64,000 nucleotides of DNA. It comes from Sphingobium sp. TKS. GTDB taxonomy: Bacteria; Pseudomonadota; Alphaproteobacteria; Sphingomonadales; Sphingomonadaceae. A program made the translations under genes and the position numbers. The DNA is taken from assembly GCF_001563265.1 (NCBI RefSeq), contig NZ_CP005083.1, forward strand, positions 251,001-315,000, read 5' to 3'. Numbering within the stretch: the first letter of the stretch is position 1; every line of letters starts with the position of its first letter. The notes under the pieces were generated by a model that was not told the DNA's origin, did no database searches, and saw only the letters and a list, made by a program, of their open reading frames with translations. Positions 1 to 64,000 of this stretch are shown piece by piece.

Positions 1-328
1 GCGTCGAGGCAGACCCGGTGATGAGGTAGGTCAGGCGACAGGATGAGGTGAACCGGGATCTCGTCCGCCATCGTCCGCGGGAATCAAGGCAGGGTAGCCA
101 AGATGATGGGACCAGCTTCGAGTGCGCATCGTCGAGTGTTGTCGCGCTGATTGATCGGGAGGCGGGCGATGCACGGTTCGGCAGCGGATGTTGAACGCCA
201 TCCTCTGGATGCTCTATGCTCGTGCGAGATCGGGCACTGGGCCTTGTCATTGTGTTCGGTGCTTGCCGATGGCGTCCCCTCCCCCTTCAATCTTTTCAAA
301 GAAAGGGAGAAGCGCCGCAGGCGCCGTT
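1..328. other. Left edge, no convincing gene
   Basis: Only short open frames without ribosome-binding sites or recognisable domains are present on either strand. No repeat of the iteron type described further right was seen here. It may be the end of a neighbouring gene whose body lies outside the window, but nothing in the sequence proves that. Confidence 0.4.
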
Positions 329-414
329 AATTCCTTTAGAAATAAAGATAGAAAGTTAGGCTGTGGATGCGCCGGACGCGACTCATGGATTCATCACGAG
401 TCGGGGAATTCAGC

Positions 415-525
415 GCGTTCCCGTAATACCGTCTGACCGTTCCTGAAATACCCTGTGCGGTGTTCCCATTGGACCGTGATTCGGTTCCCAATGTACCGTG
501 CGCCGTTCCTGAAATACCGTGTGGG
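415..525 (+). repeat. Five tandem iterons
   Basis: Five direct repeats begin with GTTCC at 417, 439, 462, 484 and 505, so the period is 21-23 bp, about two helical turns. The units read GTTCCCGTAATACCGTCTG, GTTCCTGAAATACCCTGTG, GTTCCCATTGGACCGTGAT, GTTCCCAATGTACCGTGCG and GTTCCTGAAATACCGTGTG; the consensus is roughly GTTCCYRAARTACCGTG. Such arrays bind the cognate Rep protein in iteron plasmids, so RepA binding is inferred. Confidence 0.8.
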
Positions 526-556
526 CGGGTCATTGGAGATCGGGGCGGAAAGGGCG

Positions 557-572
557 GTAAAACGCGTTTTAC
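557..572. promoter_or_regulatory. 16-bp palindrome, copy 1 (candidate parS or Rep/Par operator)
   Basis: The sequence GTAAAACGCGTTTTAC is a perfect palindrome. An identical copy lies between repA and parB at 2642-2657, and identity continues two bases beyond the palindrome. This copy closes the iteron array. It could be a parS centromere bound by ParB or an operator bound by RepA; the sequence alone cannot decide. Confidence 0.6.
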
Positions 573-711
573 TCGATGCTACATCCCTGATTTCCCGGAG
601 TTTTGAGCTTCCTGACGACACAGGCGGACACAGTTGATAGCCACTCTTGTAGCCGCGATCATGACACTCGGGCACTTGCTGGCCGGGAAATCGGCAAGGC
701 CTCCCGACTCT

Positions 712-732
712 CCCACGGTATATTAGGAACGA
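712..732 (-). repeat. Scattered iteron, inverted
   Basis: Read on the minus strand this is GTTCCTAATATACCGTGGG, an inverted copy of the tandem iteron. Confidence 0.65.
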
Positions 733-874
733 AGGGCCGATCGAGACAGGCGGCCAGCCTCTGGAGCGGAGTTTCGCTCTGGTTTGAACTTCAATGACTG
801 GCTGCCGGGCGCTTGAAACGGCGGTCGCCGGGCCATCATCTCCGGGCCTGGCGAGGCGTGAATACACGTCGATG

Positions 875-895
875 GCGCGGTACTTTGGGAACGGC
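875..895 (-). repeat. Scattered iteron, inverted
   Basis: On the minus strand it reads GTTCCCAAAGTACCGCGC, matching the iteron consensus at most positions. Confidence 0.6.
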
Positions 896-960
896 CGCCT
901 ATTGGGCTCGGCCGTTTGATCTCGTCTGCCATGGCGGACCGAGGCGGCGGAGTTTTCCTC

Positions 961-982
961 CGCACGGTATTTCAGGAACGCC
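961..982 (-). repeat. Scattered iteron, inverted
   Basis: On the minus strand it reads GTTCCTGAAATACCGTGCG, nearly identical to the fifth tandem iteron. Confidence 0.7.
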
Positions 983-1146
983 TGATCGATTGCCGCGGAG
1001 CCGATCTCGATAAACGATCGCAGCGTTCCCCCCTTCCCTTCCCTCTCGTTCCAGGAAGCGCCGGCACGAGATTGACCCGCCATCTGCTTTATCCGGCTTA
1101 TATCCTGGTTGCTTGGAAACGACGTGCGATGATCGAAAGGGTGTCC

Positions 1147-1167
1147 GCGTTCCTGATGTACCCGGCG
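1147..1167 (+). repeat. Scattered iteron, direct
   Basis: The unit GTTCCTGATGTACCCGGCG has the same orientation as the tandem array and matches its first half best. Confidence 0.5.
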
Positions 1168-1395
1168 CCGGTCAACTGGTGGGATGATCGATGCCCGAGC
1201 CTGGCCCGGAAGGACGTAACGGCTTGGCCAAGGTGGCTGTGACTTCGGCCCGCACAGCGTAATAGGCGAAAATAATGGCGGCAACGCCCGGCCGCTGAGC
1301 CCCGCGTCATGGCTGAGATCTCATATTCTATGGGATAGCGTCCCGGTAGGACGGGGTGCTCGGTGGGGAGGGGCCGCGCAACTGCCGGCCCTTGT

Positions 1396-1416
1396 CCGTC
1401 GGTACTTCAGGAACGC
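1396..1416 (-). repeat. Scattered iteron, inverted
   Basis: On the minus strand it reads GTTCCTGAAGTACCGACGG. A weaker direct half-copy (GTTCCTGAAAGG) follows at about 1450. Confidence 0.6.
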
Positions 1417-1468
1417 AAGAACTATGCGCAACTCGGGTAGCGGAAGGTTGTTCCTGAAAGGCCGCGCT

Positions 1469-1518
1469 GTTCGAAGCGGCGCTGTAGCGCGCTACAGCGC
1501 CGCGCGTTGCTTCGAACA
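1469..1518. terminator. Long perfect hairpin across the repA stop codon
   Basis: Bases 1476-1503 are a perfect 28-bp palindrome (half-site GCGGCGCTGTAGCG). The outer arms TGTTCGAAGC and GCTTCGAACA extend the stem. The TAG stop of repA lies inside the right half of the palindrome. On the repA transcript this would form a very stable hairpin without an obvious U-tract. It may end or stabilise the mRNA, or be a protein-binding palindrome. Confidence 0.55.
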
Positions 1519-2622
1519 GAATGTTGCGAAGATCTGCGTGATGTTCCTGGCGTCGTATGCGATTTCGCGCTGCCTCAGGAATGACCGAAAGTCGTCGGCG
1601 ACCATGCCGTGGTCACGCTGCGGTTCGGGCAGGTTGGCCCGTGCGATGGCGCCAAAGGCGCTATGGGCGATATGTCCATATTCCGGGAAGGCGATCGGCG
1701 GTTCGTCGATCGCCTTGTCTTGTGCGGAAGGAGTAGCCCGGCCAGGCGTGGGTGCAGTCTGGACCAGGGCAGGGGAGGGGGCTCCGGGTTCGCTCGTGAG
1801 GTTGCGCCTGACCATGCGCAGGAACGGTTCGGCCTCTGCGCGCAATTCCAGTTCGAGCGCGTAACCCGGCAGCGCGTTTTCCCGGACGATCTTGGTCATC
1901 TCGAATTTGAAGCGACGATAGTCACCTTCCGCGCCCGATTTTTCGAACAGCGTCGGCATGGAGATCGCGAAGCCGTCCGTTCCGGCGCCGCCGGCGTGCT
2001 TGCGCGCAACCCGGTACAGCCAGCGTTCTCTCCCCCCGGTGAGCGAGAAATAGGCGGGATCGATCGCGAGGACGCCGCCTTCCATCAGCACGCCGTCGTA
2101 AAACCACTTGGCGAGGGTGATGCGCATACCTCGCACGTTGCCCGTGCGGTCCTTGAGCTGACTGTAGCTGTCGATCCAGGAGAAAGTGGTTTCGACAGCG
2201 TCGCCCGAGCGGATATTGGTCTTCACCGTGGTTGACTGCAGACGGTCAAGCGCATTGCCCAGCAAGTCATAGGCTCGGCCGCCGACCTCGCGTTTGAGTG
2301 TCCTGAGCATGTCGTAGGGCACGACGTTCAAGGTTTGCGGAATGTCGTTCGCACCGCGGCGCTTATGTTCGATGAGCACCGAGGCGCAGTAGATCAGGAT
2401 GTCGAGATCGTAGATCGTGGCGAGGCCATATTCCGAGTTGGCCGAAACATGGACGGTAACTTTTCGGTCCGGACTGACATAGTCGATCGGCTTCAGGCGC
2501 TTGCGCTTGGACAGGGAAAAGAATGGGCGTTCCATCGTTTCGCGCTGGTCGCGAAGCGGCAGTGCCGTCAGTTGCGGCAGAAAGAGGTCTACTTGACCGT
2601 CTTCGCGGTAGTCCTGTGGCAT
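1492..2622 (-). CDS. repA: Plasmid replication initiator RepA (RPA family)
   Basis: This 376-residue protein matches the 'replication initiator protein A' family typical of sphingomonad and other alphaproteobacterial plasmids, as I recall it. It begins with a short acidic leader, then the FFSLSKRKRLKPIDY segment near residue 32, and a conserved body to about residue 270. The rest is a Pro/Ala-rich linker and a helical tail. It should bind the iterons and open the origin. The start is supported by AGGA seven bases upstream of ATG; another ATG five bases further upstream is in a different frame. It reads away from parB with an 80-bp gap holding its promoter. The stop codon sits in a large palindrome. 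The identification rests on overall resemblance and iteron context, not on a unique catalytic motif. Confidence 0.85.
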   Translation of the reverse strand: MPQDYREDGQVDLFLPQLTALPLRDQRETMERPFFSLSKRKRLKPIDYVSPDRKVTVHVSANSEYGLATIYDLDILIYCASVLIEHKRRGANDIPQTLNVVPYDMLRTLKREVGGRAYDLLGNALDRLQSTTVKTNIRSGDAVETTFSWIDSYSQLKDRTGNVRGMRITLAKWFYDGVLMEGGVLAIDPAYFSLTGGRERWLYRVARKHAGGAGTDGFAISMPTLFEKSGAEGDYRRFKFEMTKIVRENALPGYALELELRAEAEPFLRMVRRNLTSEPGAPSPALVQTAPTPGRATPSAQDKAIDEPPIAFPEYGHIAHSAFGAIARANLPEPQRDHGMVADDFRSFLRQREIAYDARNITQIFATFCSKQRAAL

Positions 2623-2641
2623 CTCATGTCCTGCAACACGC

Positions 2642-2666
2642 GTAAAACGCGTTTTACTCCATCATA
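2642..2666 (-). promoter_or_regulatory. repA promoter region with 16-bp palindrome copy 2
   Basis: Reading towards repA, a TATGAT -10-like hexamer (2661-2666) is followed a few bases downstream by the palindrome GTAAAACGCGTTTTAC (2642-2657). A bound protein there would overlap the transcription start and block repA. The -35 region is AT-rich but poorly matched. Autoregulation by RepA or repression by ParB is inferred from this position. Confidence 0.5.
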
Positions 2667-2702
2667 ACGATTTGAAAATAAAAGATTTATTGTGGATTCT
2701 CA

Positions 2703-3773
2703 TTATCGCGCAAATCTCGCGCTCTCGATGACCGGACGCAGTGCGTCCAGAATCTCATCGACCGATGCGCGGCCTTTTGGATTGATGTTGATCGTGATGC
2801 CCTTCGCCTTGGTATCGGCGAGAACTTGTCCGATCTCCTTGCCCGAAGCTGCCGTCAGAGCCGGCTTCGCCTTTGGCGAAGGCGCAGGCCTGGAAGGTGT
2901 CACGGCCGCGGCCAGGCGTTCGCAGACTTTGCTGCCCTCGATCTTTTCCGCGCCGGCGGCCAGCAGCTCTTTCTGCTCGGCGGCGATTATGGCCGCCTCA
3001 CCGAGAATGGCGTCGCGATAGCGCTCATCCTTGATGAGCGGCGACAGGCGCATGCCGTGACGGACCTTCAGGTCGCCTGGTTCCGCAAATGCGCTCACCA
3101 CCTCGTCGGGGAGTTCGGCGAGTTGCAGCAGATTGTGAAGATTCTGCTTGGGGATCGCCAGGCGCTCGGCCATCTGCGCCCTGACGCCCTTATAATAGGC
3201 TTCCACCGCGTGCCGATAATTTCGGGCCCGCTCGAGATCGGTGACGTCCTCGCGCTCCCGGTTTTCCAGGTCCGCGAGACGGAAGGCGCCTTCGTCATCG
3301 AGCGTTTCGATCCGGGCTACGAGTTCGATCTCGCTATGGTTGTTCGCATGGAGCCAGGAGATCGAAAAATGACGACGTGTGCCGACGATCAGCTCATAGG
3401 GCTGTTCGGCATTGGGGGTTCGCCTGACGACCACCGGTTCGCGATTGGTTCCTTCCTCCCTGATCGATTCAATCAGGGAGGCGCAGCGGTCATAGCTAAG
3501 CGCCGCATAGTCGCGCGCATTGCCTGGCCAGATCGAGCATTCCGACGGCTTCAGGCGAATGGTGAGGCGCTTGACGGTGCGCGCGATCTCATCGAACGCA
3601 ACCCCGCGCCGTTCGAGGAAGGACGGTGTCGCCGGTTCTTCGGCGGGCTTTTCTCGATCCGCGTGATCCCCGGCGACGGGACCATCGGCCGCGCGTGTCG
3701 GGGGCGGTGTCGTGCCGATGCTTTCGATGGCGTTCGCCAAGAGACTCCGCCGTCTGCCCCCCGCGCTGCTCAT
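2703..3773 (-). CDS. parB: Plasmid partition protein ParB
   Basis: This centromere-binding protein has about 356 residues. A basic, Ser/Arg-rich N-terminus (SSAGGRRRSLLANAI) precedes the ParB N-domain, where I read VGTRRH in place of the usual GERR box. A helix-turn-helix-like segment (MAERLAIPKQNLHNLLQLA) follows near residue 205. The C-terminal part is Ala/Lys-rich and ends in a likely dimerisation region. I chose the ATG that overlaps the parA stop as ATGA, which implies translational coupling, rather than a start 17 codons upstream inside parA. ParA and parB together should position plasmid copies before division. Its DNA site is unknown; the duplicated 16-bp palindrome is a candidate. 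Confidence 0.87.
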   Translation of the reverse strand: MSSAGGRRRSLLANAIESIGTTPPPTRAADGPVAGDHADREKPAEEPATPSFLERRGVAFDEIARTVKRLTIRLKPSECSIWPGNARDYAALSYDRCASLIESIREEGTNREPVVVRRTPNAEQPYELIVGTRRHFSISWLHANNHSEIELVARIETLDDEGAFRLADLENREREDVTDLERARNYRHAVEAYYKGVRAQMAERLAIPKQNLHNLLQLAELPDEVVSAFAEPGDLKVRHGMRLSPLIKDERYRDAILGEAAIIAAEQKELLAAGAEKIEGSKVCERLAAAVTPSRPAPSPKAKPALTAASGKEIGQVLADTKAKGITININPKGRASVDEILDALRPVIESARFAR

Positions 3774-4966
3774 GCGGCCTCCGTCAACCGATCGGTGCCA
3801 AGCTGCGCCATCCGCGATGGCCACTGCTTGCAGATGTCTTTCTCTACCTCGCGGAAGACCATGTTGAGATTGTCGCGGCAGCGAACATAGGTCTGATGCG
3901 AGCCGTAGGGTTTGTTGATCTCGTAAATCGAAGACATCGAAAGTCCCGCATTCTTGATCTCTTCCGAGAGCAGAATCGGTGTCGAGAGCATTTGTCCGGC
4001 GTAGGTCTTCTCCATGACCTGGAGCATCTGCGCCTCGTTCGTGCGACTGGGCTGGAACATCGTGCAGACGACCCGAATGAAGCCATAGTCGATCGACGTG
4101 TCGAACTTGGAGACGAGATCCATCGCCTCGCGGCAGGTCTGCATGAAATGAATGGTCGACAGATAGTCGAGCTGCCGGGCAGGGACGGGGATCAACAGGC
4201 CATCGGCCGCAGTCAGCGTGTTCACGCCGAGAAACCCCATGGCCGGGGGAGGGTCGAGAATGACGACGTCATAGTCGTGACGAACTTCCTCCAGTCCGAT
4301 CCGCAGCATGCGGAACGCGCCCGCGATCGCTGTCGGTCCTTCCTCGATCGTCGCGGTCAGTTCCCATTCGGTGTCCTGCAGGCCGAGGTTCGCCGGGCAG
4401 ATGTCGATATTGGGCCAGGCTGTCTTCTGGATCGTCTTGCGCAGCGAATCCGCTTCGTCGATGCGCGGCGACAGGAAATTCGACAGCGTATGGGTCTCGT
4501 CGACCAAGGCCTCGAGATTGACGTCGAACATCACGCTCATCGAAGCCTGGGGATCGCAGTCCACGACAAGAACCCGGTAACCCCGCAGGGCAAGATAATC
4601 GGCAAGGTGCTTGCCCGTGGTCGATTTGCTGACACCGCCCTTGAAATTCTGCACGGCCACGACGACCGCTCGCTCGGACGGCAATTTGCCCATCTTGATA
4701 CCGAGCGCTTCGCGAATCGCGATCAAATCCTCGACCGTGTAATATCTGCGCCCGTTGGCGGACGTCTTCGGCGCAGGAAGGCGTCCACGCGCTTCCGCCT
4801 TGGACAGGGCTTCGGGCGTCCTCCCCAGAAACTCCGCGGCGACCGAGGCCCCCATTGAAATATTGAGGGTTTTCCTGTCGGATGGATCTATCGCCGCTTG
4901 CCGCAGAACGGTTTTTGCATTCTCGCACGAGGTGATCATCGCATCGAGAATCTGACCCGACAGCAT
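3770..4966 (-). CDS. parA: Plasmid partition ATPase ParA
   Basis: The protein has 398 residues. An N-terminal MerR-like DNA-binding segment (AAEFLGRTPEALSKAEARG, then YYTVEDLIAIREAL) is followed by a deviant Walker A motif NFKGGVSKST near residue 105, a Walker A' (VDCDPQAS) and a Walker B (VVILDPPPA). This layout is that of the larger, type Ia-like ParA proteins, which also repress their own operon. An in-frame TTG lies seven codons upstream, but the ATG used here has AAGGGGGA about ten bases upstream. The gene is first in a parA-parB unit, and its 3' end overlaps parB by ATGA. Confidence 0.92.
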   Translation of the reverse strand: MLSGQILDAMITSCENAKTVLRQAAIDPSDRKTLNISMGASVAAEFLGRTPEALSKAEARGRLPAPKTSANGRRYYTVEDLIAIREALGIKMGKLPSERAVVVAVQNFKGGVSKSTTGKHLADYLALRGYRVLVVDCDPQASMSVMFDVNLEALVDETHTLSNFLSPRIDEADSLRKTIQKTAWPNIDICPANLGLQDTEWELTATIEEGPTAIAGAFRMLRIGLEEVRHDYDVVILDPPPAMGFLGVNTLTAADGLLIPVPARQLDYLSTIHFMQTCREAMDLVSKFDTSIDYGFIRVVCTMFQPSRTNEAQMLQVMEKTYAGQMLSTPILLSEEIKNAGLSMSSIYEINKPYGSHQTYVRCRDNLNMVFREVEKDICKQWPSRMAQLGTDRLTEAA

Positions 4967-5527
4967 GGGCGTTGTCCCCCTTCTCAACCCAAATTGGCCT
5001 TGGTTCGTGAAAAAGGTCGAAAAAAGACCCCTTATCCCGGACAGCTATGCCAAAAGGATGGTGGTTAGTCAAATTGGTAGCAGCTGGCGCCATCATGCAA
5101 GGACAACGCTGCTCTCAGATGGAGAGTCCGGGATCATTCCGGGCGAACGGACAAGCTCCGGTTTCCATGCGAATCAAGTGATCGCCAGAATTGGCGGCAA
5201 GCATAGATCGGTCTTGTCGCCGCTTCGAGAATGGAACTCAAATTCCTTCCCGGCGGCATCCGAGTTGGCGGTGGTCCACGAATCGGACAGGGCCAGAACT
5301 GCCGCTGACGATGTTCTCCTGGCGCTCGAATAGGCGGCGACAAGGCCCACCGCCATCGAGGCATTCATTCCGCTCGCAGGAAATCCCATCCGCAAACCGG
5401 CCGTGCACCCCGGTGGCTATTCGCGCTTCCTCGATCCGCGCACGCAGCCCGGAGCACAGATAGACCGCGATCTGATGGCCGGGAGAAAGAGGGAGAGGGG
5501 CAGGGGCATGCAAGCAGGAGGAATGCC
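4967..5527. other. Intergenic region upstream of parA and the primase gene
   Basis: The two flanking genes diverge, so both promoters should lie here. Near parA there is a small inverted repeat (GGTC, six A-rich bases, GACC) at about 5017-5031 that could be part of the ParA operator. Minus-strand open frames at 5174-5395 and 5238-5513 show coding-like third-position GC but overlap each other in different frames and have no recognisable family. They may be pieces of one frameshifted gene. Confidence 0.35.
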
Positions 5528-6376
5528 ATGCCGCTTACAGCCCGACGACCATCCCAGGAACTCATCGATCTCGTAGGTGCTCTCGGTGGCACCTGGCATG
5601 GCCGCACCGCCATGTGCCTGTGCCCGGCGCATGCTGATAGCACACCAAGCCTCTCGATCCGTCAGGGCGATCGCGGTATTCTTGTCACTTGCTTTGCCGG
5701 TTGTGATCGCGAAGATGTCCTGCGCGAATTGCGCCGGATACCGATCCGGCAACACTACTCCTACCGGGACATGCCCGCGCGCGCTTCGGGCAATGCCGCA
5801 CGGCTCTGGGAGAAGGGGCTTCCGATCCCGGGCACTCTCGCTGAGCGTTACCTGACGCTGCGGCATCTCGAGCCGCCTACCGATGATCTCCGATTTCATC
5901 CACGCTGTCCTTATCGTCCCAAGCCCTGGACCACGTTCCATCCCGCCTTGCTCGTGGCCGTGCGCGAAGGGCGGCGACTGACTGCCATCCAGCGCATCTT
6001 CCTCGACCGGGAAACCGGCAAGTACCGCATGAAGCTCATGCTGGGGCGGCCAGGGCAGGGGGCATGGCAAGGGGGAGGGCGGGCGGCTTCTTGCCTGGCG
6101 CTTGCCGAGGGCTTCGAAACCGCGCGGGCCTTCACCCTCATTCAAGGAGCTCCCTGCTGGGCGAGCTTGGGTGCACGGCGTCTCGATCAGATCCTGCTGC
6201 CGCAAGGTCTGACATCCTTGATCCTCGCCGTCGACAATGACGCCGAAGGTGAACTGGCGGCGGCACGCGCGGCGTTGCGATATGCTCGGCCCGGTCTTGA
6301 GATAACGTGGATGGCGCCGCGCGGCGTCAAAGACTGGGCGGAGGTATTGGAGGCGTCTATGGGATCATTGCGATGA
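5528..6376 (+). CDS. CHC2/Toprim plasmid primase-like protein
   Basis: The N-terminus has a zinc-finger pattern of the CHC2 type: CLCPAHAD near residue 30, then TPSLSI, then CFAGCD near residue 55. The C-terminal half has Toprim signatures: LAEGFETA near residue 193, with the catalytic Glu, and AVDNDAEGE near residue 236, with the acidic pair. At 282 residues it is shorter than DnaG and matches small plasmid and phage primase/Toprim proteins. It probably primes DNA during plasmid replication or after conjugative entry. AGGAGGA lies just upstream of the ATG. Its stop overlaps the next gene as ATGA, so the two are probably co-translated. Confidence 0.8.
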   Translation: MPLTARRPSQELIDLVGALGGTWHGRTAMCLCPAHADSTPSLSIRQGDRGILVTCFAGCDREDVLRELRRIPIRQHYSYRDMPARASGNAARLWEKGLPIPGTLAERYLTLRHLEPPTDDLRFHPRCPYRPKPWTTFHPALLVAVREGRRLTAIQRIFLDRETGKYRMKLMLGRPGQGAWQGGGRAASCLALAEGFETARAFTLIQGAPCWASLGARRLDQILLPQGLTSLILAVDNDAEGELAAARAALRYARPGLEITWMAPRGVKDWAEVLEASMGSLR

Positions 6377-6816
6377 ACGAGGCCCGCAGGACGCATATCC
6401 GCTCGATCGCCCTGGACCGCGACGTGCGGTTCCTGCTGCATTTCACCCAAGCTGCGAATCTCACTGGGGTCGTGAAGCATGGCTTATGGCCGCGCCGCGA
6501 TCTGGCAGCAGCCGATCATTTGGCATACGCCAGTGATTACGGCCGATTGGACGGAAACAAAGACGCCGTCTCTGTTTCGATTTTGTGCGTGAGCGAGCCG
6601 AGGTTCGCTGGCGGCGAAGAGGAGAGGCGAGACCTCGCACCCCATTTTCCCACCGACCGTGAAGCCGAAGTGCAAGTTTTTCAGCGGATCGAAGCCGACC
6701 ACATTCCTGGTGCCATCGTCGGTCAACCGGGACTGGCGGAACCCGTGAGAGCTACTCTGAAATGGCTGTCCGGCCGACTGCGGCAGGTTGAATTTCAGGA
6801 TTTCGGTCTGGTCTGA
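6373..6816 (+). CDS. Short DarT-like ADP-ribosyltransferase, probably internally deleted
   Basis: The N-terminus reads LLHFTQAANLTGVVKHGLWPR and continues to DYGRLDGNKDAVSVSI, matching the start of DarT-like (DUF4433) ssDNA ADP-ribosyltransferases as I recall them. The C-terminal part AEVQVFQRIEADHIPGAIV matches the segment holding the catalytic Glu. The stretch that normally lies between these blocks, some 50-70 residues, is missing, and the two parts are directly fused (147 residues in total). The gene starts inside the primase stop codon (ATGA). No DarG-like macrodomain antitoxin is seen next to it, which fits an inactive or tamed enzyme. The alternative is a naturally short member of the family. 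Confidence 0.55.
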   Translation: MNEARRTHIRSIALDRDVRFLLHFTQAANLTGVVKHGLWPRRDLAAADHLAYASDYGRLDGNKDAVSVSILCVSEPRFAGGEEERRDLAPHFPTDREAEVQVFQRIEADHIPGAIVGQPGLAEPVRATLKWLSGRLRQVEFQDFGLV

Positions 6817-6855
6817 GGATAGAAGCGACTGCGGCGGTGGTCGATCGCATCCTCG

Positions 6856-7149
6856 CTACTGCTCCGATTCGAAGTTGCGGTTTTCGCGGCAATGCCAGAG
6901 GCGCAGTATGAAGATCGTTCCGGCCGCGATCTCGTAGCGCATCTCGTAGTTGCCGACGATGATCCGGCGGACCTCGCGCGGCTCATAGGCTTCCAGCTTC
7001 TCGCCGATCCTCGGATAATCGATCAGCCGATCCGGTGCGTGGGCGAGTTGCTGGACCACGCGCGCCGCCGCTTCGGGGGCGACCGGACCCAGATGCTCGT
7101 GCAGTCGCACAAGGTCCGACGACGCCTTGCTGGTCCACTGGATCTTCAT
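6856..7149 (-). CDS. parE: ParE-type toxin of the RelE/ParE superfamily
   Basis: A 97-residue toxin beginning MKIQWTSKASSDLVRLHEHL, with the LIDYPRIGEKLEAY and REVRRIIVGNYEMRYEI segments and a C-terminal FILRLWHCRENR, all typical of ParE proteins. Family members poison DNA gyrase when the antitoxin is lost. The chosen ATG overlaps the antitoxin stop as ATGA; an in-frame start 16 codons upstream lies inside the antitoxin gene and is less likely. The pair should stabilise the plasmid. It converges with the DarT-like gene, about 40 bp away. Confidence 0.87.
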   Translation of the reverse strand: MKIQWTSKASSDLVRLHEHLGPVAPEAAARVVQQLAHAPDRLIDYPRIGEKLEAYEPREVRRIIVGNYEMRYEIAAGTIFILRLWHCRENRNFESEQ

Positions 7150-7415
7150 TTGACCGGCGAGGGTAGCGGCTTGTCCGTCCCAAGGCTGTCGGCCCATGCC
7201 GTGATCGCCTGGTGGTCGATCACCCGTCCGGCATCGACATCCTCCAGGGCTTCGAGCGTCATCCGGTGACGCTCCTCCTCCTGATCGACCCAGGCGGCGA
7301 GCGCTTGCTTCACCACCCAGCCGCGCGAGCGTTCGAGTCGCGAGGCCATTGCTTCAACCTTTTCCGCGAGCCCCAGAGGGACATGCGCGGTCAATACCTT
7401 CGTCTCGGTCGCCAT
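7146..7415 (-). CDS. parD: ParD/CopG-type antitoxin
   Basis: An 89-residue ribbon-helix-helix protein: MATETKVLTAHVPLGLAEKV is the strand and first helix, and SRGWVVKQALAAWVDQEE the second helix. The acidic C-terminus would wrap the ParE toxin. An in-frame GTG lies three codons upstream, but this ATG has AGGTGA at the right distance. The antitoxin precedes the toxin and overlaps it by four bases, the standard order for ParD/ParE. As in other such pairs, the complex probably represses the promoter just upstream. Confidence 0.85.
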   Translation of the reverse strand: MATETKVLTAHVPLGLAEKVEAMASRLERSRGWVVKQALAAWVDQEEERHRMTLEALEDVDAGRVIDHQAITAWADSLGTDKPLPSPVK

Positions 7416-7443
7416 GTTTATCACCTGTTATCAGTCCGATTAA

Positions 7444-7472
7444 AATATAATCATACTGACGAGAAAACGCAA
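7444..7472 (-). promoter_or_regulatory. Promoter of the parD-parE unit
   Basis: On the minus strand TTGCGT (7467-7472) and TATATT (7444-7449) are separated by exactly 17 bases, close to the sigma-70 consensus. The leader to the parD ATG is about 25 bases and holds GATAACAGGTGATAA, whose repeated GATAA/TGATAA words may be the operator. Confidence 0.65.
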
Positions 7473-7526
7473 GTTGGGGAGCCGTGGAGTCGAGAACCGG
7501 GCGAAGGCGCTGGAGGCCGCGCTCCG

Positions 7527-7799
7527 CTATTTGCCGTCCTTCAAGGCGTCCTTGACCCGCTGCCGCATTTCCGCAGCCTCCGCCACGTCATGCGGCCTTA
7601 GATCGAAGCCGTCGGGCAATTGCCAGCGGCACCGATATTCGCTGGCGCGCATCGAATGGGACGAGGACAGGTGCCGCTGCAGGTTGCGTACACAAAGCGC
7701 CGAAAGAGTGTCGGAGCAGCGCGTTCCGGATTCGAACAGCCAGTCCAGGGCGGCTTGATCTGAAGGTCGCTCGGCTGTCTCAGGCCAGGGAGCATTCCG
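7527..7799 (-). other. Coding-like remnant downstream of yhaN, start unresolved
   Basis: Just after the yhaN stop, another frame encodes a plausible globular sequence (QAALDWLFESGTRCSDTLSA, later RHLSSSHSMRASEYRCRW and RPHDVAEAAEMRQRVKDAL) with GC-rich third positions and a clean stop. No ATG, GTG or TTG occurs in this frame between the yhaN stop and an ATG about 145 bases inside yhaN. It is therefore a truncated gene, a product of frameshifting from yhaN, or a small gene using an internal ATG (41 residues). I do not recognise the family. Confidence 0.35.
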
Positions 7800-10700
7800 A
7801 GTGAAGGTCTTCGCCGACGACAGATCGGGCGATCGCCGCCAGATGGGGGTGATGGGTGAAGAACAGCACCTGCGTCGATCGCGCGAGTTCCGCCAGCACC
7901 CTGAAACCGGCCTCGGAACGCTCATCGTCGAAATTGACGAACAAGTCGTCCGCGAGGAAGGGCAGGCGAACACCGGCCGCGATGGATTGCTCGACAGCTG
8001 CGAGGCGAAGCGCGAGAAAGAGCTGGTCCGTGGTTCCCTCGCTCATCGCCCCGACGTCCACCACGGTCCTGCCATCGTCGCGCAACCCCAGGAGCCGTGA
8101 ATTGGGTCCGTCGCTGTCGATCCGCAGCGCCGCATACCGCCCGATCGTCAGCCGGCGGAAGATCTCGCTTGCGCGCAGCAGCATGGGATCCTGATGGCGC
8201 TCGCGATATTGTTCAATCGCCCAGCGTAGCGTGACGGCCTCGGTTCGCTTCAGGATAAAATCTTCGGCAAGAACAGCGAGCTCGGCCCGGGCCTGCTCGG
8301 CATCCGAGGCCGCGTCGGCGGACGAGCCGCTTTGCGCCTCCAGACCGGCAAAGACTCTCCTGGCATCGCCGTGGGCGCTTGCGGCAGTGGCAACCTCATC
8401 GTTGAGCTGGGTCAGCTGCCCCGAGAGCGACTGGATTCGGACAGCCAGACCGTCAGCATCGACGTCTTCCAGGGACGCGACAAGCTCATCCAGTCCCTTG
8501 CCGTCGCCCGCCGCGACGATCGCGGCTTCCGCTTCGCTGACCGCGTGGCGCAGGGCGCGCGCTGCTCGCGAACGCTCGATGGCCGCACCCAGGCCCTGCA
8601 GGTCGGTAGCGCCCGTCTCCTCCAGAAGCGCGGTCAGCGAAGCCCAGGCCGCAGCATGCCGTGCGTCTTCGGCCGCCATCTCAGCGCTTCGGCCGGCAAT
8701 GCTTTCCTCGAGTGCCTCCAGGACGCTTGCGGTCGAGCGCGCCGCCGAGAGCCGGGCCCGCATCCCTTCGAGTAGCGTCACTCCGCCGCCCGAGGCGGCA
8801 ATCCCCAGCCTTTCGGTTAGGGCCGCAACGCTTTCGTCATGTTCACGCGCGTCTCTCGCTATGCCGTCGATGCGTGTCTGCAGGTCTCGCTGCGCGGCAA
8901 TCGCGGCTCTGAGCTCGTCCAGGACGTCGAGAGTTGCCGGAGCGCTGGCTATGTCGAGATCGATGTCCGCTTCGACCAGCAGCGCGCGCCAGGCCTCCAT
9001 CCGCGTCGCCATACTCTCATCGACACGCGTGCGGCGGCGCTGCAGACCTTCCGCATCCTGCCCGATTTGTACGAGTGCGGCCTCGTCGAGTCTGTGCTGC
9101 TCGGCGGCCGCCTCGCCGGCTTGCCGAATCCGTGTGGCGAAGGCGAGCAGCGGCAGGAGGTCTTCTCCCTTGGGCACCGACTCGTCTGCGAGGGCGGCGA
9201 CCAGGCTGGCACGCAATTCATTGCGCCGCGCAACGATCGCCCTGGCATCGTCGTGGGCATCGATTGCCTCCTGATGTGCTGCTTCAGCCGTTTCCCGCTC
9301 GGACACCCAACCGAGGAACCGATTGGGCTCCAACGCCGGAAAGCCCGCCTCCGCCAACTTTCGTGCCCAGCCCGTCAGCGCGCTTTCGCGACGATCGCTT
9401 GCCGCCTGCGCGCGCGTGTCCGCCTGGTCAGCGGCCAGAAGGAGCCTGGTCCGGCGTTGACCCATGACCGTCAGACGGCTCGACTCGTCGGCGGCGGCGT
9501 AGCGGGCATCTCCGCGTTCATCTGCTCGAGCGACTGCCGTCTCATAAGCATCGACAGCTTCATCAGGGGAGGGGAGGGCCATGCCTTGCCGCATGTGCGC
9601 GCGCAGCGGTCGCCAGAACGCGTCGCGCTCGCTTCGAACCGCGGTGATCTCCTCGTCAGCCACCGCAGCGCCCGACGAGAGCTGCTCCATTTCGAGCGAG
9701 AGCGCCTCGGCCTCTTCGCGGGCGCGCGAAGCGGCGTCTGTTGCCCGCTGCAGATCGGTCTCGGCCTCGGCAAGGACGGATCGCACGTCTTCGATTTCGT
9801 GCCGTGCCAGTCTGGGAAGCGCGGCCAGGGCCGATGCGTCCCCGCTCCAGGGCGTGAGCCGAGCGAGCGCCACGTCCAGGCTGGCCGCGGCCCGGTCGGC
9901 TTTGCGCTGCGCCAGTTCGCAGCGCGCGTCCGCATCGGCCCCGAGGGTCCTGGCAAGGTCGATCGCCGTTACGATCGCGGTCAGATTTCCTGTTTGGGGG
10001 CGATCCGCAATCTTCCGCTCGATCGCGACACGCCTTTCAGCCAGGTCCTGCTCACTCTCGTCGATCTGCCGGAGCGCCGCGAGATCCTCGGCATGACCGA
10101 GCGCGATTTCGCGCAGTCTGGAACTTACGATCCGGGTGGGGGGATCGGAGGCGAGCGCGCCGGCTTCGGCGCGGAGCCGGGCGACAAGACCTCCCGATGC
10201 GGATCGCTCCTCGCTCAGACGCGCTAAGTCCTGTTGACCCTTTGTCACCGCGCCCGACGAAGCGATCAGCGCGTCGATTTCGGCGTCGTGGGCGAGGACC
10301 GACGGATCAGGAGAAAGCGCCTCGATCTGTGCCCGGGCTTCGTTCACCAGATTCTGCGCGGCGGCCCTTGCACGCGAAGCGGCCTCCATCTCGGCCATTG
10401 CCGCTTCGGCGGCGTGCTCGCGCTGCGGCCCGATATCAATCGTATCCATGTGGGCGGCAAGCGCCGCGAGATGGTCGCTGCGAAGACGGACGGCAGGCGC
10501 AATCCGGCGGATGCGCTCGAGGCGGCTGACCTCGGCAAGAACTTCGTCGCGCCGCCGCTGAACCTCTTCGAGCATCTGCTGGGCGTCCGCGACCGCGCCT
10601 TTGGCATCGAGCCAAGCCTTCGGCTTGAGGGCCTGGTCCCGGACTGCTCGGGTCTGCGCTTCGAAATCGCGTTGGGCCTGCGTGAAGCTCCGCCTCGCCG

Positions 10701-11229
10701 CGGCGCGTTGTCCCCAGATCGCATCGGCTTCGCTCTCGAGGCGAGCCAATTCGTCCGCAACACCCGTGAGCCCGGAGCCTGCGGCAAAGAGGGCTCGGCC
10801 CAGGTCGTTGCGGGCCTCGACCATGGCCCGCCCGCCCGCTCGCAGGCCATCCTGGTCGAGGCTGAAGGAGAGTGCGAATGTCTCGCGCGTCTGCCCCCGC
10901 AGCATGGCGAGCAGCATAGCTTCGTCGAGGAGACGATCCTCGGCATCGATCAGTGTCCCGGCCGTCCCCTTCTTGCGGCGACAAGCGAAGCTGTGCCCCT
11001 CGTCCTCGAGCACGGCCCCAACGCGCAGCAGGGCGTAGTCGTAGACGAAGTTGTAGGGAGACCGTGCCGGGAAACCGAACAACAGATCGGAGACCGCCGC
11101 AAGCGAGGTCGATTTTCCCGCTTCGTTGGCGCCGTACACCACGTGAAGATCGGGCTCGCCTTGGCGAAAGGAAAGCTCGCAATCCTCGAAACGACCATAA
11201 CGCTCGAGTGACAGGGTGGCGAACCGCAT
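7780..11229 (-). CDS. YhaN-like SMC/SbcC-type AAA ATPase
   Basis: A 1149-residue ATPase of the Rad50/SbcC/YhaN type. Walker A is GANEAGKSTS near residue 33. A long Ala/Arg/Glu-rich region between about 180 and 1000 is predicted coiled coil. The C-terminal ATPase half has the signature SEGTTDQLFLALRLA and Walker B PFLADDLFVNFDDER, followed by a switch His in FFTHHPHLAA. With the nuclease encoded immediately upstream (three bases between stop and start) it should form a Mre11/Rad50-like complex that processes DNA ends. The ANEAGKST form of Walker A points to YhaN rather than classical SbcC. The role on a plasmid may be repair or defence; the sequence does not say which. Confidence 0.88.
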   Translation of the reverse strand: MRFATLSLERYGRFEDCELSFRQGEPDLHVVYGANEAGKSTSLAAVSDLLFGFPARSPYNFVYDYALLRVGAVLEDEGHSFACRRKKGTAGTLIDAEDRLLDEAMLLAMLRGQTRETFALSFSLDQDGLRAGGRAMVEARNDLGRALFAAGSGLTGVADELARLESEADAIWGQRAAARRSFTQAQRDFEAQTRAVRDQALKPKAWLDAKGAVADAQQMLEEVQRRRDEVLAEVSRLERIRRIAPAVRLRSDHLAALAAHMDTIDIGPQREHAAEAAMAEMEAASRARAAAQNLVNEARAQIEALSPDPSVLAHDAEIDALIASSGAVTKGQQDLARLSEERSASGGLVARLRAEAGALASDPPTRIVSSRLREIALGHAEDLAALRQIDESEQDLAERRVAIERKIADRPQTGNLTAIVTAIDLARTLGADADARCELAQRKADRAAASLDVALARLTPWSGDASALAALPRLARHEIEDVRSVLAEAETDLQRATDAASRAREEAEALSLEMEQLSSGAAVADEEITAVRSERDAFWRPLRAHMRQGMALPSPDEAVDAYETAVARADERGDARYAAADESSRLTVMGQRRTRLLLAADQADTRAQAASDRRESALTGWARKLAEAGFPALEPNRFLGWVSERETAEAAHQEAIDAHDDARAIVARRNELRASLVAALADESVPKGEDLLPLLAFATRIRQAGEAAAEQHRLDEAALVQIGQDAEGLQRRRTRVDESMATRMEAWRALLVEADIDLDIASAPATLDVLDELRAAIAAQRDLQTRIDGIARDAREHDESVAALTERLGIAASGGGVTLLEGMRARLSAARSTASVLEALEESIAGRSAEMAAEDARHAAAWASLTALLEETGATDLQGLGAAIERSRAARALRHAVSEAEAAIVAAGDGKGLDELVASLEDVDADGLAVRIQSLSGQLTQLNDEVATAASAHGDARRVFAGLEAQSGSSADAASDAEQARAELAVLAEDFILKRTEAVTLRWAIEQYRERHQDPMLLRASEIFRRLTIGRYAALRIDSDGPNSRLLGLRDDGRTVVDVGAMSEGTTDQLFLALRLAAVEQSIAAGVRLPFLADDLFVNFDDERSEAGFRVLAELARSTQVLFFTHHPHLAAIARSVVGEDLHSECSLA

Positions 11230-11232
11230 CGC

Positions 11233-12486
11233 TCAGTCCCCCTTCGTCAAACGCGAGCGGAGCGCCTGGGCGGCGGTTCCGATGACCGCGTCCCACTTGC
11301 CGTCGCCGGCATAGCGGCGAAGGTCCGCTTCGTCGGCATCGGGGAGCAGGCTCTGCGCCGCGAGCAGGAAGGGCGCAAGGTCCGCGGCCAGCAGTTCGTG
11401 CAGTTGAGGATCGGTGGCGGCCCGATCGATCAAGGCAGCGAGATCGTCGCCGACAATCACCTCACCGGCGGCGGCGGGCTTCGTCACGAGCAGCTTCACT
11501 TTCTCGATGAAGAGATTGGGCGAGATCGAAGCGGCCACGGCGCGCGCGACGTCGCGCAGGTCCGCGGCGCTGTCGATGAGCGCGCCGGCGCTGTCGGTCT
11601 CGCCCGTCAGCACAAGCCGCGTAACGAGCGGCAATCCATCGCCGCCGTGCTGCCACGCTTCAAGAAGCGCCGAGCGCATGCGTTCCGCAATGCTATCGGC
11701 CGGCACGTCGGTACAGTCGATATCGACCGCGAGCCAGCGGATCACATCCAGATCCAATCGATCGATGGAGGAAACCTGACCATCCTCCACGGTGACGATC
11801 ACCGCGCCCTTGGGGCCCGTCTCGCGGATCGTGCGACCCTGGATGTTGCCCGGGAAGACGACATGAGGCGCCTCGCACACGATCTCGTGTTGATGGACAT
11901 GGCCGAGCGCCCAGTAGTCGTATTGCTTGGCTTTGAGATCATCCAGGCTGCAGGGCGCGTAATCGGCGTGGCCCTTCCGGCCTGCCAGCGCGGTGTGCAG
12001 CATCCCGATATTGAAGTGATGCTCCGCAGCGGCGGGATAGGACGGAACGAGATTGTCGGTGACAGCCGGTGTCGAGAAGCTCTGTCCGTGGACCGCGACC
12101 TGGAGCTCGGCAAGCAGATGGGTTTCCGGTCGGCGCGCGCTGAACAGGCGGACATTGGGCGGCCAGGGAATGCTGCGGGTGATGACGGAGGCGGCATCAT
12201 GGTTGCCGGCGAGAAGGAACACCGGGATTTCGGCCCGATCCAGGCGGCCCATGGCGCGGGCGAAATAGAGGCCGGTGCTCATGTCCTTCCACTCACCGTC
12301 GAAGAGGTCGCCAGCGATCACGACGAAATCGACATCTTCGTCGATGGCGCGTTGTACCAGATTGTCGAAAGCCGCGCGGGTGGCTCCTCTTATGTCGTCC
12401 TCGGGCAGACCTTCATATCTCGACAGGCCATGGAGCGGGCTGTCGAGATGAATGTCGGCGGCATGCAGGAAACGAAAATCGCTCAA
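11233..12486 (-). CDS. YhaO/SbcD-like metallophosphoesterase
   Basis: A calcineurin-like phosphoesterase of 417 residues. The metal-binding motifs are all visible: HAADIHLDSPL at residue 8, AGDLFDGEW near 59, LAGNHDA near 97 and ALGHVHQHE near 194. The C-terminal half is the capping and ATPase-binding region. It starts with TTG, preceded by a strong GGGGGAAG. It lies first in an operon with the YhaN-like ATPase and should supply the nuclease subunit of that complex. Confidence 0.88.
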   Translation of the reverse strand: MSDFRFLHAADIHLDSPLHGLSRYEGLPEDDIRGATRAAFDNLVQRAIDEDVDFVVIAGDLFDGEWKDMSTGLYFARAMGRLDRAEIPVFLLAGNHDAASVITRSIPWPPNVRLFSARRPETHLLAELQVAVHGQSFSTPAVTDNLVPSYPAAAEHHFNIGMLHTALAGRKGHADYAPCSLDDLKAKQYDYWALGHVHQHEIVCEAPHVVFPGNIQGRTIRETGPKGAVIVTVEDGQVSSIDRLDLDVIRWLAVDIDCTDVPADSIAERMRSALLEAWQHGGDGLPLVTRLVLTGETDSAGALIDSAADLRDVARAVAASISPNLFIEKVKLLVTKPAAAGEVIVGDDLAALIDRAATDPQLHELLAADLAPFLLAAQSLLPDADEADLRRYAGDGKWDAVIGTAAQALRSRLTKGD

Positions 12487-12784
12487 AACTCTTCCCCCCT
12501 CGAAAGCGGCGATATTCTCTGGGTCACCGCGATCCTCCGTTTGTGTAGTGCCCCATGGGAGAACACCCCCAACATGGCCGCAGAGCTATTGGCCATGCGT
12601 TCCGCACAGTCGCATGTATTGTAATCAGGGTTCCTCCGCCAGTTTCCCGACTCTTGCGAGGAAGAAACGCTCCCCCTCATAGCTCAAGTGATTTCATCTC
12701 GGCTGGCCGGTGCCTGTCGCCACCGACACTCCGGGATAATCCCAATTGCACGACGATGCGTGGATGGCGGATTCAGGAGATGTC

Positions 12785-13138
12785 ATGACCCGCATCACGA
12801 TTATCGATGGGCATCCCGACCCAAACGGGACCCGGTACGTTCATGCGCTTGCGGATGCCTATGCGGCGGGCGGCGAGGCGGCAGGCCATGAAGTGCGCCG
12901 GATCGAGATTGCAGAACTTGATTTCCCTATCTTGCGATCGGCCGGGGAGTGGCGGGACAATGCGCCCGCCGCCGCCATTCACAAGGCCCAGACAGACATT
13001 CGCTGGGCGAATCATGTGGTCATCCTTTACCCACTATGGCTCGGAGACGTTCCTGTGCTCAGAGGTCATTCAGTGTATTTATTGCGTTGCAGATGCCAGC
13101 GAGTCGGGGAAACTTCTCGGGACCGGAGAAGTTCATAG
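12785..13138 (+). pseudogene. Truncated NAD(P)H:quinone oxidoreductase, 5' part
   Basis: The first about 90 residues are a flavodoxin-fold quinone reductase: MTRITIIDGHPDPNGTRYVH forms the phosphate-binding loop, and NHVVILYPLWLGDVP is the classic second flavin motif. After GDVP (about base 13055) the sequence no longer fits the family, and the frame runs into unrelated Arg/Cys-rich sequence before stopping. About half of the usual 180-200 residues are missing. The ribosome-binding site (CAGGAGA) is intact. The break was probably a deletion or recombination joining it to the PAS gene upstream region. Confidence 0.75.
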
Positions 13139-13171
13139 ATCCGAGGCACAATTGAAACCTTAGGGGGTAAT

Positions 13172-13783
13172 GTGCAACGCTTCATCCTGCACGAAAACTT
13201 GAAGAAATTCAGGGCCTGCCTGGGCGCAGACGTTGCCGACACCGAGCGCAGCTATCTGCTGCAGCAGATCCGTTCAATTCAACGCGAGCTTGCATTGCTC
13301 AACGCCGCCGCACTTGGCGTGCAGAGATATCCTATTGAATTTGGCGCGCTATCATCATGTGATCGGAGCCTTTTTCAACGCCTGACGGAGACCTCTACCC
13401 AGCCTACGATGATCATCGATCCGAGGGCTGGTATGCGAATCCTCGACGTCAACGATGCGCATACTGCCATCACCTATACCGAGCGCAGCAGAGTGGCCGG
13501 AGAAAGGCTCTTTGACGTCTTTCCGGATAATCCGGATCTTGAGGATGCAACCGGCGTCGCAGGCTTGTTTGATTCCATCCGCATCGCGGCACAGGGACGG
13601 CGCCAGCATGCCATGAAAGCACAGCGCTATGACCTGCGGGGTTCCGATGGCCGGTTTCTCGAGCGCTATTGGCAGACGGTGTCCGTTCCGATCCTGAATG
13701 ACGAAGCGCAGCTGGTGTGCATTCTGCATCAAGCACGAGATGTCACCGAAACAGTCGGCACTGCGGGTTTCGTTGGTCATTGA
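13172..13783 (+). CDS. PAS-domain protein without an output domain
   Basis: A 203-residue protein starting at a GTG preceded by TAGGGGG. The N-terminal helical segment (ILHENLKKFRACL to about residue 45) resembles one seen before PAS domains in alphaproteobacterial regulators. A PAS domain follows at about 68-200: MIIDPRAGMRILDVNDAHTA, GERLFDVFPDNPD, then RYWQTVSVPILND and LHQARDVTE at the end. No kinase, GGDEF or DNA-binding domain follows. It may work with a partner or be the shortened sensor part of a larger protein, as it sits beside a recombination scar. Confidence 0.7.
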   Translation: MQRFILHENLKKFRACLGADVADTERSYLLQQIRSIQRELALLNAAALGVQRYPIEFGALSSCDRSLFQRLTETSTQPTMIIDPRAGMRILDVNDAHTAITYTERSRVAGERLFDVFPDNPDLEDATGVAGLFDSIRIAAQGRRQHAMKAQRYDLRGSDGRFLERYWQTVSVPILNDEAQLVCILHQARDVTETVGTAGFVGH

Positions 13784-13987
13784 CACCCTCTAATGACGTC
13801 TCATCGGCGGTCAGCGCCGCTCTCACAGGAGAAGTCCGTCACATTCAGATTGTGAAGCATCGCGTAGCGGTGACGACGTTTACCTCGAGATCGGGGGGAG
13901 GGCGTGTCCAAAGCGGCGAGGATAGCTTCGCGAGTGGTGCGCCATTGGTATTCCGAAACTCGGGGCGGTTTCAGCCCACAGTGAGTT

Positions 13988-14854
13988 TCATGATTTCATG
14001 ATGGGTAACTCGGCAAGGCTGTTTCTCAGGCGCAGCATGTCCCATGGCAGATGTTCGGCGATGGCAAGGCCAACCATATCCACTGCCGCGCCGATCTCTT
14101 TCAACAGGCGCACCACCTGGTCCAGCTGCATACGGCCTTGCTCTATTCCATCGAAGGCCCCCTCCGGCATGCCCGGCCTGTTGAACAGCAGCGGAGAAAA
14201 ATGAGCCGGATCGAGGACATCGAGGTCGAAATGTACCGCAAGATGCGTGATTCCCTCGGTCTCGATCCAGTCGAGGATCGGCCGGCTGCTGTCAGCAAGG
14301 ACGGCTGGCGGGATATGCCGGATGCCCAGTTCCTTCAGGATCAGGTCTTCATCCGCGTTCCATCCCTGCATGCCGGCGATCATCACACGCCGGGCGTCCA
14401 GCTTGCGGGGCACTTCTGCCGTGAAAGCCTCGTCGCCCCGGCCAAGCAGCAGGGCAAGCACATGGGCATGGGCGTGCGAAAACTCGGCAGCGCTCATCAC
14501 GTCGGGATGGGCATCGAGCCAGAGAACGCCCAGCTTTTCACCATATCTGCGGCTTAGATACGCCATCGGCGCAAGATCGACCAGGCAGTCGCCGCCAAGC
14601 GTCACGATCCGATCGGGCGCATGCCGCTCGATGGCTTCGCGCGCCGCTCTTGCTTGAGACAAGAGGGCGGCGCACCACTTGATGCCACGGCTAACCGGCG
14701 GGGAGCTTCCGTCCGGTTCCGGAACCGCCACGGTTTCCTCGGGGCCGTCATGCGGCGGGGCAAGCCAGCGCAACAATTCGGAACCAAAGCTATAGGCGGG
14801 TTCATCGCCACCCTGCCATTGCGGCATGTTCAAACGGAGCGTCGTGGAGGTCAC
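13988..14854 (-). CDS. Arginase/ureohydrolase-fold protein
   Basis: A 288-residue protein with the ureohydrolase metal-site blocks: GGDCLVDLAP near residue 88, LDAHPDV near 113, and VHFDLDVLDP near 207. The family usually has GGDHS at the first block, so the first His ligand is replaced by Cys. The protein is also shorter than most bacterial arginases. It may therefore bind metal differently or act on another guanidino or formimino substrate. A GTG start is used; an ATG nine codons in is possible. It stands alone between the PAS gene and the ParB-like gene, which read the other way. Confidence 0.75.
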   Translation of the reverse strand: MTSTTLRLNMPQWQGGDEPAYSFGSELLRWLAPPHDGPEETVAVPEPDGSSPPVSRGIKWCAALLSQARAAREAIERHAPDRIVTLGGDCLVDLAPMAYLSRRYGEKLGVLWLDAHPDVMSAAEFSHAHAHVLALLLGRGDEAFTAEVPRKLDARRVMIAGMQGWNADEDLILKELGIRHIPPAVLADSSRPILDWIETEGITHLAVHFDLDVLDPAHFSPLLFNRPGMPEGAFDGIEQGRMQLDQVVRLLKEIGAAVDMVGLAIAEHLPWDMLRLRNSLAELPIMKS

Positions 14855-15006
14855 CGCAGATCATATTCTTTCGAGGCCGGAAGAGAAGACAATGTAGGTT
14901 GTCCGGCGGAAAAAAGCCACGCCCACGGGGCGCCCCGGGGTTCGAGAGGGAAGGGGGAGTGATGCTGGTGTCCGGGCTGATCCGGATGCCAGAAGGAGTT
15001 CCTCCG

Positions 15007-17121
15007 ATGACCACGACCGTTAAGCTCTCGAAGCTTACGCTTTCTCCCATCAATGTCCGCAGGCGGCCCGACGACCTGCTGGAAATACCGCAGATGGCCG
15101 CCGATCTCGAAGCTCGCGGCGTACTCCAGAACCTGCTCGTCACGCCTGTGAAAAAGCCGCGCGGCACTTTCGAGGTCTTCGATGGCGGTCGCCGCCTGCG
15201 CGGTCTGCTCATGCTCGCCGAGCGCGGCACCATCGACCCTGAAACCTACGATGTTCCCGTCAAGGTTCTCGTCGGCGACGAGGCGACCCTGTCCGAGACC
15301 TCGACCGCGGCCAACTTCCATCAGCTCAAGATGACGCCTGCCGAGGAATGCCGCGCGTTCCAGTATTTCATCGGTCTCAATAATGATATCGACGGTGTCG
15401 CCAAGCGCTTCGGCCTCACCCGTCGGTTCGTCGAGGGCCGCCTGCGGCTCGCGACCCTGGCCGAGCCCATCTTCGAGGCGCTGAGCGAAGGCACCATCAC
15501 GCTGGACGTCGCCAAGGCCTATGCCTCGACCGAAAACCAGGAGAAGCAGCTTCTCGTCTGGAACAGCTACGGCACCAGCTATGCCAATGCCGACACTATC
15601 CGCCGCGTCATCGCCAACGAAACGATGAAGTCGACCGATCCGGTCGCGATCCTGGTCGGCGAGGACCGCTATGCCGAGGCTGGCGGCAAGATCGACCGCG
15701 ACCTTTTCAGCGACAGCGGCGACAAGTGGGTGAACCCCGAGATCGCGCAGCGGCTCGCCGCGGACATCATGGAAGCGGAAGCCAAGCGGATCGGCGAGGA
15801 ACTCGGTCTCGCCTGGATCCGGCCGATTGCGTCGAACTACACGCATAGCGCGGCGACCGGCCTCTACCGGGTGATCCTGCCGCAGCCTGATTTCACCGAG
15901 GCGCAGCTGGCCCGCCTCGATGCGATTGCACAGCGGCAGGAAGCCATCGCCGAGGAGATGGATGACGAGACCATCGATGAGGATGCCTACAAGGCGCTCG
16001 ACCAGGAATATGATGCCCTGTCCGAGGAAGAACACGCGCTCCACAACATCCCGCCGGTGCTGCCTGACGAGATCAAGCCGCTCGTCGGCGCGTTTCTCAA
16101 GCTGACGCCCAGAGGCGAGATGGTCCTCGACACCGAATATTATAGCGAGGAACCGGTCAGCATCGGCGGCGCTGATGAAAACGGCGAGGACGACCACGGC
16201 GATGGTGCCGGCGGTGGCGGTTCGACCGGCCCGGGCGGCAGCTACACGCCGCCTGCTCCGCCGCCCGAAGCGATCGCCCCGGGCGGCAAGCCGCTCAGCG
16301 CCCGGCTCTACGATGAGCTGGCGATGCAGCGGCGCGACGTGCTCGCAGCGACCCTGCTCAGCCATCCGGCCCTGGCGCTCGACTATGCGCTCTTCGTCAT
16401 GATTGACGATCGCGCCAGCACGTTCAGCGCCTATGGCTCGACCATTCGCGCTCGCTCGCCGCAGGATCCGGTGAGTGGCGACCAGCCGACGACCCGCGCG
16501 CGGGGCTATCTCGCCGAAGCCCATGACGGGCTCGATGCGAGTTGGCTGGAGCACAAGTCCGAGGTCGACCGGTTCGAGGCGTTCCGGGCGCTCGACGACG
16601 ACAGCAAGGCGGCCTGGCTCGCCTACATCGTGGCGATGTCGCTCGAAGCGAAGGCGAGCTACCGCGCCGAGCAGTGTCCGCTCCACAACCGGTTGGCGAC
16701 GATCATGGATGTCGATGTCGCAAGCTGGTGGCGGCCGACATCCGAGAACTTCTTCGACCGCATCAGCAAGGGCTCGATCCTGACGCTGCTCGCCGATGTC
16801 GGCGGCGCGGCGCTGACCGCGCGCCACGCGACGATGAAGAAGTCGGAGATCTCGGAATCGTGCGCGAAGCTCTTCGCGGGCGAAGCGATCGTCGAGCCCG
16901 AGGTCCGGGACGCGGCGCTTGCCTGGGTGCCCGACGCCATGCGCTTCCTCGACAAGACCGAGGCGGACGATCTCGAACCCGCCGAAGGCGATCCTGAAGA
17001 GCAGGCGATCGTCGAGCCCGAGGATGCCGAAGAGGTTGGCGTGGCTGGCGTCGACGAGACAGTGTCCGGTGCCTGCGAAATCGAAGCGGAATCGCCCGAT
17101 CAGGACGCTCTCGCGGCCTGA
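15007..17121 (+). CDS. Large plasmid ParB/Spo0J-like protein (704 residues)
   Basis: The N-terminal quarter is a ParB N-domain: LTLSPINVRRRPDD, GVLQNLLVTP, then EVFDGGRRLRGLL in the place of the GERR box, and TAANFHQLKMTPAEE. An HTH-like segment follows (VAKRFGLTRRFVEGRLRLATLA near residue 133). The middle is acidic, with a Gly/Pro-rich linker near residue 400 (GDGAGGGGSTGPGGS) and a C-terminal helical region. Such proteins are common on large plasmids in addition to the partition ParB; their role is unclear. The start is the ATG with AAGGAG upstream. An ArdC-like gene follows in the same direction. Confidence 0.8.
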   Translation: MTTTVKLSKLTLSPINVRRRPDDLLEIPQMAADLEARGVLQNLLVTPVKKPRGTFEVFDGGRRLRGLLMLAERGTIDPETYDVPVKVLVGDEATLSETSTAANFHQLKMTPAEECRAFQYFIGLNNDIDGVAKRFGLTRRFVEGRLRLATLAEPIFEALSEGTITLDVAKAYASTENQEKQLLVWNSYGTSYANADTIRRVIANETMKSTDPVAILVGEDRYAEAGGKIDRDLFSDSGDKWVNPEIAQRLAADIMEAEAKRIGEELGLAWIRPIASNYTHSAATGLYRVILPQPDFTEAQLARLDAIAQRQEAIAEEMDDETIDEDAYKALDQEYDALSEEEHALHNIPPVLPDEIKPLVGAFLKLTPRGEMVLDTEYYSEEPVSIGGADENGEDDHGDGAGGGGSTGPGGSYTPPAPPPEAIAPGGKPLSARLYDELAMQRRDVLAATLLSHPALALDYALFVMIDDRASTFSAYGSTIRARSPQDPVSGDQPTTRARGYLAEAHDGLDASWLEHKSEVDRFEAFRALDDDSKAAWLAYIVAMSLEAKASYRAEQCPLHNRLATIMDVDVASWWRPTSENFFDRISKGSILTLLADVGGAALTARHATMKKSEISESCAKLFAGEAIVEPEVRDAALAWVPDAMRFLDKTEADDLEPAEGDPEEQAIVEPEDAEEVGVAGVDETVSGACEIEAESPDQDALAA

Positions 17122-17202
17122 CGCCGCTTTCTCCTGGATGCCTTGCCGCCGGCGCGTGGTCCCGTGCCGGCGGCCTTTTCCCCTTCCGCACGGAGAAGCG
17201 CC

Positions 17203-17913
17203 ATGTCCCTTGCGAAACGCACGAGCCGCGATGTCGCCGCCGAAATCACCGACCTCATCATCCGCAAGCTCGAGGAGGGTGTTCCGCCCTGGTCGAGGCC
17301 CTGGCGGCTGAACGGGGCGGGCGGACGCCCGCTGCGTCATTGCGGCACGCCGTATCAGGGCATCAATACGCTTTATCTCTGGGCGCTCGGCGATGCCCAG
17401 GGTTATCGTTCGCGTTACTGGATGACCTGGCGCCAGGCGGAAACGCTAGGCGGGCACGTCCGCAAGGGTCAAACCGGCGCGCTTTCGGTTTATTATTCCT
17501 CGTTCAAGAAGCGTGAGGAGCACCCCGAAACCGGCAAGCAAGTGGAGCGGAGCATCCGGTTCCTGCGCCATTACATCGTGTTCAACGCCGATCAGATCGA
17601 CGGTCTTCCAGCCTATTTCTACCCCTCTGACGAACCGGAGCAGCCTCTGATCCCGTCCGAGCGGCAGGCGGCGATCGACGCCTTCTTCACGGGAATCCCT
17701 GCCGACGTTCGCCATGGCGGAAACCAAGCCTACTTCACACCGACCTTCGATCATATCCAGCTGCCGAACCGAACGGCCTTCCGCAGCATGGATCACTATG
17801 CGTCCACGCGTTGCCACGAGACGGTTCACTGGTCGGGCCATTCCAGCCGACTCGCACGGACCTTCGGCAAGCGCTTCGGCGACAAGGCCTATGCGTTCGA
17901 AGAACTGGTCGCC
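17203..17913 (+). pseudogene. ArdC-like antirestriction gene, 5' fragment
   Basis: This fragment encodes the ArdC N-terminal ssDNA-binding domain (VAAEITDLIIRKLEEGVPPW, then YQGINTLYLW and YWMTWRQAETLGGHVRKGQ) and the start of the zincin-like domain with its HExxH motif in RCHETVHWSGHSSRL. It breaks after AFEELVA, where the 6.9-kb element begins; the frame then runs into element DNA for 12 codons. The missing part (AEIGAGLCCADLGL onward) lies at 24814. Removing the element and one GTCGCC restores the frame exactly. ArdC proteins protect incoming DNA from restriction. Confidence 0.9.
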
Positions 17914-17925
17914 TTATCTGGACAG
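17908..17925. repeat. Left junction of the 6.9-kb element
   Basis: GTCGCC (17908-17913) is repeated at the right junction. It is followed by T and the arm TATCTGGACAG, which is the imperfect inverse of CTGTCAGGATA at the right end (9 of 11). GTCGCC is either a 6-bp target duplication or the core exchanged by a tyrosine recombinase. Confidence 0.75.
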
Positions 17926-17976
17926 TCTGCGCCGCCCGCAACATTGCAGTAAGGTCGGCGATGGACGCCCACGGTA

Positions 17977-18040
17977 GGCAGTAATCAGGCTGGCCGTAGC
18001 GCTGACCCAAGAGCTGGCGGAGGCCAGCCTGATTGCTGCC
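17977..18040. promoter_or_regulatory. Large inverted repeat before the recombinase trio
   Basis: Two 19-bp arms (17977-17995 and 18022-18040) are inverse copies with one mismatch, around a 26-base loop. They lie between the element's left end and the first recombinase. This may be a binding site for the recombinases or a leader hairpin that controls their expression. Confidence 0.6.
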
Positions 18041-18109
18041 GGGCCATCAGGCGCACCGGTGTGAAGGTCAGCTTCCGGGTGGGGGGTCCGGGGGGAGGGT
18101 TTCGCGCCG

Positions 18110-19459
18110 GTGTCGATCATTACTGTTTGCGAGCGCCGCGAGGCCAAGGGCCTTGATGCGCATGTGCCGCTGATCCTGCGGGACGATGCGCTCTATGATC
18201 CCGATCTGGATCGCTTCTTTCTCGACCTGCCGCTGTCGGGGGTCCGCTCGCGGCACTCGCTTCGCGCCTACGCCTATGATGTTGCGGTCTGGCTTCGCTT
18301 TCTCGATGCCTGCGGCAAGACCGTGTGGGCTGCGACCCGCGACGATGTCGATGCCTATCATCGTGAGCGACGCCGCGACGAGGCCGATCACCGGATCACG
18401 GCGGCAAGCTGGAACCGGGCTGTCGCCAGCCTCGATCGCCTCTACCGCTGGGGCGAGCAGCAAGGGCTGATCGCCGACGCGCCGTTCAGCCGCCGCGCCG
18501 TGTGGCGACCGGCGCAAGGTGGCCGTCGTGGCATGATCGCGGCGCGCAACGACGCCTATGAACGTGTCGCCAGGCGGTCGGATGTGCGGTTCGTCACGAT
18601 GGACGACTACCACATTTTCCGCGAGGTCGGCCTGCGCGGCCTCGCCCCGGACGGCACCGAGCGCCCCGGCGCTCGCGATCGCAACGGGCTGCGCAACGCG
18701 CTGTTCGCCGACCTTCTCGTCACCACTGGCCTGCGTCTTGAAGAGGCGTCGGGCCTGCTCGCCGATGAGCTTGCGGCCATCGATCACGACCACGATCAGG
18801 CTCAGCAGCTTTGGCTGCGCCTGCCGCCGCCGCTCACCAAGGGCGACCGGGGACGCAGTGTGCTGGTCCCGCGTCGGCTGCTGCGTCAGATCGCCGCCTA
18901 TGTCGCCGTCGAACGCGCCGCAGGCGTGACCAAGTTCGCCGCGCGCGACGGCGCGGCCAAGCTCGAACGACCGATCCCTGTCACCCGCGCCGGTCTCGAC
19001 CGCATGCGCGATGTCTGCACCCCAGAGGAACGATGCCGCCTGATCCTGTGCGACGAGGATGGACCGCCCCACGAGCCGGCGGCGCTATGGCTGACCGAGG
19101 TAGGGCAGCCTGTTCGCCCCAACTCGTGGGAGGTGATCTTCACCCGTGCCTGCAAGCGGTGCGAGGAGAACGGTTTCCCGCTGTCGATCAGTCCCCACCA
19201 GCTTCGTCACACCTTCGCAGTCCATATGCTCGCCTTGCTGATCCAGCAGCGGCTGCGCGAAGCGGCATTGCCGGCGGGGCCGGTGGAGAGCTACCGGCTG
19301 ATCCTGGGCGACCCGCTGCAACAGGTGCAACGTCTGCTCGGCCACGCGAGCCTCACCACCACCTATATCTACCTCGATCATATCGCGACGCGCGCCGATA
19401 CAGTGGACGCGGCCGTCGAGGAGCTGCTCGCGCTGCTGCCGGGACCGCAGGGCGCATGA
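18110..19459 (+). CDS. Tyrosine recombinase 1 of the 6.9-kb element
   Basis: A 449-residue integrase. An N-terminal SAM-like core-binding domain (SLRAYAYDVAVWLRFLDACG) precedes a complete catalytic domain: Arg in TTGLRLEEAS near residue 209, HQLRHTFA near 363, LGHASLTTTYIYLDH near 409 with the nucleophilic Tyr. It starts with GTG after a G-rich ribosome-binding site and overlaps the next gene by ATGA. All catalytic residues are present, so it is probably an active strand-exchange enzyme of the trio. Confidence 0.9.
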   Translation: MSIITVCERREAKGLDAHVPLILRDDALYDPDLDRFFLDLPLSGVRSRHSLRAYAYDVAVWLRFLDACGKTVWAATRDDVDAYHRERRRDEADHRITAASWNRAVASLDRLYRWGEQQGLIADAPFSRRAVWRPAQGGRRGMIAARNDAYERVARRSDVRFVTMDDYHIFREVGLRGLAPDGTERPGARDRNGLRNALFADLLVTTGLRLEEASGLLADELAAIDHDHDQAQQLWLRLPPPLTKGDRGRSVLVPRRLLRQIAAYVAVERAAGVTKFAARDGAAKLERPIPVTRAGLDRMRDVCTPEERCRLILCDEDGPPHEPAALWLTEVGQPVRPNSWEVIFTRACKRCEENGFPLSISPHQLRHTFAVHMLALLIQQRLREAALPAGPVESYRLILGDPLQQVQRLLGHASLTTTYIYLDHIATRADTVDAAVEELLALLPGPQGA

Positions 19460-21243
19460 GCGGGCATCCCCGCAAGGGCCGGCCTGTCGCTTTCGCGCCG
19501 ATCACGCCGGAGTCCGTGCAGCCCGATGCTGTGCTCGGCCTCAAGTTCACGATCGAGGCACGGCATGGCGGAACGGTCCTGATCGATATGATTGGGCTCG
19601 TTCCTCGCCCACTCGCCATCGCCTTCGCGGGCGCGCTACGTCGGTCAGCGGCGCTCGGCGGCCCCATCGGTGCGGCCAGCGTCATCAAGCAGTATGTAAA
19701 TGCCTACCGCCTGTTCTTCGCCTGGCTTGGCGATGACGCGCTGAACGTGGCTGGCGTCAGCGACCTGCGCGCAGTCCATATCGATGGGTTCGCCTCCGCG
19801 CTCGGACAGCGCGGGATGGGCGCGATCCACCGGCACATAACGGTCGGCAAGATCATCAACACATTGCGCGCGATCGAGGCAGACCGGCCCGATCGGATCG
19901 CGTCCGACCTGCATGAGCGGCTGCGCTACACGCTGGCCACATCGGCGGGCCGCTCGACCCCGCGCGATGCTTATAGCCCCTTCGTCGCCCGCGCGTTGCG
20001 CGACGCCGCGAGGACCGATGTCGAAGCGATGTTCCGCCGTCTCGGCGCCGACGACCGGACCGATGAGGGCGACCCGGTCATCGCCAGCGCGCGCGCCGAT
20101 GTCGAAGCGATCATCGCGCGGCAGGGCTTTATCGTCGCAGACCAGCCCGCGCTGAAGAGCCTCTATTTCATGCGCATGCGGCGCGCATTGCCGATCAGCA
20201 CGCTCATCGACGACCTGCATGGCCGCCATCACCTGCTTGCGCGCGATCTGCCGGCGCTGCTCGTGTTGCTCACGCTCGATACCGGCCTCGAGCCCGAGTG
20301 CCTGAAGACGCTGACCGTGGATTGTCTCACCAACCCCCATGCCGGCACGGTGGAGCTGCGCTATCTCAAGCGCCGCGCTCGCGGCGCCGAGCACAAGAGC
20401 ATGCGCGTCCGCGACGGCGGTGGTGGCACGCCTGGCGGTCTTATTCGTCGCCTGATCGAGGCCACGGCGACTGCCCGCACGCATCTAAACGACGATCGTA
20501 TTTGGGTTTATCACAACGCTGGCGGCCTGCGGGCAGGTATCCGCCACCCGACGGAACGGATCGATGCCTGGGTGGCGCAGAACGATATTGTCGATGACGA
20601 CGGCAAGCCGCTCCACCTGCTGCTCTCCCGGCTCCGCAAGACCCACAAGGCGCTATGGTACACCAAGACCGAGGGGCATATGGCCCGCTTCGCGGTCGGC
20701 CACTCGCGCGAGGTAGCGGCGCGCCACTATGCTGATCTGCCGTCGCTCCGGCCCCTGCACGAGACGGCCGTCGCCGACGCCTTCCGCGCAGCGGTCGCCG
20801 CCGCGATGCCGACCGTGCTTCCGCCCACCGCCGAGCAGGCGTTGCGCAAAGCGCCCGATCAGGCCGAGCCGCTGATGCCGCTGGCTACCGTGGGTCCGTT
20901 GCTCGACGGCGAACAGGATGTCTGGCTCGCCGCCTGCGCGGGCTTCCATAACAGTCCCTTCGCCGAGGCCGGTTCGCCCTGTGCGCAGCCCTTCTGGGGC
21001 TGCCTTGATTGCCCTAACGCCGTCATCACCGCGCGCAAGCTCCCCGCGATCCTGGCTTTCCTCGTCTTCGTCGAAGAGCAGCGGCTGAGCCTGCCCGCGA
21101 CCGACTGGGCGGCCAAGTTCGGCCGCGTCCATGCCCGCATCACCGCCCAGGTCGTGCCGGCCTTCTCCGATGCCGTCATCGCCGATGCGCGCCGGCAGAT
21201 GGAGAGCGAGCGGCTTTATCTGCCGCCGGAGGCACGCGCATGA
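19456..21243 (+). CDS. Tyrosine recombinase 2 of the 6.9-kb element, divergent active site
   Basis: A 595-residue protein chosen to start at the ATG overlapping the previous stop. The core-binding part (YVNAYRLFFAWLGDDAL) is near residue 80. In the catalytic domain the first box reads TLDTGLEPECLKTL, with Glu where the conserved Arg normally stands. The second box is LLSRLRKTHKALWY, and the end is FAVGHSREVAARHYAD with His and Tyr kept. A C-terminal Cys cluster (GSPCAQPFWGCLDCPNA) after residue 500 could bind zinc. It may be a structural or regulatory partner rather than a full catalyst. Confidence 0.85.
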   Translation: MSGHPRKGRPVAFAPITPESVQPDAVLGLKFTIEARHGGTVLIDMIGLVPRPLAIAFAGALRRSAALGGPIGAASVIKQYVNAYRLFFAWLGDDALNVAGVSDLRAVHIDGFASALGQRGMGAIHRHITVGKIINTLRAIEADRPDRIASDLHERLRYTLATSAGRSTPRDAYSPFVARALRDAARTDVEAMFRRLGADDRTDEGDPVIASARADVEAIIARQGFIVADQPALKSLYFMRMRRALPISTLIDDLHGRHHLLARDLPALLVLLTLDTGLEPECLKTLTVDCLTNPHAGTVELRYLKRRARGAEHKSMRVRDGGGGTPGGLIRRLIEATATARTHLNDDRIWVYHNAGGLRAGIRHPTERIDAWVAQNDIVDDDGKPLHLLLSRLRKTHKALWYTKTEGHMARFAVGHSREVAARHYADLPSLRPLHETAVADAFRAAVAAAMPTVLPPTAEQALRKAPDQAEPLMPLATVGPLLDGEQDVWLAACAGFHNSPFAEAGSPCAQPFWGCLDCPNAVITARKLPAILAFLVFVEEQRLSLPATDWAAKFGRVHARITAQVVPAFSDAVIADARRQMESERLYLPPEARA

Positions 21244-23402
21244 CCATACCCGCCCATGCCCAAGAGCCTGCCTTCGACGATCGCCCCGTGCTGGCGAGCG
21301 CGCCGCTCAAGGAGGGCCACGCCCGCGAGGAGCTGTCTCGCGTCGGCGACCCGAGCTGGGATCTCGGTCTCGCCGTATTCCGCGAGAACGCCCGGCGCTG
21401 CCACGTCACCGTGCATTTCGACGTGCTCGAACATGCCGATGTGCAGGCGGCGATGCGCGCCTATCTCTACGCCCGTCTCAACGTCGATCTTCCCGGCTAC
21501 CGCCCGAAGCTGCCGCCGGCGAGCATTCGCCAGGCATTCAACCGTGCCCGCCGGTTCTTCGCCTTCGCCCGTGAGCGGCTCGGACGGCTCGACGTTTCCC
21601 GTATCGATCAGGCATTGGTCGATGCCTATGCCCGGCACCTTCGTGCCGATCCGGCCCGGCGACCCGTCATCGTCGGCCACCTCCTCGAAGTGGTCCCCGA
21701 TCTCTATCACTATCGTGACCACCTCGCTGGCGGAGGCCTTGCATTCGAGCCCTGGGCCGGACAGGCGCCCGCCCGCGTCGCGGGCTACCGGCATGTCCGG
21801 GAGAACCGCACGCCGCGGTTCCCGGAAGAGGTCATCGCCGCGCTGCTCGCATGGTCGTTGCGCTACGTCACCGTCTTCGCTGACGACATTCTCGCAGCCC
21901 GTCGCGAGCTTGATCGGCTCGAAGCGCGCCGGGATCGTCTCGTCGCCGCCGACTCCGGCCTCCCGGACGCTGATCGCCGGCAACGTCGCCGCACCCGCCT
22001 GAAGGCCTATTTCGGTCGCCGACGCAGCGAGGGGCGCGGCGCACCGATCTGGGGCACCGCTCATAACGGCAAGCTGCGCGTCGACCCCAACACCGGCGCC
22101 GTGACCCCACCGATCAACGCCCATCTCCTGCATCTCCATGCCGGGATCGACGTGCAGGCCGAGCCAGGCGCGCATCTCCTGCTGACCGGCGGTGAAGCGA
22201 GGTTGATCGACGCAGTGGCGGCCGAGCTGGGGGTAGAGGTCGGCGGCATGGACACGCCGATCTCGATCGATCCCGAGAGCGGTCGGCCATGGCGCGAGCG
22301 CTTCGACGCGAAGACTCTCGCACACGAGGAACGGATGCTCCAGGCCGCCGCCTATATCGTGTGCGCCTACCTGACCGGCATGCGCGACTGCGAGGTGCAG
22401 GCGATGCGGCGCGGGTGTCTCTCTATCGCGCGCAGTGAGGACGGCCTGATCGAGCGGCATCGCATCCGATCGACCATCTACAAGCGCCGGGCGGCCGTGG
22501 GCGAGGCGGCGAGCTGGGTGACGATCGAGCCGGTCGCCGATGCGATCACGGTGCTCGAACGCCTGTCGGCAGGACCGGCGCGCGCCAGCGGCAGCGATAC
22601 GCTCTGGCCGGTGCTGCGCGCGAGCGCCGTCTCCAAAACGCATCTGTCGAGCGAGGTGGTCCGTCAGCTCAACACCTTCCGCGATCACCTCAACACCGCC
22701 TTCGGCAGCCCCGATATGCCGGTCATCCCGCCCGGTCCCGATGGCAAGCCGTGGCGCATCACGACGCGGCAGTTCCGGCGCACGATCGCGTGGCACATCG
22801 CCAACCGTCCGTTCGGCACCATCGCCGGCATGATCCAGTACAAGCACGCCTCGGTCGCCGCGTTCGAAGGCTATGCCGGGACCAGCGCATCGGGGTTTCG
22901 CGCCGAGGTCGAGGCGCAGCGCCGGCTCGGTCAGACTGATGACCTGCTGGACTATTTCGACCGGCGTCAGAGCGGCGCATCGCTTGGCGGGCCGGCGGGA
23001 CCGCGTATCGGGCGGACGCTCGACGATGCCGCCGTTCAACTCGGGCCATTGCCCGCCATGATCGCCGATCGCGCCCGCCTGCGCGTCATGCTCGCCAGCG
23101 TCGCGCGCACCTTCCATGTCGGTCCGCTCGCGGATTGCTTCTTCGATCCTGCAACCGCGCTCTGCCTCAAGCGCGTGACAACCCCCGATCCCGCGCAGCC
23201 ACTCACCGCCCTGTGCGAGCCGACCCGCTGTCCCAACGCCTGCATCACCGCCCGGCACAGGCCGGCCTGGGAACGCGCGGCGGCCGATGCCAGGGCGCAT
23301 CTACGCGAACGGCGCATCTCCGATCTCCAGCGTCAAGCTCTCCAGCGCGAGCTCGATCGCCTGACCGCGGTGATTGCCGGGATCGATCCTCCCGCGCCGT
23401 AG
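21240..23402 (+). CDS. Tyrosine recombinase 3 of the 6.9-kb element
   Basis: The largest member, 720 residues, overlapping the second by ATGA. A long N-terminal region contains an Arg-rich helical hairpin near residues 215-265. The catalytic blocks are AYLTGMRDCEVQAM near 378, TTRQFRRTIAWHIA near 508 and YKHASVAAFEGYAG near 533. His of the usual HxxR is Gln here, a frequent change. The C-terminus has a second Cys cluster (ALCEPTRCPNAC) like that of the second recombinase, followed by a helical tail. The shared Cys cluster suggests the two interact similarly with DNA or each other. Confidence 0.85.
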   Translation: MTIPAHAQEPAFDDRPVLASAPLKEGHAREELSRVGDPSWDLGLAVFRENARRCHVTVHFDVLEHADVQAAMRAYLYARLNVDLPGYRPKLPPASIRQAFNRARRFFAFARERLGRLDVSRIDQALVDAYARHLRADPARRPVIVGHLLEVVPDLYHYRDHLAGGGLAFEPWAGQAPARVAGYRHVRENRTPRFPEEVIAALLAWSLRYVTVFADDILAARRELDRLEARRDRLVAADSGLPDADRRQRRRTRLKAYFGRRRSEGRGAPIWGTAHNGKLRVDPNTGAVTPPINAHLLHLHAGIDVQAEPGAHLLLTGGEARLIDAVAAELGVEVGGMDTPISIDPESGRPWRERFDAKTLAHEERMLQAAAYIVCAYLTGMRDCEVQAMRRGCLSIARSEDGLIERHRIRSTIYKRRAAVGEAASWVTIEPVADAITVLERLSAGPARASGSDTLWPVLRASAVSKTHLSSEVVRQLNTFRDHLNTAFGSPDMPVIPPGPDGKPWRITTRQFRRTIAWHIANRPFGTIAGMIQYKHASVAAFEGYAGTSASGFRAEVEAQRRLGQTDDLLDYFDRRQSGASLGGPAGPRIGRTLDDAAVQLGPLPAMIADRARLRVMLASVARTFHVGPLADCFFDPATALCLKRVTTPDPAQPLTALCEPTRCPNACITARHRPAWERAAADARAHLRERRISDLQRQALQRELDRLTAVIAGIDPPAP

Positions 23403-23532
23403 ACCACCCCGGCTGTTGGCGGAGTCCTGCGCCGGTCGGCGCGCCCGCGCAACGGCTTCGCCGTCCTTCGCTTCGCTGCGGCCCTGACGGGTGCGCGAGC
23501 CCCCCTGTGCCCGGCGCGAACGGGCCTCCGCC

Positions 23533-23551
23533 GCCGGGGATGGTCCCCGGC
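23533..23551. terminator. Hairpin between the trio and the second ardC
   Basis: A perfect 8-bp stem (GCCGGGGA and TCCCCGGC) with a three-base loop lies 20 bases before the ardC start. No U-tract follows, so it may shape translation of the next gene rather than end transcription. Confidence 0.4.
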
Positions 23552-23571
23552 GCGAGAACGGAGAACAGATC

Positions 23572-24438
23572 ATGTCAGCCTCACCACGCTCAGACGTCTA
23601 CGCTCGCGTCACGCAAGCGATCGTCGACGCCATCGAAGCCGGCACCGGCACCTGGCGCATGCCGTGGCATCATTCCGGCGCCGACGTCACCCGCCCGACC
23701 AACGTCGCCAGCGGCAAGCCGTATCGCGGCATAAATACGGTCTCGCTCTGGGCGGCCGCCTATGGCAGCGGCTATGCGAGCGGGGTCTGGGGCACCTATC
23801 GCCAGTGGCAGGCGCTCGGCGCGCAGGTCCGCAAGGGCGAGCACGCCAGCCTCGGCGTCCTCTGGAAGGAGTTTCGCGCGAAGGGTGACGAAGCCAGCGA
23901 CGATGATGGCGACCACCGACGGCTTTTCGCCAAGGCGTTCAGCCTGTTCAACGCCGATCAGATCGATGGCTATGCGCCCGAACCGGGGCCGGTCCTGCCC
24001 GAGAGCGAACGCCTCGCCGCCGCCGAAGCCTTCATCGCCGCGCTCGGCATCGATACCGTCTACGGCTCGGCCAGCGCCTATTATCACATCGCCGAAGACC
24101 GCATCCACATGCCGGATTTCAGCGCCTTCCACGACGCCCACGGCTTCTACGCCACCCATATTCACGAGGCAGCTCATGCCAGTGGCGCAGCCCATCGGCT
24201 CGACCGGGATTTCAGCACCAAGTGGACCAAGCACGCGCTCGCCATGGAGGAAGCGACCGCCGAGCTGACCGCATCGTTCCTGCTCGCCGATCTCGGGATC
24301 GCGCACGAACCGCGACCCGATCACGCGGCCTACATCGCCTCCTGGCTGCAACTGCTCAAGGACGAGCCCCGGGCGATCTTCACCGCGGCGAGCAAGGCGC
24401 AGGCGGCGGCCGACTGGATGCACACCCGGCAGCCATGA
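23572..24438 (+). CDS. ArdC-like antirestriction protein carried by the element
   Basis: A complete ArdC-like protein of 288 residues. The N-terminal ssDNA-binding domain runs from YARVTQAIVDAIEAGTGTW through YRGINTVSLW to QVRKGEHASLG. The zincin-like domain has HExxH in THIHEAAHASGAAH near residue 198, a downstream Glu in AMEEATAELTASFLL, and the usual ending AASKAQAAADWM. I chose the ATG with GGAGAAC upstream, not an in-frame codon 27 residues earlier. It differs clearly from the split ardC around the element. As cargo it would shield the element's host plasmid from restriction. Confidence 0.88.
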   Translation: MSASPRSDVYARVTQAIVDAIEAGTGTWRMPWHHSGADVTRPTNVASGKPYRGINTVSLWAAAYGSGYASGVWGTYRQWQALGAQVRKGEHASLGVLWKEFRAKGDEASDDDGDHRRLFAKAFSLFNADQIDGYAPEPGPVLPESERLAAAEAFIAALGIDTVYGSASAYYHIAEDRIHMPDFSAFHDAHGFYATHIHEAAHASGAAHRLDRDFSTKWTKHALAMEEATAELTASFLLADLGIAHEPRPDHAAYIASWLQLLKDEPRAIFTAASKAQAAADWMHTRQP

Positions 24439-24801
24439 TCCAGCAGCAACCAACGCTGAGCGGCCGATCCCTCGCGGGCTCGGCCGCTTCGTCGCGCATG
24501 GCGATGCGCGGGCTTCGCCCGCTCACCAGCGGACGCCGCTGGCGCGGCGGCGCTGATTTTTCGGGCCTCCCTCGATGCGGGTCTGGTCGGCGCTCCCTGC
24601 TAGGCCCGCCACGGCGCGCCGCAAGCCCGGCTTCGCCGAGCTGCTCCATTTCATTTCGCCCCTCCGGGTGCGGCCCGCCGCTTGCGCGGGCCTCTCCGGT
24701 CGTTCTCGCCGCCCACCCCCGCCTCGGGGGAGCCATGGGGTTTTTGGGCAGTGCTGGAGGCACCGATGGTTTTCACCTTCCAACCGCCATTTTTCGCTGG
24801 A
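24439..24801. other. Gene-free right part of the 6.9-kb element
   Basis: No open frame here has a start, a domain or coding-like periodicity that I trust. The stretch is very GC-rich with several short palindromic words (for example CCGCCTCGG and CCAGCGG). It may hold binding sites for the recombinases. Confidence 0.5.
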
Positions 24802-24819
24802 CTGTCAGGATATGTCGCC
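24802..24819. repeat. Right junction of the 6.9-kb element
   Basis: The arm CTGTCAGGATA and one T are followed by the second GTCGCC (24814-24819), after which the ardC reading frame resumes with GAGATC. Confidence 0.75.
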
Positions 24820-25029
24820 GAGATCGGGGCGGGGCTCTGCTGTGCTGACCTTGGTCTGCCCAACGTCCTCCATGACAGTCATGCGAGCTATGTGGCGCAT
24901 TGGCTCGGTATCCTCCGCGGCGACAAGACCGCGATCATCCACGCTGCCGCCAAGGCTGAACAGGCTTTCGCGTATCTCAAAAGCTTCGGCGCGGCGAGCA
25001 AGGCGCAGCCGGCAGCCGACCGGATGCAC
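24814..25029 (+). pseudogene. ArdC-like antirestriction gene, 3' fragment
   Basis: In frame from GTCGCC this reads VAEIGAGLCCADLGL, then SYVAHWLGILRGDKTAII and AAAKAEQAFAYL, the normal C-terminal helices of ArdC. It continues the fragment ending at 17913. After FAYLKSF comes a second copy of the family's terminal motif (AASKAQPAADRMH), almost identical in DNA to the end of the element-borne ardC. The natural stop codon is not found; the frame runs on over the end of the cysteine-synthase-like gene. Confidence 0.85.
24991..25029 (+). repeat. 39-bp near-copy of the end of the element-borne ardC
   Basis: These 39 bases match 24386-24424 with three mismatches, in direct orientation (both begin GCGGCGAGCAAGGCGCAG). 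The repeat lies outside the element, fused to the 3' fragment of the host ardC. It suggests past recombination or gene conversion between ardC copies. Confidence 0.65.
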
Positions 25030-25058
25030 GTCCATCGGGGCCACCCCCACGCCGAGGT

Positions 25059-25985
25059 TCAGTATTTCAGGCCGGTATCACAAAGCACCGTTGCCACGAC
25101 GGCATCAGCCGTCAACCGCCCCGATGCCAGCAGCTTTGCCGCGGCGCAGACGTTCGCAGCGGCAGAATAGCCGACGTACAGGCCCTCGCGATGGGCCAGA
25201 GTACGCCGCCACTCTTCAGCTTCATCATCGCTGATGCCGACACTCATATCCATCAGCGACGGATCCCAGTGCGGCGGAACCGTGCCATAACCGATGCCCT
25301 GGAGTTTATGCCGGGCGTCGAGCACCGGTTCTCCGGCCAGCGGCCGCGCGTTCAGCGGTTCGACAGCGGCGCAGACCGTACCGGGATTGGCGCGCTTCAA
25401 CGCCTTTGCAACGCCCACGAAGGTGCAGCCCGTGCCGACCGCTGCAACCCATCCGTCGACCGGGCCACCGAACTGCGCCAGGATCTCCGGGCCTGTCGTG
25501 GTCTCGTGCGCTGCGATCCCCTCTGCAGCGTTGAACTGATCGACGTAGAAACCGTCACGCGCCCGGGCGATCGCGCAAGCCGCCTGTGCGGCAGCATTGA
25601 CATCGGAACCCGTCACCTGGCCCGGGCTTCCATCCACCTGGGCGATGAGCACCACTTCGGCGCCGAGTCCTTCGAGCATCTTCGCTCGCGCCGGACTGTT
25701 GCCTGCCGACATCGTGACGACGAGGGGATGGCCGAGCGCGGCGCATGCCACCGCCAGTCCGGCGCCCATGTTTCCGCTCGTCATTTCCACGACCGGCATT
25801 CCCGGCTTCAGCCGGCCATCCTCTCTTGCGGCAAGCAGGATCGCCTTGGCGGCACGGTCCTTCACACTTCCCCCGGGCAGCAGGAACTCGGCCTTGGCGA
25901 TGATGCGACCAGGACCCGTGTAGATGCGATCCAGTGCGATCAAAGGCGTGCCGCCGATTATCTCAATGGCCGACGCGGCGAGCAT
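25059..25985 (-). CDS. Cysteine synthase-like PLP enzyme
   Basis: A 308-residue fold-type II PLP enzyme. The PLP lysine lies in PGGSVKDRAA near residue 42, the substrate loop is TSGNMGAGLA near 69, and the phosphate-binding glycines are VGTGCTFVG near 183. The C-terminus DTGLKY corresponds to the usual DSGLKY of cysteine synthases. Such enzymes replace the acetyl group of O-acetylserine with sulfide or a related nucleophile; members may prefer other substrates. GGAGAAG precedes the ATG. It reads towards the ardC remnant and has no partner gene nearby. Its position on a plasmid among mobile elements suggests acquired cargo. Confidence 0.82.
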   Translation of the reverse strand: MLAASAIEIIGGTPLIALDRIYTGPGRIIAKAEFLLPGGSVKDRAAKAILLAAREDGRLKPGMPVVEMTSGNMGAGLAVACAALGHPLVVTMSAGNSPARAKMLEGLGAEVVLIAQVDGSPGQVTGSDVNAAAQAACAIARARDGFYVDQFNAAEGIAAHETTTGPEILAQFGGPVDGWVAAVGTGCTFVGVAKALKRANPGTVCAAVEPLNARPLAGEPVLDARHKLQGIGYGTVPPHWDPSLMDMSVGISDDEAEEWRRTLAHREGLYVGYSAAANVCAAAKLLASGRLTADAVVATVLCDTGLKY

Positions 25986-26149
25986 GACTTCTCCGACAAT
26001 GACGGGTGCGGAAGGTCACATCCGCACGACATGAAAATACTGCGACTTTGATACGCGGGCGTTCGCCTGCTGACCAGCGCTCGCGGCCCGACGATCCTCA
26101 AACCGGAAACGGCCAGCGGCCGGTTTCCTTCCTCAAGAAAGGACTCATC

Positions 26150-26420
26150 ATGGGATGGCTCTTCATGCCCTTTACGTCGATGGGCGGCCACAAGACCGCC
26201 AAATCCTATCTCGACGCGCAGCTTACCTACGAAAACACGCTCGAGGACGGCACGAAACGCGGCCTCAGGGTGCTCGCGTCCTCCTGTCCGGGAAATCGGA
26301 CCTATTACGCCGCAGCCCAGGAAATCGTGGACGGCATTGCCGGCAACGTTTTCGCGGTAGTGTGCCTGGTGCGCTGGAATCCACGCTCGCGCGATGGCCA
26401 CCAGTTCGGGTACAAGGATA
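26150..26420 (+). pseudogene. DUF6927-like gene, exon 1 (split by group II intron)
   Basis: Begins MGWLFMPFTSMGGHKTAKSY and runs to HQFGYKD, where a group II intron interrupts it. I recall this N-terminus (MGWLFM..GG) from small plasmid proteins of the DUF6927 type; function unknown. The rest of the protein is encoded just after the intron. If the intron splices, the product would be about 213 residues and functional; it is listed as interrupted only because the genomic frame is broken. Confidence 0.75.
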
Positions 26421-28951
26421 GTGCGCCGTTGCGGCGCTGAAATGGAGTATCAGTGATGATGAGGTAAGTTGAGAATGCCTCTGCTCGCCGGACTAACCTC
26501 GGGCCTCACAAGGTCTGAAATCCCGAAAGGGACGGGGAACAATAGCATGTTCGGAAAAGGCCAGATGCGTCTTAGTCGCAAATGGAGGCGATGACGGTCA
26601 GGGCAAGGTGCGTATGGTGAAGGCTACACTGCTTAAATCCCAGTCTGCAGCAATCTATATAGCGATACTGGCGAAAGCGACTGTCACGCCAGGTCCGGAT
26701 GATGACAGCGGTCTCATGTCTTGGCCGCCTGTTTCTCAGCCCATCCGGTGCGCCTCTCGTCGAGGGGTTTAGTGGACGAACGGGACACCTAACCGCGCCG
26801 CATCTCCATTCAGCGTAACTACGGGATGCCCTAAACAGGCGGCTTCTGCCGGCCTGCATGGGTACGGAGCCGCCATATTACTCAAATGCCCGGGGTAATG
26901 CCCGGGACATCGACCTCTTCGGAGGCGGCGGTGCAACTGTATAAGGTCTCGAGCGATCGGGCCGAAAGCGGGGAAGACCGGGGGAAGGGCGGCAGCTGTG
27001 ATTCTTCAACCACCGATCATGGGGTGTGCTGATGCTGCCAGAAACTGTGAAAGGCCGGTTGGAGGCCATTCCGGCGCTCGTTGCGTCGGGCAAAAGGGTG
27101 AATGGACTCTATCGTCTGATGGGGTCTCGCCTCCTTTGGGAGGAGGGGCTCCAGAAGATCGGATCCAACAAGGGTGCGATGACGCCGGGTATTGACGGCG
27201 AGACCTTCGCGGACTTCGGACCGGAAGACCTCGACCCGATTATCGCCAGCGTGACGGCAGGGACCTATGATCCCAAACCAGTGCGTCGGGTGTTTATCCC
27301 GAAAGGCAAGGGCAAACGGCGTCCGCTGGGCATTCCCACGCGCGACGACCGCCTCGTTCAGGAAGTGGCGCGGCAACTGCTCGAACGGATCTATGAACCG
27401 GTGTTCTCGAACGCCTCCCATGGATTCCGGCCGGGCCGGTCGTGTCATACGGCGCTTGAACACGTCAAAGCCGTATGGACGGGGGTGAAATGGCTCGTAG
27501 ATGTGGATGTCGCGGGGTTCTTCGAGAACATCGACCACGACATCCTCCTGCGGCTGTTGCGGAAAAGGATCGATGACGAGAAATTCATCGGCTTGATCGG
27601 CAGCATGCTTAAGGCGGGTGTTATGGAAGACCGGGTTCACACCCGGACCTACAGCGGCACTCCGCAGGGCGGTATCGTCTCTCCAATCTTGGCCAACATC
27701 TACCTCCATGAACTCGATATGTTCATGGCGGAACGGATCGCGGCTTTCGAGAGGGGGAAGGTCCGTGCCACGAACCCGGAATATGGGCGACTGGCTGGGC
27801 GCATCCAGAAACAACGGAAGCGCGTCACCATGCTGCGGGCCAAAGACAATGTCGACGAGGTGAAGGTTGCGGCCTCCTTGGCCAAAATCCAAACCTTACT
27901 GCCGCAAAAGCGGTCCATCCCGTCGAGAGACGCGATGGACCCCGGTTATCGCCGACTTCGTTACTGTCGCTACGCGGACGACTTCATGATTGGGGTTATC
28001 GGTAGCAAGGAGGATGCACGAAGCGTGTTCGCCGAAGTCAGGGCATTCCTGACCGAGGCGCTGGCGCTCACGGTGTCCGAGGAGAAAAGCGGTATCCGCA
28101 AGGCGAGCGATGGAGCCGCCTTCCTTGGATATGAGGTCCGCACATATACGACACGCCAACGGGTTGTCCGGAGCCGACAAGGTTCCGTCAGCTTCCTTCG
28201 TAGGCCGCCGTCGGAAGTGATGCAGCTGCATGTCCCTTGGGAGAAGGTCCACGCGTTCGCTTCTGCAAAAGGTTATGGTGATCTGTCGGTGTTGAAGCCG
28301 CGTCATCGTAGCCTGCTGCTCAGCTGCAGCGACGTTGAGATCGTCCTAGCTTACAACGCCGAATTGCGGGGTTTTGCGAACTACTATGCTCTCGCCAAGG
28401 ATGTGAGCTTCAAGCTGAACAGGCTTGAGTTTCTCCAGCGGTGGAGCTTGTTCAAGACCTTGGCCAGCAAGCACAAAACCAATGTGCGAGCGGTCTTGGC
28501 CCGCATGAGGACGGGGCAGGAATTCACCATCGGCTACGACGTCGATGGCCAGCCCCGATCGGTCAAAGTCTGGAAACTGGCTCATCTGAAACGTGATCCG
28601 GCCACCTCGTCCAGGATTGATATCCAGCCTTGGACGCAGGTGTTCACCCACTCACGTACGGACTGGGTTGATCGTCAGAATGCCAAGCAATGCGAGGCTT
28701 GCGGTCGATCCGATGTTCCGTGTCAGGTGCACCATATCCGGGGGATGGCCGATGTTTCGCACCGCGGTTTTGTCGTGAGAATGAAGGTGGCACGCGCCCG
28801 CAGGACGGTGGTCCTGTGCGAGCAATGCCACTGGGATACTCACAGAGGCCGCCTGCCCGATCTACGGCAAAGTGATGGTTCGTCACAGTGGAGAGCCGCA
28901 TGCGGTGAAAGCTGCACGTGCGGTTCGGCGGGGGGATCAGGGCTGACTCCA
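26421..28951 (+). mobile_element. Group II intron with reverse transcriptase
   Basis: The 5' end is GTGCGCCGTT, matching the GTGYG consensus. About 600 bases of ribozyme precede the reverse-transcriptase gene. Near the 3' end is a 34-base domain V (28893-28926, starting GAGCCGCATGCGG and ending GTGCGGTTC), then a short domain VI hairpin with a bulged A about seven bases before the end. Joining exon 1 to the DUF6927-like frame requires the 3' border right after base 28951; the AY consensus would put it one base later, so the border is uncertain by one or two bases. Confidence 0.88.
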
Positions 28952-28954
28952 TGA
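27032..28954 (+). CDS. ltrA: Group II intron reverse transcriptase/maturase with HNH nuclease
   Basis: A multi-domain intron protein. RT blocks: RPLGIPTRDDRLVQEVARQ, HGFRPGRSCHTAL, DVDVAGFFENIDHD, YSGTPQGGIVSPILANIYL and the catalytic YADD in RYCRYADDFMIG. The maturase (X) domain follows near residue 430. The C-terminus is an HNH endonuclease: CEACG, CQVHHIRGM and VLCEQCHWDTHRGR. It should splice the intron and move it by retrohoming. The ORF has no stop before domain V; its last 20 residues are translated from domains V and VI and it ends in the exon. The start is ATG, with an in-frame GTG two codons upstream. Confidence 0.92.
   Translation: MLPETVKGRLEAIPALVASGKRVNGLYRLMGSRLLWEEGLQKIGSNKGAMTPGIDGETFADFGPEDLDPIIASVTAGTYDPKPVRRVFIPKGKGKRRPLGIPTRDDRLVQEVARQLLERIYEPVFSNASHGFRPGRSCHTALEHVKAVWTGVKWLVDVDVAGFFENIDHDILLRLLRKRIDDEKFIGLIGSMLKAGVMEDRVHTRTYSGTPQGGIVSPILANIYLHELDMFMAERIAAFERGKVRATNPEYGRLAGRIQKQRKRVTMLRAKDNVDEVKVAASLAKIQTLLPQKRSIPSRDAMDPGYRRLRYCRYADDFMIGVIGSKEDARSVFAEVRAFLTEALALTVSEEKSGIRKASDGAAFLGYEVRTYTTRQRVVRSRQGSVSFLRRPPSEVMQLHVPWEKVHAFASAKGYGDLSVLKPRHRSLLLSCSDVEIVLAYNAELRGFANYYALAKDVSFKLNRLEFLQRWSLFKTLASKHKTNVRAVLARMRTGQEFTIGYDVDGQPRSVKVWKLAHLKRDPATSSRIDIQPWTQVFTHSRTDWVDRQNAKQCEACGRSDVPCQVHHIRGMADVSHRGFVVRMKVARARRTVVLCEQCHWDTHRGRLPDLRQSDGSSQWRAACGESCTCGSAGGSGLTP
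28893..28926 (+). ncRNA. Group II intron domain V
   Basis: Exactly 34 bases: lower stem GAGCCG paired with CGGTTC, the AAAG internal segment in GGTGAAAGC, and a GNRA-like cap. This is the catalytic core of the ribozyme and the most diagnostic part of the intron. Confidence 0.88.
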
Positions 28955-29316
28955 GCAGCACCAATCCTACCCGACTGACCGAAAATATGGGGCCATGCGA
29001 GGCCGACTGCCCCGCGGCGATCCTCGATCTGCTGAGCCCGACCGAGCATGAATATGCGCTCGATTGGCGCGCACGTTGCCGGGCGAACCTTGCGCACCGC
29101 GCGCGCAAACTCGCGGACGGGGATCGCATCCGGCTTCCCGAGCCGGTGACCTTCACCGACGGTAATGTCGCGCAGGAGTTCGTCGTCTGCAAGCGCGGCC
29201 GGAGGCTCGTGCTTCGCGATCCGCAGAATGGCTGCTTCTACCGGATCAGTCGCCTCATGACGCGCGCCTGGGTGGTCGTACCGGTCACCAAGATCCACAA
29301 GACGCTGTTTGCATGA
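28952..29316 (+). pseudogene. DUF6927-like gene, exon 2
   Basis: Continues the protein from exon 1: SSTNPTRLTENMGPCEADC and AAILDLLSPTEHEYALDW, then a small beta-rich C-terminal part (FVVCKRGRRLVLRDPQNG) ending KTLFA. Joining GAT-A of exon 1 to TG-AGC restores the frame through Met. The downstream small gene overlaps or closely follows its stop. Confidence 0.75.
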
Positions 29317-29348
29317 GCGTCAATCCTCGAGGAGAAAGGGATCAGGTC

Positions 29349-29482
29349 ATGACGACGGCCATCGACAGGCGTTGTCTGTCTCCCAAACGCCAGTTGCTCT
29401 GCAGCCGCGAGAATGCCCTGCGCGTCGCCAGCCGGATTTTCGATCATTCGCAGGGTAAGGTAAGCATCCTGCGCACTACCGA
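29349..29482 (+). pseudogene. Small plasmid gene, 5' fragment split by the IS21-type element
   Basis: Begins MTTAIDRRCLSPKRQLLCSR behind AGGAGAAAGG and reads through ASRIFDHSQGKVSILRTTD, where the insertion sequence starts. Seven bases (CTACCGA) at the junction are duplicated on the other side of the element. Joining the halves gives a 78-residue protein with no family that I recognise. An ATGA overlap with the upstream stop at 29313 offers an alternative start. Confidence 0.7.
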
Positions 29483-29594
29483 TGTGGACCGGCGTGCAAA
29501 AGGGACCCCGTTAGCGGGGTGATCGGCGTCTAAATGGGACCCCTCATTCTGGTGGTGTAGTTGACTGCCTGGTTTTCCAGGTGGTGAGATCGGG

Positions 29595-31109
29595 ATGTTG
29601 GTGGTGGAGACGGTTGTTCGGATTCGGCGGGAGCACGCGAGCGGGAAGGCGATCAAGGCGATTGCGCGGGATCTGCGGCTGTCTCGCAAGGTAGTGCGCA
29701 AGGCGATCCGGGCGCCGGAAGGCGCGTTCGATTATCGCCGCACGGTTCAGCCGCTGCCCCGGCTTGGTCCGTTCCAGGAGCGGCTTGATACGCTGCTGGC
29801 GGAGAACGAGGTCCGGCACCGGCGTGATCGGCTGCGCATGACCCGGATCCATGATCTGCTGTGCCGTGAGGGGTTCGAGGGATCCTACGACGCGGTCCGG
29901 CGCTACGCCCGGCGCTGGACGGAAGCGAGGCGCAAGGATGCGGGTGATGGGGCGCCCGCGTTCATCCCGCTCATGTTCAAGCCCGGCGAGGCCTACCAGT
30001 TCGACTGGAGCCACGAGGATGTGGAGATCGCGGGCAAGCCGATGCGAGTGAAGGTGGCGCAGATGCGGCTGTGTGCGTCGCGGGCTGTCTACGTCCGGGC
30101 CTATCCGCGCGAGACGCAGGAGATGGTGTTCGACGCCCATGCCCGGGGCTTTGCCTTTTTTGGCGGCGTTCCCCTGCGCGGCATCTACGATAACATGAAG
30201 ACCGCGGTCACCACCGTGTTCGTCGGCAAGGAGCGCGTGTTCAACCGCCGCTTTCTGGTCATGGCCGATCATTACATGGTCGAGCCGACCGCTTGCTCGC
30301 CGGCGGCGGGATGGGAGAAGGGTCAGGTCGAACACCAAGTCCAGACGATCCGGGGCCGGTTCTTCCAGCCTCGCCTGCGCTTTGCCAGCATCGAGGAGCT
30401 CAACGGGTGGCTGGAGGCCGAGTGCCTGCGCTGGGCCGCAACGCACGCGCATCCCGAGCAGAAGGAGCTGACCGTTGCCGAGGCGCTGGCTCTCGAACGG
30501 CCAGCCCTGCAGCCGATGCTGGCGCCCTTCGACGGCTTCCACGAGACCGCCCATGCCGTGACCGGCACGTGCCTGATCAGCTTCGACCGCAACCGCTACT
30601 CGGTCATGGCCAAGGCTGCGCGGCGGGCCGTCCAGGTCCGCGCCTATGCCGACCGCATTGTCGTGCGCCTCGGCGACGAGGTCATCGCCGAACATGCCCG
30701 GCACTTCGGCCGTGACCGGACGATCTATGATCCCTGGCATTACCTGCCCGTTCTGGCGAACAAGCCCGGCGCTTTGCGGAACGGCGCGCCCTTCCAGGGG
30801 TGGGACCTGCCACCGGCACTAACGCGGTTGCGGCGCAAGCTGGGCGGCGGTGATGAAGCCGACCGCCGCTTTGTGCGCGTGCTGGCAGCCGTAATGACCG
30901 ATGGTCTGGAAGCGGTCGAGGCCGCGATCCGGGAGGCGCTCGATAACGGGGCCGTCAGCGACGAGGTGATCCTCAACATCCTGGCCCGATACCGGGACCC
31001 GCCATCCGAGCGCCCTTTGGACGTGGTCGTTGATCTCAAGCTCAGCCACCCGCCGGTTGCGGACTGTGCGCGCTATGACACAGTGCGAGGCCTCCATGCA
31101 ACGGCATGA
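29595..31109 (+). CDS. istA: IS21-family transposase IstA
   Basis: A 504-residue transposase. The N-terminal HTH is [21 protein letters not shown]. The DDE integrase core has Asp in [12 protein letters not shown] near residue 139, Asp in [10 protein letters not shown] near 200, and Glu in [11 protein letters not shown] near 240. The C-terminal RNRYSVM segment is typical of IstA. It cuts and joins the element ends together with IstB. It overlaps istB by 14 bases. Confidence 0.95.
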
Positions 31110-31824
31110 GATGATCGAGGCGATGCGAGCGCTCGGGCTCAAGGGCATGGCAGGGGCCTTCGACGAGGCGGTCACCACCGGGTTGCAGCGCAAGCGCACG
31201 ACCAACGAGATCCTGACCGACCTGCTGCGGGCAGAAGCGGCGCATCGTCATGCCGCCTCGATCCGCTATCGCATGACCGCGGCCAAGCTGCCTGTAATCA
31301 AGGACCTCGATGCCTTCGTGTTCGAGGGCACCCCTATCAACGAAGGGCTGGTGCGTTCCCTGCACGCAGGTTCGTTCCTGCCCGGTCGCCGCAACATCGT
31401 GCTCATCGGCGGCACAGGGACGGGCAAGACCCATCTGGCCACCGCAGTCACCGCCAGCGTCGTGCGTGCCGGTGCCCGTGGGCGCTACTTCAACACGGTC
31501 GATCTCGTCACCCGGCTCGAGGAAGAGGCGCGCATCGGCAAAGCCGGATCCATCGCCGCCCAGCTCAGCCGGCTTGATCTCGTGGTGCTCGATGAACTGG
31601 GTTATCTGCCGTTCGCCCGATCCGGCGGGCAGCTCTTGTTCCACCTGATCAGCAAGCTCTACGAGCAGACCTCGGTCATCATCACCACCAACCTCGCCTT
31701 CGGCGAGTGGCCCACCGTGTTCGGCGACCCGAAGATGACCACCGCGCTGCTCGACCGCATCACCCACCATTGCGACATCGTCGAGACCGGCAACGACAGC
31801 TGGCGCTTCAAAAACCGCAGCTGA
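31096..31824 (+). CDS. istB: IS21-family helper ATPase IstB
   Basis: A 242-residue DnaA/DnaC-like AAA+ ATPase. Walker A is [11 protein letters not shown], Walker [13 protein letters not shown], and sensor 1 lies in [13 protein letters not shown]. It helps select the target for IstA. The start [10 protein letters not shown] has GCGAGG upstream; an in-frame ATG seven codons earlier is also possible. Complete and apparently functional. Confidence 0.95.
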
Positions 31825-31992
31825 CCCAATCAGAAAAACGCCTTCGCGCTGCTGACGCCTCCGGTCGGGCTACGCCCTCCCTACGCCGCCAGCAGCGCGA
31901 AACCCGCGCCCAACATCGATCGATCTATGCAACGCTAACGGGGTCCCTTTTGCGCGCCGATAGGGGGGCCCGATTGAACGCCGATTGACACA

Positions 31993-32072
31993 CTACCGAT
32001 CCGCTGCAGCCTTTCCGCATCTCTACCGACCCTGCGTCGTCGGGCCTGATCGTCCTCGAGATGGTCGCCTGA
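31993..32072 (+). pseudogene. Small plasmid gene, 3' fragment
   Basis: After the second CTACCGA the frame reads PLQPFRISTDPASSGLIVLE and stops shortly after. It completes the fragment ending at 29482 without frame change, which confirms the target duplication. Confidence 0.7.
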
Positions 32073-32223
32073 AGCCCTCTCCATTCATGTCTTCCGGAGC
32101 AAAGCCCATCCGCATGCTGACCGCCGCTGCAACGCAGCCAGGCCCATGATCCCGCCGCTCGCGACCCATGGCAAGAGGGAAGGGGGATGAATGACGGTGT
32201 TCTCCAAGCTGGAAGGATCCGCC

Positions 32224-32670
32224 ATGGACACTAACTTTTACATTACCGCGCGGTCTTCGAAATTCCCCCTCGACTACGCACACAGCAGGGAGGACGCAGC
32301 CGCGCTGCTCGCGCGTCACCGCGATCGCCATCCCGACGCTGTTGTCGAGTCCACCAACGCCTATTTCGAACGCACGCGCGCCGAAACATTGGCGTCATTT
32401 CCTCTCAGCCGGATCACGCAGCGTTTCTACGACGCTATGCTGGGCGTTCTCCCGCCACAATATATCAAGGGCGTTGCGGGCTTCTTTCTCTCCGAAGCGG
32501 CGACCCAGAACATCCACGCCCAGTTCATCGTGCATGGCGGCTGCACCTACGGTGGTTACGCGGACCTGGCGCGCGAATCCCGCAAGATCTGGACCATTGC
32601 CGACGTCCTTGAACTCGAAAGCCGGGCCGGCGCGCGCACCTTGACGTTCGACTGGTTTCCTGGGGACTGA
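32224..32670 (+). CDS. Conserved plasmid protein, DUF1419-like
   Basis: About 148 residues starting MDTNFYITARSSKFPLDY behind AAGGATCC. The C-terminal half has the conserved-looking run FYDAMLGVLPPQYIKGVAGF and FIVHGGCTYGGYADL, which I associate with DUF1419-type proteins of alphaproteobacterial plasmids; I am not certain of the family number. No catalytic motif or signal peptide is visible. It stands in a row of plus-strand cargo genes. Confidence 0.6.
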   Translation: MDTNFYITARSSKFPLDYAHSREDAAALLARHRDRHPDAVVESTNAYFERTRAETLASFPLSRITQRFYDAMLGVLPPQYIKGVAGFFLSEAATQNIHAQFIVHGGCTYGGYADLARESRKIWTIADVLELESRAGARTLTFDWFPGD

Positions 32671-32723
32671 ACTTCGTGTTCGACGCAATGGAAAAGATCA
32701 GCGCCCTTTGTCATAGACATCGA

Positions 32724-33230
32724 ATGTATCGTTTTCTGTGTTTCCTATTCCTTGTCTCCGCATGCGACGTCCGGGGTGCTCCCGTCAATGAGCCGGGGTT
32801 TACCGCATCCGCTCGCGCGCTCGATGGCGACACGATTGCAGCCGATTTCCGTCTCCTTGGTGTCGATGCGTTCGAGCGCCGTCAGCTCTGTGAACGGGCG
32901 CGGTCGTGCTGGGAATGTGGCAAGGCGGCTCAGGATCATGCCGCGCGGATTCTGGGCGAAGCCGACGCCCAAATCCGGCTCACCAACCGCTCGAGCTATG
33001 GTCGGCCGGTGGCGACTGTGACCGTGAAAGGCCGCGATCTCGGAGAGACGCTGATCCGCGCGGGTCTCGCCATTCCCCAACCCCAATTCCTGAAAACCGA
33101 TCCGGCGCGTGCGAAGCAATATACCGAAGCCTTTGCCGCCGCGCAGCGAAACAAGGCTGGCGCGTTCGCTGGCCAGTGGATCGAGCCGGCTCGGTGGCGG
33201 CGCGGCGACCGCCTCGCTTGTGAGCGGTGA
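32724..33230 (+). CDS. Secreted thermonuclease (SNase)-like protein
   Basis: About 168 residues. A hydrophobic N-terminus MYRFLCFLFLVSACDVRG looks like a lipoprotein signal, with Cys near residue 14. The SNase-like barrel follows: ALDGDTIAADFRLLGVDAFE, then LTNRSSYGRPVATVTVKGRD and LGETLIRAGLA, the usual GDT, D and RPVA(T)V landmarks. The Arg and Glu pattern of active SNase is only partly kept (ARSCWECGKAAQ near residue 67 carries extra Cys). It probably degrades nucleic acid at the cell surface or is an inactive relative. A start 16 codons upstream is possible but would bury the signal. Confidence 0.72.
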   Translation: MYRFLCFLFLVSACDVRGAPVNEPGFTASARALDGDTIAADFRLLGVDAFERRQLCERARSCWECGKAAQDHAARILGEADAQIRLTNRSSYGRPVATVTVKGRDLGETLIRAGLAIPQPQFLKTDPARAKQYTEAFAAAQRNKAGAFAGQWIEPARWRRGDRLACER

Positions 33231-33265
33231 TCTCCAAGGCTGGAGCGGCGTACCGCGCGGTCCCG

Positions 33266-33760
33266 TCAGGCAGTGAGGCCGGGATCGGCCCACCAGGAAC
33301 GGCCTTGCCTGAAGTTCTCGGTTGAGGCGACGACAGGGCCATCCGGTTCGTCAGCTACATAAGGCGAGACCAGCGGACGTGCCCTGATTTTCCGGCGGTG
33401 GATGCTGCCCGCGACGCGGCCGCGCGCTTCGAGCAGCTCTTCGAGCCACATCAGATCGTCGAGCATCTCGACGATGCCGCGGCCAGCGAGGCAGAAATAG
33501 ATGCAGCGCTGGAAATCGTCGCCTGCCGGATTGCTCAGGATGGACGCGAGCTTGCGCTTGCCGCCCGTCTCACCCTCATGGACCCAGGACATCGCCTCGC
33601 GCAGTTCGCGCACCGAATAATAGGCATCCTCGACATGCATACCGATCGCCGCATTGGCCAGCATGCGGCGGGTGGGGCGGTTTTGATCGTCAAGCGCGGC
33701 ATCGCGCAGCGTCACATCGAGATCGAACGGTTCAAAATAGCGGGCGGCCTGCTCGGTCAT
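33266..33760 (-). CDS. Hypothetical plasmid protein
   Basis: 164 residues starting MTEQAARYFEPFDLDVTLRD, with AAGGGAGA placed well before the ATG. It contains EDAYYSVRELREAMSWVHEG and CIYFCLAGRGIVEMLDDLMW, with no signal peptide or catalytic motif. It diverges from the DpdA-like gene with only about 16 bp between the starts, so their promoters must overlap each other's coding region or be shared. I do not recognise the family. Confidence 0.6.
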   Translation of the reverse strand: MTEQAARYFEPFDLDVTLRDAALDDQNRPTRRMLANAAIGMHVEDAYYSVRELREAMSWVHEGETGGKRKLASILSNPAGDDFQRCIYFCLAGRGIVEMLDDLMWLEELLEARGRVAGSIHRRKIRARPLVSPYVADEPDGPVVASTENFRQGRSWWADPGLTA

Positions 33761-33776
33761 TAAAAATCTCCCTTGA

Positions 33777-34823
33777 ATGGAACATAACATGAACAATTAT
33801 CCGGTCAAGTCACGCTCGATCGCTGTCATGGTGGGACTGCCGCACCTTGCTGATGGGGTGCTCCTGCGGCGCGCCCGACAGCTTCAGCAGCCCGTCCTGA
33901 TTTCCGCCAATGCCCTGTCGCGCTGGTCGACGAAGCGAGGTTGGCGCGAATGGGCCGGCTGGACGACGCGGCCACTCATGAATGCGCATGGTCTTCGCAG
34001 CCTCAGCCTCGACAGCGCGGGGTTCAGCGCAATGGTCACCTATGGGCGCTATCCCTGGACGGTCGATGATTATGTCGGCCTGGCCGCAGCCTATCCATTC
34101 CGCTGGTGGGCAAGCCTCGACTATTGCGTCGAGCAGGAAGTGGCCAGCGATCGCAACGAGGTGCTCGACCGCATGTCCCGTACCATCCGGGCCAACATCG
34201 AATGCCGGCTGCGCGCTGAAAATGCCGGGATCGATGCGACCTTCATGCCGGTCATTCAGGGACGTCATCCCGGTGATTATGAACGCTGTGCAGTGGCGCT
34301 CGCGCATATGATCGAGCGCGCCGGGCTTGTCGGTGTCGGCAGCATGTGCCGGCGCCCTGTCCATGGCGCGGATGGACTGATCGCCGTCGTTGATCGTCTC
34401 GACCAGGTGCTGCCAAGGCAGACCCGTCTGCATCTCTTCGGCGTCAAGGGCGCCGCCATCCCCTATCTCACCGCCTTCGCCCATCGTATCGCCTCGATCG
34501 ACAGCCAGGCCTATGGGGTCAGCGCGCGCATCGCCGCGCGACGTTGTGGTCAAGCCAAGACCGACCGCTTGGTGGCGGACCATATGACGCAGTGGTTGCT
34601 CAGACAGCATGCTCGCCTTGATCGGCCTTCGCGACAGTTGCCGGTGCAACCTGAGGTGCCGCCACCTCCCGAACCGGCAGACCCCTGGGAGCGGGTGATC
34701 GCACAGGCGCGCCGCGAGATACGCGATCTCATCGAAACCGGCGATCTCGACCATGACGAGATGACGGCCCTGTGGACCGAGCAATGGGCAGCGGACATCT
34801 ACGGCGCAGCATCAGCGGACTGA
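33777..34823 (+). CDS. DpdA-like / TGT-fold putative DNA-modification protein
   Basis: 348 residues with features of the tRNA-guanine transglycosylase superfamily: SLDSAGFSAMVTYGRYPW near residue 76 (candidate general-base Asp), WASLDYCVEQE near 112, FMPVIQGRHPGDY near 156, GVGSMCRRPVHGADG near 186 and LHLFGVKGAAIPYL near 217. This matches my memory of proteins annotated as 'DpdA family', relatives of the enzyme that inserts 7-deazaguanine into DNA. The zinc-binding Cys cluster of tRNA TGTs is not evident. No other dpd genes or preQ0-synthesis genes lie in the window, so partners would have to be elsewhere. The C-terminal 60 residues are Pro-rich, then helical. Confidence 0.6.
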   Translation: MEHNMNNYPVKSRSIAVMVGLPHLADGVLLRRARQLQQPVLISANALSRWSTKRGWREWAGWTTRPLMNAHGLRSLSLDSAGFSAMVTYGRYPWTVDDYVGLAAAYPFRWWASLDYCVEQEVASDRNEVLDRMSRTIRANIECRLRAENAGIDATFMPVIQGRHPGDYERCAVALAHMIERAGLVGVGSMCRRPVHGADGLIAVVDRLDQVLPRQTRLHLFGVKGAAIPYLTAFAHRIASIDSQAYGVSARIAARRCGQAKTDRLVADHMTQWLLRQHARLDRPSRQLPVQPEVPPPPEPADPWERVIAQARREIRDLIETGDLDHDEMTALWTEQWAADIYGAASAD

Positions 34824-34884
34824 AGGTGAGGAGAGGGGGAACGGAGGTGTGAGCGGCCGAACCGCTCGAGACCCGGAGACTCTC

Positions 34885-35529
34885 ATGAATTATGATCTCG
34901 CCTTCCGCTACAGTCAGGCTCTCGATCCCAGCGCGCTGATCACGATCGGCACGGCGCTGCATGCGATCCACGCCGCCATCACCGATTGCCGCAACGCCGG
35001 CATCGATCTCGAACGTGATCCGGCGGTTATTCTGCTTGCGCGCCATCTGGGGACGGTGTGCGAAACGCGTGCACCGGACGCGGATCTGCGGCGCGACTGC
35101 ATCGCGCGGATCGCCGAGCTGCGGAACCGGCCGGTTCTGAAGACGCTCGCCTATCGCGGCGTTGCCCATGACGAGCCCGCCAAGCGCCTGTTTCATTCGG
35201 AGGGGCGCGCCGCCATGCGCCGCCTGGCCGACGCCCTCGCGCTCGACGAGGGCAGTTTCGATATCCGGTCCAACAAGGGTGGTCCCGCCGTGTCAGGCGA
35301 AGTGACGCTGCACGGCGAGGATGTCTGGGTGCAACTCTCGCTCGGCCTCTCCGGTCCCGATCGGGAAGTGTGCTTTCGCAAGGTGCAGGGCCGCGACGAT
35401 CATCTTGGAGACCGTAATTGTTGGGCGTCAATCCGCGAACTTGTCGACCCGGGCCGCTTCGCCGCACGAATCCGGCGGGAGCTTCGCTTGTCCACATCGC
35501 AGCCCGTTGTTCCCCGTCTCGTCGCCTGA
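34885..35529 (+). CDS. Hypothetical plasmid protein
   Basis: 214 residues beginning MNYDLAFRYSQALDPSALIT. The N-terminal half is helical (HAIHAAITDCRNAGIDLERD), the C-terminal half beta-rich (KGGPAVSGEVTLHGEDVWVQ, then SLGLSGPDREVCFRKVQGRD). The leader has GAGAC before the ATG and a separate G-rich run further upstream. Such proteins are frequent on sphingomonad plasmids; I know of no function. Confidence 0.65.
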   Translation: MNYDLAFRYSQALDPSALITIGTALHAIHAAITDCRNAGIDLERDPAVILLARHLGTVCETRAPDADLRRDCIARIAELRNRPVLKTLAYRGVAHDEPAKRLFHSEGRAAMRRLADALALDEGSFDIRSNKGGPAVSGEVTLHGEDVWVQLSLGLSGPDREVCFRKVQGRDDHLGDRNCWASIRELVDPGRFAARIRRELRLSTSQPVVPRLVA

Positions 35530-35788
35530 ACGAAGGCGATCATGCGCATTCTTTTCGTCCGCGTCAGGATCGGCGTCCAGGAGTCGGGCTATTCCTATCG
35601 CCTCTATATACCTTTCACGGAAAGTTCGTTCGAACGGCAAGCGTTGATCTCGGTGCATTCCGATTTCGGGCGCGGGCTTGCGCGCGCGTATGCCAGTTGT
35701 GGGTGTGATCGAGAAACTGTCGGAGCGGTACGCTGTCCCCTCCGACCATCGCCGCCACGTCTCCTGGGATTCGCATCGAAGGAGACCG
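35530..35788. other. Intergenic region with a weak small ORF
   Basis: An 88-codon frame (35542-35808, starting MRILFVRVRIGVQESGYSYR) is open but its second half loses any protein-like character and overlaps the next gene. It could be a short real gene or chance. No hairpin or clear promoter was found. Confidence 0.3.
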
Positions 35789-37135
35789 ATGATGTCAGAG
35801 CCGTTTGACCCCGCTGACACCGACGCATGGATTGCCCATGGTCGAAGCCCGGTACAAGCAGCGGCGCTCGCTGATGCCTGGCGCCGCTTCCCGGACCTTG
35901 CGAACGATTCCCCACTCGATCAGCGCATGGCACGTATGCGCGAGCGTGTCACGGCACTGCGGCCGGTGATGGAAGCGATGGCGCACATGGTCGAGGCGGA
36001 ACGACAGGCCCGCAATTTCGCCTTCACCGCAAGACGAGTCGCCGAGGGACGGGGGGATGATCGCGATCGTGCCATTCTGCGCGCGCGCGATCTCCATGGC
36101 CATGACTGGGATCGATCGGTCCGCTATGCCGATGGCTGGTATGCCGCGCATGCGGGCTGGGATCCCGAATGCCGCAAGCCTGGCCCACTCGATGCGGGCG
36201 CCGAAGCCTATGATCACGGCTTTTGCGATGGTGGCGGCAACCGCGATGACCTCTTCGACACCGCGCGCCGCGCCTTGATGGTGGATCGCACACCAACGTC
36301 TTCGGCCATTTTGCCCGCGCGGCCTCGTCCCAGCGAATGGCTCAAGCCGACTGACGTGCCGCGGCCGGCACGCTGGCATCGTCGCCTCCTCCTGATCGGT
36401 GCGCCCGAAGCCGGACTGGTCGCCGCGCCGGCAAAAACGGCCCTGCTTCGTCCGGCTCTCGATTCCTGCTCGGGCTGCGGGGAGGCGACCATCGTCGTCA
36501 TTTCCGGAGCCGGTTTTCACCCTCTCGATAGAGCCGATACGGCGCTGCCCCTCGGTGGTCCCGAAGCACTGGAGGTACTCGCGTCCGATCGCGCACTCCA
36601 GGCCTGCTTGCGGGCGCTGCTCGGTGATCGCGACTTTGATGACATCCTTGTCGCTGCCCAAGGGTATTATCTGGCTTTGCTCGATGCACATGCTGCAGCG
36701 CTTCCGCTTTGCCGGACAATGGAACGAACGCGGAACACCGCGCTCCAGCAACGGACGCACTTTCGTATCTGGCTCGACCGTGGGTTTCTCGCGGGCCAGA
36801 CGGTCGGGGCAGGCCACATTCGTTGGGGCAAGGCCGTCAATGGCCTGACGGGCCGGCTCGGAGAATTTACGGCCCGTTATGCCGGCAAGCTTCCCCCGCG
36901 CGGCCACCGCATCGTCATCGAAACCGCCGACGGTAAGCCTGCCGCGGGCTTCGTCACGGCGCGAGGCGAGCCATTGGCATGGGAAACCGTCATCGCAAAT
37001 CGCGCCCGTCTGCGCAGCACGATGGCAGCGCGCCTGCGGGCATTCGGCGGTGCAACGCGGCTGGCATGGCCAAGGCCAGCAAACACGTCAATCCAGGGAA
37101 GGAACGATTCTATGGACGCCTCCCGCGCAAGGTAG
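35789..37135 (+). CDS. Hypothetical plasmid protein, C-terminus altered by IS insertion
   Basis: About 448 residues starting MMSEPFDPADTDAWIAHGRS behind AAGGAGA. The N-terminal half is helical with YADGWYAAHAGWDPE and a D/G-rich segment; the middle has a CxxC pair (DSCSGCGEATIVV) and VVISGAGFHPLD; the C-terminus contains HFRIWLDRGFLAGQ. No family recognised. Only the last six codons come from the IS110-type element: without it the frame would read ...GRNDSIR and stop at a TGA overlapping the next ATG (42294). Loss of function is therefore unlikely. Confidence 0.65.
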   Translation: MMSEPFDPADTDAWIAHGRSPVQAAALADAWRRFPDLANDSPLDQRMARMRERVTALRPVMEAMAHMVEAERQARNFAFTARRVAEGRGDDRDRAILRARDLHGHDWDRSVRYADGWYAAHAGWDPECRKPGPLDAGAEAYDHGFCDGGGNRDDLFDTARRALMVDRTPTSSAILPARPRPSEWLKPTDVPRPARWHRRLLLIGAPEAGLVAAPAKTALLRPALDSCSGCGEATIVVISGAGFHPLDRADTALPLGGPEALEVLASDRALQACLRALLGDRDFDDILVAAQGYYLALLDAHAAALPLCRTMERTRNTALQQRTHFRIWLDRGFLAGQTVGAGHIRWGKAVNGLTGRLGEFTARYAGKLPPRGHRIVIETADGKPAAGFVTARGEPLAWETVIANRARLRSTMAARLRAFGGATRLAWPRPANTSIQGRNDSMDASRAR

Positions 37136-37368
37136 TTTCTCGATGTTGCTCCGGCATTGGATGCGTGAATCTATCCGGCCTGTTGATTGAGGTGTTTTCG
37201 CCCCTGGCCATGATGGGAATCCGCGCGGTTCAGTGCCTTTTAAGATGAGCGGCCTCGAGGGCCATCGTTCCTTACAGGCTGTGAAGCGGCGGTCCGTGCC
37301 GTTACACCATCAAGTCTTCACCTCGCATTTGTAACCTCTGATCAGATTGCGGCCCGCTGCCCGAACGG

Positions 37369-38127
37369 TCACGCCATTTTGTAACTTTCGCCGCTTCGCA
37401 ACATCGCCCAGGCCATGCGAGCAGTCTTGTTTGCCATGGCGACGAGTGTCTTGTTGTGGCCTGCCCTTGATTGCAGTTCCTGCGCCCATTTTGAACGCCG
37501 GTCGTCATGCTTGGCGATCCGCAGCAACGCAGACCGTGCACCATGTATCAGCTGGCGCCTCAGGTAATGATTGGCTCTGTTCCCGATACCACCGAGCCTT
37601 GGCTTTCCGCCGGTCGTGTATTGTCGCGGAACCAGTCCAATCCAGGCAGAAAGGGCTCGGCCGGATGCGAAGTGTCGGCCATCGTCAATTGCGGCGATGA
37701 GGGAGGTTGCGACAATCGGTCCTACCCCCGGCAGCGTAGTCAGACGTTTGCAACGATCGTCTCTCCGGCAGATATCAACCAGCATGTCATCCAGAGTGGA
37801 TACTCTGGCATCCAAGTCGCGATACTCCTCGACGAGCTTCAGGAACAGGTCCTTCGCCAAGTGCGATAGTTCGGCAATTTCGATCATCTTGTCGACCTGC
37901 AGCCGGAACCGGGACGCACCTGCCGGCATGACGACGCCATACTCGGCCAAAAGACCACGAGTGTGATTGATCAACGCGGTGCGCTGCACGATCAGTCTGT
38001 CACGCGTTCGGTGCAGAGCTTGCAGATCCTGCTGTTCGACGCTCTTCAGCGGCACGAACCGCATGGTTGGCCTGTTGGCAGCTTCGAAAATGGCTTCGGC
38101 ATCAACCGCATCATTCTTCGATCCCTT
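37369..38127 (-). pseudogene. IS110-family transposase, C-terminal part
   Basis: Begins KGSKNDAVDAEAIFEAANRP, holding the last two Asp of the DEDD site, and continues with TMRFVPLKSVEQQDLQALHR and the C-terminal Transposase_20 domain (LPGVGPIVATSLIAAIDDG, SAWIGLVPRQYTTGGK). It ends normally with KMA. The N-terminal part lies at 41979-42221 on the other side of the RIT element. Together they make an about 335-residue transposase of normal length, now inactive. Confidence 0.9.
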
Positions 38128-38160
38128 CACTAATCATCAGGTTCTCAAAATGCGAAGGAA
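38125..38160 (+). repeat. RIT left terminal inverted repeat
   Basis: 36 bases from CTTCACTAATCATC to ATGCGAAGGAA are perfectly inverted at 41923-41958. The first three bases (CTT) also occur at the right outer border. Confidence 0.92.
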
Positions 38161-38266
38161 TGCGGGCTCGGTGTAGGAAATCCGCGCATTTCTGGCTTGG
38201 ATCGGCAATTTGCTCCGCATTATTTTGCTGCGAACCTCTGCGGTCGTTTGACCAGCAGAGGAGGAA

Positions 38267-39502
38267 TTGATGTTGCAATCCGAGCATGAGCTGCTCACCG
38301 AGCTCAGAGCCATACTGACAAACCAGCGTTACAATCCGACGGTAATCCGAAATCACTGTACCTATGCGCAGGAGTTTCTCGACTATCTCCAGCATCGAGG
38401 AATCTGTGTCACGGACGTGACTGAGGCGCAAGTTGAGCGATATCTGGATTATGCGATCGCGTTATTCCGGAAACGTCGTGGCAGGCATCCCAGCGAGCGC
38501 TGGCACGCAGTTCCGCGATCTGCAATTCACGCGTTGCTACGGCTTGGGCAGGGTCAGTGGCCACCCTCTGAAAAAGTAACATGCGACGCCGATGCGCTGC
38601 GGATTACGATCTGCAATGAATATGAAACCTGGCTTCGTGAGGAGCGTGGCCTTGCCCAGGCCAGCATCGACGCGTTCCTGTGGGAAGCGCGCTACTTCCT
38701 TGCCTGGCAACTCAACCGGTGCGGGGCCGATGGCCTCGAGGCAGTGACCGTGGGTGAAATTGACAGCTACATGGACTTGCGCGGTTCGAAACTGACGCGC
38801 AGTTCTCTGAAATCCACAGCCGAGCGGCTGCGCTCGTTGCTGCGTTACCTGCATTGGACGGCCCGCGTTGCGGAAGACCTGACACCGCATATCATCGCGC
38901 CGCGGCTCTACGCTTACGAAGGGGTGCCGTCGATTTTGGAGCGCGACCAGATCGCCGCGGTTCTGGCAAGTGTGAGCAAGGACAAGACGGCTGCCGGTTT
39001 GCGTGACCACGCGATATTACAGGTCCTCGCCACCTATGGCCTTCGCGCAAGCGAAGTCCGCAACATGCGGATCGAAGACATAGACTGGCGGGCCGAAGTC
39101 ATCCGCGTCCGCCACAATAAAACGCAAGCCTACACGTTCCTGCCATTGATGGGACCGGTTGGCGAAGCGATCCTCGCCTATCTGCGGTCTGGTCGGCCCG
39201 CCACTGATGCCAGGGAACTCTTCATCCGAACGCGCGCGCCCTATTGCAAGCTTGAGAAGATATACAGCCTGATTCGGCAGCGGCTCCGGGATGCCGGCGT
39301 CAAACCCTCAGGCAGGAGCGGGCCTCACATCTTCCGTCACGCTCGTGCGACCGAGTTGCTGCGCGCCGCAGTGTCGAAAAAGGTAATCGGTGATCTGTTG
39401 GGACATCGCTCCGTTGGATCGACGGCGCCCTATCTCAAGCTCGCCACGGAGGATCTGAGAGCCATCGCTCTGGATGTGCCGGGACCGGAGGTGCTGGCAT
39501 GA
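38267..39502 (+). CDS. RIT tyrosine recombinase A
   Basis: 411 residues. The core-binding domain contains YAQEFLDYLQHRGI and a second SAM-like part (NEYETWLREERGLAQASID). The catalytic domain is complete: YGLRASEVRNMR near residue 259, Lys in RHNKTQAYTFLPL, GPHIFRHARATELL near 353, and LGHRSVGSTAPYLKL near 378 with the Tyr. AGAGGAGGAA precedes the ATG. The stop overlaps gene B as ATGA. It should act with B and C on the element ends. Confidence 0.93.
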   Translation: MMLQSEHELLTELRAILTNQRYNPTVIRNHCTYAQEFLDYLQHRGICVTDVTEAQVERYLDYAIALFRKRRGRHPSERWHAVPRSAIHALLRLGQGQWPPSEKVTCDADALRITICNEYETWLREERGLAQASIDAFLWEARYFLAWQLNRCGADGLEAVTVGEIDSYMDLRGSKLTRSSLKSTAERLRSLLRYLHWTARVAEDLTPHIIAPRLYAYEGVPSILERDQIAAVLASVSKDKTAAGLRDHAILQVLATYGLRASEVRNMRIEDIDWRAEVIRVRHNKTQAYTFLPLMGPVGEAILAYLRSGRPATDARELFIRTRAPYCKLEKIYSLIRQRLRDAGVKPSGRSGPHIFRHARATELLRAAVSKKVIGDLLGHRSVGSTAPYLKLATEDLRAIALDVPGPEVLA

Positions 39503-40866
39503 CCTCCCGTTGGCCCGATTCCGATCGCGCGTGCATTGGCCGCTTTGTCTCAAGCCTTGATCTGCGCAATCCCAAAAGCCGCGTCTGCTATCAACAGGTC
39601 CTGCATAGCTTCCAGGATATTGTCGAACGGCATGGAGCGCTCGATCAGCAAGCCCTGCAGGCCTGGTTGCGCGAATTAGCCACTCGCTGGGCGACATCTA
39701 CCCTTCTGCATCGCACCCGAATCATCGACCGGTTCCTCGATCATCTGCTCGCAACCGGGGGGATCGATCACCACCCGGTCAAAGCTCTACGCGAGGCATG
39801 TCATATCAAGCAGTGCATGCCGATCTGGCGCGCGCTGATATCGCGTGATCCAGAACAGGCTCTTGCCAGACTGCGCAAGCCCAAACCGTTCGGCAGCGTG
39901 CTGGGCGAGGCCATGGCCGAACATGTCGCGATGATGCGGCGCAGGGGGTACAAATATACTTCGCAACCCGAGCGGTTCTTGCAGTTCGACCGGTTCCTAC
40001 AGTTGAATCCGCAACTGGAAACCGAGCCGCTGAGCGTTATGATCGATCAATGGGCGGCCACAAAGGGCACCCGCAACCATGCATATGAACGCGAAAACCT
40101 CGAACGTATCTTCGCAAAAATCCTACGGCGCCGCGACCCGTCAGTTCCTCGGCGTCGGCCGGATCCGCGACCCCGGAAAGAGGTGCGCAAGCAGTGGCGC
40201 CAGCCCCATATTTACTCTCCTGGTGACGTTCGGCGAATGCTCGACATTGCCCGTTCGTATCCCTCGCCACGCGCAACCCTTCGACCATTGTGCATCTACA
40301 CCATGCTGTTGCTGGCCTACTGTGCGGGTCTGCGACGCGGAGAACTGGCCCGGCTGGATCTTGGTGACGTTAATCCCCGAGACGGCACCATCACGGTTCG
40401 GCAGACCAAGTTCTTCAAGACCCGAATCCTGCCGCTCCCCGACAGTGTGATGAACGAGTTGCGGACCTACATCGCAGCCCGACGTCGGGCTGGTGCATCG
40501 CAGGATCCGCACTCCGCCCTGTTCTGGCACGTCCAGGGTAGGTCCCGCTACACGCCCGAAATGATAACCTGGGTGCTTACAGACGTCATACGTCGCGCCG
40601 GGTTGAAGCCATTGCAGGGGCACGACGGACCTCGCGTTCATGATCTTCGGCACTCGATGGTCGTGAACCGCATCCTTGAATGGTACCGTCTGGGGATCAA
40701 CCCGCAGGATCGGCTGCCGTTCCTCGCGACCTACCTCGGACATCGAGATATCAACTCCACGCTGGTCTACATCACCGTTACGCAGGATCTGCTGCATCTC
40801 GCGAACGAACGCTTCAGGGCCCTGGGCGCGCCATGCCTCAATCCTGAACGGGAGGTGCGGCCATGA
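39499..40866 (+). CDS. RIT tyrosine recombinase B
   Basis: 455 residues, the longest of the three. Catalytic blocks: CAGLRRGELARLDL near residue 276, Lys in QTKFFKTRILPLP, VHDLRHSMVVNR near 380 and YLGHRDINSTLVYITVT near 413. An N-terminal helical domain with WATSTLLHRTRIIDRFLDHL precedes an Arg-rich linker (PSVPRRRPDPRPRKEVRKQW). All five catalytic positions are kept. It overlaps genes A and C by ATGA, so the three are translated in step. Confidence 0.93.
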   Translation: MTSRWPDSDRACIGRFVSSLDLRNPKSRVCYQQVLHSFQDIVERHGALDQQALQAWLRELATRWATSTLLHRTRIIDRFLDHLLATGGIDHHPVKALREACHIKQCMPIWRALISRDPEQALARLRKPKPFGSVLGEAMAEHVAMMRRRGYKYTSQPERFLQFDRFLQLNPQLETEPLSVMIDQWAATKGTRNHAYERENLERIFAKILRRRDPSVPRRRPDPRPRKEVRKQWRQPHIYSPGDVRRMLDIARSYPSPRATLRPLCIYTMLLLAYCAGLRRGELARLDLGDVNPRDGTITVRQTKFFKTRILPLPDSVMNELRTYIAARRRAGASQDPHSALFWHVQGRSRYTPEMITWVLTDVIRRAGLKPLQGHDGPRVHDLRHSMVVNRILEWYRLGINPQDRLPFLATYLGHRDINSTLVYITVTQDLLHLANERFRALGAPCLNPEREVRP

Positions 40867-41867
40867 GCAGGACCAATCCATTCCCGGAACTGATGCGCGC
40901 ATTCTTCTACGAATGGCTCGTTGAGCAGCGCAATGCGTCGGTCAACACGGTCCGTTCCTACCGCGACACTTGGCGGCTCTTCCTCCGGTTCGTCGCTGAT
41001 CGCGCGGAAAAGAAGGTTGCGATGATCTCGCTGGCCGATCTGACTGCCGCGCAGGTCACGGCGTTCCTGAGGCACGCCGAGCACGAGCGCGGTGGTACGA
41101 TCGGTACCCGCAACTGCCGGCTTGCTGCAATCCGCAGCTTCTTCAACTTCGTGGCTACCAGGGATCCCGCATCGATCGCGCAATGCGTCGAAATCCTCAA
41201 CATCCCGATCAAGCGGGCGCCGGTATCGGAACCCTGCTATCTGGATCCGCCGGAAGTGGCGGCGATCCTTGCCCAGCCAGACCAATCGACCCTAAAAGGC
41301 ATGCGCGACCATGCGTTGCTCTCGTTCCTCTACAACAGCGGCGCGCGAATACAGGAAGCGCTCGATGTGTGCCCCGAAGCGATCCGGTTCGATAGTCCCA
41401 GTTGCGTCCGACTTATGGGCAAGGGCCGAAAAGAGCGCATCTGCCCGCTTTGGCCGGAAACCGTACTGTTGCTGGAAAGGCTGCTTGACCGGCAGCCGCG
41501 AGCACCAGACCAGCGGCTGTTCGTTAACCGCTACGGCGAGCCGCTCAGCGCTTCGGGCGTCCGGTTCAAGCTTGCCGCCTATGTGAAGGCGGCGGCTGAA
41601 ACCATGCCGTCGCTTCAAACAAAGCACGTAACGCCTCACAGCTTCCGCCACGCGACCGCCGTCCACCTTGTATCGGCGGGCGTGGACATCACGGTCATCC
41701 GCAGTTGGCTTGGACATGTGAGTCTCGACACCACCAATCACTATGCCAAGGCCAATCTGGAAACGAAGCGGAAGGCGCTGGAGCAGGTCGCCGTGCCGTC
41801 GGCGACGGGGCGTTCACCATCCTGGAAACGCGATACGAGCCTGCTCGCCTGGCTTGATACGCTGTAA
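40863..41867 (+). CDS. RIT tyrosine recombinase C
   Basis: 334 residues, XerC/D-like in size. Core-binding domain: AFFYEWLVEQRNASVNTVRS. Catalytic blocks: NSGARIQEALDV near residue 159, Lys in GKGRKERICPLW, TPHSFRHATAVHL near 258 and WLGHVSLDTTNHYAKAN near 283. Its stop codon lies in the inner inverted 11-mer near the element's right end. Confidence 0.93.
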   Translation: MSRTNPFPELMRAFFYEWLVEQRNASVNTVRSYRDTWRLFLRFVADRAEKKVAMISLADLTAAQVTAFLRHAEHERGGTIGTRNCRLAAIRSFFNFVATRDPASIAQCVEILNIPIKRAPVSEPCYLDPPEVAAILAQPDQSTLKGMRDHALLSFLYNSGARIQEALDVCPEAIRFDSPSCVRLMGKGRKERICPLWPETVLLLERLLDRQPRAPDQRLFVNRYGEPLSASGVRFKLAAYVKAAAETMPSLQTKHVTPHSFRHATAVHLVSAGVDITVIRSWLGHVSLDTTNHYAKANLETKRKALEQVAVPSATGRSPSWKRDTSLLAWLDTL

Positions 41868-41922
41868 AATAATGCGAAGGAGTGTTGGGCAGAAACGCCG
41901 ATAATCGGCCGATCTGTCCACG

Positions 41923-41978
41923 TTCCTTCGCATTTTGAGAACCTGATGATTAGTGAAGTAATGCTCACCTATCCATTA
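41923..41978 (-). repeat. RIT right terminal inverted repeat with extra 20 bases
   Basis: Bases 41923-41958 are the perfect inverse of the left repeat. The following bases to 41978 include AAGTAATG, a 10-base spacer CTCACCTATC (41964-41973) and CATTA. Joined to CTT and the left end they complete a perfect 41-bp inverted repeat around the spacer. Confidence 0.88.
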
Positions 41979-42221
41979 CTTGACGAATGGCTTGACGAAA
42001 CGCGGATGGATCAGGCGAACGGCATAACTCAGCGCCTCGAAGACGCGGCCCCAGTGGTGTGAACTGGCGCAGGCTTCCATCGCGACCGACTGCGGTTGCA
42101 ATCTGGTCACCGCATCGACCAGCTTTGCCCTGCTAACCTTCCGCGAGATTACCTCACCTTCGCAAGTGATCCCGTAGATGTGAAAAGACTGCTTGCCCAA
42201 ATCGATCGCTAGCATTTGCAT
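41979..42221 (-). pseudogene. IS110-family transposase, N-terminal part
   Basis: Begins MQMLAIDLGKQSFHIYG with the first Asp of the DEDD (RuvC-like) site and reads VAMEACASSHHWGR with the Glu. It ends at RFVKPFVK, where the RIT element enters and gives an immediate TAA. The next residues of the family (GSKNDAVDAEA) are found at 38127. Confidence 0.9.
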
Positions 42222-42293
42222 GTGATGAACTCCTCTTCCCGGTCGCTGTGGCAACATGCTCGGCCCGCTTGCGGGAGGCGTCCATCCCATAAG

Positions 42294-42533
42294 ATGAAAA
42301 TCCGAAAGGTGACTATTGGCGTCACGCTGTTGATGCATGACAGCGATGAGGATCGCCTCTCGACCATGAGCCTCGCCCGTATCGGCGAGGAAATGGACTT
42401 CGGTGACATGGTTGGCGCCTTCGCCATCACATCCGCCGACGATGTCCCACCCCATGCCCTGCAGGCTGAACTCACCGCGCTCGGCAACGACGGCACCTTC
42501 TTTGACGACAGGATGGAGCACGCAGATGACTGA
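42294..42533 (+). CDS. Small hypothetical protein
   Basis: 79 residues starting MKIRKVTIGVTLLMHDSDED, with FGDMVGAFAITSADDVPP in the middle and an acidic end. The IS110-type element ends three bases before its ATG, so its natural ribosome-binding site (GGAAGGAACG, now at 37096) is cut off. Before the insertion it overlapped the stop of the gene ending near 37113. Function unknown. Confidence 0.6.
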   Translation: MKIRKVTIGVTLLMHDSDEDRLSTMSLARIGEEMDFGDMVGAFAITSADDVPPHALQAELTALGNDGTFFDDRMEHADD

Positions 42534-42801
42534 CGGATCGTCCATGACGAAAGCATGCACAGTCGCCGCAGTGCTGTGCGAGTTGCTCGAGACCCACATG
42601 CAGGCATGCGACGTGGGAGGGCGGCCGTCAGGGGATCACCACCATCATATCGTCTCGGCTGTGCATGGAACCCGTGCTGACGTGGAAATCCTCTCCAGCT
42701 GTGAAAATGAAGACGGTGTCGAGATCGGGTTGACGCTCAATGATGGCGCCACCTTCCGGATACAGGTTGAGAGCCTGTCCGCATCTCCTGGTCAGGAATA
42801 G
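42526..42801 (+). CDS. Small hypothetical protein
   Basis: 91 residues starting MTDGSSMTKACTVAAVLCEL, overlapping the previous gene by eight bases. The end GVEIGLTLNDGATFRIQVES looks like a small beta domain. No family recognised. Part of a row of four small genes reading the same way. Confidence 0.6.
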   Translation: MTDGSSMTKACTVAAVLCELLETHMQACDVGGRPSGDHHHHIVSAVHGTRADVEILSSCENEDGVEIGLTLNDGATFRIQVESLSASPGQE

Positions 42802-42805
42802 CCCC

Positions 42806-42976
42806 ATGACCGAGGACGAATTCGATCAACTCGTTGATGATGCGACGCATGCAGTCAACAATCTAATCCCGGATCTCTATCTCGACGGCATGGGCGACAC
42901 TGCCCATAGCGGTGTGCTTTACGCGATCAATGATGCCCTCAGCACTATATTGCGGGACGTCATCGAACCCCGCTGA
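42806..42976 (+). CDS. Very small hypothetical protein
   Basis: 56 residues beginning MTEDEFDQLVDDATHAVNNL, predicted helical and acidic. It starts four bases after the previous stop. An AGGAATAG lies ahead of the ATG. No function can be read from it. Confidence 0.55.
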   Translation: MTEDEFDQLVDDATHAVNNLIPDLYLDGMGDTAHSGVLYAINDALSTILRDVIEPR

Positions 42977-43074
42977 TGACTTCGGCCTCGATCGGGGCTG
43001 ACGATGTCGGCCGTGCGCCAAGGCATCTGGGCCTGTCACCCGCGATCATTCCAATGCCTCAAAGGGAGATCAGC

Positions 43075-43341
43075 ATGTCTGCGCCAACCCATTTCGTTCA
43101 CGTCTATGCCACCGTGCGCGTCAAACTGGGCGTGACCGCACATGACCAGTTTGCAGCAATGAAGGAGGCAGATCGCCTTCTCTTTGCCAACGGTTTCGGT
43201 GTTCGTCTGATTCCGAGTGCTACAGGAGTGCTTGAAGCGGACTACGCCGAAGAAGTGTCCGGCTATCTTGTCGACGAAGCGGGCGACCACGAATACGACC
43301 GGAGCCGGACCTATGCTGCCGATGGTGCACCCATTTCGTGA
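43075..43341 (+). CDS. Small hypothetical protein
   Basis: 88 residues starting MSAPTHFVHVYATVRVKLGV behind GGGAG. It contains GVTAHDQFAAMKEADRLLFA and ATGVLEADYAEEVSGYLVDE, a compact alpha/beta pattern seen in many small plasmid proteins. Function unknown. It is the last gene before the metal block. Confidence 0.65.
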   Translation: MSAPTHFVHVYATVRVKLGVTAHDQFAAMKEADRLLFANGFGVRLIPSATGVLEADYAEEVSGYLVDEAGDHEYDRSRTYAADGAPIS

Positions 43342-43387
43342 AATATGTCACGCTGCGAGGCCTGACACTATCGAATTTGGGTAATGC

Positions 43388-43405
43388 TCGTCAGGCTTTC
43401 GTCAG
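43388..43405 (+). promoter_or_regulatory. Tandem regulator box 1
   Basis: TCGTCAGGCTTTCGTCAG: two CGTCAG words with an 11-bp period, 129 bp before the flavocytochrome gene. The same arrangement occurs at 49064 and 51640. Direct repeats one helical turn apart are typical OmpR/PhoB-family binding sites. Confidence 0.65.
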
Positions 43406-43533
43406 ACTTGTCGGCGATGTTCGCATGCGCCGAGCAAGGGGTTCTGCCTTCTTGTCCGAAATCAATCCCACAGCTGGGCCGATCGCTACAGGGCGAAGGG
43501 AACAATTGACGCAAGGGCCGGACAAGGATCGAA

Positions 43534-44874
43534 ATGCGCAACCTGCGACTGACATTCTGGGGCCTGGCCGCCTTGGTCACCATGTTGTGGCTTCTTGCGG
43601 ACCTGTCCATATTCCGGTCGTCCGGCTTTTTCGCGATCCGCAGCGCGGCGGTGCAGTATAGCGGCGCGCTGGCGATCGCCTGCATGAGCGTCGCGATGAT
43701 GCTCGCCATCCGCCCCCGCTGGCCCGAACATGGGCTGGGCGGACTGGACAAGATGTATCGTCTCCACAAATGGCTCGGCATCGCGGCACTGGTCACGGCC
43801 ATCGCGCACTGGCTGTGGGCGAAGGGTCCGAAATGGGCCGTGGGGTGGGGCTGGCTCGAACGACCGTCGCGTGGCCCGCAACCGCCCGCAAGCAATCCTG
43901 TCGAGGCCCTGTTCGCCAGTCTCCGCCACACGGCGGAGGGTCTGGGCGAGTGGGCCTTTTATGCCGTGGTTGCGCTGATCGCCGTCGCGCTCATCCAGCG
44001 CATTCCCTACCGCTTCTTCTATCGAACGCATCGGCTTCTGGCGCTGGCCTATCTCGTGCTGGTCTTTCATGCCGTGATCCTGACGACGTTCAGCTACTGG
44101 CTGTCTCCGTACGGCCTCACGCTGGCGGCGCTGCTTGCTTGCGGCACCGGGGCGGCGATCCTCATTCTGTCGCGCCGCGCAGGCCGGGACCGGCAGGTGC
44201 CGGGCAGGATTGCCGCCATCCACCATTATCCGGGCGTGCGGGCGCTCGAGACCATCGTCGACATGGGGGAGGGGTGGCCCGGCCACCGACCCGGCCAGTT
44301 CGCCTTTGCCGTGTCGGACCCGGCCGAAGGGCCGCATCCCTATACCATCGCGTCCGCCTGGCGCGAGGATGAGCGGCGGATCACCTTCATCACCAAGGGA
44401 CTGGGGGATCATACGCGGCGCCTGCCCGAAAAACTCCATGTCGGCCAGGAGATCAGGATCGAGGGGCCTTATGGATGCTTCACATTCGACGATGATAGCG
44501 CCCGTCAGATCTGGATCGGTGGCGGGATCGGTATCACGCCGTTCATCGCCCGCATGAAGTATCTGGCCCAGAGTCCCGAAGGCGCGCGCGCGGAGATTGA
44601 TCTCTTCCACTGCACGGCCGAAGTCGACGAGGAGGCTCTGGGCAAGCTGCAAGCGGATGCGGCGGCTGCCCATATTCGCCTGCATGTTCTGGTCGATGCA
44701 CGCGATGGCCGCCTCGATGGCGAGCGAATACGCGCCGCCGTGCCGGAATGGCGGGAGGCGAGCCTCTGGTTTTGCGGCCCCCTTGGATTTGGTGAAACGC
44801 TGCGCCGGGACTTTGCCGCGCTGGGCTTTCCGGTAGCGAAACGTTTCCATCAGGAGCTGTTCGCGATGCGCTAA
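43534..44874 (+). CDS. Ferric-reductase-like flavocytochrome
   Basis: 446 residues. Six or so membrane helices fill the first 215 residues, with haem-ligand candidates in MYRLHKWLGIAALVTAIAHW and FYRTHRLLALAYLVLVFHAV. A ferredoxin-reductase-like FAD/NAD(P) module follows: HRPGQFAFAV, HPYTIAS (FAD-binding RxYS-like), GPYGCF and GGGIGITPFIARM, with a terminal CGPLGFGETLRRD and the final Phe near the end. It passes electrons across the membrane, probably reducing Fe(III) or Cu(II). AAGGA precedes the ATG. It opens the metal block. Confidence 0.88.
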   Translation: MRNLRLTFWGLAALVTMLWLLADLSIFRSSGFFAIRSAAVQYSGALAIACMSVAMMLAIRPRWPEHGLGGLDKMYRLHKWLGIAALVTAIAHWLWAKGPKWAVGWGWLERPSRGPQPPASNPVEALFASLRHTAEGLGEWAFYAVVALIAVALIQRIPYRFFYRTHRLLALAYLVLVFHAVILTTFSYWLSPYGLTLAALLACGTGAAILILSRRAGRDRQVPGRIAAIHHYPGVRALETIVDMGEGWPGHRPGQFAFAVSDPAEGPHPYTIASAWREDERRITFITKGLGDHTRRLPEKLHVGQEIRIEGPYGCFTFDDDSARQIWIGGGIGITPFIARMKYLAQSPEGARAEIDLFHCTAEVDEEALGKLQADAAAAHIRLHVLVDARDGRLDGERIRAAVPEWREASLWFCGPLGFGETLRRDFAALGFPVAKRFHQELFAMR

Positions 44875-44883
44875 GTCAAGGCG

Positions 44884-45351
44884 ATGTATGCGAAAAAATC
44901 CGACTTGTCACCTCGACATCAGCAGGACCGATTTCTAAAGACCGCTCCCGTGACCATGATCCGCTCCTTCCTTGCCCGGCATCGCTGGCTGGCCATCTGG
45001 CTGGCCGGGGCCGCGCTCATGCTGAAGGTGCTGGTGCCGGCCGGGTTCATGCCGACCGTCTCTTCGGGTACGATATTGGTCCAGCTCTGCTCGGGCCAGG
45101 GTCCGCAAACGGTCATGATGGAGCTTCCGGGCAGGTCCGGCGATCATGATCCCGCGGATCACAAGCAGGCCGACATGCCTTGCGCTTTCTCGGGTCTGTC
45201 GTCGCCGGCGCTCGCCGCCGCCGACCCGATCCTGCTGGCGCTCGCCATTGCCTTCATCCTGGCGATGGGCTTTCTTGGCCTATCTTTCGCCCTGCCCGGT
45301 GCCTCGCCATTTCTGCGGCCTCCGCCAATAGGACCGCCAACAGCCGCCTGA
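44884..45351 (+). CDS. DUF2946-like membrane protein
   Basis: 155 residues, or 131 if the ATG at 44956 is used; the shorter form fits related proteins better, the longer has AAGG very close to its ATG. A hydrophobic segment (WLAIWLAGAALMLKVLVPAG) is followed by a periplasmic loop with LCSGQG, a His/Asp-rich stretch (GDHDPADHKQADMPC) and a second hydrophobic segment (ILLALAIAFILAMGFLGLSF). The Cys/His/Met residues could bind copper. Such proteins commonly precede TonB-dependent receptors. Confidence 0.7.
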   Translation: MYAKKSDLSPRHQQDRFLKTAPVTMIRSFLARHRWLAIWLAGAALMLKVLVPAGFMPTVSSGTILVQLCSGQGPQTVMMELPGRSGDHDPADHKQADMPCAFSGLSSPALAAADPILLALAIAFILAMGFLGLSFALPGASPFLRPPPIGPPTAA

Positions 45352-45414
45352 TCCCTTTCGCCGTTCGTTTTCAACGGCGCGCGGACCGCCGCGCGCCCGG
45401 ATCAGGATCCATCC

Positions 45415-47559
45415 ATGTCTGTCATTTCCAAAGCCGCGAGCGCGGCTGCAATATTCTATGGCCTGTCGGCCGCGAGTGCCTTTGCGCAGGATACACAGGT
45501 TCTTCCGTCCATCGGGATCGATTCCGAGGATCGCCCTGCCGGTCCCGTGTCGTCCGAGATCCTTTTGCGTGACAAGGTCGCACCCCTGCAATCGGGAACA
45601 AGCGATACGGCGGCGCTGATCGGCCGCCTGCCGGGGGGCAGCAGCTTCGGCGCCGGTGGCTTTTCCAGCCTGCCGGTGATCCGGGGCCTCGAAAGCCAGC
45701 GGCTGACCATATTGGTCGACGGCGTGCCGATCGACATCGCCTGCACGAATGCGATGAACCCGCCTTTGTCCTACACCGATCCGCAGACGATCGACGCGAT
45801 CAGCGTCATCACGGGCGTGACGCCGGTCAGCATGGGCGGTGACAGCATCGGCGGCGCGATTTCGGTGGAAACCCTGACACCGCGCTTCGCCAAGGCGGGC
45901 AAACGATTGCTGACGGGCGAACTGTCCACCTTCTACCGCAGTAACGGCGACGGCTTCGGCGGCGCACTTTCGATCACGGCGGCAAGCGACCGGCTCAGCC
46001 TCAGCTATGCCGGTTCCTTCACCCAGTCCGACAATTACAAGGGCGGCGGCCGTGACGGCACCGTCCGTTCGACTGAATACAAGAAGACGGACCATGCGCT
46101 GAGCCTGGCCGCGCAGACCGATATCGGGCTGTTCGAACTGAAGGGCGGCTACCATTTCTCGCCGTACGAGGGCTTTCCCAACCAGTATATGGACATGACA
46201 TCCAACAAGAGTTGGTATCTGAACGGTCACTGGAAGGGCGCCTTCGACTGGGGCGATCTGGACCTGCGCGCCTTCTATCGCGACACCGATCATCGGATGA
46301 ACTTCCTGGCGGACAAGGGCGGCACCGCGACCGGCGGCATGCCCATGAACACCGAGGTTCATAGCGCCGGCTATACGCTCAAGGGCGACATTATGCTGTC
46401 CAATCGCGACACGCTGCGTCTCGGGAGCGAATTCCACCACCAATGGCTCAATGATTACTGGCCGGCGGTCGCGGGCCACATGATGATGGGGCCCAACACC
46501 TATATCAATGTGAACGGCGCGAAGCGCGACCGGCTTGGCACCTTTGCCGAATGGGAGGCGAAGTGGACGCCGCAGCTCACCACGCTGGTCGGCGTGCGCA
46601 ACGATCAGGTCTGGATGAACACCGGCGAGGTCCAGCCCTATTCCACCTCGATGATGAATATGGCCGACGCGATGGCGGCCACCGCGTTCAACGCCGCGGA
46701 TCGCAAACGGCATGACAGCAACTGGAGCGCCACGGCCCTTGTCCGCTATGCGCCGAGCGATCAGGCGACGCTCGAATTGGGCTATGCGCGCAAGAGCCGT
46801 TCACCGGGCGTCTATGAGCGCTACAGCTGGGGACGCGGTTCGATGTCGAGCCGGATGATCGGCTGGTTCGGTGATGGCAACGGCTATGTCGGCGATCCCA
46901 CCCTGAAGCCCGAAAGGGCTGATACGATAAGTGCCGCGGTCAGTCTGAAAGGCGCCGGCGCCAATGGCTGGACGCTCAGGATCGCACCCTATTACACGCG
47001 CGTCCATGATTATATCGATGTCGTGAAGCTGGCCGATTTCACCAATATGATGGGCACGCCGACGGGGTTCGTGCAGCTTCGGTTCGCCAACCGCGAAGCC
47101 GAGCTATATGGCGTCGATGTCTCGGGTTCGCTTGCGCTGTGGCAGTCGTCATCGGCCGGCACGGCGAAACTGACCGCAACGGCAAGCTGGTTGCGCGGGC
47201 GCAATCTGGACGACGGCGGGTCGCTCTACCATCAGATGCCGTTCAACGCGACGTTTGCGCTGGAGCATCGGCTCGGGGGCTGGGAGAGCGCGGTCGAACT
47301 GACGGTCGTGGCGGACAAGAACCGGGTCGACGCCACGCGCAACGAACCCCGAACGGACGACTATGCGCTCGTCAATCTTCGGACCGGCTATGCCTGGGGC
47401 AATTACCGGCTGGGCCTGGATGTCCAGAACCTGTTCGACAAGGGCTATGATCTGCCGCTGGGCGGCATGTCGCTCGGCGATTACAAGGCGACCGGCGACT
47501 TGCGGCCGGTGCCTGGTCGTGGCCGCTCCTTCAACATCGGCCTGACTGCGAAATTCTGA
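45415..47559 (+). CDS. TonB-dependent outer-membrane receptor, probably for copper
   Basis: 714 residues. A signal peptide (FYGLSAASAFA) is followed by the plug domain with LPVIRGLESQRLTILVDGVP and GGDSIGGAISVETLTPRF, then a 22-strand-type barrel ending in NIGLTAKF. The C-terminal Phe supports complete barrel insertion. Met-rich patches (HMMMGPN, STSMMNMADAM, GSMSSRMIGW) and the plug motif CTNAMNPPLSY resemble OprC/NosA copper receptors as I recall them. TonB and other metal genes are adjacent. It could import or bind copper; iron chelate uptake remains possible. Confidence 0.82.
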   Translation: MSVISKAASAAAIFYGLSAASAFAQDTQVLPSIGIDSEDRPAGPVSSEILLRDKVAPLQSGTSDTAALIGRLPGGSSFGAGGFSSLPVIRGLESQRLTILVDGVPIDIACTNAMNPPLSYTDPQTIDAISVITGVTPVSMGGDSIGGAISVETLTPRFAKAGKRLLTGELSTFYRSNGDGFGGALSITAASDRLSLSYAGSFTQSDNYKGGGRDGTVRSTEYKKTDHALSLAAQTDIGLFELKGGYHFSPYEGFPNQYMDMTSNKSWYLNGHWKGAFDWGDLDLRAFYRDTDHRMNFLADKGGTATGGMPMNTEVHSAGYTLKGDIMLSNRDTLRLGSEFHHQWLNDYWPAVAGHMMMGPNTYINVNGAKRDRLGTFAEWEAKWTPQLTTLVGVRNDQVWMNTGEVQPYSTSMMNMADAMAATAFNAADRKRHDSNWSATALVRYAPSDQATLELGYARKSRSPGVYERYSWGRGSMSSRMIGWFGDGNGYVGDPTLKPERADTISAAVSLKGAGANGWTLRIAPYYTRVHDYIDVVKLADFTNMMGTPTGFVQLRFANREAELYGVDVSGSLALWQSSSAGTAKLTATASWLRGRNLDDGGSLYHQMPFNATFALEHRLGGWESAVELTVVADKNRVDATRNEPRTDDYALVNLRTGYAWGNYRLGLDVQNLFDKGYDLPLGGMSLGDYKATGDLRPVPGRGRSFNIGLTAKF

Positions 47560-47562
47560 GGC

Positions 47563-48264
47563 ATGGCCGCCAGTCCAGCATACCGGCTGGCCCAGGCGAG
47601 CGATACGAGGGCTTTCGGGTTCCTCGTGTCGCTTGCCCTGCATGCGGGTGTTCTTGCGGCCTATGGCCTGTGGAGCCACAGTCCGCGTCTAATCCCCGAA
47701 AGGCGGGAGGAACCCCGCACGGTCACGATCATGACGCTGCCTTCGCTCGAAACCGAACAGCCGTCTGCCCGCCGGCCGAAAGCCGCCCCCAGACCGGCAA
47801 ATCAGCTGACGCCCCCCAGTACAACGCCAGCGACACGCGCGCGGCAAGGGCCGCAGGCGTCGCCCGACCGGCCTGCCTCCGATCAGGCTGCCTTGACGCT
47901 ACCTGTCGCACCGTCGCCCTTGCCTGCCCGCATGAACGTCGACATGCCGCATCCCCAACCTGCTTCGCCGCAGGCTGCGTCATCAACGCTCAGCACTGCG
48001 CGTGCGGCCTATCTTCGGCGGTTGTGGGAATGGATTGCCGCCAGACGCCCGGCGGGCCTTCATCTTGAGGGTGAGGCGCTGATTAATTTTTCCATCGGTG
48101 CTGACGGCGCCTTGCGCGAGATCTCGCTCGCGCAATCCAGCGGCAATGCGCAGCTTGACCGGCTCGCCCTTCGCACGGTTCGCCTGGCGGCGCCCTTTCC
48201 GCGCCCGCCTGAAAGTCTCGGCGTGGGAACGCTCGATTGCGTCCTGCCTTTCCATTTCAATTAG
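47563..48264 (+). CDS. tonB: TonB-family energy transducer
   Basis: 233 residues beginning three bases after the receptor stop. One N-terminal membrane helix (FLVSLALHAGVLAAYGLW) is followed by a Pro-rich periplasmic span (RPKAAPRPANQLTPPSTTP) and a C-terminal TonB domain (LINFSIGADGALREISLAQS, then LDRLALRTVRLAAPFPRPPE). It couples the proton motive force to the adjacent receptor. The close spacing implies co-expression. Confidence 0.88.
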   Translation: MAASPAYRLAQASDTRAFGFLVSLALHAGVLAAYGLWSHSPRLIPERREEPRTVTIMTLPSLETEQPSARRPKAAPRPANQLTPPSTTPATRARQGPQASPDRPASDQAALTLPVAPSPLPARMNVDMPHPQPASPQAASSTLSTARAAYLRRLWEWIAARRPAGLHLEGEALINFSIGADGALREISLAQSSGNAQLDRLALRTVRLAAPFPRPPESLGVGTLDCVLPFHFN

Positions 48265-48342
48265 CGCCGGAAATCACATTGCGTCAGGAGCTGGTCAGCA
48301 AATGCGGTCATGGTCTTGTGCCGACCCTTGGCTGGAGGACCC

Positions 48343-49044
48343 ATGACCCGCTTGCACGCTCACCCCGAACGACATGCGGTATCACGTATCGGCTGGCTCC
48401 GCGCGGCGGTCCTTGGCGCCAATGACGGTATCGTTTCCACAGGAAGCCTCATTGTCGGCGTCGCCGCTTCGGGAACGGACCGATCAGGCATCCTCGTTGC
48501 CGGCATCGCGGCGCTTGTCGCCGGCGCCATGTCGATGGCCGCCGGCGAATATGTCTCGGTCAGCTCGCAGGCCGATACCGAGAAGGCGGACCTCGCCCGC
48601 GAAACGGCGGAACTGACAACGCAGCCCGGGCTCGAGCGGCAGGAACTGGCGGACATCTATATGGCGCGCGGCCTGGACCCCGATCTTGCGCTCAAGGTTG
48701 CCGACCAGCTCATGGCGGACGATGCGCTTGGGGCGCATGCCCGCGATGAGCTGGGAATTTCCGACATATCCACGGCGCGGCCGTTGCAGGCGGCATTCAC
48801 ATCCGCCGCGACGTTCAGCGCCGGGGCGATCATGCCGCTGGCGGTGGTTGCCGCCGCGCCGGGACAGCAATTGATACCGCTCGTCGTCGCCGTTTCGCTT
48901 CTGTGCCTCGTGCTGCTCGGGGCGCTTGGCGCGAAGGCGGGCGGGGCCCCTGTCATGCGGTCGATCGTCCGCGTCACGTTCTGGGGCGCCCTGGCGATGG
49001 CGTTGACGGCAGGCGTGGGCAGCCTGTTCGGAGCGGCTGTCTGA
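48343..49044 (+). CDS. VIT1/CCC1-family transporter
   Basis: 233 residues starting behind GGAGG. The family hallmark is near the N-terminus: WLRAAVLGANDGIVSTGSLI and VGVAASG. It has about five membrane helices, with a cytoplasmic acidic/helical middle (ETAELTTQPGLERQELADIY) that in plant VIT1 binds metal. Family members move Fe(II) or Mn(II). Here it supports a wider metal-homeostasis role of the block, not copper alone. Confidence 0.85.
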   Translation: MTRLHAHPERHAVSRIGWLRAAVLGANDGIVSTGSLIVGVAASGTDRSGILVAGIAALVAGAMSMAAGEYVSVSSQADTEKADLARETAELTTQPGLERQELADIYMARGLDPDLALKVADQLMADDALGAHARDELGISDISTARPLQAAFTSAATFSAGAIMPLAVVAAAPGQQLIPLVVAVSLLCLVLLGALGAKAGGAPVMRSIVRVTFWGALAMALTAGVGSLFGAAV

Positions 49045-49063
49045 CGTGATCGCTGCCCCGCGT

Positions 49064-49081
49064 TCGTCAGCGCGCCGTCAG
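49064..49081 (+). promoter_or_regulatory. Tandem regulator box 2
   Basis: TCGTCAGCGCGCCGTCAG: two CGTCAG words 11 bp apart, 35 bp before the cytochrome b561 gene. A TTATGG -10-like hexamer lies about ten bases downstream. Confidence 0.7.
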
Positions 49082-49115
49082 CAATCTCTCTTATGGCCAA
49101 AGGCCAAGGAGACAA

Positions 49116-49850
49116 ATGATGCTCATGGCAAAAACGAGCTACAGTGATAGTTTCAGGGTTTGGGATGCCCCGCTCAGGCTTTTCCACTGGCTGCTGGTCG
49201 CGGCGATCACGATTGCCTTTTTGTCCTCGGAAGGAGACAGCGGAATCGCGGACTGGCACATGGCGGCAGGCTGGACCGCCGCTGTCCTGCTTGTCTTTCG
49301 TCTTGTCTGGGGGTTTATCGGCGGCGAGCATGCGCGTTTTGCCAATTTCGTGCGACCGTCACGCCTTCTGTCCCACGTCCGGGAACTTGTGACGGGTCAT
49401 CCACAACGCACGATCGGGCACAATCCGCTGGGGGCGCTCGCTGTTCTGGCCATGCTCATTGCAACCGGCGCGGTGCTGTGGACCGGCATCCAGGTCGACG
49501 CGGGGCAGGCCGACGAGGATCTTCATGAGGCGATTGCCTATGGCCTGCTGGCGCTCATCGGCGTTCATGTCGCAGCGGTGGTCCTGATGTCCGTCTTCAC
49601 CCGCGAAAATCTCGCGCGCGCCATGGTTACTGGCCGCAAGAGCGTCGCTCTGCACCCTGGCGCCCACGATGCCCGTCGGCCGGCCGTCGTCGCGGTGCTG
49701 CTGGCCGTCCTGGTGATCGGGATGACGGTGTTTGGCATCCTGCGCTACGATTCCGCGGCGTTCAGTGCGCAGTCGCACGGCGAGGCAAAGCAAGGGCATG
49801 AAATCGAAGGTGGAACAGCCGTTCAAGGCGAGGATAATGACCGGGATTGA
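49116..49850 (+). CDS. Cytochrome b561-family membrane protein
   Basis: 244 residues with four core membrane helices. Haem-ligand candidates are His in WDAPLRLFHWLLVAAITIAF, DWHMAAGWTAAVLL and LIGVHVAAVVLMSVF, as in Ni/Fe-hydrogenase-type b561 subunits. A further helix and a His-rich tail (SHGEAKQGHEIEGG) follow. It probably shuttles electrons in the membrane, perhaps feeding the metal reductase. AAGGAG lies just upstream. It heads the two-component system operon. Confidence 0.85.
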   Translation: MMLMAKTSYSDSFRVWDAPLRLFHWLLVAAITIAFLSSEGDSGIADWHMAAGWTAAVLLVFRLVWGFIGGEHARFANFVRPSRLLSHVRELVTGHPQRTIGHNPLGALAVLAMLIATGAVLWTGIQVDAGQADEDLHEAIAYGLLALIGVHVAAVVLMSVFTRENLARAMVTGRKSVALHPGAHDARRPAVVAVLLAVLVIGMTVFGILRYDSAAFSAQSHGEAKQGHEIEGGTAVQGEDNDRD

Positions 49851-49935
49851 GACGGCCTCTTTCGATCCCCGCGCGGGACTGGTCAGATTGCAGGGCGGGA
49901 ATTGAGGCGGGATCGTGCTAGGAAAGCCGGCATAG

Positions 49936-50613
49936 ATGCGCGTTCTTGTCATAGAGGATAATGACCGGCTGGCGAAGCTGGTTGCGGACGGCCTTCAGCG
50001 CCGGGGCTTTTCGTGCGACATCGCCACGACCCTGTCCGATGCGGACAGCGCACTGGGTGGCGCGGTCTATGACGCGATCATACTCGATCTCGGCCTGCCG
50101 GACGGCGATGGCGTCGCCTGGCTGGCGAACCGTCGCCAGTATCGGCAAATGCCGCCCGCGATCATCCAGACCGCGCGCGGCGCGCTGGAGGACCGGGTCA
50201 CGGGGCTTGACGCCGGCGCCGACGATTATGTCGTCAAGCCTGTCGAGATCGATGAACTGGCCGCGCGCATTCGCGCGTTGCTCCGCCGCCCCGGCCCGCG
50301 CGCGCAACCTGTGCTGGAAGCGGGCTGCCTGCGGTTCGACACGGCGGCGCGCACGGCGCACTGCGGGGACTACGCCATCGATCTGTCCCGCAGGGAGGCC
50401 GACCTCCTGGAATTGCTGCTACGGCGGGCGGGAACCGTCGTCCGCCGCGAGACGATCGAGGATGCGCTCTACAATTTCAACGAGCCGGTGACGCCCAATG
50501 CCGTGGAAGCGGCGGTCTCCCGCTTGCGCCGGAAGCTGGACGAGGCTGGTGCCACTGGCGCGCTCCACACCATCCGCGGCGTCGGCTATATGCTGAAGGA
50601 TGTCGCGGCGTGA
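49936..50613 (+). CDS. OmpR/PhoB-family response regulator
   Basis: 225 residues. The receiver has the phosphorylated Asp in YDAIILDLGLPDGDG near residue 51, Thr in QTARGALEDR and Lys in DYVVKPVEIDEL. The winged-helix output domain covers the C-terminus (LSRREADLLELLLRRAGTVV, VSRLRRKLDEAG, IRGVGYML). It starts behind AGGAAAG and overlaps the kinase by GTGA. It is the natural candidate to bind the three CGTCAG tandem boxes. Confidence 0.92.
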   Translation: MRVLVIEDNDRLAKLVADGLQRRGFSCDIATTLSDADSALGGAVYDAIILDLGLPDGDGVAWLANRRQYRQMPPAIIQTARGALEDRVTGLDAGADDYVVKPVEIDELAARIRALLRRPGPRAQPVLEAGCLRFDTAARTAHCGDYAIDLSRREADLLELLLRRAGTVVRRETIEDALYNFNEPVTPNAVEAAVSRLRRKLDEAGATGALHTIRGVGYMLKDVAA

Positions 50614-51626
50614 CCTATCGGCGCTCCGTGTCGCGCAAACTTGCGCGAGGGCTTGCTCTCGTCGGCCTTGTCGGCACCATCTTGTTGCTTGCAGCGGTCG
50701 TCTTTTTCTACAGCCTGACATTCGACGATCTGACGGCGCAGGACGCGCTGATCAAGGCCGTGCGCGAGATGCTGGAGCATGTCGCGCTTCCACTGGTCGT
50801 GCTGATGGTGCCCGTCGCCTTCGTCGTGCGGCGCGTGATCCGACAGGCTTTTGGCTCCCTTGAGGAAGCCGCAACCGCGATCGAGGCCGCGCGTGGGCAC
50901 GAACGCGGCTTTCGCATAGACACGTCCCATCTGCCGGCCGAAGCCCTGCCGTTCACGGATGCCGTCAATGATCTGCTCGGCCGGCTTGACGACGCCGCCA
51001 TGCGCCAGGAAGCCTTTGCCGCCGATGTCGCGCATGAACTGCGCACGCCGCTCGCGGTGCTGTCGCTCGAATTTGACCGGCTCGACCATGACGACTCCGC
51101 GCGCCTGAAGCATGACGTCGCCGCGATGCGTCGCCTGATCGACCAGCTCATGCTGCTGGCCCAAATTGACGCCGCATCCGCCGCGCAATTCCCGCTGGAA
51201 TCCGTGTCCCTTGTCGAGATCGCCCGCGATGTCGTCAGCCTTCTGGCGCCAGGCATCATCGCGGAAGGGAAAGCCATCACGCTCGATGCAGGTAGCGGGC
51301 ATCCCGTGGCGCGGGGCCGGCGCGAAGCGATCGCCGCCGCCTTGCGGAACCTCATCGAGAATGCTGTCCGGGTGACGCCAACCGGGAGCACGGTGACCAT
51401 AAGGGTTGGCCCAGATCCGGTGATCGCGGTGGGTGACGGCGGAGAGGGCCTGTCGACCGATCGGCTTCGCGAACTTGTGCGGCGGCATAGCCGGGCGGAC
51501 CATGCCAGCACCAACGGCGCCGGGCTTGGTCTGGCGATCGTTGACCGGATCATGGCGGCGCACGGTGGAGAGCTGACCACCGATCCTGTCGCGCGGGAAT
51601 TGTCATTGCACTTCCCCGGCGCCTGA
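50610..51626 (+). CDS. Sensor histidine kinase
   Basis: 338 residues starting at a GTG that overlaps the regulator stop. Two membrane helices (LVGLVGTILLLAAVVFFYSL and the segment after VALPLVVLMVPVAFVV) are separated by only about 25 residues, so the periplasmic sensor loop is very short. The phosphorylated His lies in DVAHELRTPLAVL near residue 141. The N box is ALRNLIENAVRVTP, and G boxes are VGDGGEGLS and GAGLGLAIVD. The short sensor loop suggests membrane or envelope-stress sensing rather than a large periplasmic metal site. Confidence 0.92.
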   Translation: MTYRRSVSRKLARGLALVGLVGTILLLAAVVFFYSLTFDDLTAQDALIKAVREMLEHVALPLVVLMVPVAFVVRRVIRQAFGSLEEAATAIEAARGHERGFRIDTSHLPAEALPFTDAVNDLLGRLDDAAMRQEAFAADVAHELRTPLAVLSLEFDRLDHDDSARLKHDVAAMRRLIDQLMLLAQIDAASAAQFPLESVSLVEIARDVVSLLAPGIIAEGKAITLDAGSGHPVARGRREAIAAALRNLIENAVRVTPTGSTVTIRVGPDPVIAVGDGGEGLSTDRLRELVRRHSRADHASTNGAGLGLAIVDRIMAAHGGELTTDPVARELSLHFPGA

Positions 51627-51639
51627 TCGCATTTTGGCC

Positions 51640-51657
51640 TCGTCAGGGTCTCGTCAG
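51640..51657 (+). promoter_or_regulatory. Tandem regulator box 3
   Basis: TCGTCAGGGTCTCGTCAG: two CGTCAG words 11 bp apart, only 22 bp before the RND adaptor ATG. A CACTAG -10-like hexamer about eight bases downstream would make the message almost leaderless. Confidence 0.7.
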
Positions 51658-51679
51658 TTTCGCGCACTAGGCGAAGCCC

Positions 51680-52804
51680 ATGTCGAAGCGGAACTATCTC
51701 CTTGCCGGCGTTGCCGTCATTGTGCTGGTGCTTGGTGTCTGGTGGTTTGCCGGATCCGGCACGGCCCCTGAGCCCAGCCTCCAACCCGCTGAAGCCGGGA
51801 AAGCGGCGCCGGGCATATTGCCGGTTGATCGCAAACAGGCCGCGCAGCTCGGTATCCGCCTTGTGCCCGCCATCGCCGCGATTGAAGCGCCCATCGCCGT
51901 CATTCCGGCGGTGATCCAGCCGCCCGCCAACGCGCGCGTGGCGGTGGCCGCAACGTTTCCCGGCGTGGTCATGCGGACGCTGGTGGTCGAAGGTGATACG
52001 GTCCGGCAGGGCCAGCCGCTTGCGATCATTTCCAGCCGCGATGTGTTGACCATGGGGGCCGACCTCACCCGCGCCAATGCGCGGGCGGGCGTGGCGCGGT
52101 CGAACGCGGCCCGGCTCTCGCAGCTTGCCCGCGAAGGCATCATCGCTGGCGCGCGCGCCGATGAAGCCAATGCGCTGGCGGCCGAAGCGGGCGCGGATGT
52201 CGCCGAAAAGGCGCGCATCCTCAAAATGGTCAATGGCGTGGGCGCGAGCGGCACTTATACGCTGACCGCGCCGATCGCGGGGCGCGTCACGACCGCCAGC
52301 GTCCAGACGGGCAATCCGGTGGACGGAACCACCGCGCCTTACGTGATCGACGCCGCCAACCGCTATGAGGTTGTCGGCCAGTTGCCCGAACGGCTCGTCG
52401 GCACGGCCCGCCCGGGCATGACCGTATTGATCGAGCCCGACATCGCCGGCCGGGTCACGGCCGTGGGGTCGACGATAGACCCTGCCACCCGCTCGGTCGT
52501 TCTCAAGGCCGAGATTCCTGCCGGGCCGGGCATCATCGCCGGCCGCGCGACCAGCATGTCGCTGTCCGGCCCAGCCCCGGCCGGTGCCGTCAGCGTGCCT
52601 TCTGGTGCGATCGCCATGATCGGGGACAAGACTATCGTCTTCGTCGCCACTGGCGGCGGATATGCGATCCGCGACGTAACGCTGGGTGGATCTGGGGGCG
52701 GTTCCGTCGAGGGACAAACCGTGCTGCTTTCAGGCGTCAGGCCGGGCGAGCAGGTGGTCATTTCCGGCACGAGCGCACTCAAGGCGCTCGCCTTGTCGCG
52801 ATAG
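51680..52804 (+). CDS. RND efflux periplasmic adaptor
   Basis: 374 residues. A signal-anchor (YLLAGVAVIVLVLGVWWFAG) is followed by the membrane-fusion-protein domains: lipoyl half VVMRTLVVEGDTVRQGQPLA, a short helical hairpin (NARAGVARSNAARLSQLARE) and the second lipoyl half TAPIAGRVTTASVQTGN. The beta-barrel and membrane-proximal parts end in LLSGVRPGEQVVISGTSALK. The short hairpin and lack of extra metal-binding N-terminal domains resemble CzcB/CusB-class adaptors for metal pumps. The next gene starts nine bases later. Confidence 0.88.
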   Translation: MSKRNYLLAGVAVIVLVLGVWWFAGSGTAPEPSLQPAEAGKAAPGILPVDRKQAAQLGIRLVPAIAAIEAPIAVIPAVIQPPANARVAVAATFPGVVMRTLVVEGDTVRQGQPLAIISSRDVLTMGADLTRANARAGVARSNAARLSQLAREGIIAGARADEANALAAEAGADVAEKARILKMVNGVGASGTYTLTAPIAGRVTTASVQTGNPVDGTTAPYVIDAANRYEVVGQLPERLVGTARPGMTVLIEPDIAGRVTAVGSTIDPATRSVVLKAEIPAGPGIIAGRATSMSLSGPAPAGAVSVPSGAIAMIGDKTIVFVATGGGYAIRDVTLGGSGGGSVEGQTVLLSGVRPGEQVVISGTSALKALALSR

Positions 52805-52813
52805 GTCCGGGCC

Positions 52814-55800
52814 ATGTTGCGTTCGCTAGTCGCCGCCTCGCTGTCCTGGCGTCTGCTCGTTCTCGCGCTCGCCCTCGCGGTTGCAGGGCTTGGCGCCTGG
52901 GCCTTCGTGACGCTGCCGGTCGATGCCTATCCGAACATCGCCCAGACGCAGGTGAAAGTCATCCTGAAGGCGCCGGGCATGACCCCCGAGGAGGTGGAGA
53001 GCCGCGTCATCACGCCGATCGAGATGGAAATGCTCGGTATTCCCGATCAGGCCATCCTGCGATCCACCGCCAAATATGCCATTGCCGACATCACCATAGA
53101 TTTTGTCGACGGCACCGACATCTATTGGGCGCGTCAGCAGGTTGCCGAACGCCTGTCGAGCGTGTTGCCCGATCTGCCCGCGTCGGTCAGCGGCGGCCTT
53201 GCCCCGATTTCCACACCGCTTTCGGACATTTACATGTTCACAATCGAGGGACCGCTCTCGCTTCAGCAAAAGCGTGAACTGCTCGACTGGACCATCCGCC
53301 CCGCGCTTCGCACCGTGCCGGGCGTCGCCGATGTGAACGCGCTGGGCGGCTTTGTGCGAACCTTCGAAGTCCGCCCCGATCCCGTTGCGCTTGCGGCGGC
53401 AGGCCTCTCGATCGCGGACATCCAGACGGCGATTGAAAGCGGCAACCGTAACGATGGCGCGGGACGGCTGAAAAGCGGCGAGGAATCGCTGATCGTGCGC
53501 GCGGTCGGCGCAATCCGGTCGGTCGAGGATCTACAGCAACTGGTGGTTCAAAGCCGCAACGACCGCATCGTTCGGCTGGGCGATCTGGCGACGGTCGGAA
53601 CCGGCAGCCTGACGCGCTATGGCGCGGTCAGCAAAAACGGTCAGGCCGAAGCGGTTCAGGGGCTGGTGATCGCCCTGCGCGGCGCCGATGCGCGGCAGGT
53701 GGTGGATGGTGTCCGCACCCGCCTTGCGGAAATCGAAAGCACATTGCCCACAGGCACCCATGTCGATGTTTTTTACGACCGCTCCGACCTGATCGCGCGC
53801 GCCGTCGGCACGGTCGAGAAAGCCTTGCTCGAAGCGGCCGTCCTTGTCGTCGTGCTGCTCATCCTGTTCCTTGGCGACTGGCGTGCGGCGGCGATTGTCG
53901 CCGCCACTCTGCCGCTGGCGGCGCTCATCACCTTCCTCTTCATGCAGGGCATGGGCCTTTCGGCCAATCTCATGAGCCTTGGCGGTCTTGCCATCGCCAT
54001 CGGCCTGCTGGTCGACGGGTCGATCGTGGTGGTGGAAAATATCGTCGAACGGCTCGGCCGGGCACACGAGGAGGGAACCCCGCGCCTCAACCTCGTCTAT
54101 CAGGCGGCAAGTGAAGTCATCGTGCCGGTCTCGGCCGGTATCGCCATCATCGCACTGGTGTTCCTGCCGCTGCTGTCGCTGCAGGGCCTTGAAGGCAAAT
54201 TGTTCGCGCCGGTTGCGCTCACCATCGTCTTTGCGCTGGCCGGCTCGCTCCTGCTCGCGCTCACGCTCGTTCCGGTGCTTGCATCCTTCGGCCTGAAAAG
54301 CGGCCATCATGGTGAGCCGTGGCTGATGCGCCAGCTTGGTCCCCGCTACCGGGGTCTCCTCGATGGCGCCTTCGCGCGCAAGCGGCTGGTTTATGGACTA
54401 TCGGCGGCAGGGCTGGTCATCGCCGGCATCGCCTATGGCGCGGTCGGCAAGACCTTCATGCCGACGATGGATGAAGGCTCTATCATCGTCCAGCTCACCA
54501 AGCTGCCCTCCATCGATCTTGACCAGTCGGTTCAGGGCGACATGGCCGCGCAGCGCGCATTGATGCGCGTGCCGGAAGTGCAGGACGTGATCGCGCGCGT
54601 CGGATCGGACGAAATCGGACTTGATCCGATGAGCCCCAATGAGACCGACAGCTTCGTCCGCCTGAAGCCGCGCTCCGAATGGCGCGGCGACAAGGATCTC
54701 ATCGTCGAGGATATGCGCAAGGCGATGGCAGGCCTGCCCGGCATCGAGCCGAGTTTCACCCAGCCGATCGAGATGCGGGTTTCCGAAATGCTGACCGGTG
54801 CGCGCGGCGATCTTGCCGTCAAGATTTTCGGGCCGGATCTGGCGACGCTGGGCGATCTCGCGGGTCAGGTGCAGGAGATTCTGTCAAACGTCGATGGCGC
54901 ATCCGAAGTGCTGACCGTCGCCAATGACAGCGTAGACTATCTCCAGCTCGACATCGACCGCGCCGCCGCCGGGCGCTTCGGCATGCCGGTCGACCAGATA
55001 CAGGATGCGTTGCGCGCGCAGATCGAAGGCGTCCATGTCGGCGTCGTCGCCGATGGCCAGAAGCGCGTGCCGATCGTCATTCGCGGCGATGAGACGCTGC
55101 GCGCCGATCCCGCCCGCTTTACCGATCTGCAATTGCACACGCCCGCCGGAATTGTCGCCCGGGTCAGCGACATGGCGCGGATCGAGCGGACAGAGGGGCC
55201 GGTCAAGCTTGACCATGAGAACGGGTCGCGCTTCGCGCTGGTGCAGGCGTTCGTCTCCGGGCGCGATCTGGTCGGCTATGTCGATGAAGCGAAGGCCGAG
55301 GTCGGCGCGAAGGTCAAACTGCCCGCCGGCTACAGCATCGTCTGGGGCGGGCAGTTCGAAAACCAGCAGCGCGCCTCGGCCCGGCTGGCGGTCGTGATCC
55401 CGATCGCGCTGCTCCTGATCTTCTTCGTTCTGCTGGCGACGCTGCGCTCGATGCGCGCCTCGGTGCTCATCCTTGTCAACATCCCCTTCGCCATGGTCGG
55501 CGGGATCGTCTCGCTCTGGGCTTCGGGAGAATATCTGTCGGTTCCCGCCTCGGTGGGCTTTATCGCCCTGCTCGGCATCGCGGTGCTCAACGGACTGGTC
55601 ATGGTCACCTATTTCCGCCAGCTCCGCGCCGATGGGCGGAGCATGACCGAGACGGTGCGCCTCGGCGCCGAACGGCGCCTGCGTCCCGTCCTGATGACCG
55701 CCAGCATCACGGCCTTCGGCCTTGTGCCGCTGCTGTTCGCGACCGGCCCGGGATCGGAGATCCAGCGCCCCCTCGCCATCGTCGTGATCGGCGGCCTCAT

Positions 55801-55885
55801 CACCTCCACCCTGCTGACGCTCATTCTGCTGCCGATCCTGTTCGAGCGTTTCGGCGAAAGCGCGGGAGAAACCGACAATGGCTGA
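52814..55885 (+). CDS. Heavy-metal-type RND efflux pump (CzcA/CusA class)
   Basis: 1023 residues with 12 membrane helices and two large periplasmic loops. The N-terminus has the class pattern LPVDAYPNIAQTQVKVILKA and GMTPEEVESRVITPIE. Helix 4 reads AIGLLVDGSIVVVENIVERL near residues 393-412; the first residue is Ala-Ile-Gly as in the copper branch, but Asp-Gly-Ser resembles the divalent-metal branch. The second half has PTMDEGSIIVQLTKLPS and QPIEMRVSEMLTGARGDLAV. It pumps metal ions out using protons with the adaptor and TolC-like protein. The exact metal is unresolved. Confidence 0.9.
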   Translation: MLRSLVAASLSWRLLVLALALAVAGLGAWAFVTLPVDAYPNIAQTQVKVILKAPGMTPEEVESRVITPIEMEMLGIPDQAILRSTAKYAIADITIDFVDGTDIYWARQQVAERLSSVLPDLPASVSGGLAPISTPLSDIYMFTIEGPLSLQQKRELLDWTIRPALRTVPGVADVNALGGFVRTFEVRPDPVALAAAGLSIADIQTAIESGNRNDGAGRLKSGEESLIVRAVGAIRSVEDLQQLVVQSRNDRIVRLGDLATVGTGSLTRYGAVSKNGQAEAVQGLVIALRGADARQVVDGVRTRLAEIESTLPTGTHVDVFYDRSDLIARAVGTVEKALLEAAVLVVVLLILFLGDWRAAAIVAATLPLAALITFLFMQGMGLSANLMSLGGLAIAIGLLVDGSIVVVENIVERLGRAHEEGTPRLNLVYQAASEVIVPVSAGIAIIALVFLPLLSLQGLEGKLFAPVALTIVFALAGSLLLALTLVPVLASFGLKSGHHGEPWLMRQLGPRYRGLLDGAFARKRLVYGLSAAGLVIAGIAYGAVGKTFMPTMDEGSIIVQLTKLPSIDLDQSVQGDMAAQRALMRVPEVQDVIARVGSDEIGLDPMSPNETDSFVRLKPRSEWRGDKDLIVEDMRKAMAGLPGIEPSFTQPIEMRVSEMLTGARGDLAVKIFGPDLATLGDLAGQVQEILSNVDGASEVLTVANDSVDYLQLDIDRAAAGRFGMPVDQIQDALRAQIEGVHVGVVADGQKRVPIVIRGDETLRADPARFTDLQLHTPAGIVARVSDMARIERTEGPVKLDHENGSRFALVQAFVSGRDLVGYVDEAKAEVGAKVKLPAGYSIVWGGQFENQQRASARLAVVIPIALLLIFFVLLATLRSMRASVLILVNIPFAMVGGIVSLWASGEYLSVPASVGFIALLGIAVLNGLVMVTYFRQLRADGRSMTETVRLGAERRLRPVLMTASITAFGLVPLLFATGPGSEIQRPLAIVVIGGLITSTLLTLILLPILFERFGESAGETDNG

Positions 55886-56177
55886 CATCCTGCTGACCTT
55901 CCATTGCGCCTCGCATGACGCCGATAGCGTGACTGACGCACTCCGCGCCGCCTGCGACGCGCCGATCCATATCGCCGAGCAGGCGGTGCGCGGCTGGGAC
56001 TTCGGCGACGCCAGCACGGCGGAACGGGTGTCGGGCCTTCTGCGCCGCAACGCGCTGGAACTGATTGTCGATGAGGACGCTCTGGGGACACTGGTTGACG
56101 CGGTCACCCAATCGAAGCGGTCGCTGCCAGTGCGCTGGCACGTAGTCCCGGTGTCAGCCCGGGGGAGGATCGCATGA
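55878..56177 (+). CDS. DUF3240-like small protein
   Basis: 99 residues starting inside the pump's last codons (eight-base overlap). MADILLTFHCASHDADSVTD and an RGWDFGDASTAERVSGLLRR segment suggest a small ferredoxin-like (PII-like) fold; no membrane helix. Proteins of this type often sit between metal RND genes and the outer-membrane gene and may regulate the pump. The family call is from memory. Confidence 0.7.
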   Translation: MADILLTFHCASHDADSVTDALRAACDAPIHIAEQAVRGWDFGDASTAERVSGLLRRNALELIVDEDALGTLVDAVTQSKRSLPVRWHVVPVSARGRIA

Positions 56178-57421
56178 GATCGCCGATCATCCTCGGGGCG
56201 CTTGTCGCATTGCTCACACCCGCTGGGGCGCTTGCCCAGCGCGCCGATTTGCCGCCGAGCGAAAAGGTTGCCGAAGCGCTGGACAATCATCCGGCCGTGG
56301 CGGCCGCGCGGGCACGGGTGGACGCCGCCCGTGCCGACCGCGACATGCTGGCGAAGGGGACCCATGAGATTGCCGTTACCGGCAGCTATGTTCGCCGCAG
56401 CGTGGACAGGGAAGGCGGCTATGACGAGTTCGACGCCACGATCGCCCGACCGTTCCGCCTGCCGGGCAAGGCGGCGCTCGATCGCGAGGCGGGCGCCCTG
56501 GGCATAGAGGTCGCGGAAAACCGGATGGAGGATGCCCGGCATCAGACGGCTTTGCTGCTCTCCGGCTATTGGAACGACTGGCTGGTCGCCGGCGCGCTGT
56601 ATCGCAACGACCTCGATACGGTGCGCTGGCTGGAAAAGGAGCTGTCCGCGCTGCGCCGGCGCGTGGCGCTGCGCGATGCGGCGGCGCTCGATGTTGATCA
56701 GGCCATGGCGGCAATGGCTCAGGCCCAGGCCCAGGCCGCGAACTCGCTCGCGGCGCGCGAACAGGCGCGTGTGGCGCTTGCCGCGAATTTTCCAGAAATA
56801 CCGCTGCCCATCGAGCCGCCGGAAACGTCCGTCGCGATGGTTCCGGCCCAGAGACTTGCGGCGATGCGGGATCTGGTGATCGAACGCAGCCATGAAATCC
56901 GCGCCGCCGAGCGCGAGGCGCAGCGGCTGGCGGTCGTTGCGCAGCGTGTTCGCGCGGACCGGATTGCCGATCCGTCCTTCGGCGTCCGGCTGTTCAGTGA
57001 GCGGAGCGGCATGGAGCAGGGCGCGGGGGTGGTCATGTCGATGCCGCTGGGCGGCGGTCACAGACGCGCGGCGGCGGACCGGGCTTCCGCGGAAGGCAAT
57101 GCCGCGCAGCTTGAGCATATGTCCGTCCAGCGGACCGTGAGGGCCATCGCGGATGCCGATCTGTCCAGCGCCACATTGCGGCTGGAGGCGTGGAAAAACA
57201 CGGATCTGTCAGCGCAAAGCGCCGCTAGTGCGCTGGCCCGAACCGAACGTGGCTACCAGCTCGGCCAGATCGACCTTGCCGACCTGCTCTATGCCCGCCG
57301 TCAGGCGGGTGAAGCGCGCCGGTCCGAGATCATGGCGCGATCGGAAGCGGCCCGCGCCCTGCTCAAGCTGGAAATCGATTCGCATAGCCTGTGGGTGGTT
57401 CACGATGAGGATGGCGGTTGA
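56174..57421 (+). CDS. TolC-family outer-membrane efflux protein
   Basis: 415 residues with signal peptide (LGALVALLTPAGALAQ) and two outer-membrane-efflux repeats: AARARVDAARADRDMLAKGT early, and RAIADADLSSATLRLEAWKN with RTERGYQLGQIDLADLLYAR late. It overlaps the DUF3240-like gene by ATGA, so adaptor, pump, small protein and channel form one operon. No lipoprotein Cys is visible, unlike the OprM-type gene further right. It ends seven bases before the converging methyltransferase gene. Confidence 0.87.
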   Translation: MRSPIILGALVALLTPAGALAQRADLPPSEKVAEALDNHPAVAAARARVDAARADRDMLAKGTHEIAVTGSYVRRSVDREGGYDEFDATIARPFRLPGKAALDREAGALGIEVAENRMEDARHQTALLLSGYWNDWLVAGALYRNDLDTVRWLEKELSALRRRVALRDAAALDVDQAMAAMAQAQAQAANSLAAREQARVALAANFPEIPLPIEPPETSVAMVPAQRLAAMRDLVIERSHEIRAAEREAQRLAVVAQRVRADRIADPSFGVRLFSERSGMEQGAGVVMSMPLGGGHRRAAADRASAEGNAAQLEHMSVQRTVRAIADADLSSATLRLEAWKNTDLSAQSAASALARTERGYQLGQIDLADLLYARRQAGEARRSEIMARSEAARALLKLEIDSHSLWVVHDEDGG

Positions 57422-57428
57422 CGCCAGG

Positions 57429-58289
57429 TCACGCGCGGGCGCTCACCAGCCAGGCTTTCGCGCCCATGCGAACACCTTCATTATCGCAATTGCGCTCGAA
57501 CAGTTCGACCAGGCTGCGGTGAACGGCTGCGCGTGTGTCGTCCCCGCTCGCCCGGACGAGATCGCCGACCTGCATGCCGTCGAGCACGAAGCGGGTGGCG
57601 CTCTCGGGATCGCTGCCGGGTCCGCCGACGCGCTGCTCGCCCGTCCAGGCGTCGAACGATATGTCACAGAAGCCGGCGCTTTGCAGAAGATCGGTGACAT
57701 AATCCTGCTCGCCCAGCGCGAAGGGGCCGGGCTCGCGCGGCTGCGGCGTGGGCAGGTCGATATGCCGGCGGATCGCGGCCATGACATTGCGCTGCCACGG
57801 ATTGTCGGCGATCGGCGCCCACACCGCGATGTCGAGCCGTCCACCGGCACGCAGCATCCGGCGCAGATTGGCGAATGCGGCATAGGGTTCGGGAAAGAAC
57901 ATCGTGCCGAAGCGGGAATGCAGCCGGTCGAAGGGGGCTTCTTCGGGCATGGCCGTCGCGGCGTCGCCTTGTTCGAAGCGGATGTTGGCAAGACCGGCGC
58001 GCTGCGCCCGATCCGTTGCCGCCGCCACCAGTTCGGGCGATATGTCGAGGCCGAGCGCCAATCCCGTGTTGCCCGTCCTTTCGGCGATCCGCCTCGTCGT
58101 CCAGCCGCCGCCGCAGCCGATATCGACCACCTTCTCCCCGGCAACATAGGCTGCTCGCGCGAGCAGCGCTGCGCCGATCGGTTCGATCATGCTCTCGAAA
58201 CGGTCGAGCTGGGCGAGCCAGCGTGTGCCCGCTTCCCCCGCCCAGTCGTGCGCGGCCGGTTCCTTGCTGTTCCCGTCAGCGTCATTCAT
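57429..58289 (-). CDS. SAM-dependent methyltransferase
   Basis: 286 residues of the class I fold: motif I VVDIGCGGGWTTRRIAERTG near residue 73, acidic residue after LALGLDISPEL, motif II-like PFDRLHSRFGTMFF and motif III near RMLRAGGRLDIAVWAP. It resembles UbiE/Coq5-type enzymes. The substrate cannot be read. It starts inside the stop of the OprM-like gene (ATGA) and is the last gene of the export operon, an unusual place for a methyltransferase. Confidence 0.82.
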   Translation of the reverse strand: MNDADGNSKEPAAHDWAGEAGTRWLAQLDRFESMIEPIGAALLARAAYVAGEKVVDIGCGGGWTTRRIAERTGNTGLALGLDISPELVAAATDRAQRAGLANIRFEQGDAATAMPEEAPFDRLHSRFGTMFFPEPYAAFANLRRMLRAGGRLDIAVWAPIADNPWQRNVMAAIRRHIDLPTPQPREPGPFALGEQDYVTDLLQSAGFCDISFDAWTGEQRVGGPGSDPESATRFVLDGMQVGDLVRASGDDTRAAVHRSLVELFERNCDNEGVRMGAKAWLVSARA

Positions 58290-59812
58290 TGCCCTTCTCC
58301 CACTGTGGCACCAATTGAAACGTGTTTGGAAGTCGGCGCATCGGGCAAGTCCCAGCCCCCACCGATCGCCTTGTACAACGCCACCAGTTGCACCGCCGTT
58401 GTGGCATGCGCGCGGGCACAGGCGGTTTCAGCTTCGTGCAGGAGGCGCTCGGCCGCAAGCAGTTCAATCCCCGCGATATCGCCGGCGGCAAAACGGGCCT
58501 CGGCGTGGCCGACACTTCGACGCGCAGCGTCCAGCGCCGTTTGACGCCGCGCGAGCGCATCGCGTCCGGCGTCATAGTCGCTCAAGGCGCGCTCCGCGTC
58601 GCCCAATGCGGCCAGGACGGCCTGTTCATAGCCCAGCGCGGCCTGCCGCTGAACGGCCTCCCGCGCGCGTATCTCCGCGCGCACGCGGCCGCCGTCGAAC
58701 AAGCGCCAGGAAATGAGCGGCAGGATGGAGTAGCGGGTGCTGGAGGTGTCGAACCAGTCGCCCGTGCTAAGCGCCTGAAATCCGCCGCCCGCTGCGATAG
58801 AGAGCTTGGGAAACAGTTCGGTGGTCGCCACGCCGATATCGGCGGTGCTGGCGGCGAGGCGCCGTTCGGCAGCCAGAACATCGGGGCGACGCCGCAATAT
58901 ATCGGCCCGTTCCCCCACGGGCAGCGCCGGCAGTATGAGAGACGATGCAGTTGCATCGAGCAGCTTGAGTTCACGTTCCGGCGGTGAGCCGAGCAGGACA
59001 CCAAGGCCGAGCACTGCCGCACGCTGCCGCGCCTCTATGCCCGGCAGCAGGGCGTTGGCGGCGGCCCAGCGTTCATGGGTTGCGTCCACGTCGGCACCGG
59101 CAACATCGCCGAGCGCCGCGCGACCGCGCATGAGTTCCAGCGTCTGGTGCAGCGTCGCCACCGTCGCCCGCTGCGCGCGTAATTCTTCTCTGGCGCCGGT
59201 CGCCTCGAACCATGCGCGTGCGACTTCGGCCGCGATCCGCATACGCACGCCCTGCGCCTCCGCTTCACTTGCCTGCAAGCGGGCGTTCGCGCCTTCCAGC
59301 GCCCGCCGGTTCGCGCCGAACAGGTCGAGTTCCCAGGCCGCGTCGAAGCCGGCATCGTAGATCGTCTGAGACGCATCGAGGCCGGGAATGGACCCAACGG
59401 GCAGCGGGCCGTTCTCGCTTTGCCGACGCTGGTTCACACTGGCGCCAGCAGAAACCGTGGGCAGTTGCCGGCCAGCGGCGCGGTCTCGCAGCGCGCGCGC
59501 CTCGTCGATCCGTGCGGTGGCTTGACGGATATCGAGATTTTGCGCCAGTGCGGTATCGACCAGCCTCTCCAGTTCGGGATCGCCCAGGGCCCTCCACCAG
59601 CGGTCCAGGTCCGTTGGCGCCGACGCTTCCCCAACCGGCCGGCTCCAGCCACTACCCGTGTCAACGGCAGGTGGCGCCCGGTAGTTGGGGCCGACCATAC
59701 AGGCCGTCAACGAACTGCAGCCAGCTATCAATATTGCGTAGCGCGACCATCGCGGGGAACGTCCGCCCGTATCAGACAATGACGGCGCATGACTGTGGCG
59801 GGGCGATCTCAT
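58286..59812 (-). CDS. OprM/NodT-type outer-membrane efflux lipoprotein
   Basis: 508 residues starting MRSPRHSHAPSLSD, with a hydrophobic stretch ending in the lipobox SSLTAC and the typical MVGPNYRAPP after it. Two efflux repeats follow: WWRALGDPELERLVDTALAQ with NLDIRQATARIDEARALRD, and LLVAERRLAASTADIGVATT-like segments near residue 340. The chosen ATG overlaps the upstream permease stop as ATGA. It would form the outer channel for the ABC exporter and HlyD-like adaptor encoded with it. Confidence 0.88.
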   Translation of the reverse strand: MRSPRHSHAPSLSDTGGRSPRWSRYAILIAGCSSLTACMVGPNYRAPPAVDTGSGWSRPVGEASAPTDLDRWWRALGDPELERLVDTALAQNLDIRQATARIDEARALRDRAAGRQLPTVSAGASVNQRRQSENGPLPVGSIPGLDASQTIYDAGFDAAWELDLFGANRRALEGANARLQASEAEAQGVRMRIAAEVARAWFEATGAREELRAQRATVATLHQTLELMRGRAALGDVAGADVDATHERWAAANALLPGIEARQRAAVLGLGVLLGSPPERELKLLDATASSLILPALPVGERADILRRRPDVLAAERRLAASTADIGVATTELFPKLSIAAGGGFQALSTGDWFDTSSTRYSILPLISWRLFDGGRVRAEIRAREAVQRQAALGYEQAVLAALGDAERALSDYDAGRDALARRQTALDAARRSVGHAEARFAAGDIAGIELLAAERLLHEAETACARAHATTAVQLVALYKAIGGGWDLPDAPTSKHVSIGATVGEGQ

Positions 59813-60933
59813 TGCAGGCGTCCTCGAACGAAGATGGTGGCCATGGTGAGCGACACCAGGGCGATCATCGCCAATGGCCAGAGGCTGGCAAATATGTCGC
59901 CCGGCGCCATGGCTTTGAGAAAGCTGCCCTCGACGATGACCAGGAAATGGGTGAGTGGAATCGCCTGCGCCAGCCATTGCAGCAGCATGGGCATGTTCTC
60001 GACCGGCGTGGCAAATCCCGACATCAGGACGGATGGCACGCCGATGGCGAAGGCGCCCAGGATGGCCTGTTGCTGGGTCGCGCTGATCGCCGAAATCATC
60101 AGACCGATGCCCACCACCGACAGGATGAACAGGACCAGGCTGACAAACAGCAGCGCGAACGACCCGTTGAACGGAATCCGGAACGGTCCCGCGGCCGCGG
60201 CCATCATCAGAAGTCCGAGCATGGTGCCGATGACCAGCGCCGGCAAGGATTTGGACAGGATGATTTCCGGCGTGGAGGTTGGTGAGACCAGCAACTGGTC
60301 GAAGGTTCCCAGTTCGCGTTCACGGGCGATCGACAGCGAGGTTATGAGCAGTGCGCTGAAGAACGCCAGGATGCCGGAGAGGCCCGGGACGATGAACCAG
60401 CGATACGTCAGATTGGGATTGAACCAGTTGCGTACCGCCACTGGCGTCGCAGGACCTGTGCCGGGGTTGGCCTCCGCGCCGACTTCGGCGGCGATGGCGG
60501 AGAGATAACTGGCGGTGATCTGTCCCGAATTGCTGCGCCGGCCGTCGATCAACAGCTGGATACGGCCGCTGTCTCCGGCAGCGATTGCGCGCGAAAAGTC
60601 CGGCTGGATGTCGAGCGCCGCGATCACCTTGCCCTGGTCGATCAGGCGTCCCAGTTCCTGACCGTCGGTCACGCGATAGACCTGGGTAATGAAGTCGGCC
60701 CGATCGAGCCGCGCGATCAGTTCATGCGACCAGCGGCCCGCATCCTGATTATGCACGGCAATATCGACGTTGCGCACTTCGAGCGTCGCGGCGAAGGCGA
60801 ACACCAGCAGTTGCAGCAGCGGCGGCATGAACACCACCATGCGGCTGCGCGGATCGCGCAGGATGCTCAGCACTTCCTTGACGAACTGGGCTCGCAGCCG
60901 GGTGAAAGAGAGATAGCCATTGTGCCGCGTCAT
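59809..60933 (-). CDS. ABC-2 type permease, second copy
   Basis: 374 residues. An N-terminal helix (FVKEVLSILRDPRSRMVVFM) is followed by a large periplasmic domain (ADFITQVYRVTDGQELGRLI to ISYLSAIAAEVG-like part) and five C-terminal helices, the YbhR/YhhJ pattern. AREREL after the first C-terminal helix is the usual coupling motif. It pairs with the upstream permease as a heterodimer for export of a drug or lipid-like compound. Confidence 0.88.
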   Translation of the reverse strand: MTRHNGYLSFTRLRAQFVKEVLSILRDPRSRMVVFMPPLLQLLVFAFAATLEVRNVDIAVHNQDAGRWSHELIARLDRADFITQVYRVTDGQELGRLIDQGKVIAALDIQPDFSRAIAAGDSGRIQLLIDGRRSNSGQITASYLSAIAAEVGAEANPGTGPATPVAVRNWFNPNLTYRWFIVPGLSGILAFFSALLITSLSIARERELGTFDQLLVSPTSTPEIILSKSLPALVIGTMLGLLMMAAAAGPFRIPFNGSFALLFVSLVLFILSVVGIGLMISAISATQQQAILGAFAIGVPSVLMSGFATPVENMPMLLQWLAQAIPLTHFLVIVEGSFLKAMAPGDIFASLWPLAMIALVSLTMATIFVRGRLQ

Positions 60934-60939
60934 GGCTCG

Positions 60940-62097
60940 TCACTCCAGATTCTTGCGCGTGGCGCGCTTGGCCAGGAGGAAAAACAGGACGCCGATGGCG
61001 CCCATCGCCAGCAGGTTCGGCACGAAGACGGCCCAGATGTCGCCGGCCAGAAAGACGGTTTTTAGCGAAGAGACGAAATAGCGCGCCGGTATCGCCCAGG
61101 TGATGGCCCGGATCGGCGCGGGCATCGCGTCGATCTCATAGAGAAAGCCCGACAGCATGAAGGCCGGCAGAAAACCGGAGAACAAGGCGATCTGCGCGGC
61201 CAGGAACTGGTTGCGGGTGACAGACGAAATCAGCAGCCCTTGGCCCAGCGCCGGCACCATGAAGGTGGCCGAAAGCAGCAGGAGCGCCGCCAGCGATCCG
61301 CGCAGCGGCACGCCGAACACGAAGACCGCCAGCGCGGTCGCACCGAGCGTGGCCAGCATGCCGAGCGCAAAATAGGGCAGGAGCTTGCCGATCAGGATCT
61401 CCGCGACCGATGCGGGCGTGGAGAGCACCGCTTCCATCGTGCCGCGCTCCCATTCGCGCGCCACCACCAGCGCGGTCAGCATGGTGCCGATGATGGTCAT
61501 GACGATGGCGATCGCGCCGGGCACCAGCGCGCGGCGGCTTTCCAGTTCGGCGTTGAACCAGTAGCGCGGCTCCATCGTGACGGCTGCGCGTGGCGTCTCG
61601 CCATCAAGCCCGCCCCGCCAGGTCTGCACCACGCCCTGCGCATAGTTGGTGACATAGTTGGCGGTATTGGGCTGCGAACCGTCGGCGATGATCTGCACCA
61701 GAGGCCGCGTGCCGCGATCGGCCAGGCGCTGCTCGAAATCCTGCGGGATCACCACAAATCCGCGCAAATCGCCCGAGACGACCTGGTCGGCGACTTCGCG
61801 CCGGTCATGGGCGAAGGTGACGTCCAGATAACGGGTGCCGGCGAAGGCGGCGGCCAGCGATTGCGCCGAAGCAGATTCGGATTCCTGCACGACGCCGATG
61901 CGCACCGCGCGCACATCGAGTGATACCGCATAGGAAAACAGCAGCAGCAGCACGACCGGAAGGGCGAAGGCGATCAGCAGCGTGGACGGGTCGCGCATCG
62001 CCTGCAGGCTTTCCTTGAACACCAGCGCCCAAAGGCGCTTCGGATCGAAGCGGCGCATGGCTTGAAGGTCCGTTCGCGATCCGCCCGCGCCGTTCAT
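60940..62097 (-). CDS. ABC-2 type permease, first copy
   Basis: 385 residues with the same layout: FKESLQAMRDPSTLLIAFAL as first helix, periplasmic domain with FAHDRREVADQVVSGDLRGF, five C-terminal helices and the coupling motif REWERGTMEAVLSTP. Its start overlaps the ATPase stop by ATGA. With the second permease it forms a YbhS/YbhR-like pair. Confidence 0.88.
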   Translation of the reverse strand: MNGAGGSRTDLQAMRRFDPKRLWALVFKESLQAMRDPSTLLIAFALPVVLLLLFSYAVSLDVRAVRIGVVQESESASAQSLAAAFAGTRYLDVTFAHDRREVADQVVSGDLRGFVVIPQDFEQRLADRGTRPLVQIIADGSQPNTANYVTNYAQGVVQTWRGGLDGETPRAAVTMEPRYWFNAELESRRALVPGAIAIVMTIIGTMLTALVVAREWERGTMEAVLSTPASVAEILIGKLLPYFALGMLATLGATALAVFVFGVPLRGSLAALLLLSATFMVPALGQGLLISSVTRNQFLAAQIALFSGFLPAFMLSGFLYEIDAMPAPIRAITWAIPARYFVSSLKTVFLAGDIWAVFVPNLLAMGAIGVLFFLLAKRATRKNLE

Positions 62098-63866
62098 GCG
62101 GCAACTCCGCTGCGGGCTTCGTCAGCGCGGTCCTCGGCTTCGACCAGATGAATGAAGGCGTCTTCCATGGTCGGGTCCGGACGGAGATCGCTTACCGCGC
62201 TGCGTTTGAGGGCGTCCGGCGTGTCGAGCGCGATCAGCCGGGCGCGATAGAGCATCGCCACCCGGTCGCAATATTCCGCCTCGTCCATGAAATGGGTGGT
62301 GACCATCACCGTCACCCCCTTGCGGGCAAGGCCGTTGATATGGGTCCAGAATTCGCGGCGCGTGATGGGATCGACGCCCGAAGTCGGTTCATCCAGGAAC
62401 AGCACGGGCGGGCGGTGCATCACCGCGCAGGCCAGCGCCAGACGTTGCCTGACCCCGAGCGGCAGGGACTCCGGCGCCGCCGACAGCCAGGGTTGCAGCC
62501 CGAAGATGTCGATCATCTCGTCGATCCGCGCCTGCCGCGCGGCGCCTTTCAGGCCATAGACGCCCGCGGAGAACTCCAGGTTCTGCCGCACGGACAGCAA
62601 ACCATAGAGCGAGAATTTCTGCGCCATATAGCCAAGCTGGCCTTTGGCAGCACCGGTCGCCCGGCGCAGGTCCAGCCCCACCACCTGCGCTTCGCCGCTG
62701 GTGGGTTTGAGCAGGCCGCACAGCATCTTGAAGGTGGTCGATTTGCCGGCGCCGTTCGGCCCGAGCAGACCGAATATCTCGCCCTTGCGGACCTCGAAGC
62801 TCACCATGTCGGTGGCGGTGAAATCGCCGAAACGCTTGGTCAGATCGCGGCAGGAGACGGCAACGTCTGAAGCCAGTTCGACCGGCGGCATCCCTTCGGC
62901 AAGCGCCGATGTGCCGCCCGGACCGCCGCCCAGAAGATCAATGAAAGCATCCTCGAAGCGGGCAGGCACCGCTTTCAGTTGTGCGCCGACCCGATCGGCG
63001 AGCGCGCTAATTTGCTCGGTTCCCGCATCGGCGCGCAGCACCACGCGGACGCCGGCGCCCTGGATCACCCCGTCGCCGACACTGTCCAGGCTGAGCACTT
63101 CGGCTAGCACGGCCCGCCGCCGCTCGCCGACCTGTTCCAGCCGAAAGCTCCGGCTTGTAAGGCGCGCGGTCAGCTCTCCGGGCGGTCCGTCATAGGCGAG
63201 CCGCCCTTCGTTGAGCAGCAGCACGCTGTCGCAGCGTTCGGCTTCGTCGAGATAGGCGGTCGACCAGACTACGGCCATCCCTTCGTCGGTCAGCGCCTGC
63301 ACCATGCGCCACAGATCCTGACGGCTGACCGGATCGACACCGACACCCGGTTCATCGAGCAGCAGGACAGCAGGCCGGGCCATCAATGCGCAGGCGAGAC
63401 CCAGCTTCTGCTTCATGCCGCCGGAGAGCTTGCCCGCCAGGCGTCCGGTAAAGGGGGCAAGACGTGTGAAGTCGAGCAGTTGGGCGAACAGGTCGGCGTG
63501 TCCATCGGCGGCCATACCGCGCAACTGCGCATAGAGCCGCATATTCTCCATGACCGACAGGTCTTCGTAGAGGCCAAAGCGTTGCGGCATGTAGCCGGTC
63601 GCGACATGGATGGCGTCATTGTCGTCCACCACATCGAAGCCCGCTACCCTGGCGTGGCCGCTGTTCGGCACCAGCAGTCCTGTCAGGATACGCATCAAGG
63701 TGGTCTTGCCCGCGCCGTCCGGCCCGACCAGCCCGGTCAGTCGGCCATAGCTTATCTGCGCGCTGAGATCCTGTAACGCAGGCGCACTGCCGAAATGCTT
63801 GCTCAACCTGTCGATGACGACCGCGACATCGCCATTTTGCTCCTGTGGCGCGGTGGCGGGCGGCAC
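62094..63866 (-). CDS. ABC exporter ATPase with two nucleotide-binding domains
   Basis: 590 residues with two fused NBDs. First: Walker A GPDGAGKTTLM, signature LSGGMKQKLGLA, Walker B AVLLLDEPGVGVDP. Second: Walker A GPNGAGKSTTFKM, a degenerate signature PLGVRQRLALA, Walker B PVLFLDEPTSGVDP. This is the YbhF-like arrangement. It starts with GTG directly after the adaptor stop. It powers the two permeases downstream. Confidence 0.93.
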   Translation of the reverse strand: MPPATAPQEQNGDVAVVIDRLSKHFGSAPALQDLSAQISYGRLTGLVGPDGAGKTTLMRILTGLLVPNSGHARVAGFDVVDDNDAIHVATGYMPQRFGLYEDLSVMENMRLYAQLRGMAADGHADLFAQLLDFTRLAPFTGRLAGKLSGGMKQKLGLACALMARPAVLLLDEPGVGVDPVSRQDLWRMVQALTDEGMAVVWSTAYLDEAERCDSVLLLNEGRLAYDGPPGELTARLTSRSFRLEQVGERRRAVLAEVLSLDSVGDGVIQGAGVRVVLRADAGTEQISALADRVGAQLKAVPARFEDAFIDLLGGGPGGTSALAEGMPPVELASDVAVSCRDLTKRFGDFTATDMVSFEVRKGEIFGLLGPNGAGKSTTFKMLCGLLKPTSGEAQVVGLDLRRATGAAKGQLGYMAQKFSLYGLLSVRQNLEFSAGVYGLKGAARQARIDEMIDIFGLQPWLSAAPESLPLGVRQRLALACAVMHRPPVLFLDEPTSGVDPITRREFWTHINGLARKGVTVMVTTHFMDEAEYCDRVAMLYRARLIALDTPDALKRSAVSDLRPDPTMEDAFIHLVEAEDRADEARSGVAA

Positions 63867-63867
63867 G

Positions 63868-64000
63868 TCAGCGGCCTTTGGCGCGCGCGCCGGAGGTTTG
63901 TCCGACTACGACCTCGATCGTTACCGGCATGCCCTGACGCAGCGCGGCATCGGCATTGGTGACCACGATCCGCAGACGATAGACCAGATCCGTGCGCAGA
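63868..64000 (-). CDS. HlyD-family adaptor, C-terminal end (cut by window edge)
   Basis: Only the last 43 or so residues are inside the window: [20 protein letters not shown] and [19 protein letters not shown] before the stop. The pattern [12 protein letters not shown] is the usual end of YbhG/HlyD-type periplasmic adaptors. It is the first visible gene of the export operon and should link permeases to the OprM-like channel. Confidence 0.78.

Follow-up and report, generated by a model that had tools for sequence, protein, structure and literature searches.

A putative family of site-specific transposons in plasmid ardC genes of Alphaproteobacteria, with flanking 6-mers that mostly differ between the two ends

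The stretch of Sphingobium sp. TKS DNA analysed here (64,000 nucleotides, further referred to as the window) contains a 6900-bp element inside an ardC gene (17914-24813, arm to arm). This element most probably belongs to an unnamed alphaproteobacterial family of site-specific transposons, which would circularise with a spacer taken from the left flank and then integrate into ardC; we assign this reading a probability of about 0.8. The ends of the element, its target, an empty site, the asymmetry of the flanking 6-mers and the presence of identical copies on several replicons can all be read from aligned genomes. The family appears to be a widespread one, located in plasmid antirestriction genes, and would leave a six-letter trace of its origin, making its jumps partly traceable. 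As these 6-bp footprints would separate mother from daughter copies in finished genomes, the direction of jumps and the route between plasmids should become readable. No description of such a family was found in the literature searched (open PMC papers).

That the element lies inside ardC is confirmed. The target gene is split into a 5' part (17203..17913, + strand), with Pfam ArdcN and MPTase-PolyVal domains, and a 3' part (24820..25170, +), recognised by Pfam MPTase-PolyVal positions 81-126 and by its continuity with an intact ardC (L001, see below). The 5' part ends in EELVA and reads on into the element for 12 codons, up to a stop (17950-17952); when the element is taken out, the ArdC frame is restored, with EELVA directly followed by EIGAGLCC. 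GTCGCC is found at both borders (attL, 17908..17913, and attR, 24814..24819, both +), at the coordinates given in the original prediction. The left 6-mer represents the target's own bases, as also found in the empty site of pSCLO_3, and the right one is read as a donor-site footprint on the strength of the family rule developed below; this footprint is not visible in the window copy because its two 6-mers are equal. The left arm starts with TTATCTGGACAGTCTGC (17914..17937, +) and the right arm ends with GACTGTCAGGATAT (24790..24813, +), and the patterns of both, for which a consensus was also derived, define the 75 complete elements. In the window copy the right arm, GACTGTCAGGATAT, and the reverse-complemented left arm, GACTGTCCAGATAA, match at 11 of 14 positions. 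The predicted imperfect terminal repeats are therefore present, albeit longer than proposed (9 of 11 matches), and they enclose a spacer of 6 bp instead of an 8-base centre. Even when up to 4 mismatches are allowed, the window contains the 19-mer of the left end a single time. The genome of Sphingobium sp. TKS contains three identical element copies, in three different ardC genes; since all copies there have GTCGCC on both sides, the 6-mer asymmetry described below is invisible in the window's own genome.

The arms enclose four genes on the + strand: A (18110..19459), a tyrosine recombinase of 449 aa (Pfam Phage_integrase, 2.6e-12); B (19456..21243), a recombinase-fold protein of 595 aa, assigned by motif residues and fold matches; C (21240..23402), a long recombinase-like protein of 720 aa, assigned by motif residues; and a complete cargo ardC (23572..24438) encoding 288 aa (Pfam ArdcN 3.5e-37, MPTase-PolyVal 7.3e-43). 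PADLOC matched no defence model to the trio and the cargo ArdC. The catalytic residues of A are conserved (R209, K244, H363, R366, H412 and Y421). In B the first arginine (E279) and the histidine of HxxR (S391) are replaced, and K305, R394, H416 and Y425 are kept, while C has R382, K415, R510 (in place of His), R513, H536 and Y545. Neither B nor C has a match in Pfam, NCBIfam or PHROGs at E-values up to 0.1, and a PDB sequence search with both gave nothing credible. C was judged from motifs only, since its predicted model is of low confidence over residues 521-670 and the best PDB match, to Cre, is weak (E 0.18). In most cases the gene B protein has no name or is labelled hypothetical.

An empty target site is provided by plasmid pSCLO_3 (L001), where ardC is uninterrupted. 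The window flanks, joined without either 6-mer, are identical to it over 1188/1188 bases, in agreement with the prediction that removal restores the gene. The only gap in this alignment is of exactly 6 bases, a lone GTCGCC, as compared to two GTCGCC and 6900 bp in the window. The site is also empty in pDB-2 (L002), which is 95.6% identical and has GTCGCG as its 6-mer. Four genomes have the target GDQAYAFEELVA in its empty state and six have it filled, and in each of them GTCGCC is the 6-mer of the empty site or the left one; the right 6-mer of occupied sites is CGGGCC in L004 and GTGGCC in L195.

Related elements with the same genes and ends, a search suggested by the original prediction, were found at 75 loci with both ends, mostly in Alphaproteobacteria. 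Among 80 genome loci with gene B, both ends were recognised in 48, the left end only in 20, the right end only in 7 (including L079, with a truncated B) and neither end in 5. Loci with unrelated flanks and no repeat, or an uninterrupted ardC with the arm sequences, which would speak against an element, were largely not encountered. Of the five loci without ends, four lie on contigs that stop close to where the end should be, and in L096 the left end could not be recognised despite 10 kb of sequence upstream of B. Of the 100 copies whose 5' flank could be read, 94 have ArdC there; in L077 it lies on the 3' side, and the remaining five show an unchanged left arm at sites other than ardC. In 12 genomes picked for carrying the B protein, 11 of which gave matches, the exact end patterns were found 29 times (left) and 27 times (right), and a reversed control pattern not once, so the ends occur far beyond chance. 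Copies from the same genome have no mismatches across 6.5-9.4 kb in 17 of the 19 pairs compared. The mobile element is real and has apparently been active recently. Gene C is followed by ArdC or by other genes; a fourth gene of Srap, TnpC or GinD type was not recognised beside it, a point against the reading favoured here. In the distant relatives L245 and L244, a gene of 122 aa and 148 aa, respectively, overlaps the stop of C; comparable terminal repeats were sought in L245 and none were found.

The 82 complete copies comprise 74 distinct ones after removal of 8 duplicates (copies cut at one end were left out), and in 54 of these the left and right 6-mers are unequal, as opposed to 20 in which they are equal. 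On account of this asymmetry we reject both a simple target duplication and a constant core, the two options raised previously for GTCGCC, which is particular to the window copy. Instead, comparative evidence suggests that the target's 6-mer sits on the left and the donor's, foreign to the target, on the right. Three pairs of different elements in the same target (L009/L194, L011/L195 and L025/L040) have flanks that are 98-100% alike on both sides, and in all three pairs the left 6-mers are identical and the right ones differ. Moreover, an empty site or another insertion reveals the original state of the target for six asymmetric insertions (L003, L004, L194, L195, L025 and L040), and in each of them the left 6-mer is that of the target. 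In three other pairs (L191/L192, L199/L201 and L026/L196) the left 6-mers differ despite 5' flanks that are 96-97% alike; these were taken as different ardC alleles, as the 3' sides agree at just 53-65% or are unread.

Putative donors can be identified in genomes with several copies. Among the asymmetric copies of 12 genomes, each with at least two distinct complete copies, the right 6-mer recurs as the left one of a different copy in 16/24 cases (expected 4.4), a count that none of 50000 shuffles reached. Finer labelling of copies gave 15/23 (expected 4.3), exclusion of GTCGCC 12/20 (expected 3.0), and counting R. dicambivorans and G114 as two genomes 14/23 (expected 3.6). The latter two were merged in the 15/23 count on account of two copies with identical flanks, and the 16/24 count also merges two G122 copies, one G114 copy and the fourth copy of the window's genome. 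In Sphingobium sp. 15-1 the footprints form a chain from L039 to L038 to L040. For the other 8 of the 24 asymmetric copies, among them the two from S. herbicidovorans, the home genome offers no mother copy. The matches of L004/L005 and L190/L192 are reciprocal, and hence the members of such a pair cannot both be mother and daughter.

We propose that A, B and C, as the presumed recombinases, join both ends of the element into a circle, in which a 6-bp spacer is copied from the left flank, probably by copy-out rather than by cutting out. The circle would insert at GARGARHTN-NNNGCN-GARNT, i.e. the codons for EEL(V/I)AE of ardC, whereby the original 6 bp of the target would remain on the left side and those of the donor would come in at the right. 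Every copy would thereby bear the 6-bp address of its previous home and, as ardC is present on many conjugative plasmids, the element would move from plasmid to plasmid. Insertion disrupts the resident ardC but also supplies a complete one, and presumably the carried ArdC stands in for the one lost.

The 20 distinct copies with equal 6-mers, including that of the window, could also have arisen by conventional cut-and-paste at a shared 6-bp core, in the style of phages or Tn916, and tyrosine recombinases ordinarily integrate into coding sequence at such a core. However, either 6-mer should then be found on either side, while the target's was on the left in six out of six informative insertions and the right 6-mer tends to equal that of another copy still present in the genome; we regard this mechanism as improbable. 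Still less credible is a plain 6-bp target-site duplication that was afterwards scrambled by homologous recombination among copies. The equal 6-mers in 20 of 74 copies would fit, and the two reciprocal pairs do resemble a swap, but swapping would exchange ardC halves, whereas the three pairs in a common target differ in the right 6-mer alone. Furthermore, the right 6-mer of L003 is not the one present in L001 and L002, where the site is empty.

The transposition mode favoured here, with a circle carrying the left-flank spacer, has relatives among known elements, and we rate the element as a new family of a known kind, from a comparison with the descriptions of GInts, Tn554 and the strand-biased circularizing elements (SEs). 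The suggestion of a separate, little-described family of trio elements with cargo agrees with this comparison, except that its mechanism has kin in SEs and Tn554. Like SE-6283 and SE-6945, the element has a 6-bp spacer and imperfect inverted ends, here 11/14 around 6 variable bases. For SEs and Tn554, PMC10214605 and PMC9345347 describe that the donor's left 6-mer becomes attR of the new copy, as comparative evidence suggests here. The SE gene order intA-tfp-intB, as outlined in PMC9345347, resembles A-B-C in having a non-catalytic middle protein and a third protein with a long N-terminus. SEs are further marked by a nicked double-stranded circle and by donor sites that are not left empty. The hosts (Alphaproteobacteria) and the target (ardC) are different, and B retains the Tyr, the His and one Arg, while Tfp of SEs is said in PMC10214605 to be without the RHRY motif. 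According to the account of GInts (ginABCD) in PMC5385486, these too are site-specific, with three recombinase-type genes, one of them without the first arginine, and an inferred 6-nt staggered exchange. In that description, however, the arginine-less protein is the third rather than the second (B), and GInts in ssb leave the product unaltered, whereas the element breaks ardC; a counterpart of ginD was not seen. Tn554 shares site-specificity, one long and one ordinary recombinase, and a 6-bp footprint that stems from the left flank of the donor (summarised in PMC10214605); relative to its description, gene B is extra here and no TnpC-like gene was recognised in the lineage. C also matches a protein on Nocardioides plasmid pNOCA01, and a table in PMC3414803 lists a Tn554-related pair on this plasmid, which may or may not be the locus of the C match.

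An accessory family, NF040692 (named recomb_assoc in the library), presumably corresponds to GmtX and Srap. Taken as the srap counterpart, it has no match in the Sphingobium sp. TKS genome, and across the phylum it was matched in 5 of the 398 genomes. Against these NF040692-bearing loci (L209-L213, which are not SE type elements), B and C gave no match and A a weak one (2e-5). Could the element nevertheless be a strict GInt or SE, diverged beyond the reach of the searches used? The SE gene order of recombinase, recombinase-fold protein and long recombinase, the 6-bp spacer and the imperfect inverted ends would fit, and Bardaji et al. (PMC5385486) mention alphaproteobacterial gin homologues. 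We consider it unlikely, since B and C lack an NCBIfam match and are unlike the five NF040692-bearing loci (GInts were compared by description), no Srap-like gene was recognised, and the SE survey in PMC10214605 reports neither Tfp/Srap homologs nor ginC-ginD blocks from Alphaproteobacteria.

RIT elements likewise have three adjacent, overlapping recombinase genes, and PMC10214605 defines them by three similar-sized catalytic recombinases and 34-bp terminal repeats. Membership of this group is ruled out by the protein sizes (449/595/720), the lack of R-I and of the HxxR histidine in B, and inverted ends of about 14 bp. In L003-L005, RIT-type trios occupy the same ardC as the element, at a different site; those of L003 are of 406/314/331 aa by annotated spans (405/313/330 less the stop). 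As predicted, the recombinases are unlike these: profiles of B and C miss the RIT trios (best E 0.12), and that of A matches weakly (E 4e-4).

The carried gene appears to be linked to the target. ArdC is carried by 34 of the 35 lineages in ardC and by none of the three elsewhere (Fisher test, p = 0.0005, assuming an independence of lineages that does not fully hold, and excluding lineages of unknown target, 8 with ArdC and 3 without). One of the 48 lineages belongs to two classes, which brings the class total to 49. L021/L087/L088 are in ardC and yet carry no ArdC, which counts against the reading favoured here. L106 was placed under unknown target because its left flank, in our reading the terminus of a group II intron, is not ArdC and its right flank is cut. 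Two of the three lineages outside ardC carry a homolog of their own target. A similar relation has been remarked for SE-6283, which according to PMC9345347 sits in bcp and carries a bcp homolog, and the general idea of a target-spare gene link now becomes testable in many lineages. Tentatively, and with considerable doubt, a spare of the broken gene may be a family rule that decides habitat, such that a lineage which changed target from ardC to a 57-aa gene would have changed its spare as well; ArdC of the ardC lineages may have replaced the Srap/TnpC/GinD accessory factor and would, if so, act in recombination itself. The N-terminal domain of ArdC is of an ssDNA-binding type.

In Agrobacterium/Rhizobium the target is a 57-aa plasmid gene rather than ardC. 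Alignment of target and cargo proteins gave a score of 56 in L022 (2000 shuffles: mean 26.4, highest 47) and of 44 in L102 (highest shuffle 50), providing moderate support for homology. Stronger support for target-cargo kinship comes from a leader shared by both genes, with an identity of 88% in L102 (116 columns) and 75% in L022 (119 columns), although it could be a common plasmid regulatory repeat. Within the stretches of L022 and L102, the first 16 bases of this leader (at most 3 mismatches) occur nowhere but before these two genes, and in L101 they occur once.

The element occupies positions 17914-24813 (6900 bp, left boundary TTATCTGGACAGTCTGC..., right boundary ...GACTGTCAGGATAT), is flanked by the 6-mer GTCGCC on the left (17908-17913) and the right (24814-24819), and splits the window ardC directly 3' of the codons for EELVA. 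In the intact 353-aa ArdC the HETVH motif begins at residue 205, and the insertion site, just past EELVA (from residue 233), comes 28 residues later. The original prediction of an element inside ardC with GTCGCC borders is confirmed by the uninterrupted ardC on plasmid pSCLO_3 of Sphingobium cloacae, in which 1188 of 1188 flank bases are identical and a single GTCGCC is present at the element's place. Plasmid pDB-2 (95.6% identical) is empty too, with GTCGCG as its 6-mer. The 3' end of the target ardC is overlapped on the opposite strand by a cysteine synthase family gene (25059-25985, minus strand; annotated as such in pSCLO_3).

Three copies identical over 6900 bases are present in the window's genome, each in a different ardC and together occupying two contigs; a fourth copy has about 67% identity. 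Among 19 same-genome copy pairs, 17 are without mismatch (including three from the window's own genome), one has a single mismatch and one a 1-base length difference; such identical copies suggest that the activity of the element is recent. Several assemblies also contain element-sized contigs (6897, 6896 and 6900 bases in L041, L052 and L027), as expected if several copies collapse during assembly.

The 5' flank could be read in 100 copies, some of them duplicate records, and in 94 of these it contains ArdC. In L077 it lies on the 3' side instead; L008 and L076 have another site in common, L022 and L102 a third, and the 5' flank of L106 is cut, with no clear target read. The ardC site consensus, GARGARHTN-NNNGCN-GARNT, was derived from 69 copies, with two departures at the first codon and one at the GA after the core. 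The codons by themselves could produce this pattern. The L022 site, however, inside an unrelated 57-aa gene, fits the same pattern (GAAGAACTG-CGGGCC-GAGCTG), from which we infer that it is probably the DNA that is recognised.

A constant GTCGCC core, one of the two options originally raised, is not borne out: of 74 distinct complete copies, 54 have unequal left and right 6-mers. The target GDQAYAFEELVA is empty in four genomes and occupied in six, with GTCGCC in 10 of 10; the right 6-mers at occupied sites include CGGGCC (L004) and GTGGCC (L195). The L003 copy, whose target is the ardC also hit in the window, has GTCGCC on the left and TGCGCC on the right; the 3' part of its ardC is 99% identical to the pSCLO_3 protein, and TGCGCC is native to the empty ardC genes L229 and L236. 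In three pairs of different elements in one ardC, with flanks 98–100% alike, the left 6-mer is common and the right differs. In three further pairs with 5' flanks 96–97% alike the left 6-mers differ; these are probably different ardC alleles, since the 3' flanks are only 53–65% alike or unread.

According to the published accounts of strand-biased circularizing elements (SEs), the circle picks up the 6 bp that adjoin the element on its left; these become attR in the new copy, and the 6 bp of the target remain at attL (PMC9345347, PMC10214605). The same authors assign the 6-bp footprint also to Tn554-related elements (PMC10214605). The 6-mer rule seen here is the same. In 12 genomes that hold two or more distinct complete copies each, 16 of 24 asymmetric copies have on their right the 6-mer that another copy in the same genome has on its left (expected 4.4), a count never attained in 50000 shuffles; an earlier copy labelling gave 15 of 23 against 4.3 expected, or 12 of 20 against 3.0 without GTCGCC. 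Examples of mother and daughter copies are a chain in Sphingobium sp. 15-1 (L039 to L038 to L040), L193 to L194 in S. baderi and L199 to L200 in Sagittula, the direction being given by the empty versus occupied sites and the same-ardC pairs. Against the rule, L004/L005 and L190/L192 match both ways, and eight asymmetric copies have no mother in their own genome. Because mother and daughter copies coexist, copy-out is favoured, although excision of a copy from a sister plasmid would leave the same pattern. Strand exchange would, by analogy, fall to A and C, and B might hold or order the complex.

The element commonly carries a spare copy of its target. Among 48 element lineages, ArdC is carried by 34 of the 35 known to be sited in ardC, as opposed to none of the three sited elsewhere (p = 0.0005); lineages with the target not read include eight with and three without ArdC, and one lineage falls into two of these classes. 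In the exception (L021/L087/L088), two genes of 193 and 183 aa replace ArdC in the Rhizobium elements (L021, 11932-13057), and the first of them overlaps C at its stop. The elements in the 57-aa gene (L022 and L102) carry a 57-aa homolog (12196-12369 in L022), with a leader 75–88% like that of the target gene. The protein similarity of target and cargo scores 56 in L022, above all of 2000 shuffles (highest 47), and 44 in L102, under the highest shuffle of 50; no homolog of its own target was recognised among the L076 cargo. A published precedent is SE-6283, which sits in bcp and carries bcp (PMC9345347). In 29 ArdC hits from different orders (e.g. L007, L091) exactly 56 bp separate the stop of the carried ardC from the right end, as though the gene and this end were retained together; other copies have arsenic or unidentified genes in between. 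The R. dicambivorans copies L025 and L195 additionally carry arsenic resistance genes, and such genes also lie downstream of a distant trio on pTB1 (L245, 9816-15446).

When genome contigs were scanned with the alignment of B, 133 loci that encode a relative turned up, and 80 of them were kept. The search proposed at the outset, for these genes with these ends in other genomes, thus had a positive outcome: both ends are present at 48 loci, the left only at 20, the right only at seven and neither at five. Most single-ended loci are cut contigs or run past the retrieved stretch; L079 has a truncated B and only the right end. In L096 (Pseudochrobactrum; B at 10001-11782) neither end was recognised despite 10 kb upstream of B, and this locus may be either a decayed copy or a variant whose ends differ. 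B matches occur in 154 plasmid records, including Sphingobium, Agrobacterium, Rhizobium, Streptomyces and Rhodococcus; of 397 genomes sampled from the family, 18 gave a B match, some weak or partial. Searches of the protein collection yielded 594 B and 657 C relatives (7994 candidates scored for each).

With profiles of A, B and C, plasmid pTB1 of Sphingobium yanoikuyae shows the same gene order plus a small fourth gene (A 5e-72, B 6.5e-90, C 1e-107), and Nocardioides pNOCA01 (L244) matches B (2e-17), C (6.5e-50) and, as a fragment only, A (5e-7), all E-values being computed for a small set. The B and C profiles have no match in RIT-type (recombinase in trio) elements, in line with the separate trio family first proposed, nor in five loci bearing NF040692, the NCBIfam accessory family taken as counterpart of the SE gene srap. 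We classify the element as a new family of the SE/GInt/Tn554 kind (GInt, ginABCD genomic island). To judge from its sequence it may function in the manner of an SE. We do not place it among the SEs, since the search for the accessory gene found none and the comparisons showed no protein homology. A 2012 survey may have touched this family, since its tables list Tn554-related pairs on pNOCA01 and N. aromaticivorans pNL1 (PMC3414803), and pNL1 also holds the element, in ardC (L023).

Other insertions occur in ardC. RIT-type trios in the same ardC genes (L003 4036-7180, L004 966-3887, L005 907-3829) break it at the final His of HETVH (residue 209); two unrelated trio elements thus use two conserved motifs of one gene, HETVH and the site after EELVA. 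Reverse transcriptase/maturase genes, of group II intron type by annotation, are inserted after about residue 128 (L006 1839-3668, L023 5162-7063) or before about residue 106 (L190-L192). A 642-aa ORF 2 kb past the target ardC (27026-28954) resembles a group II intron reverse transcriptase, and the ORF at the matching place in L003 is annotated as reverse transcriptase domain-containing.
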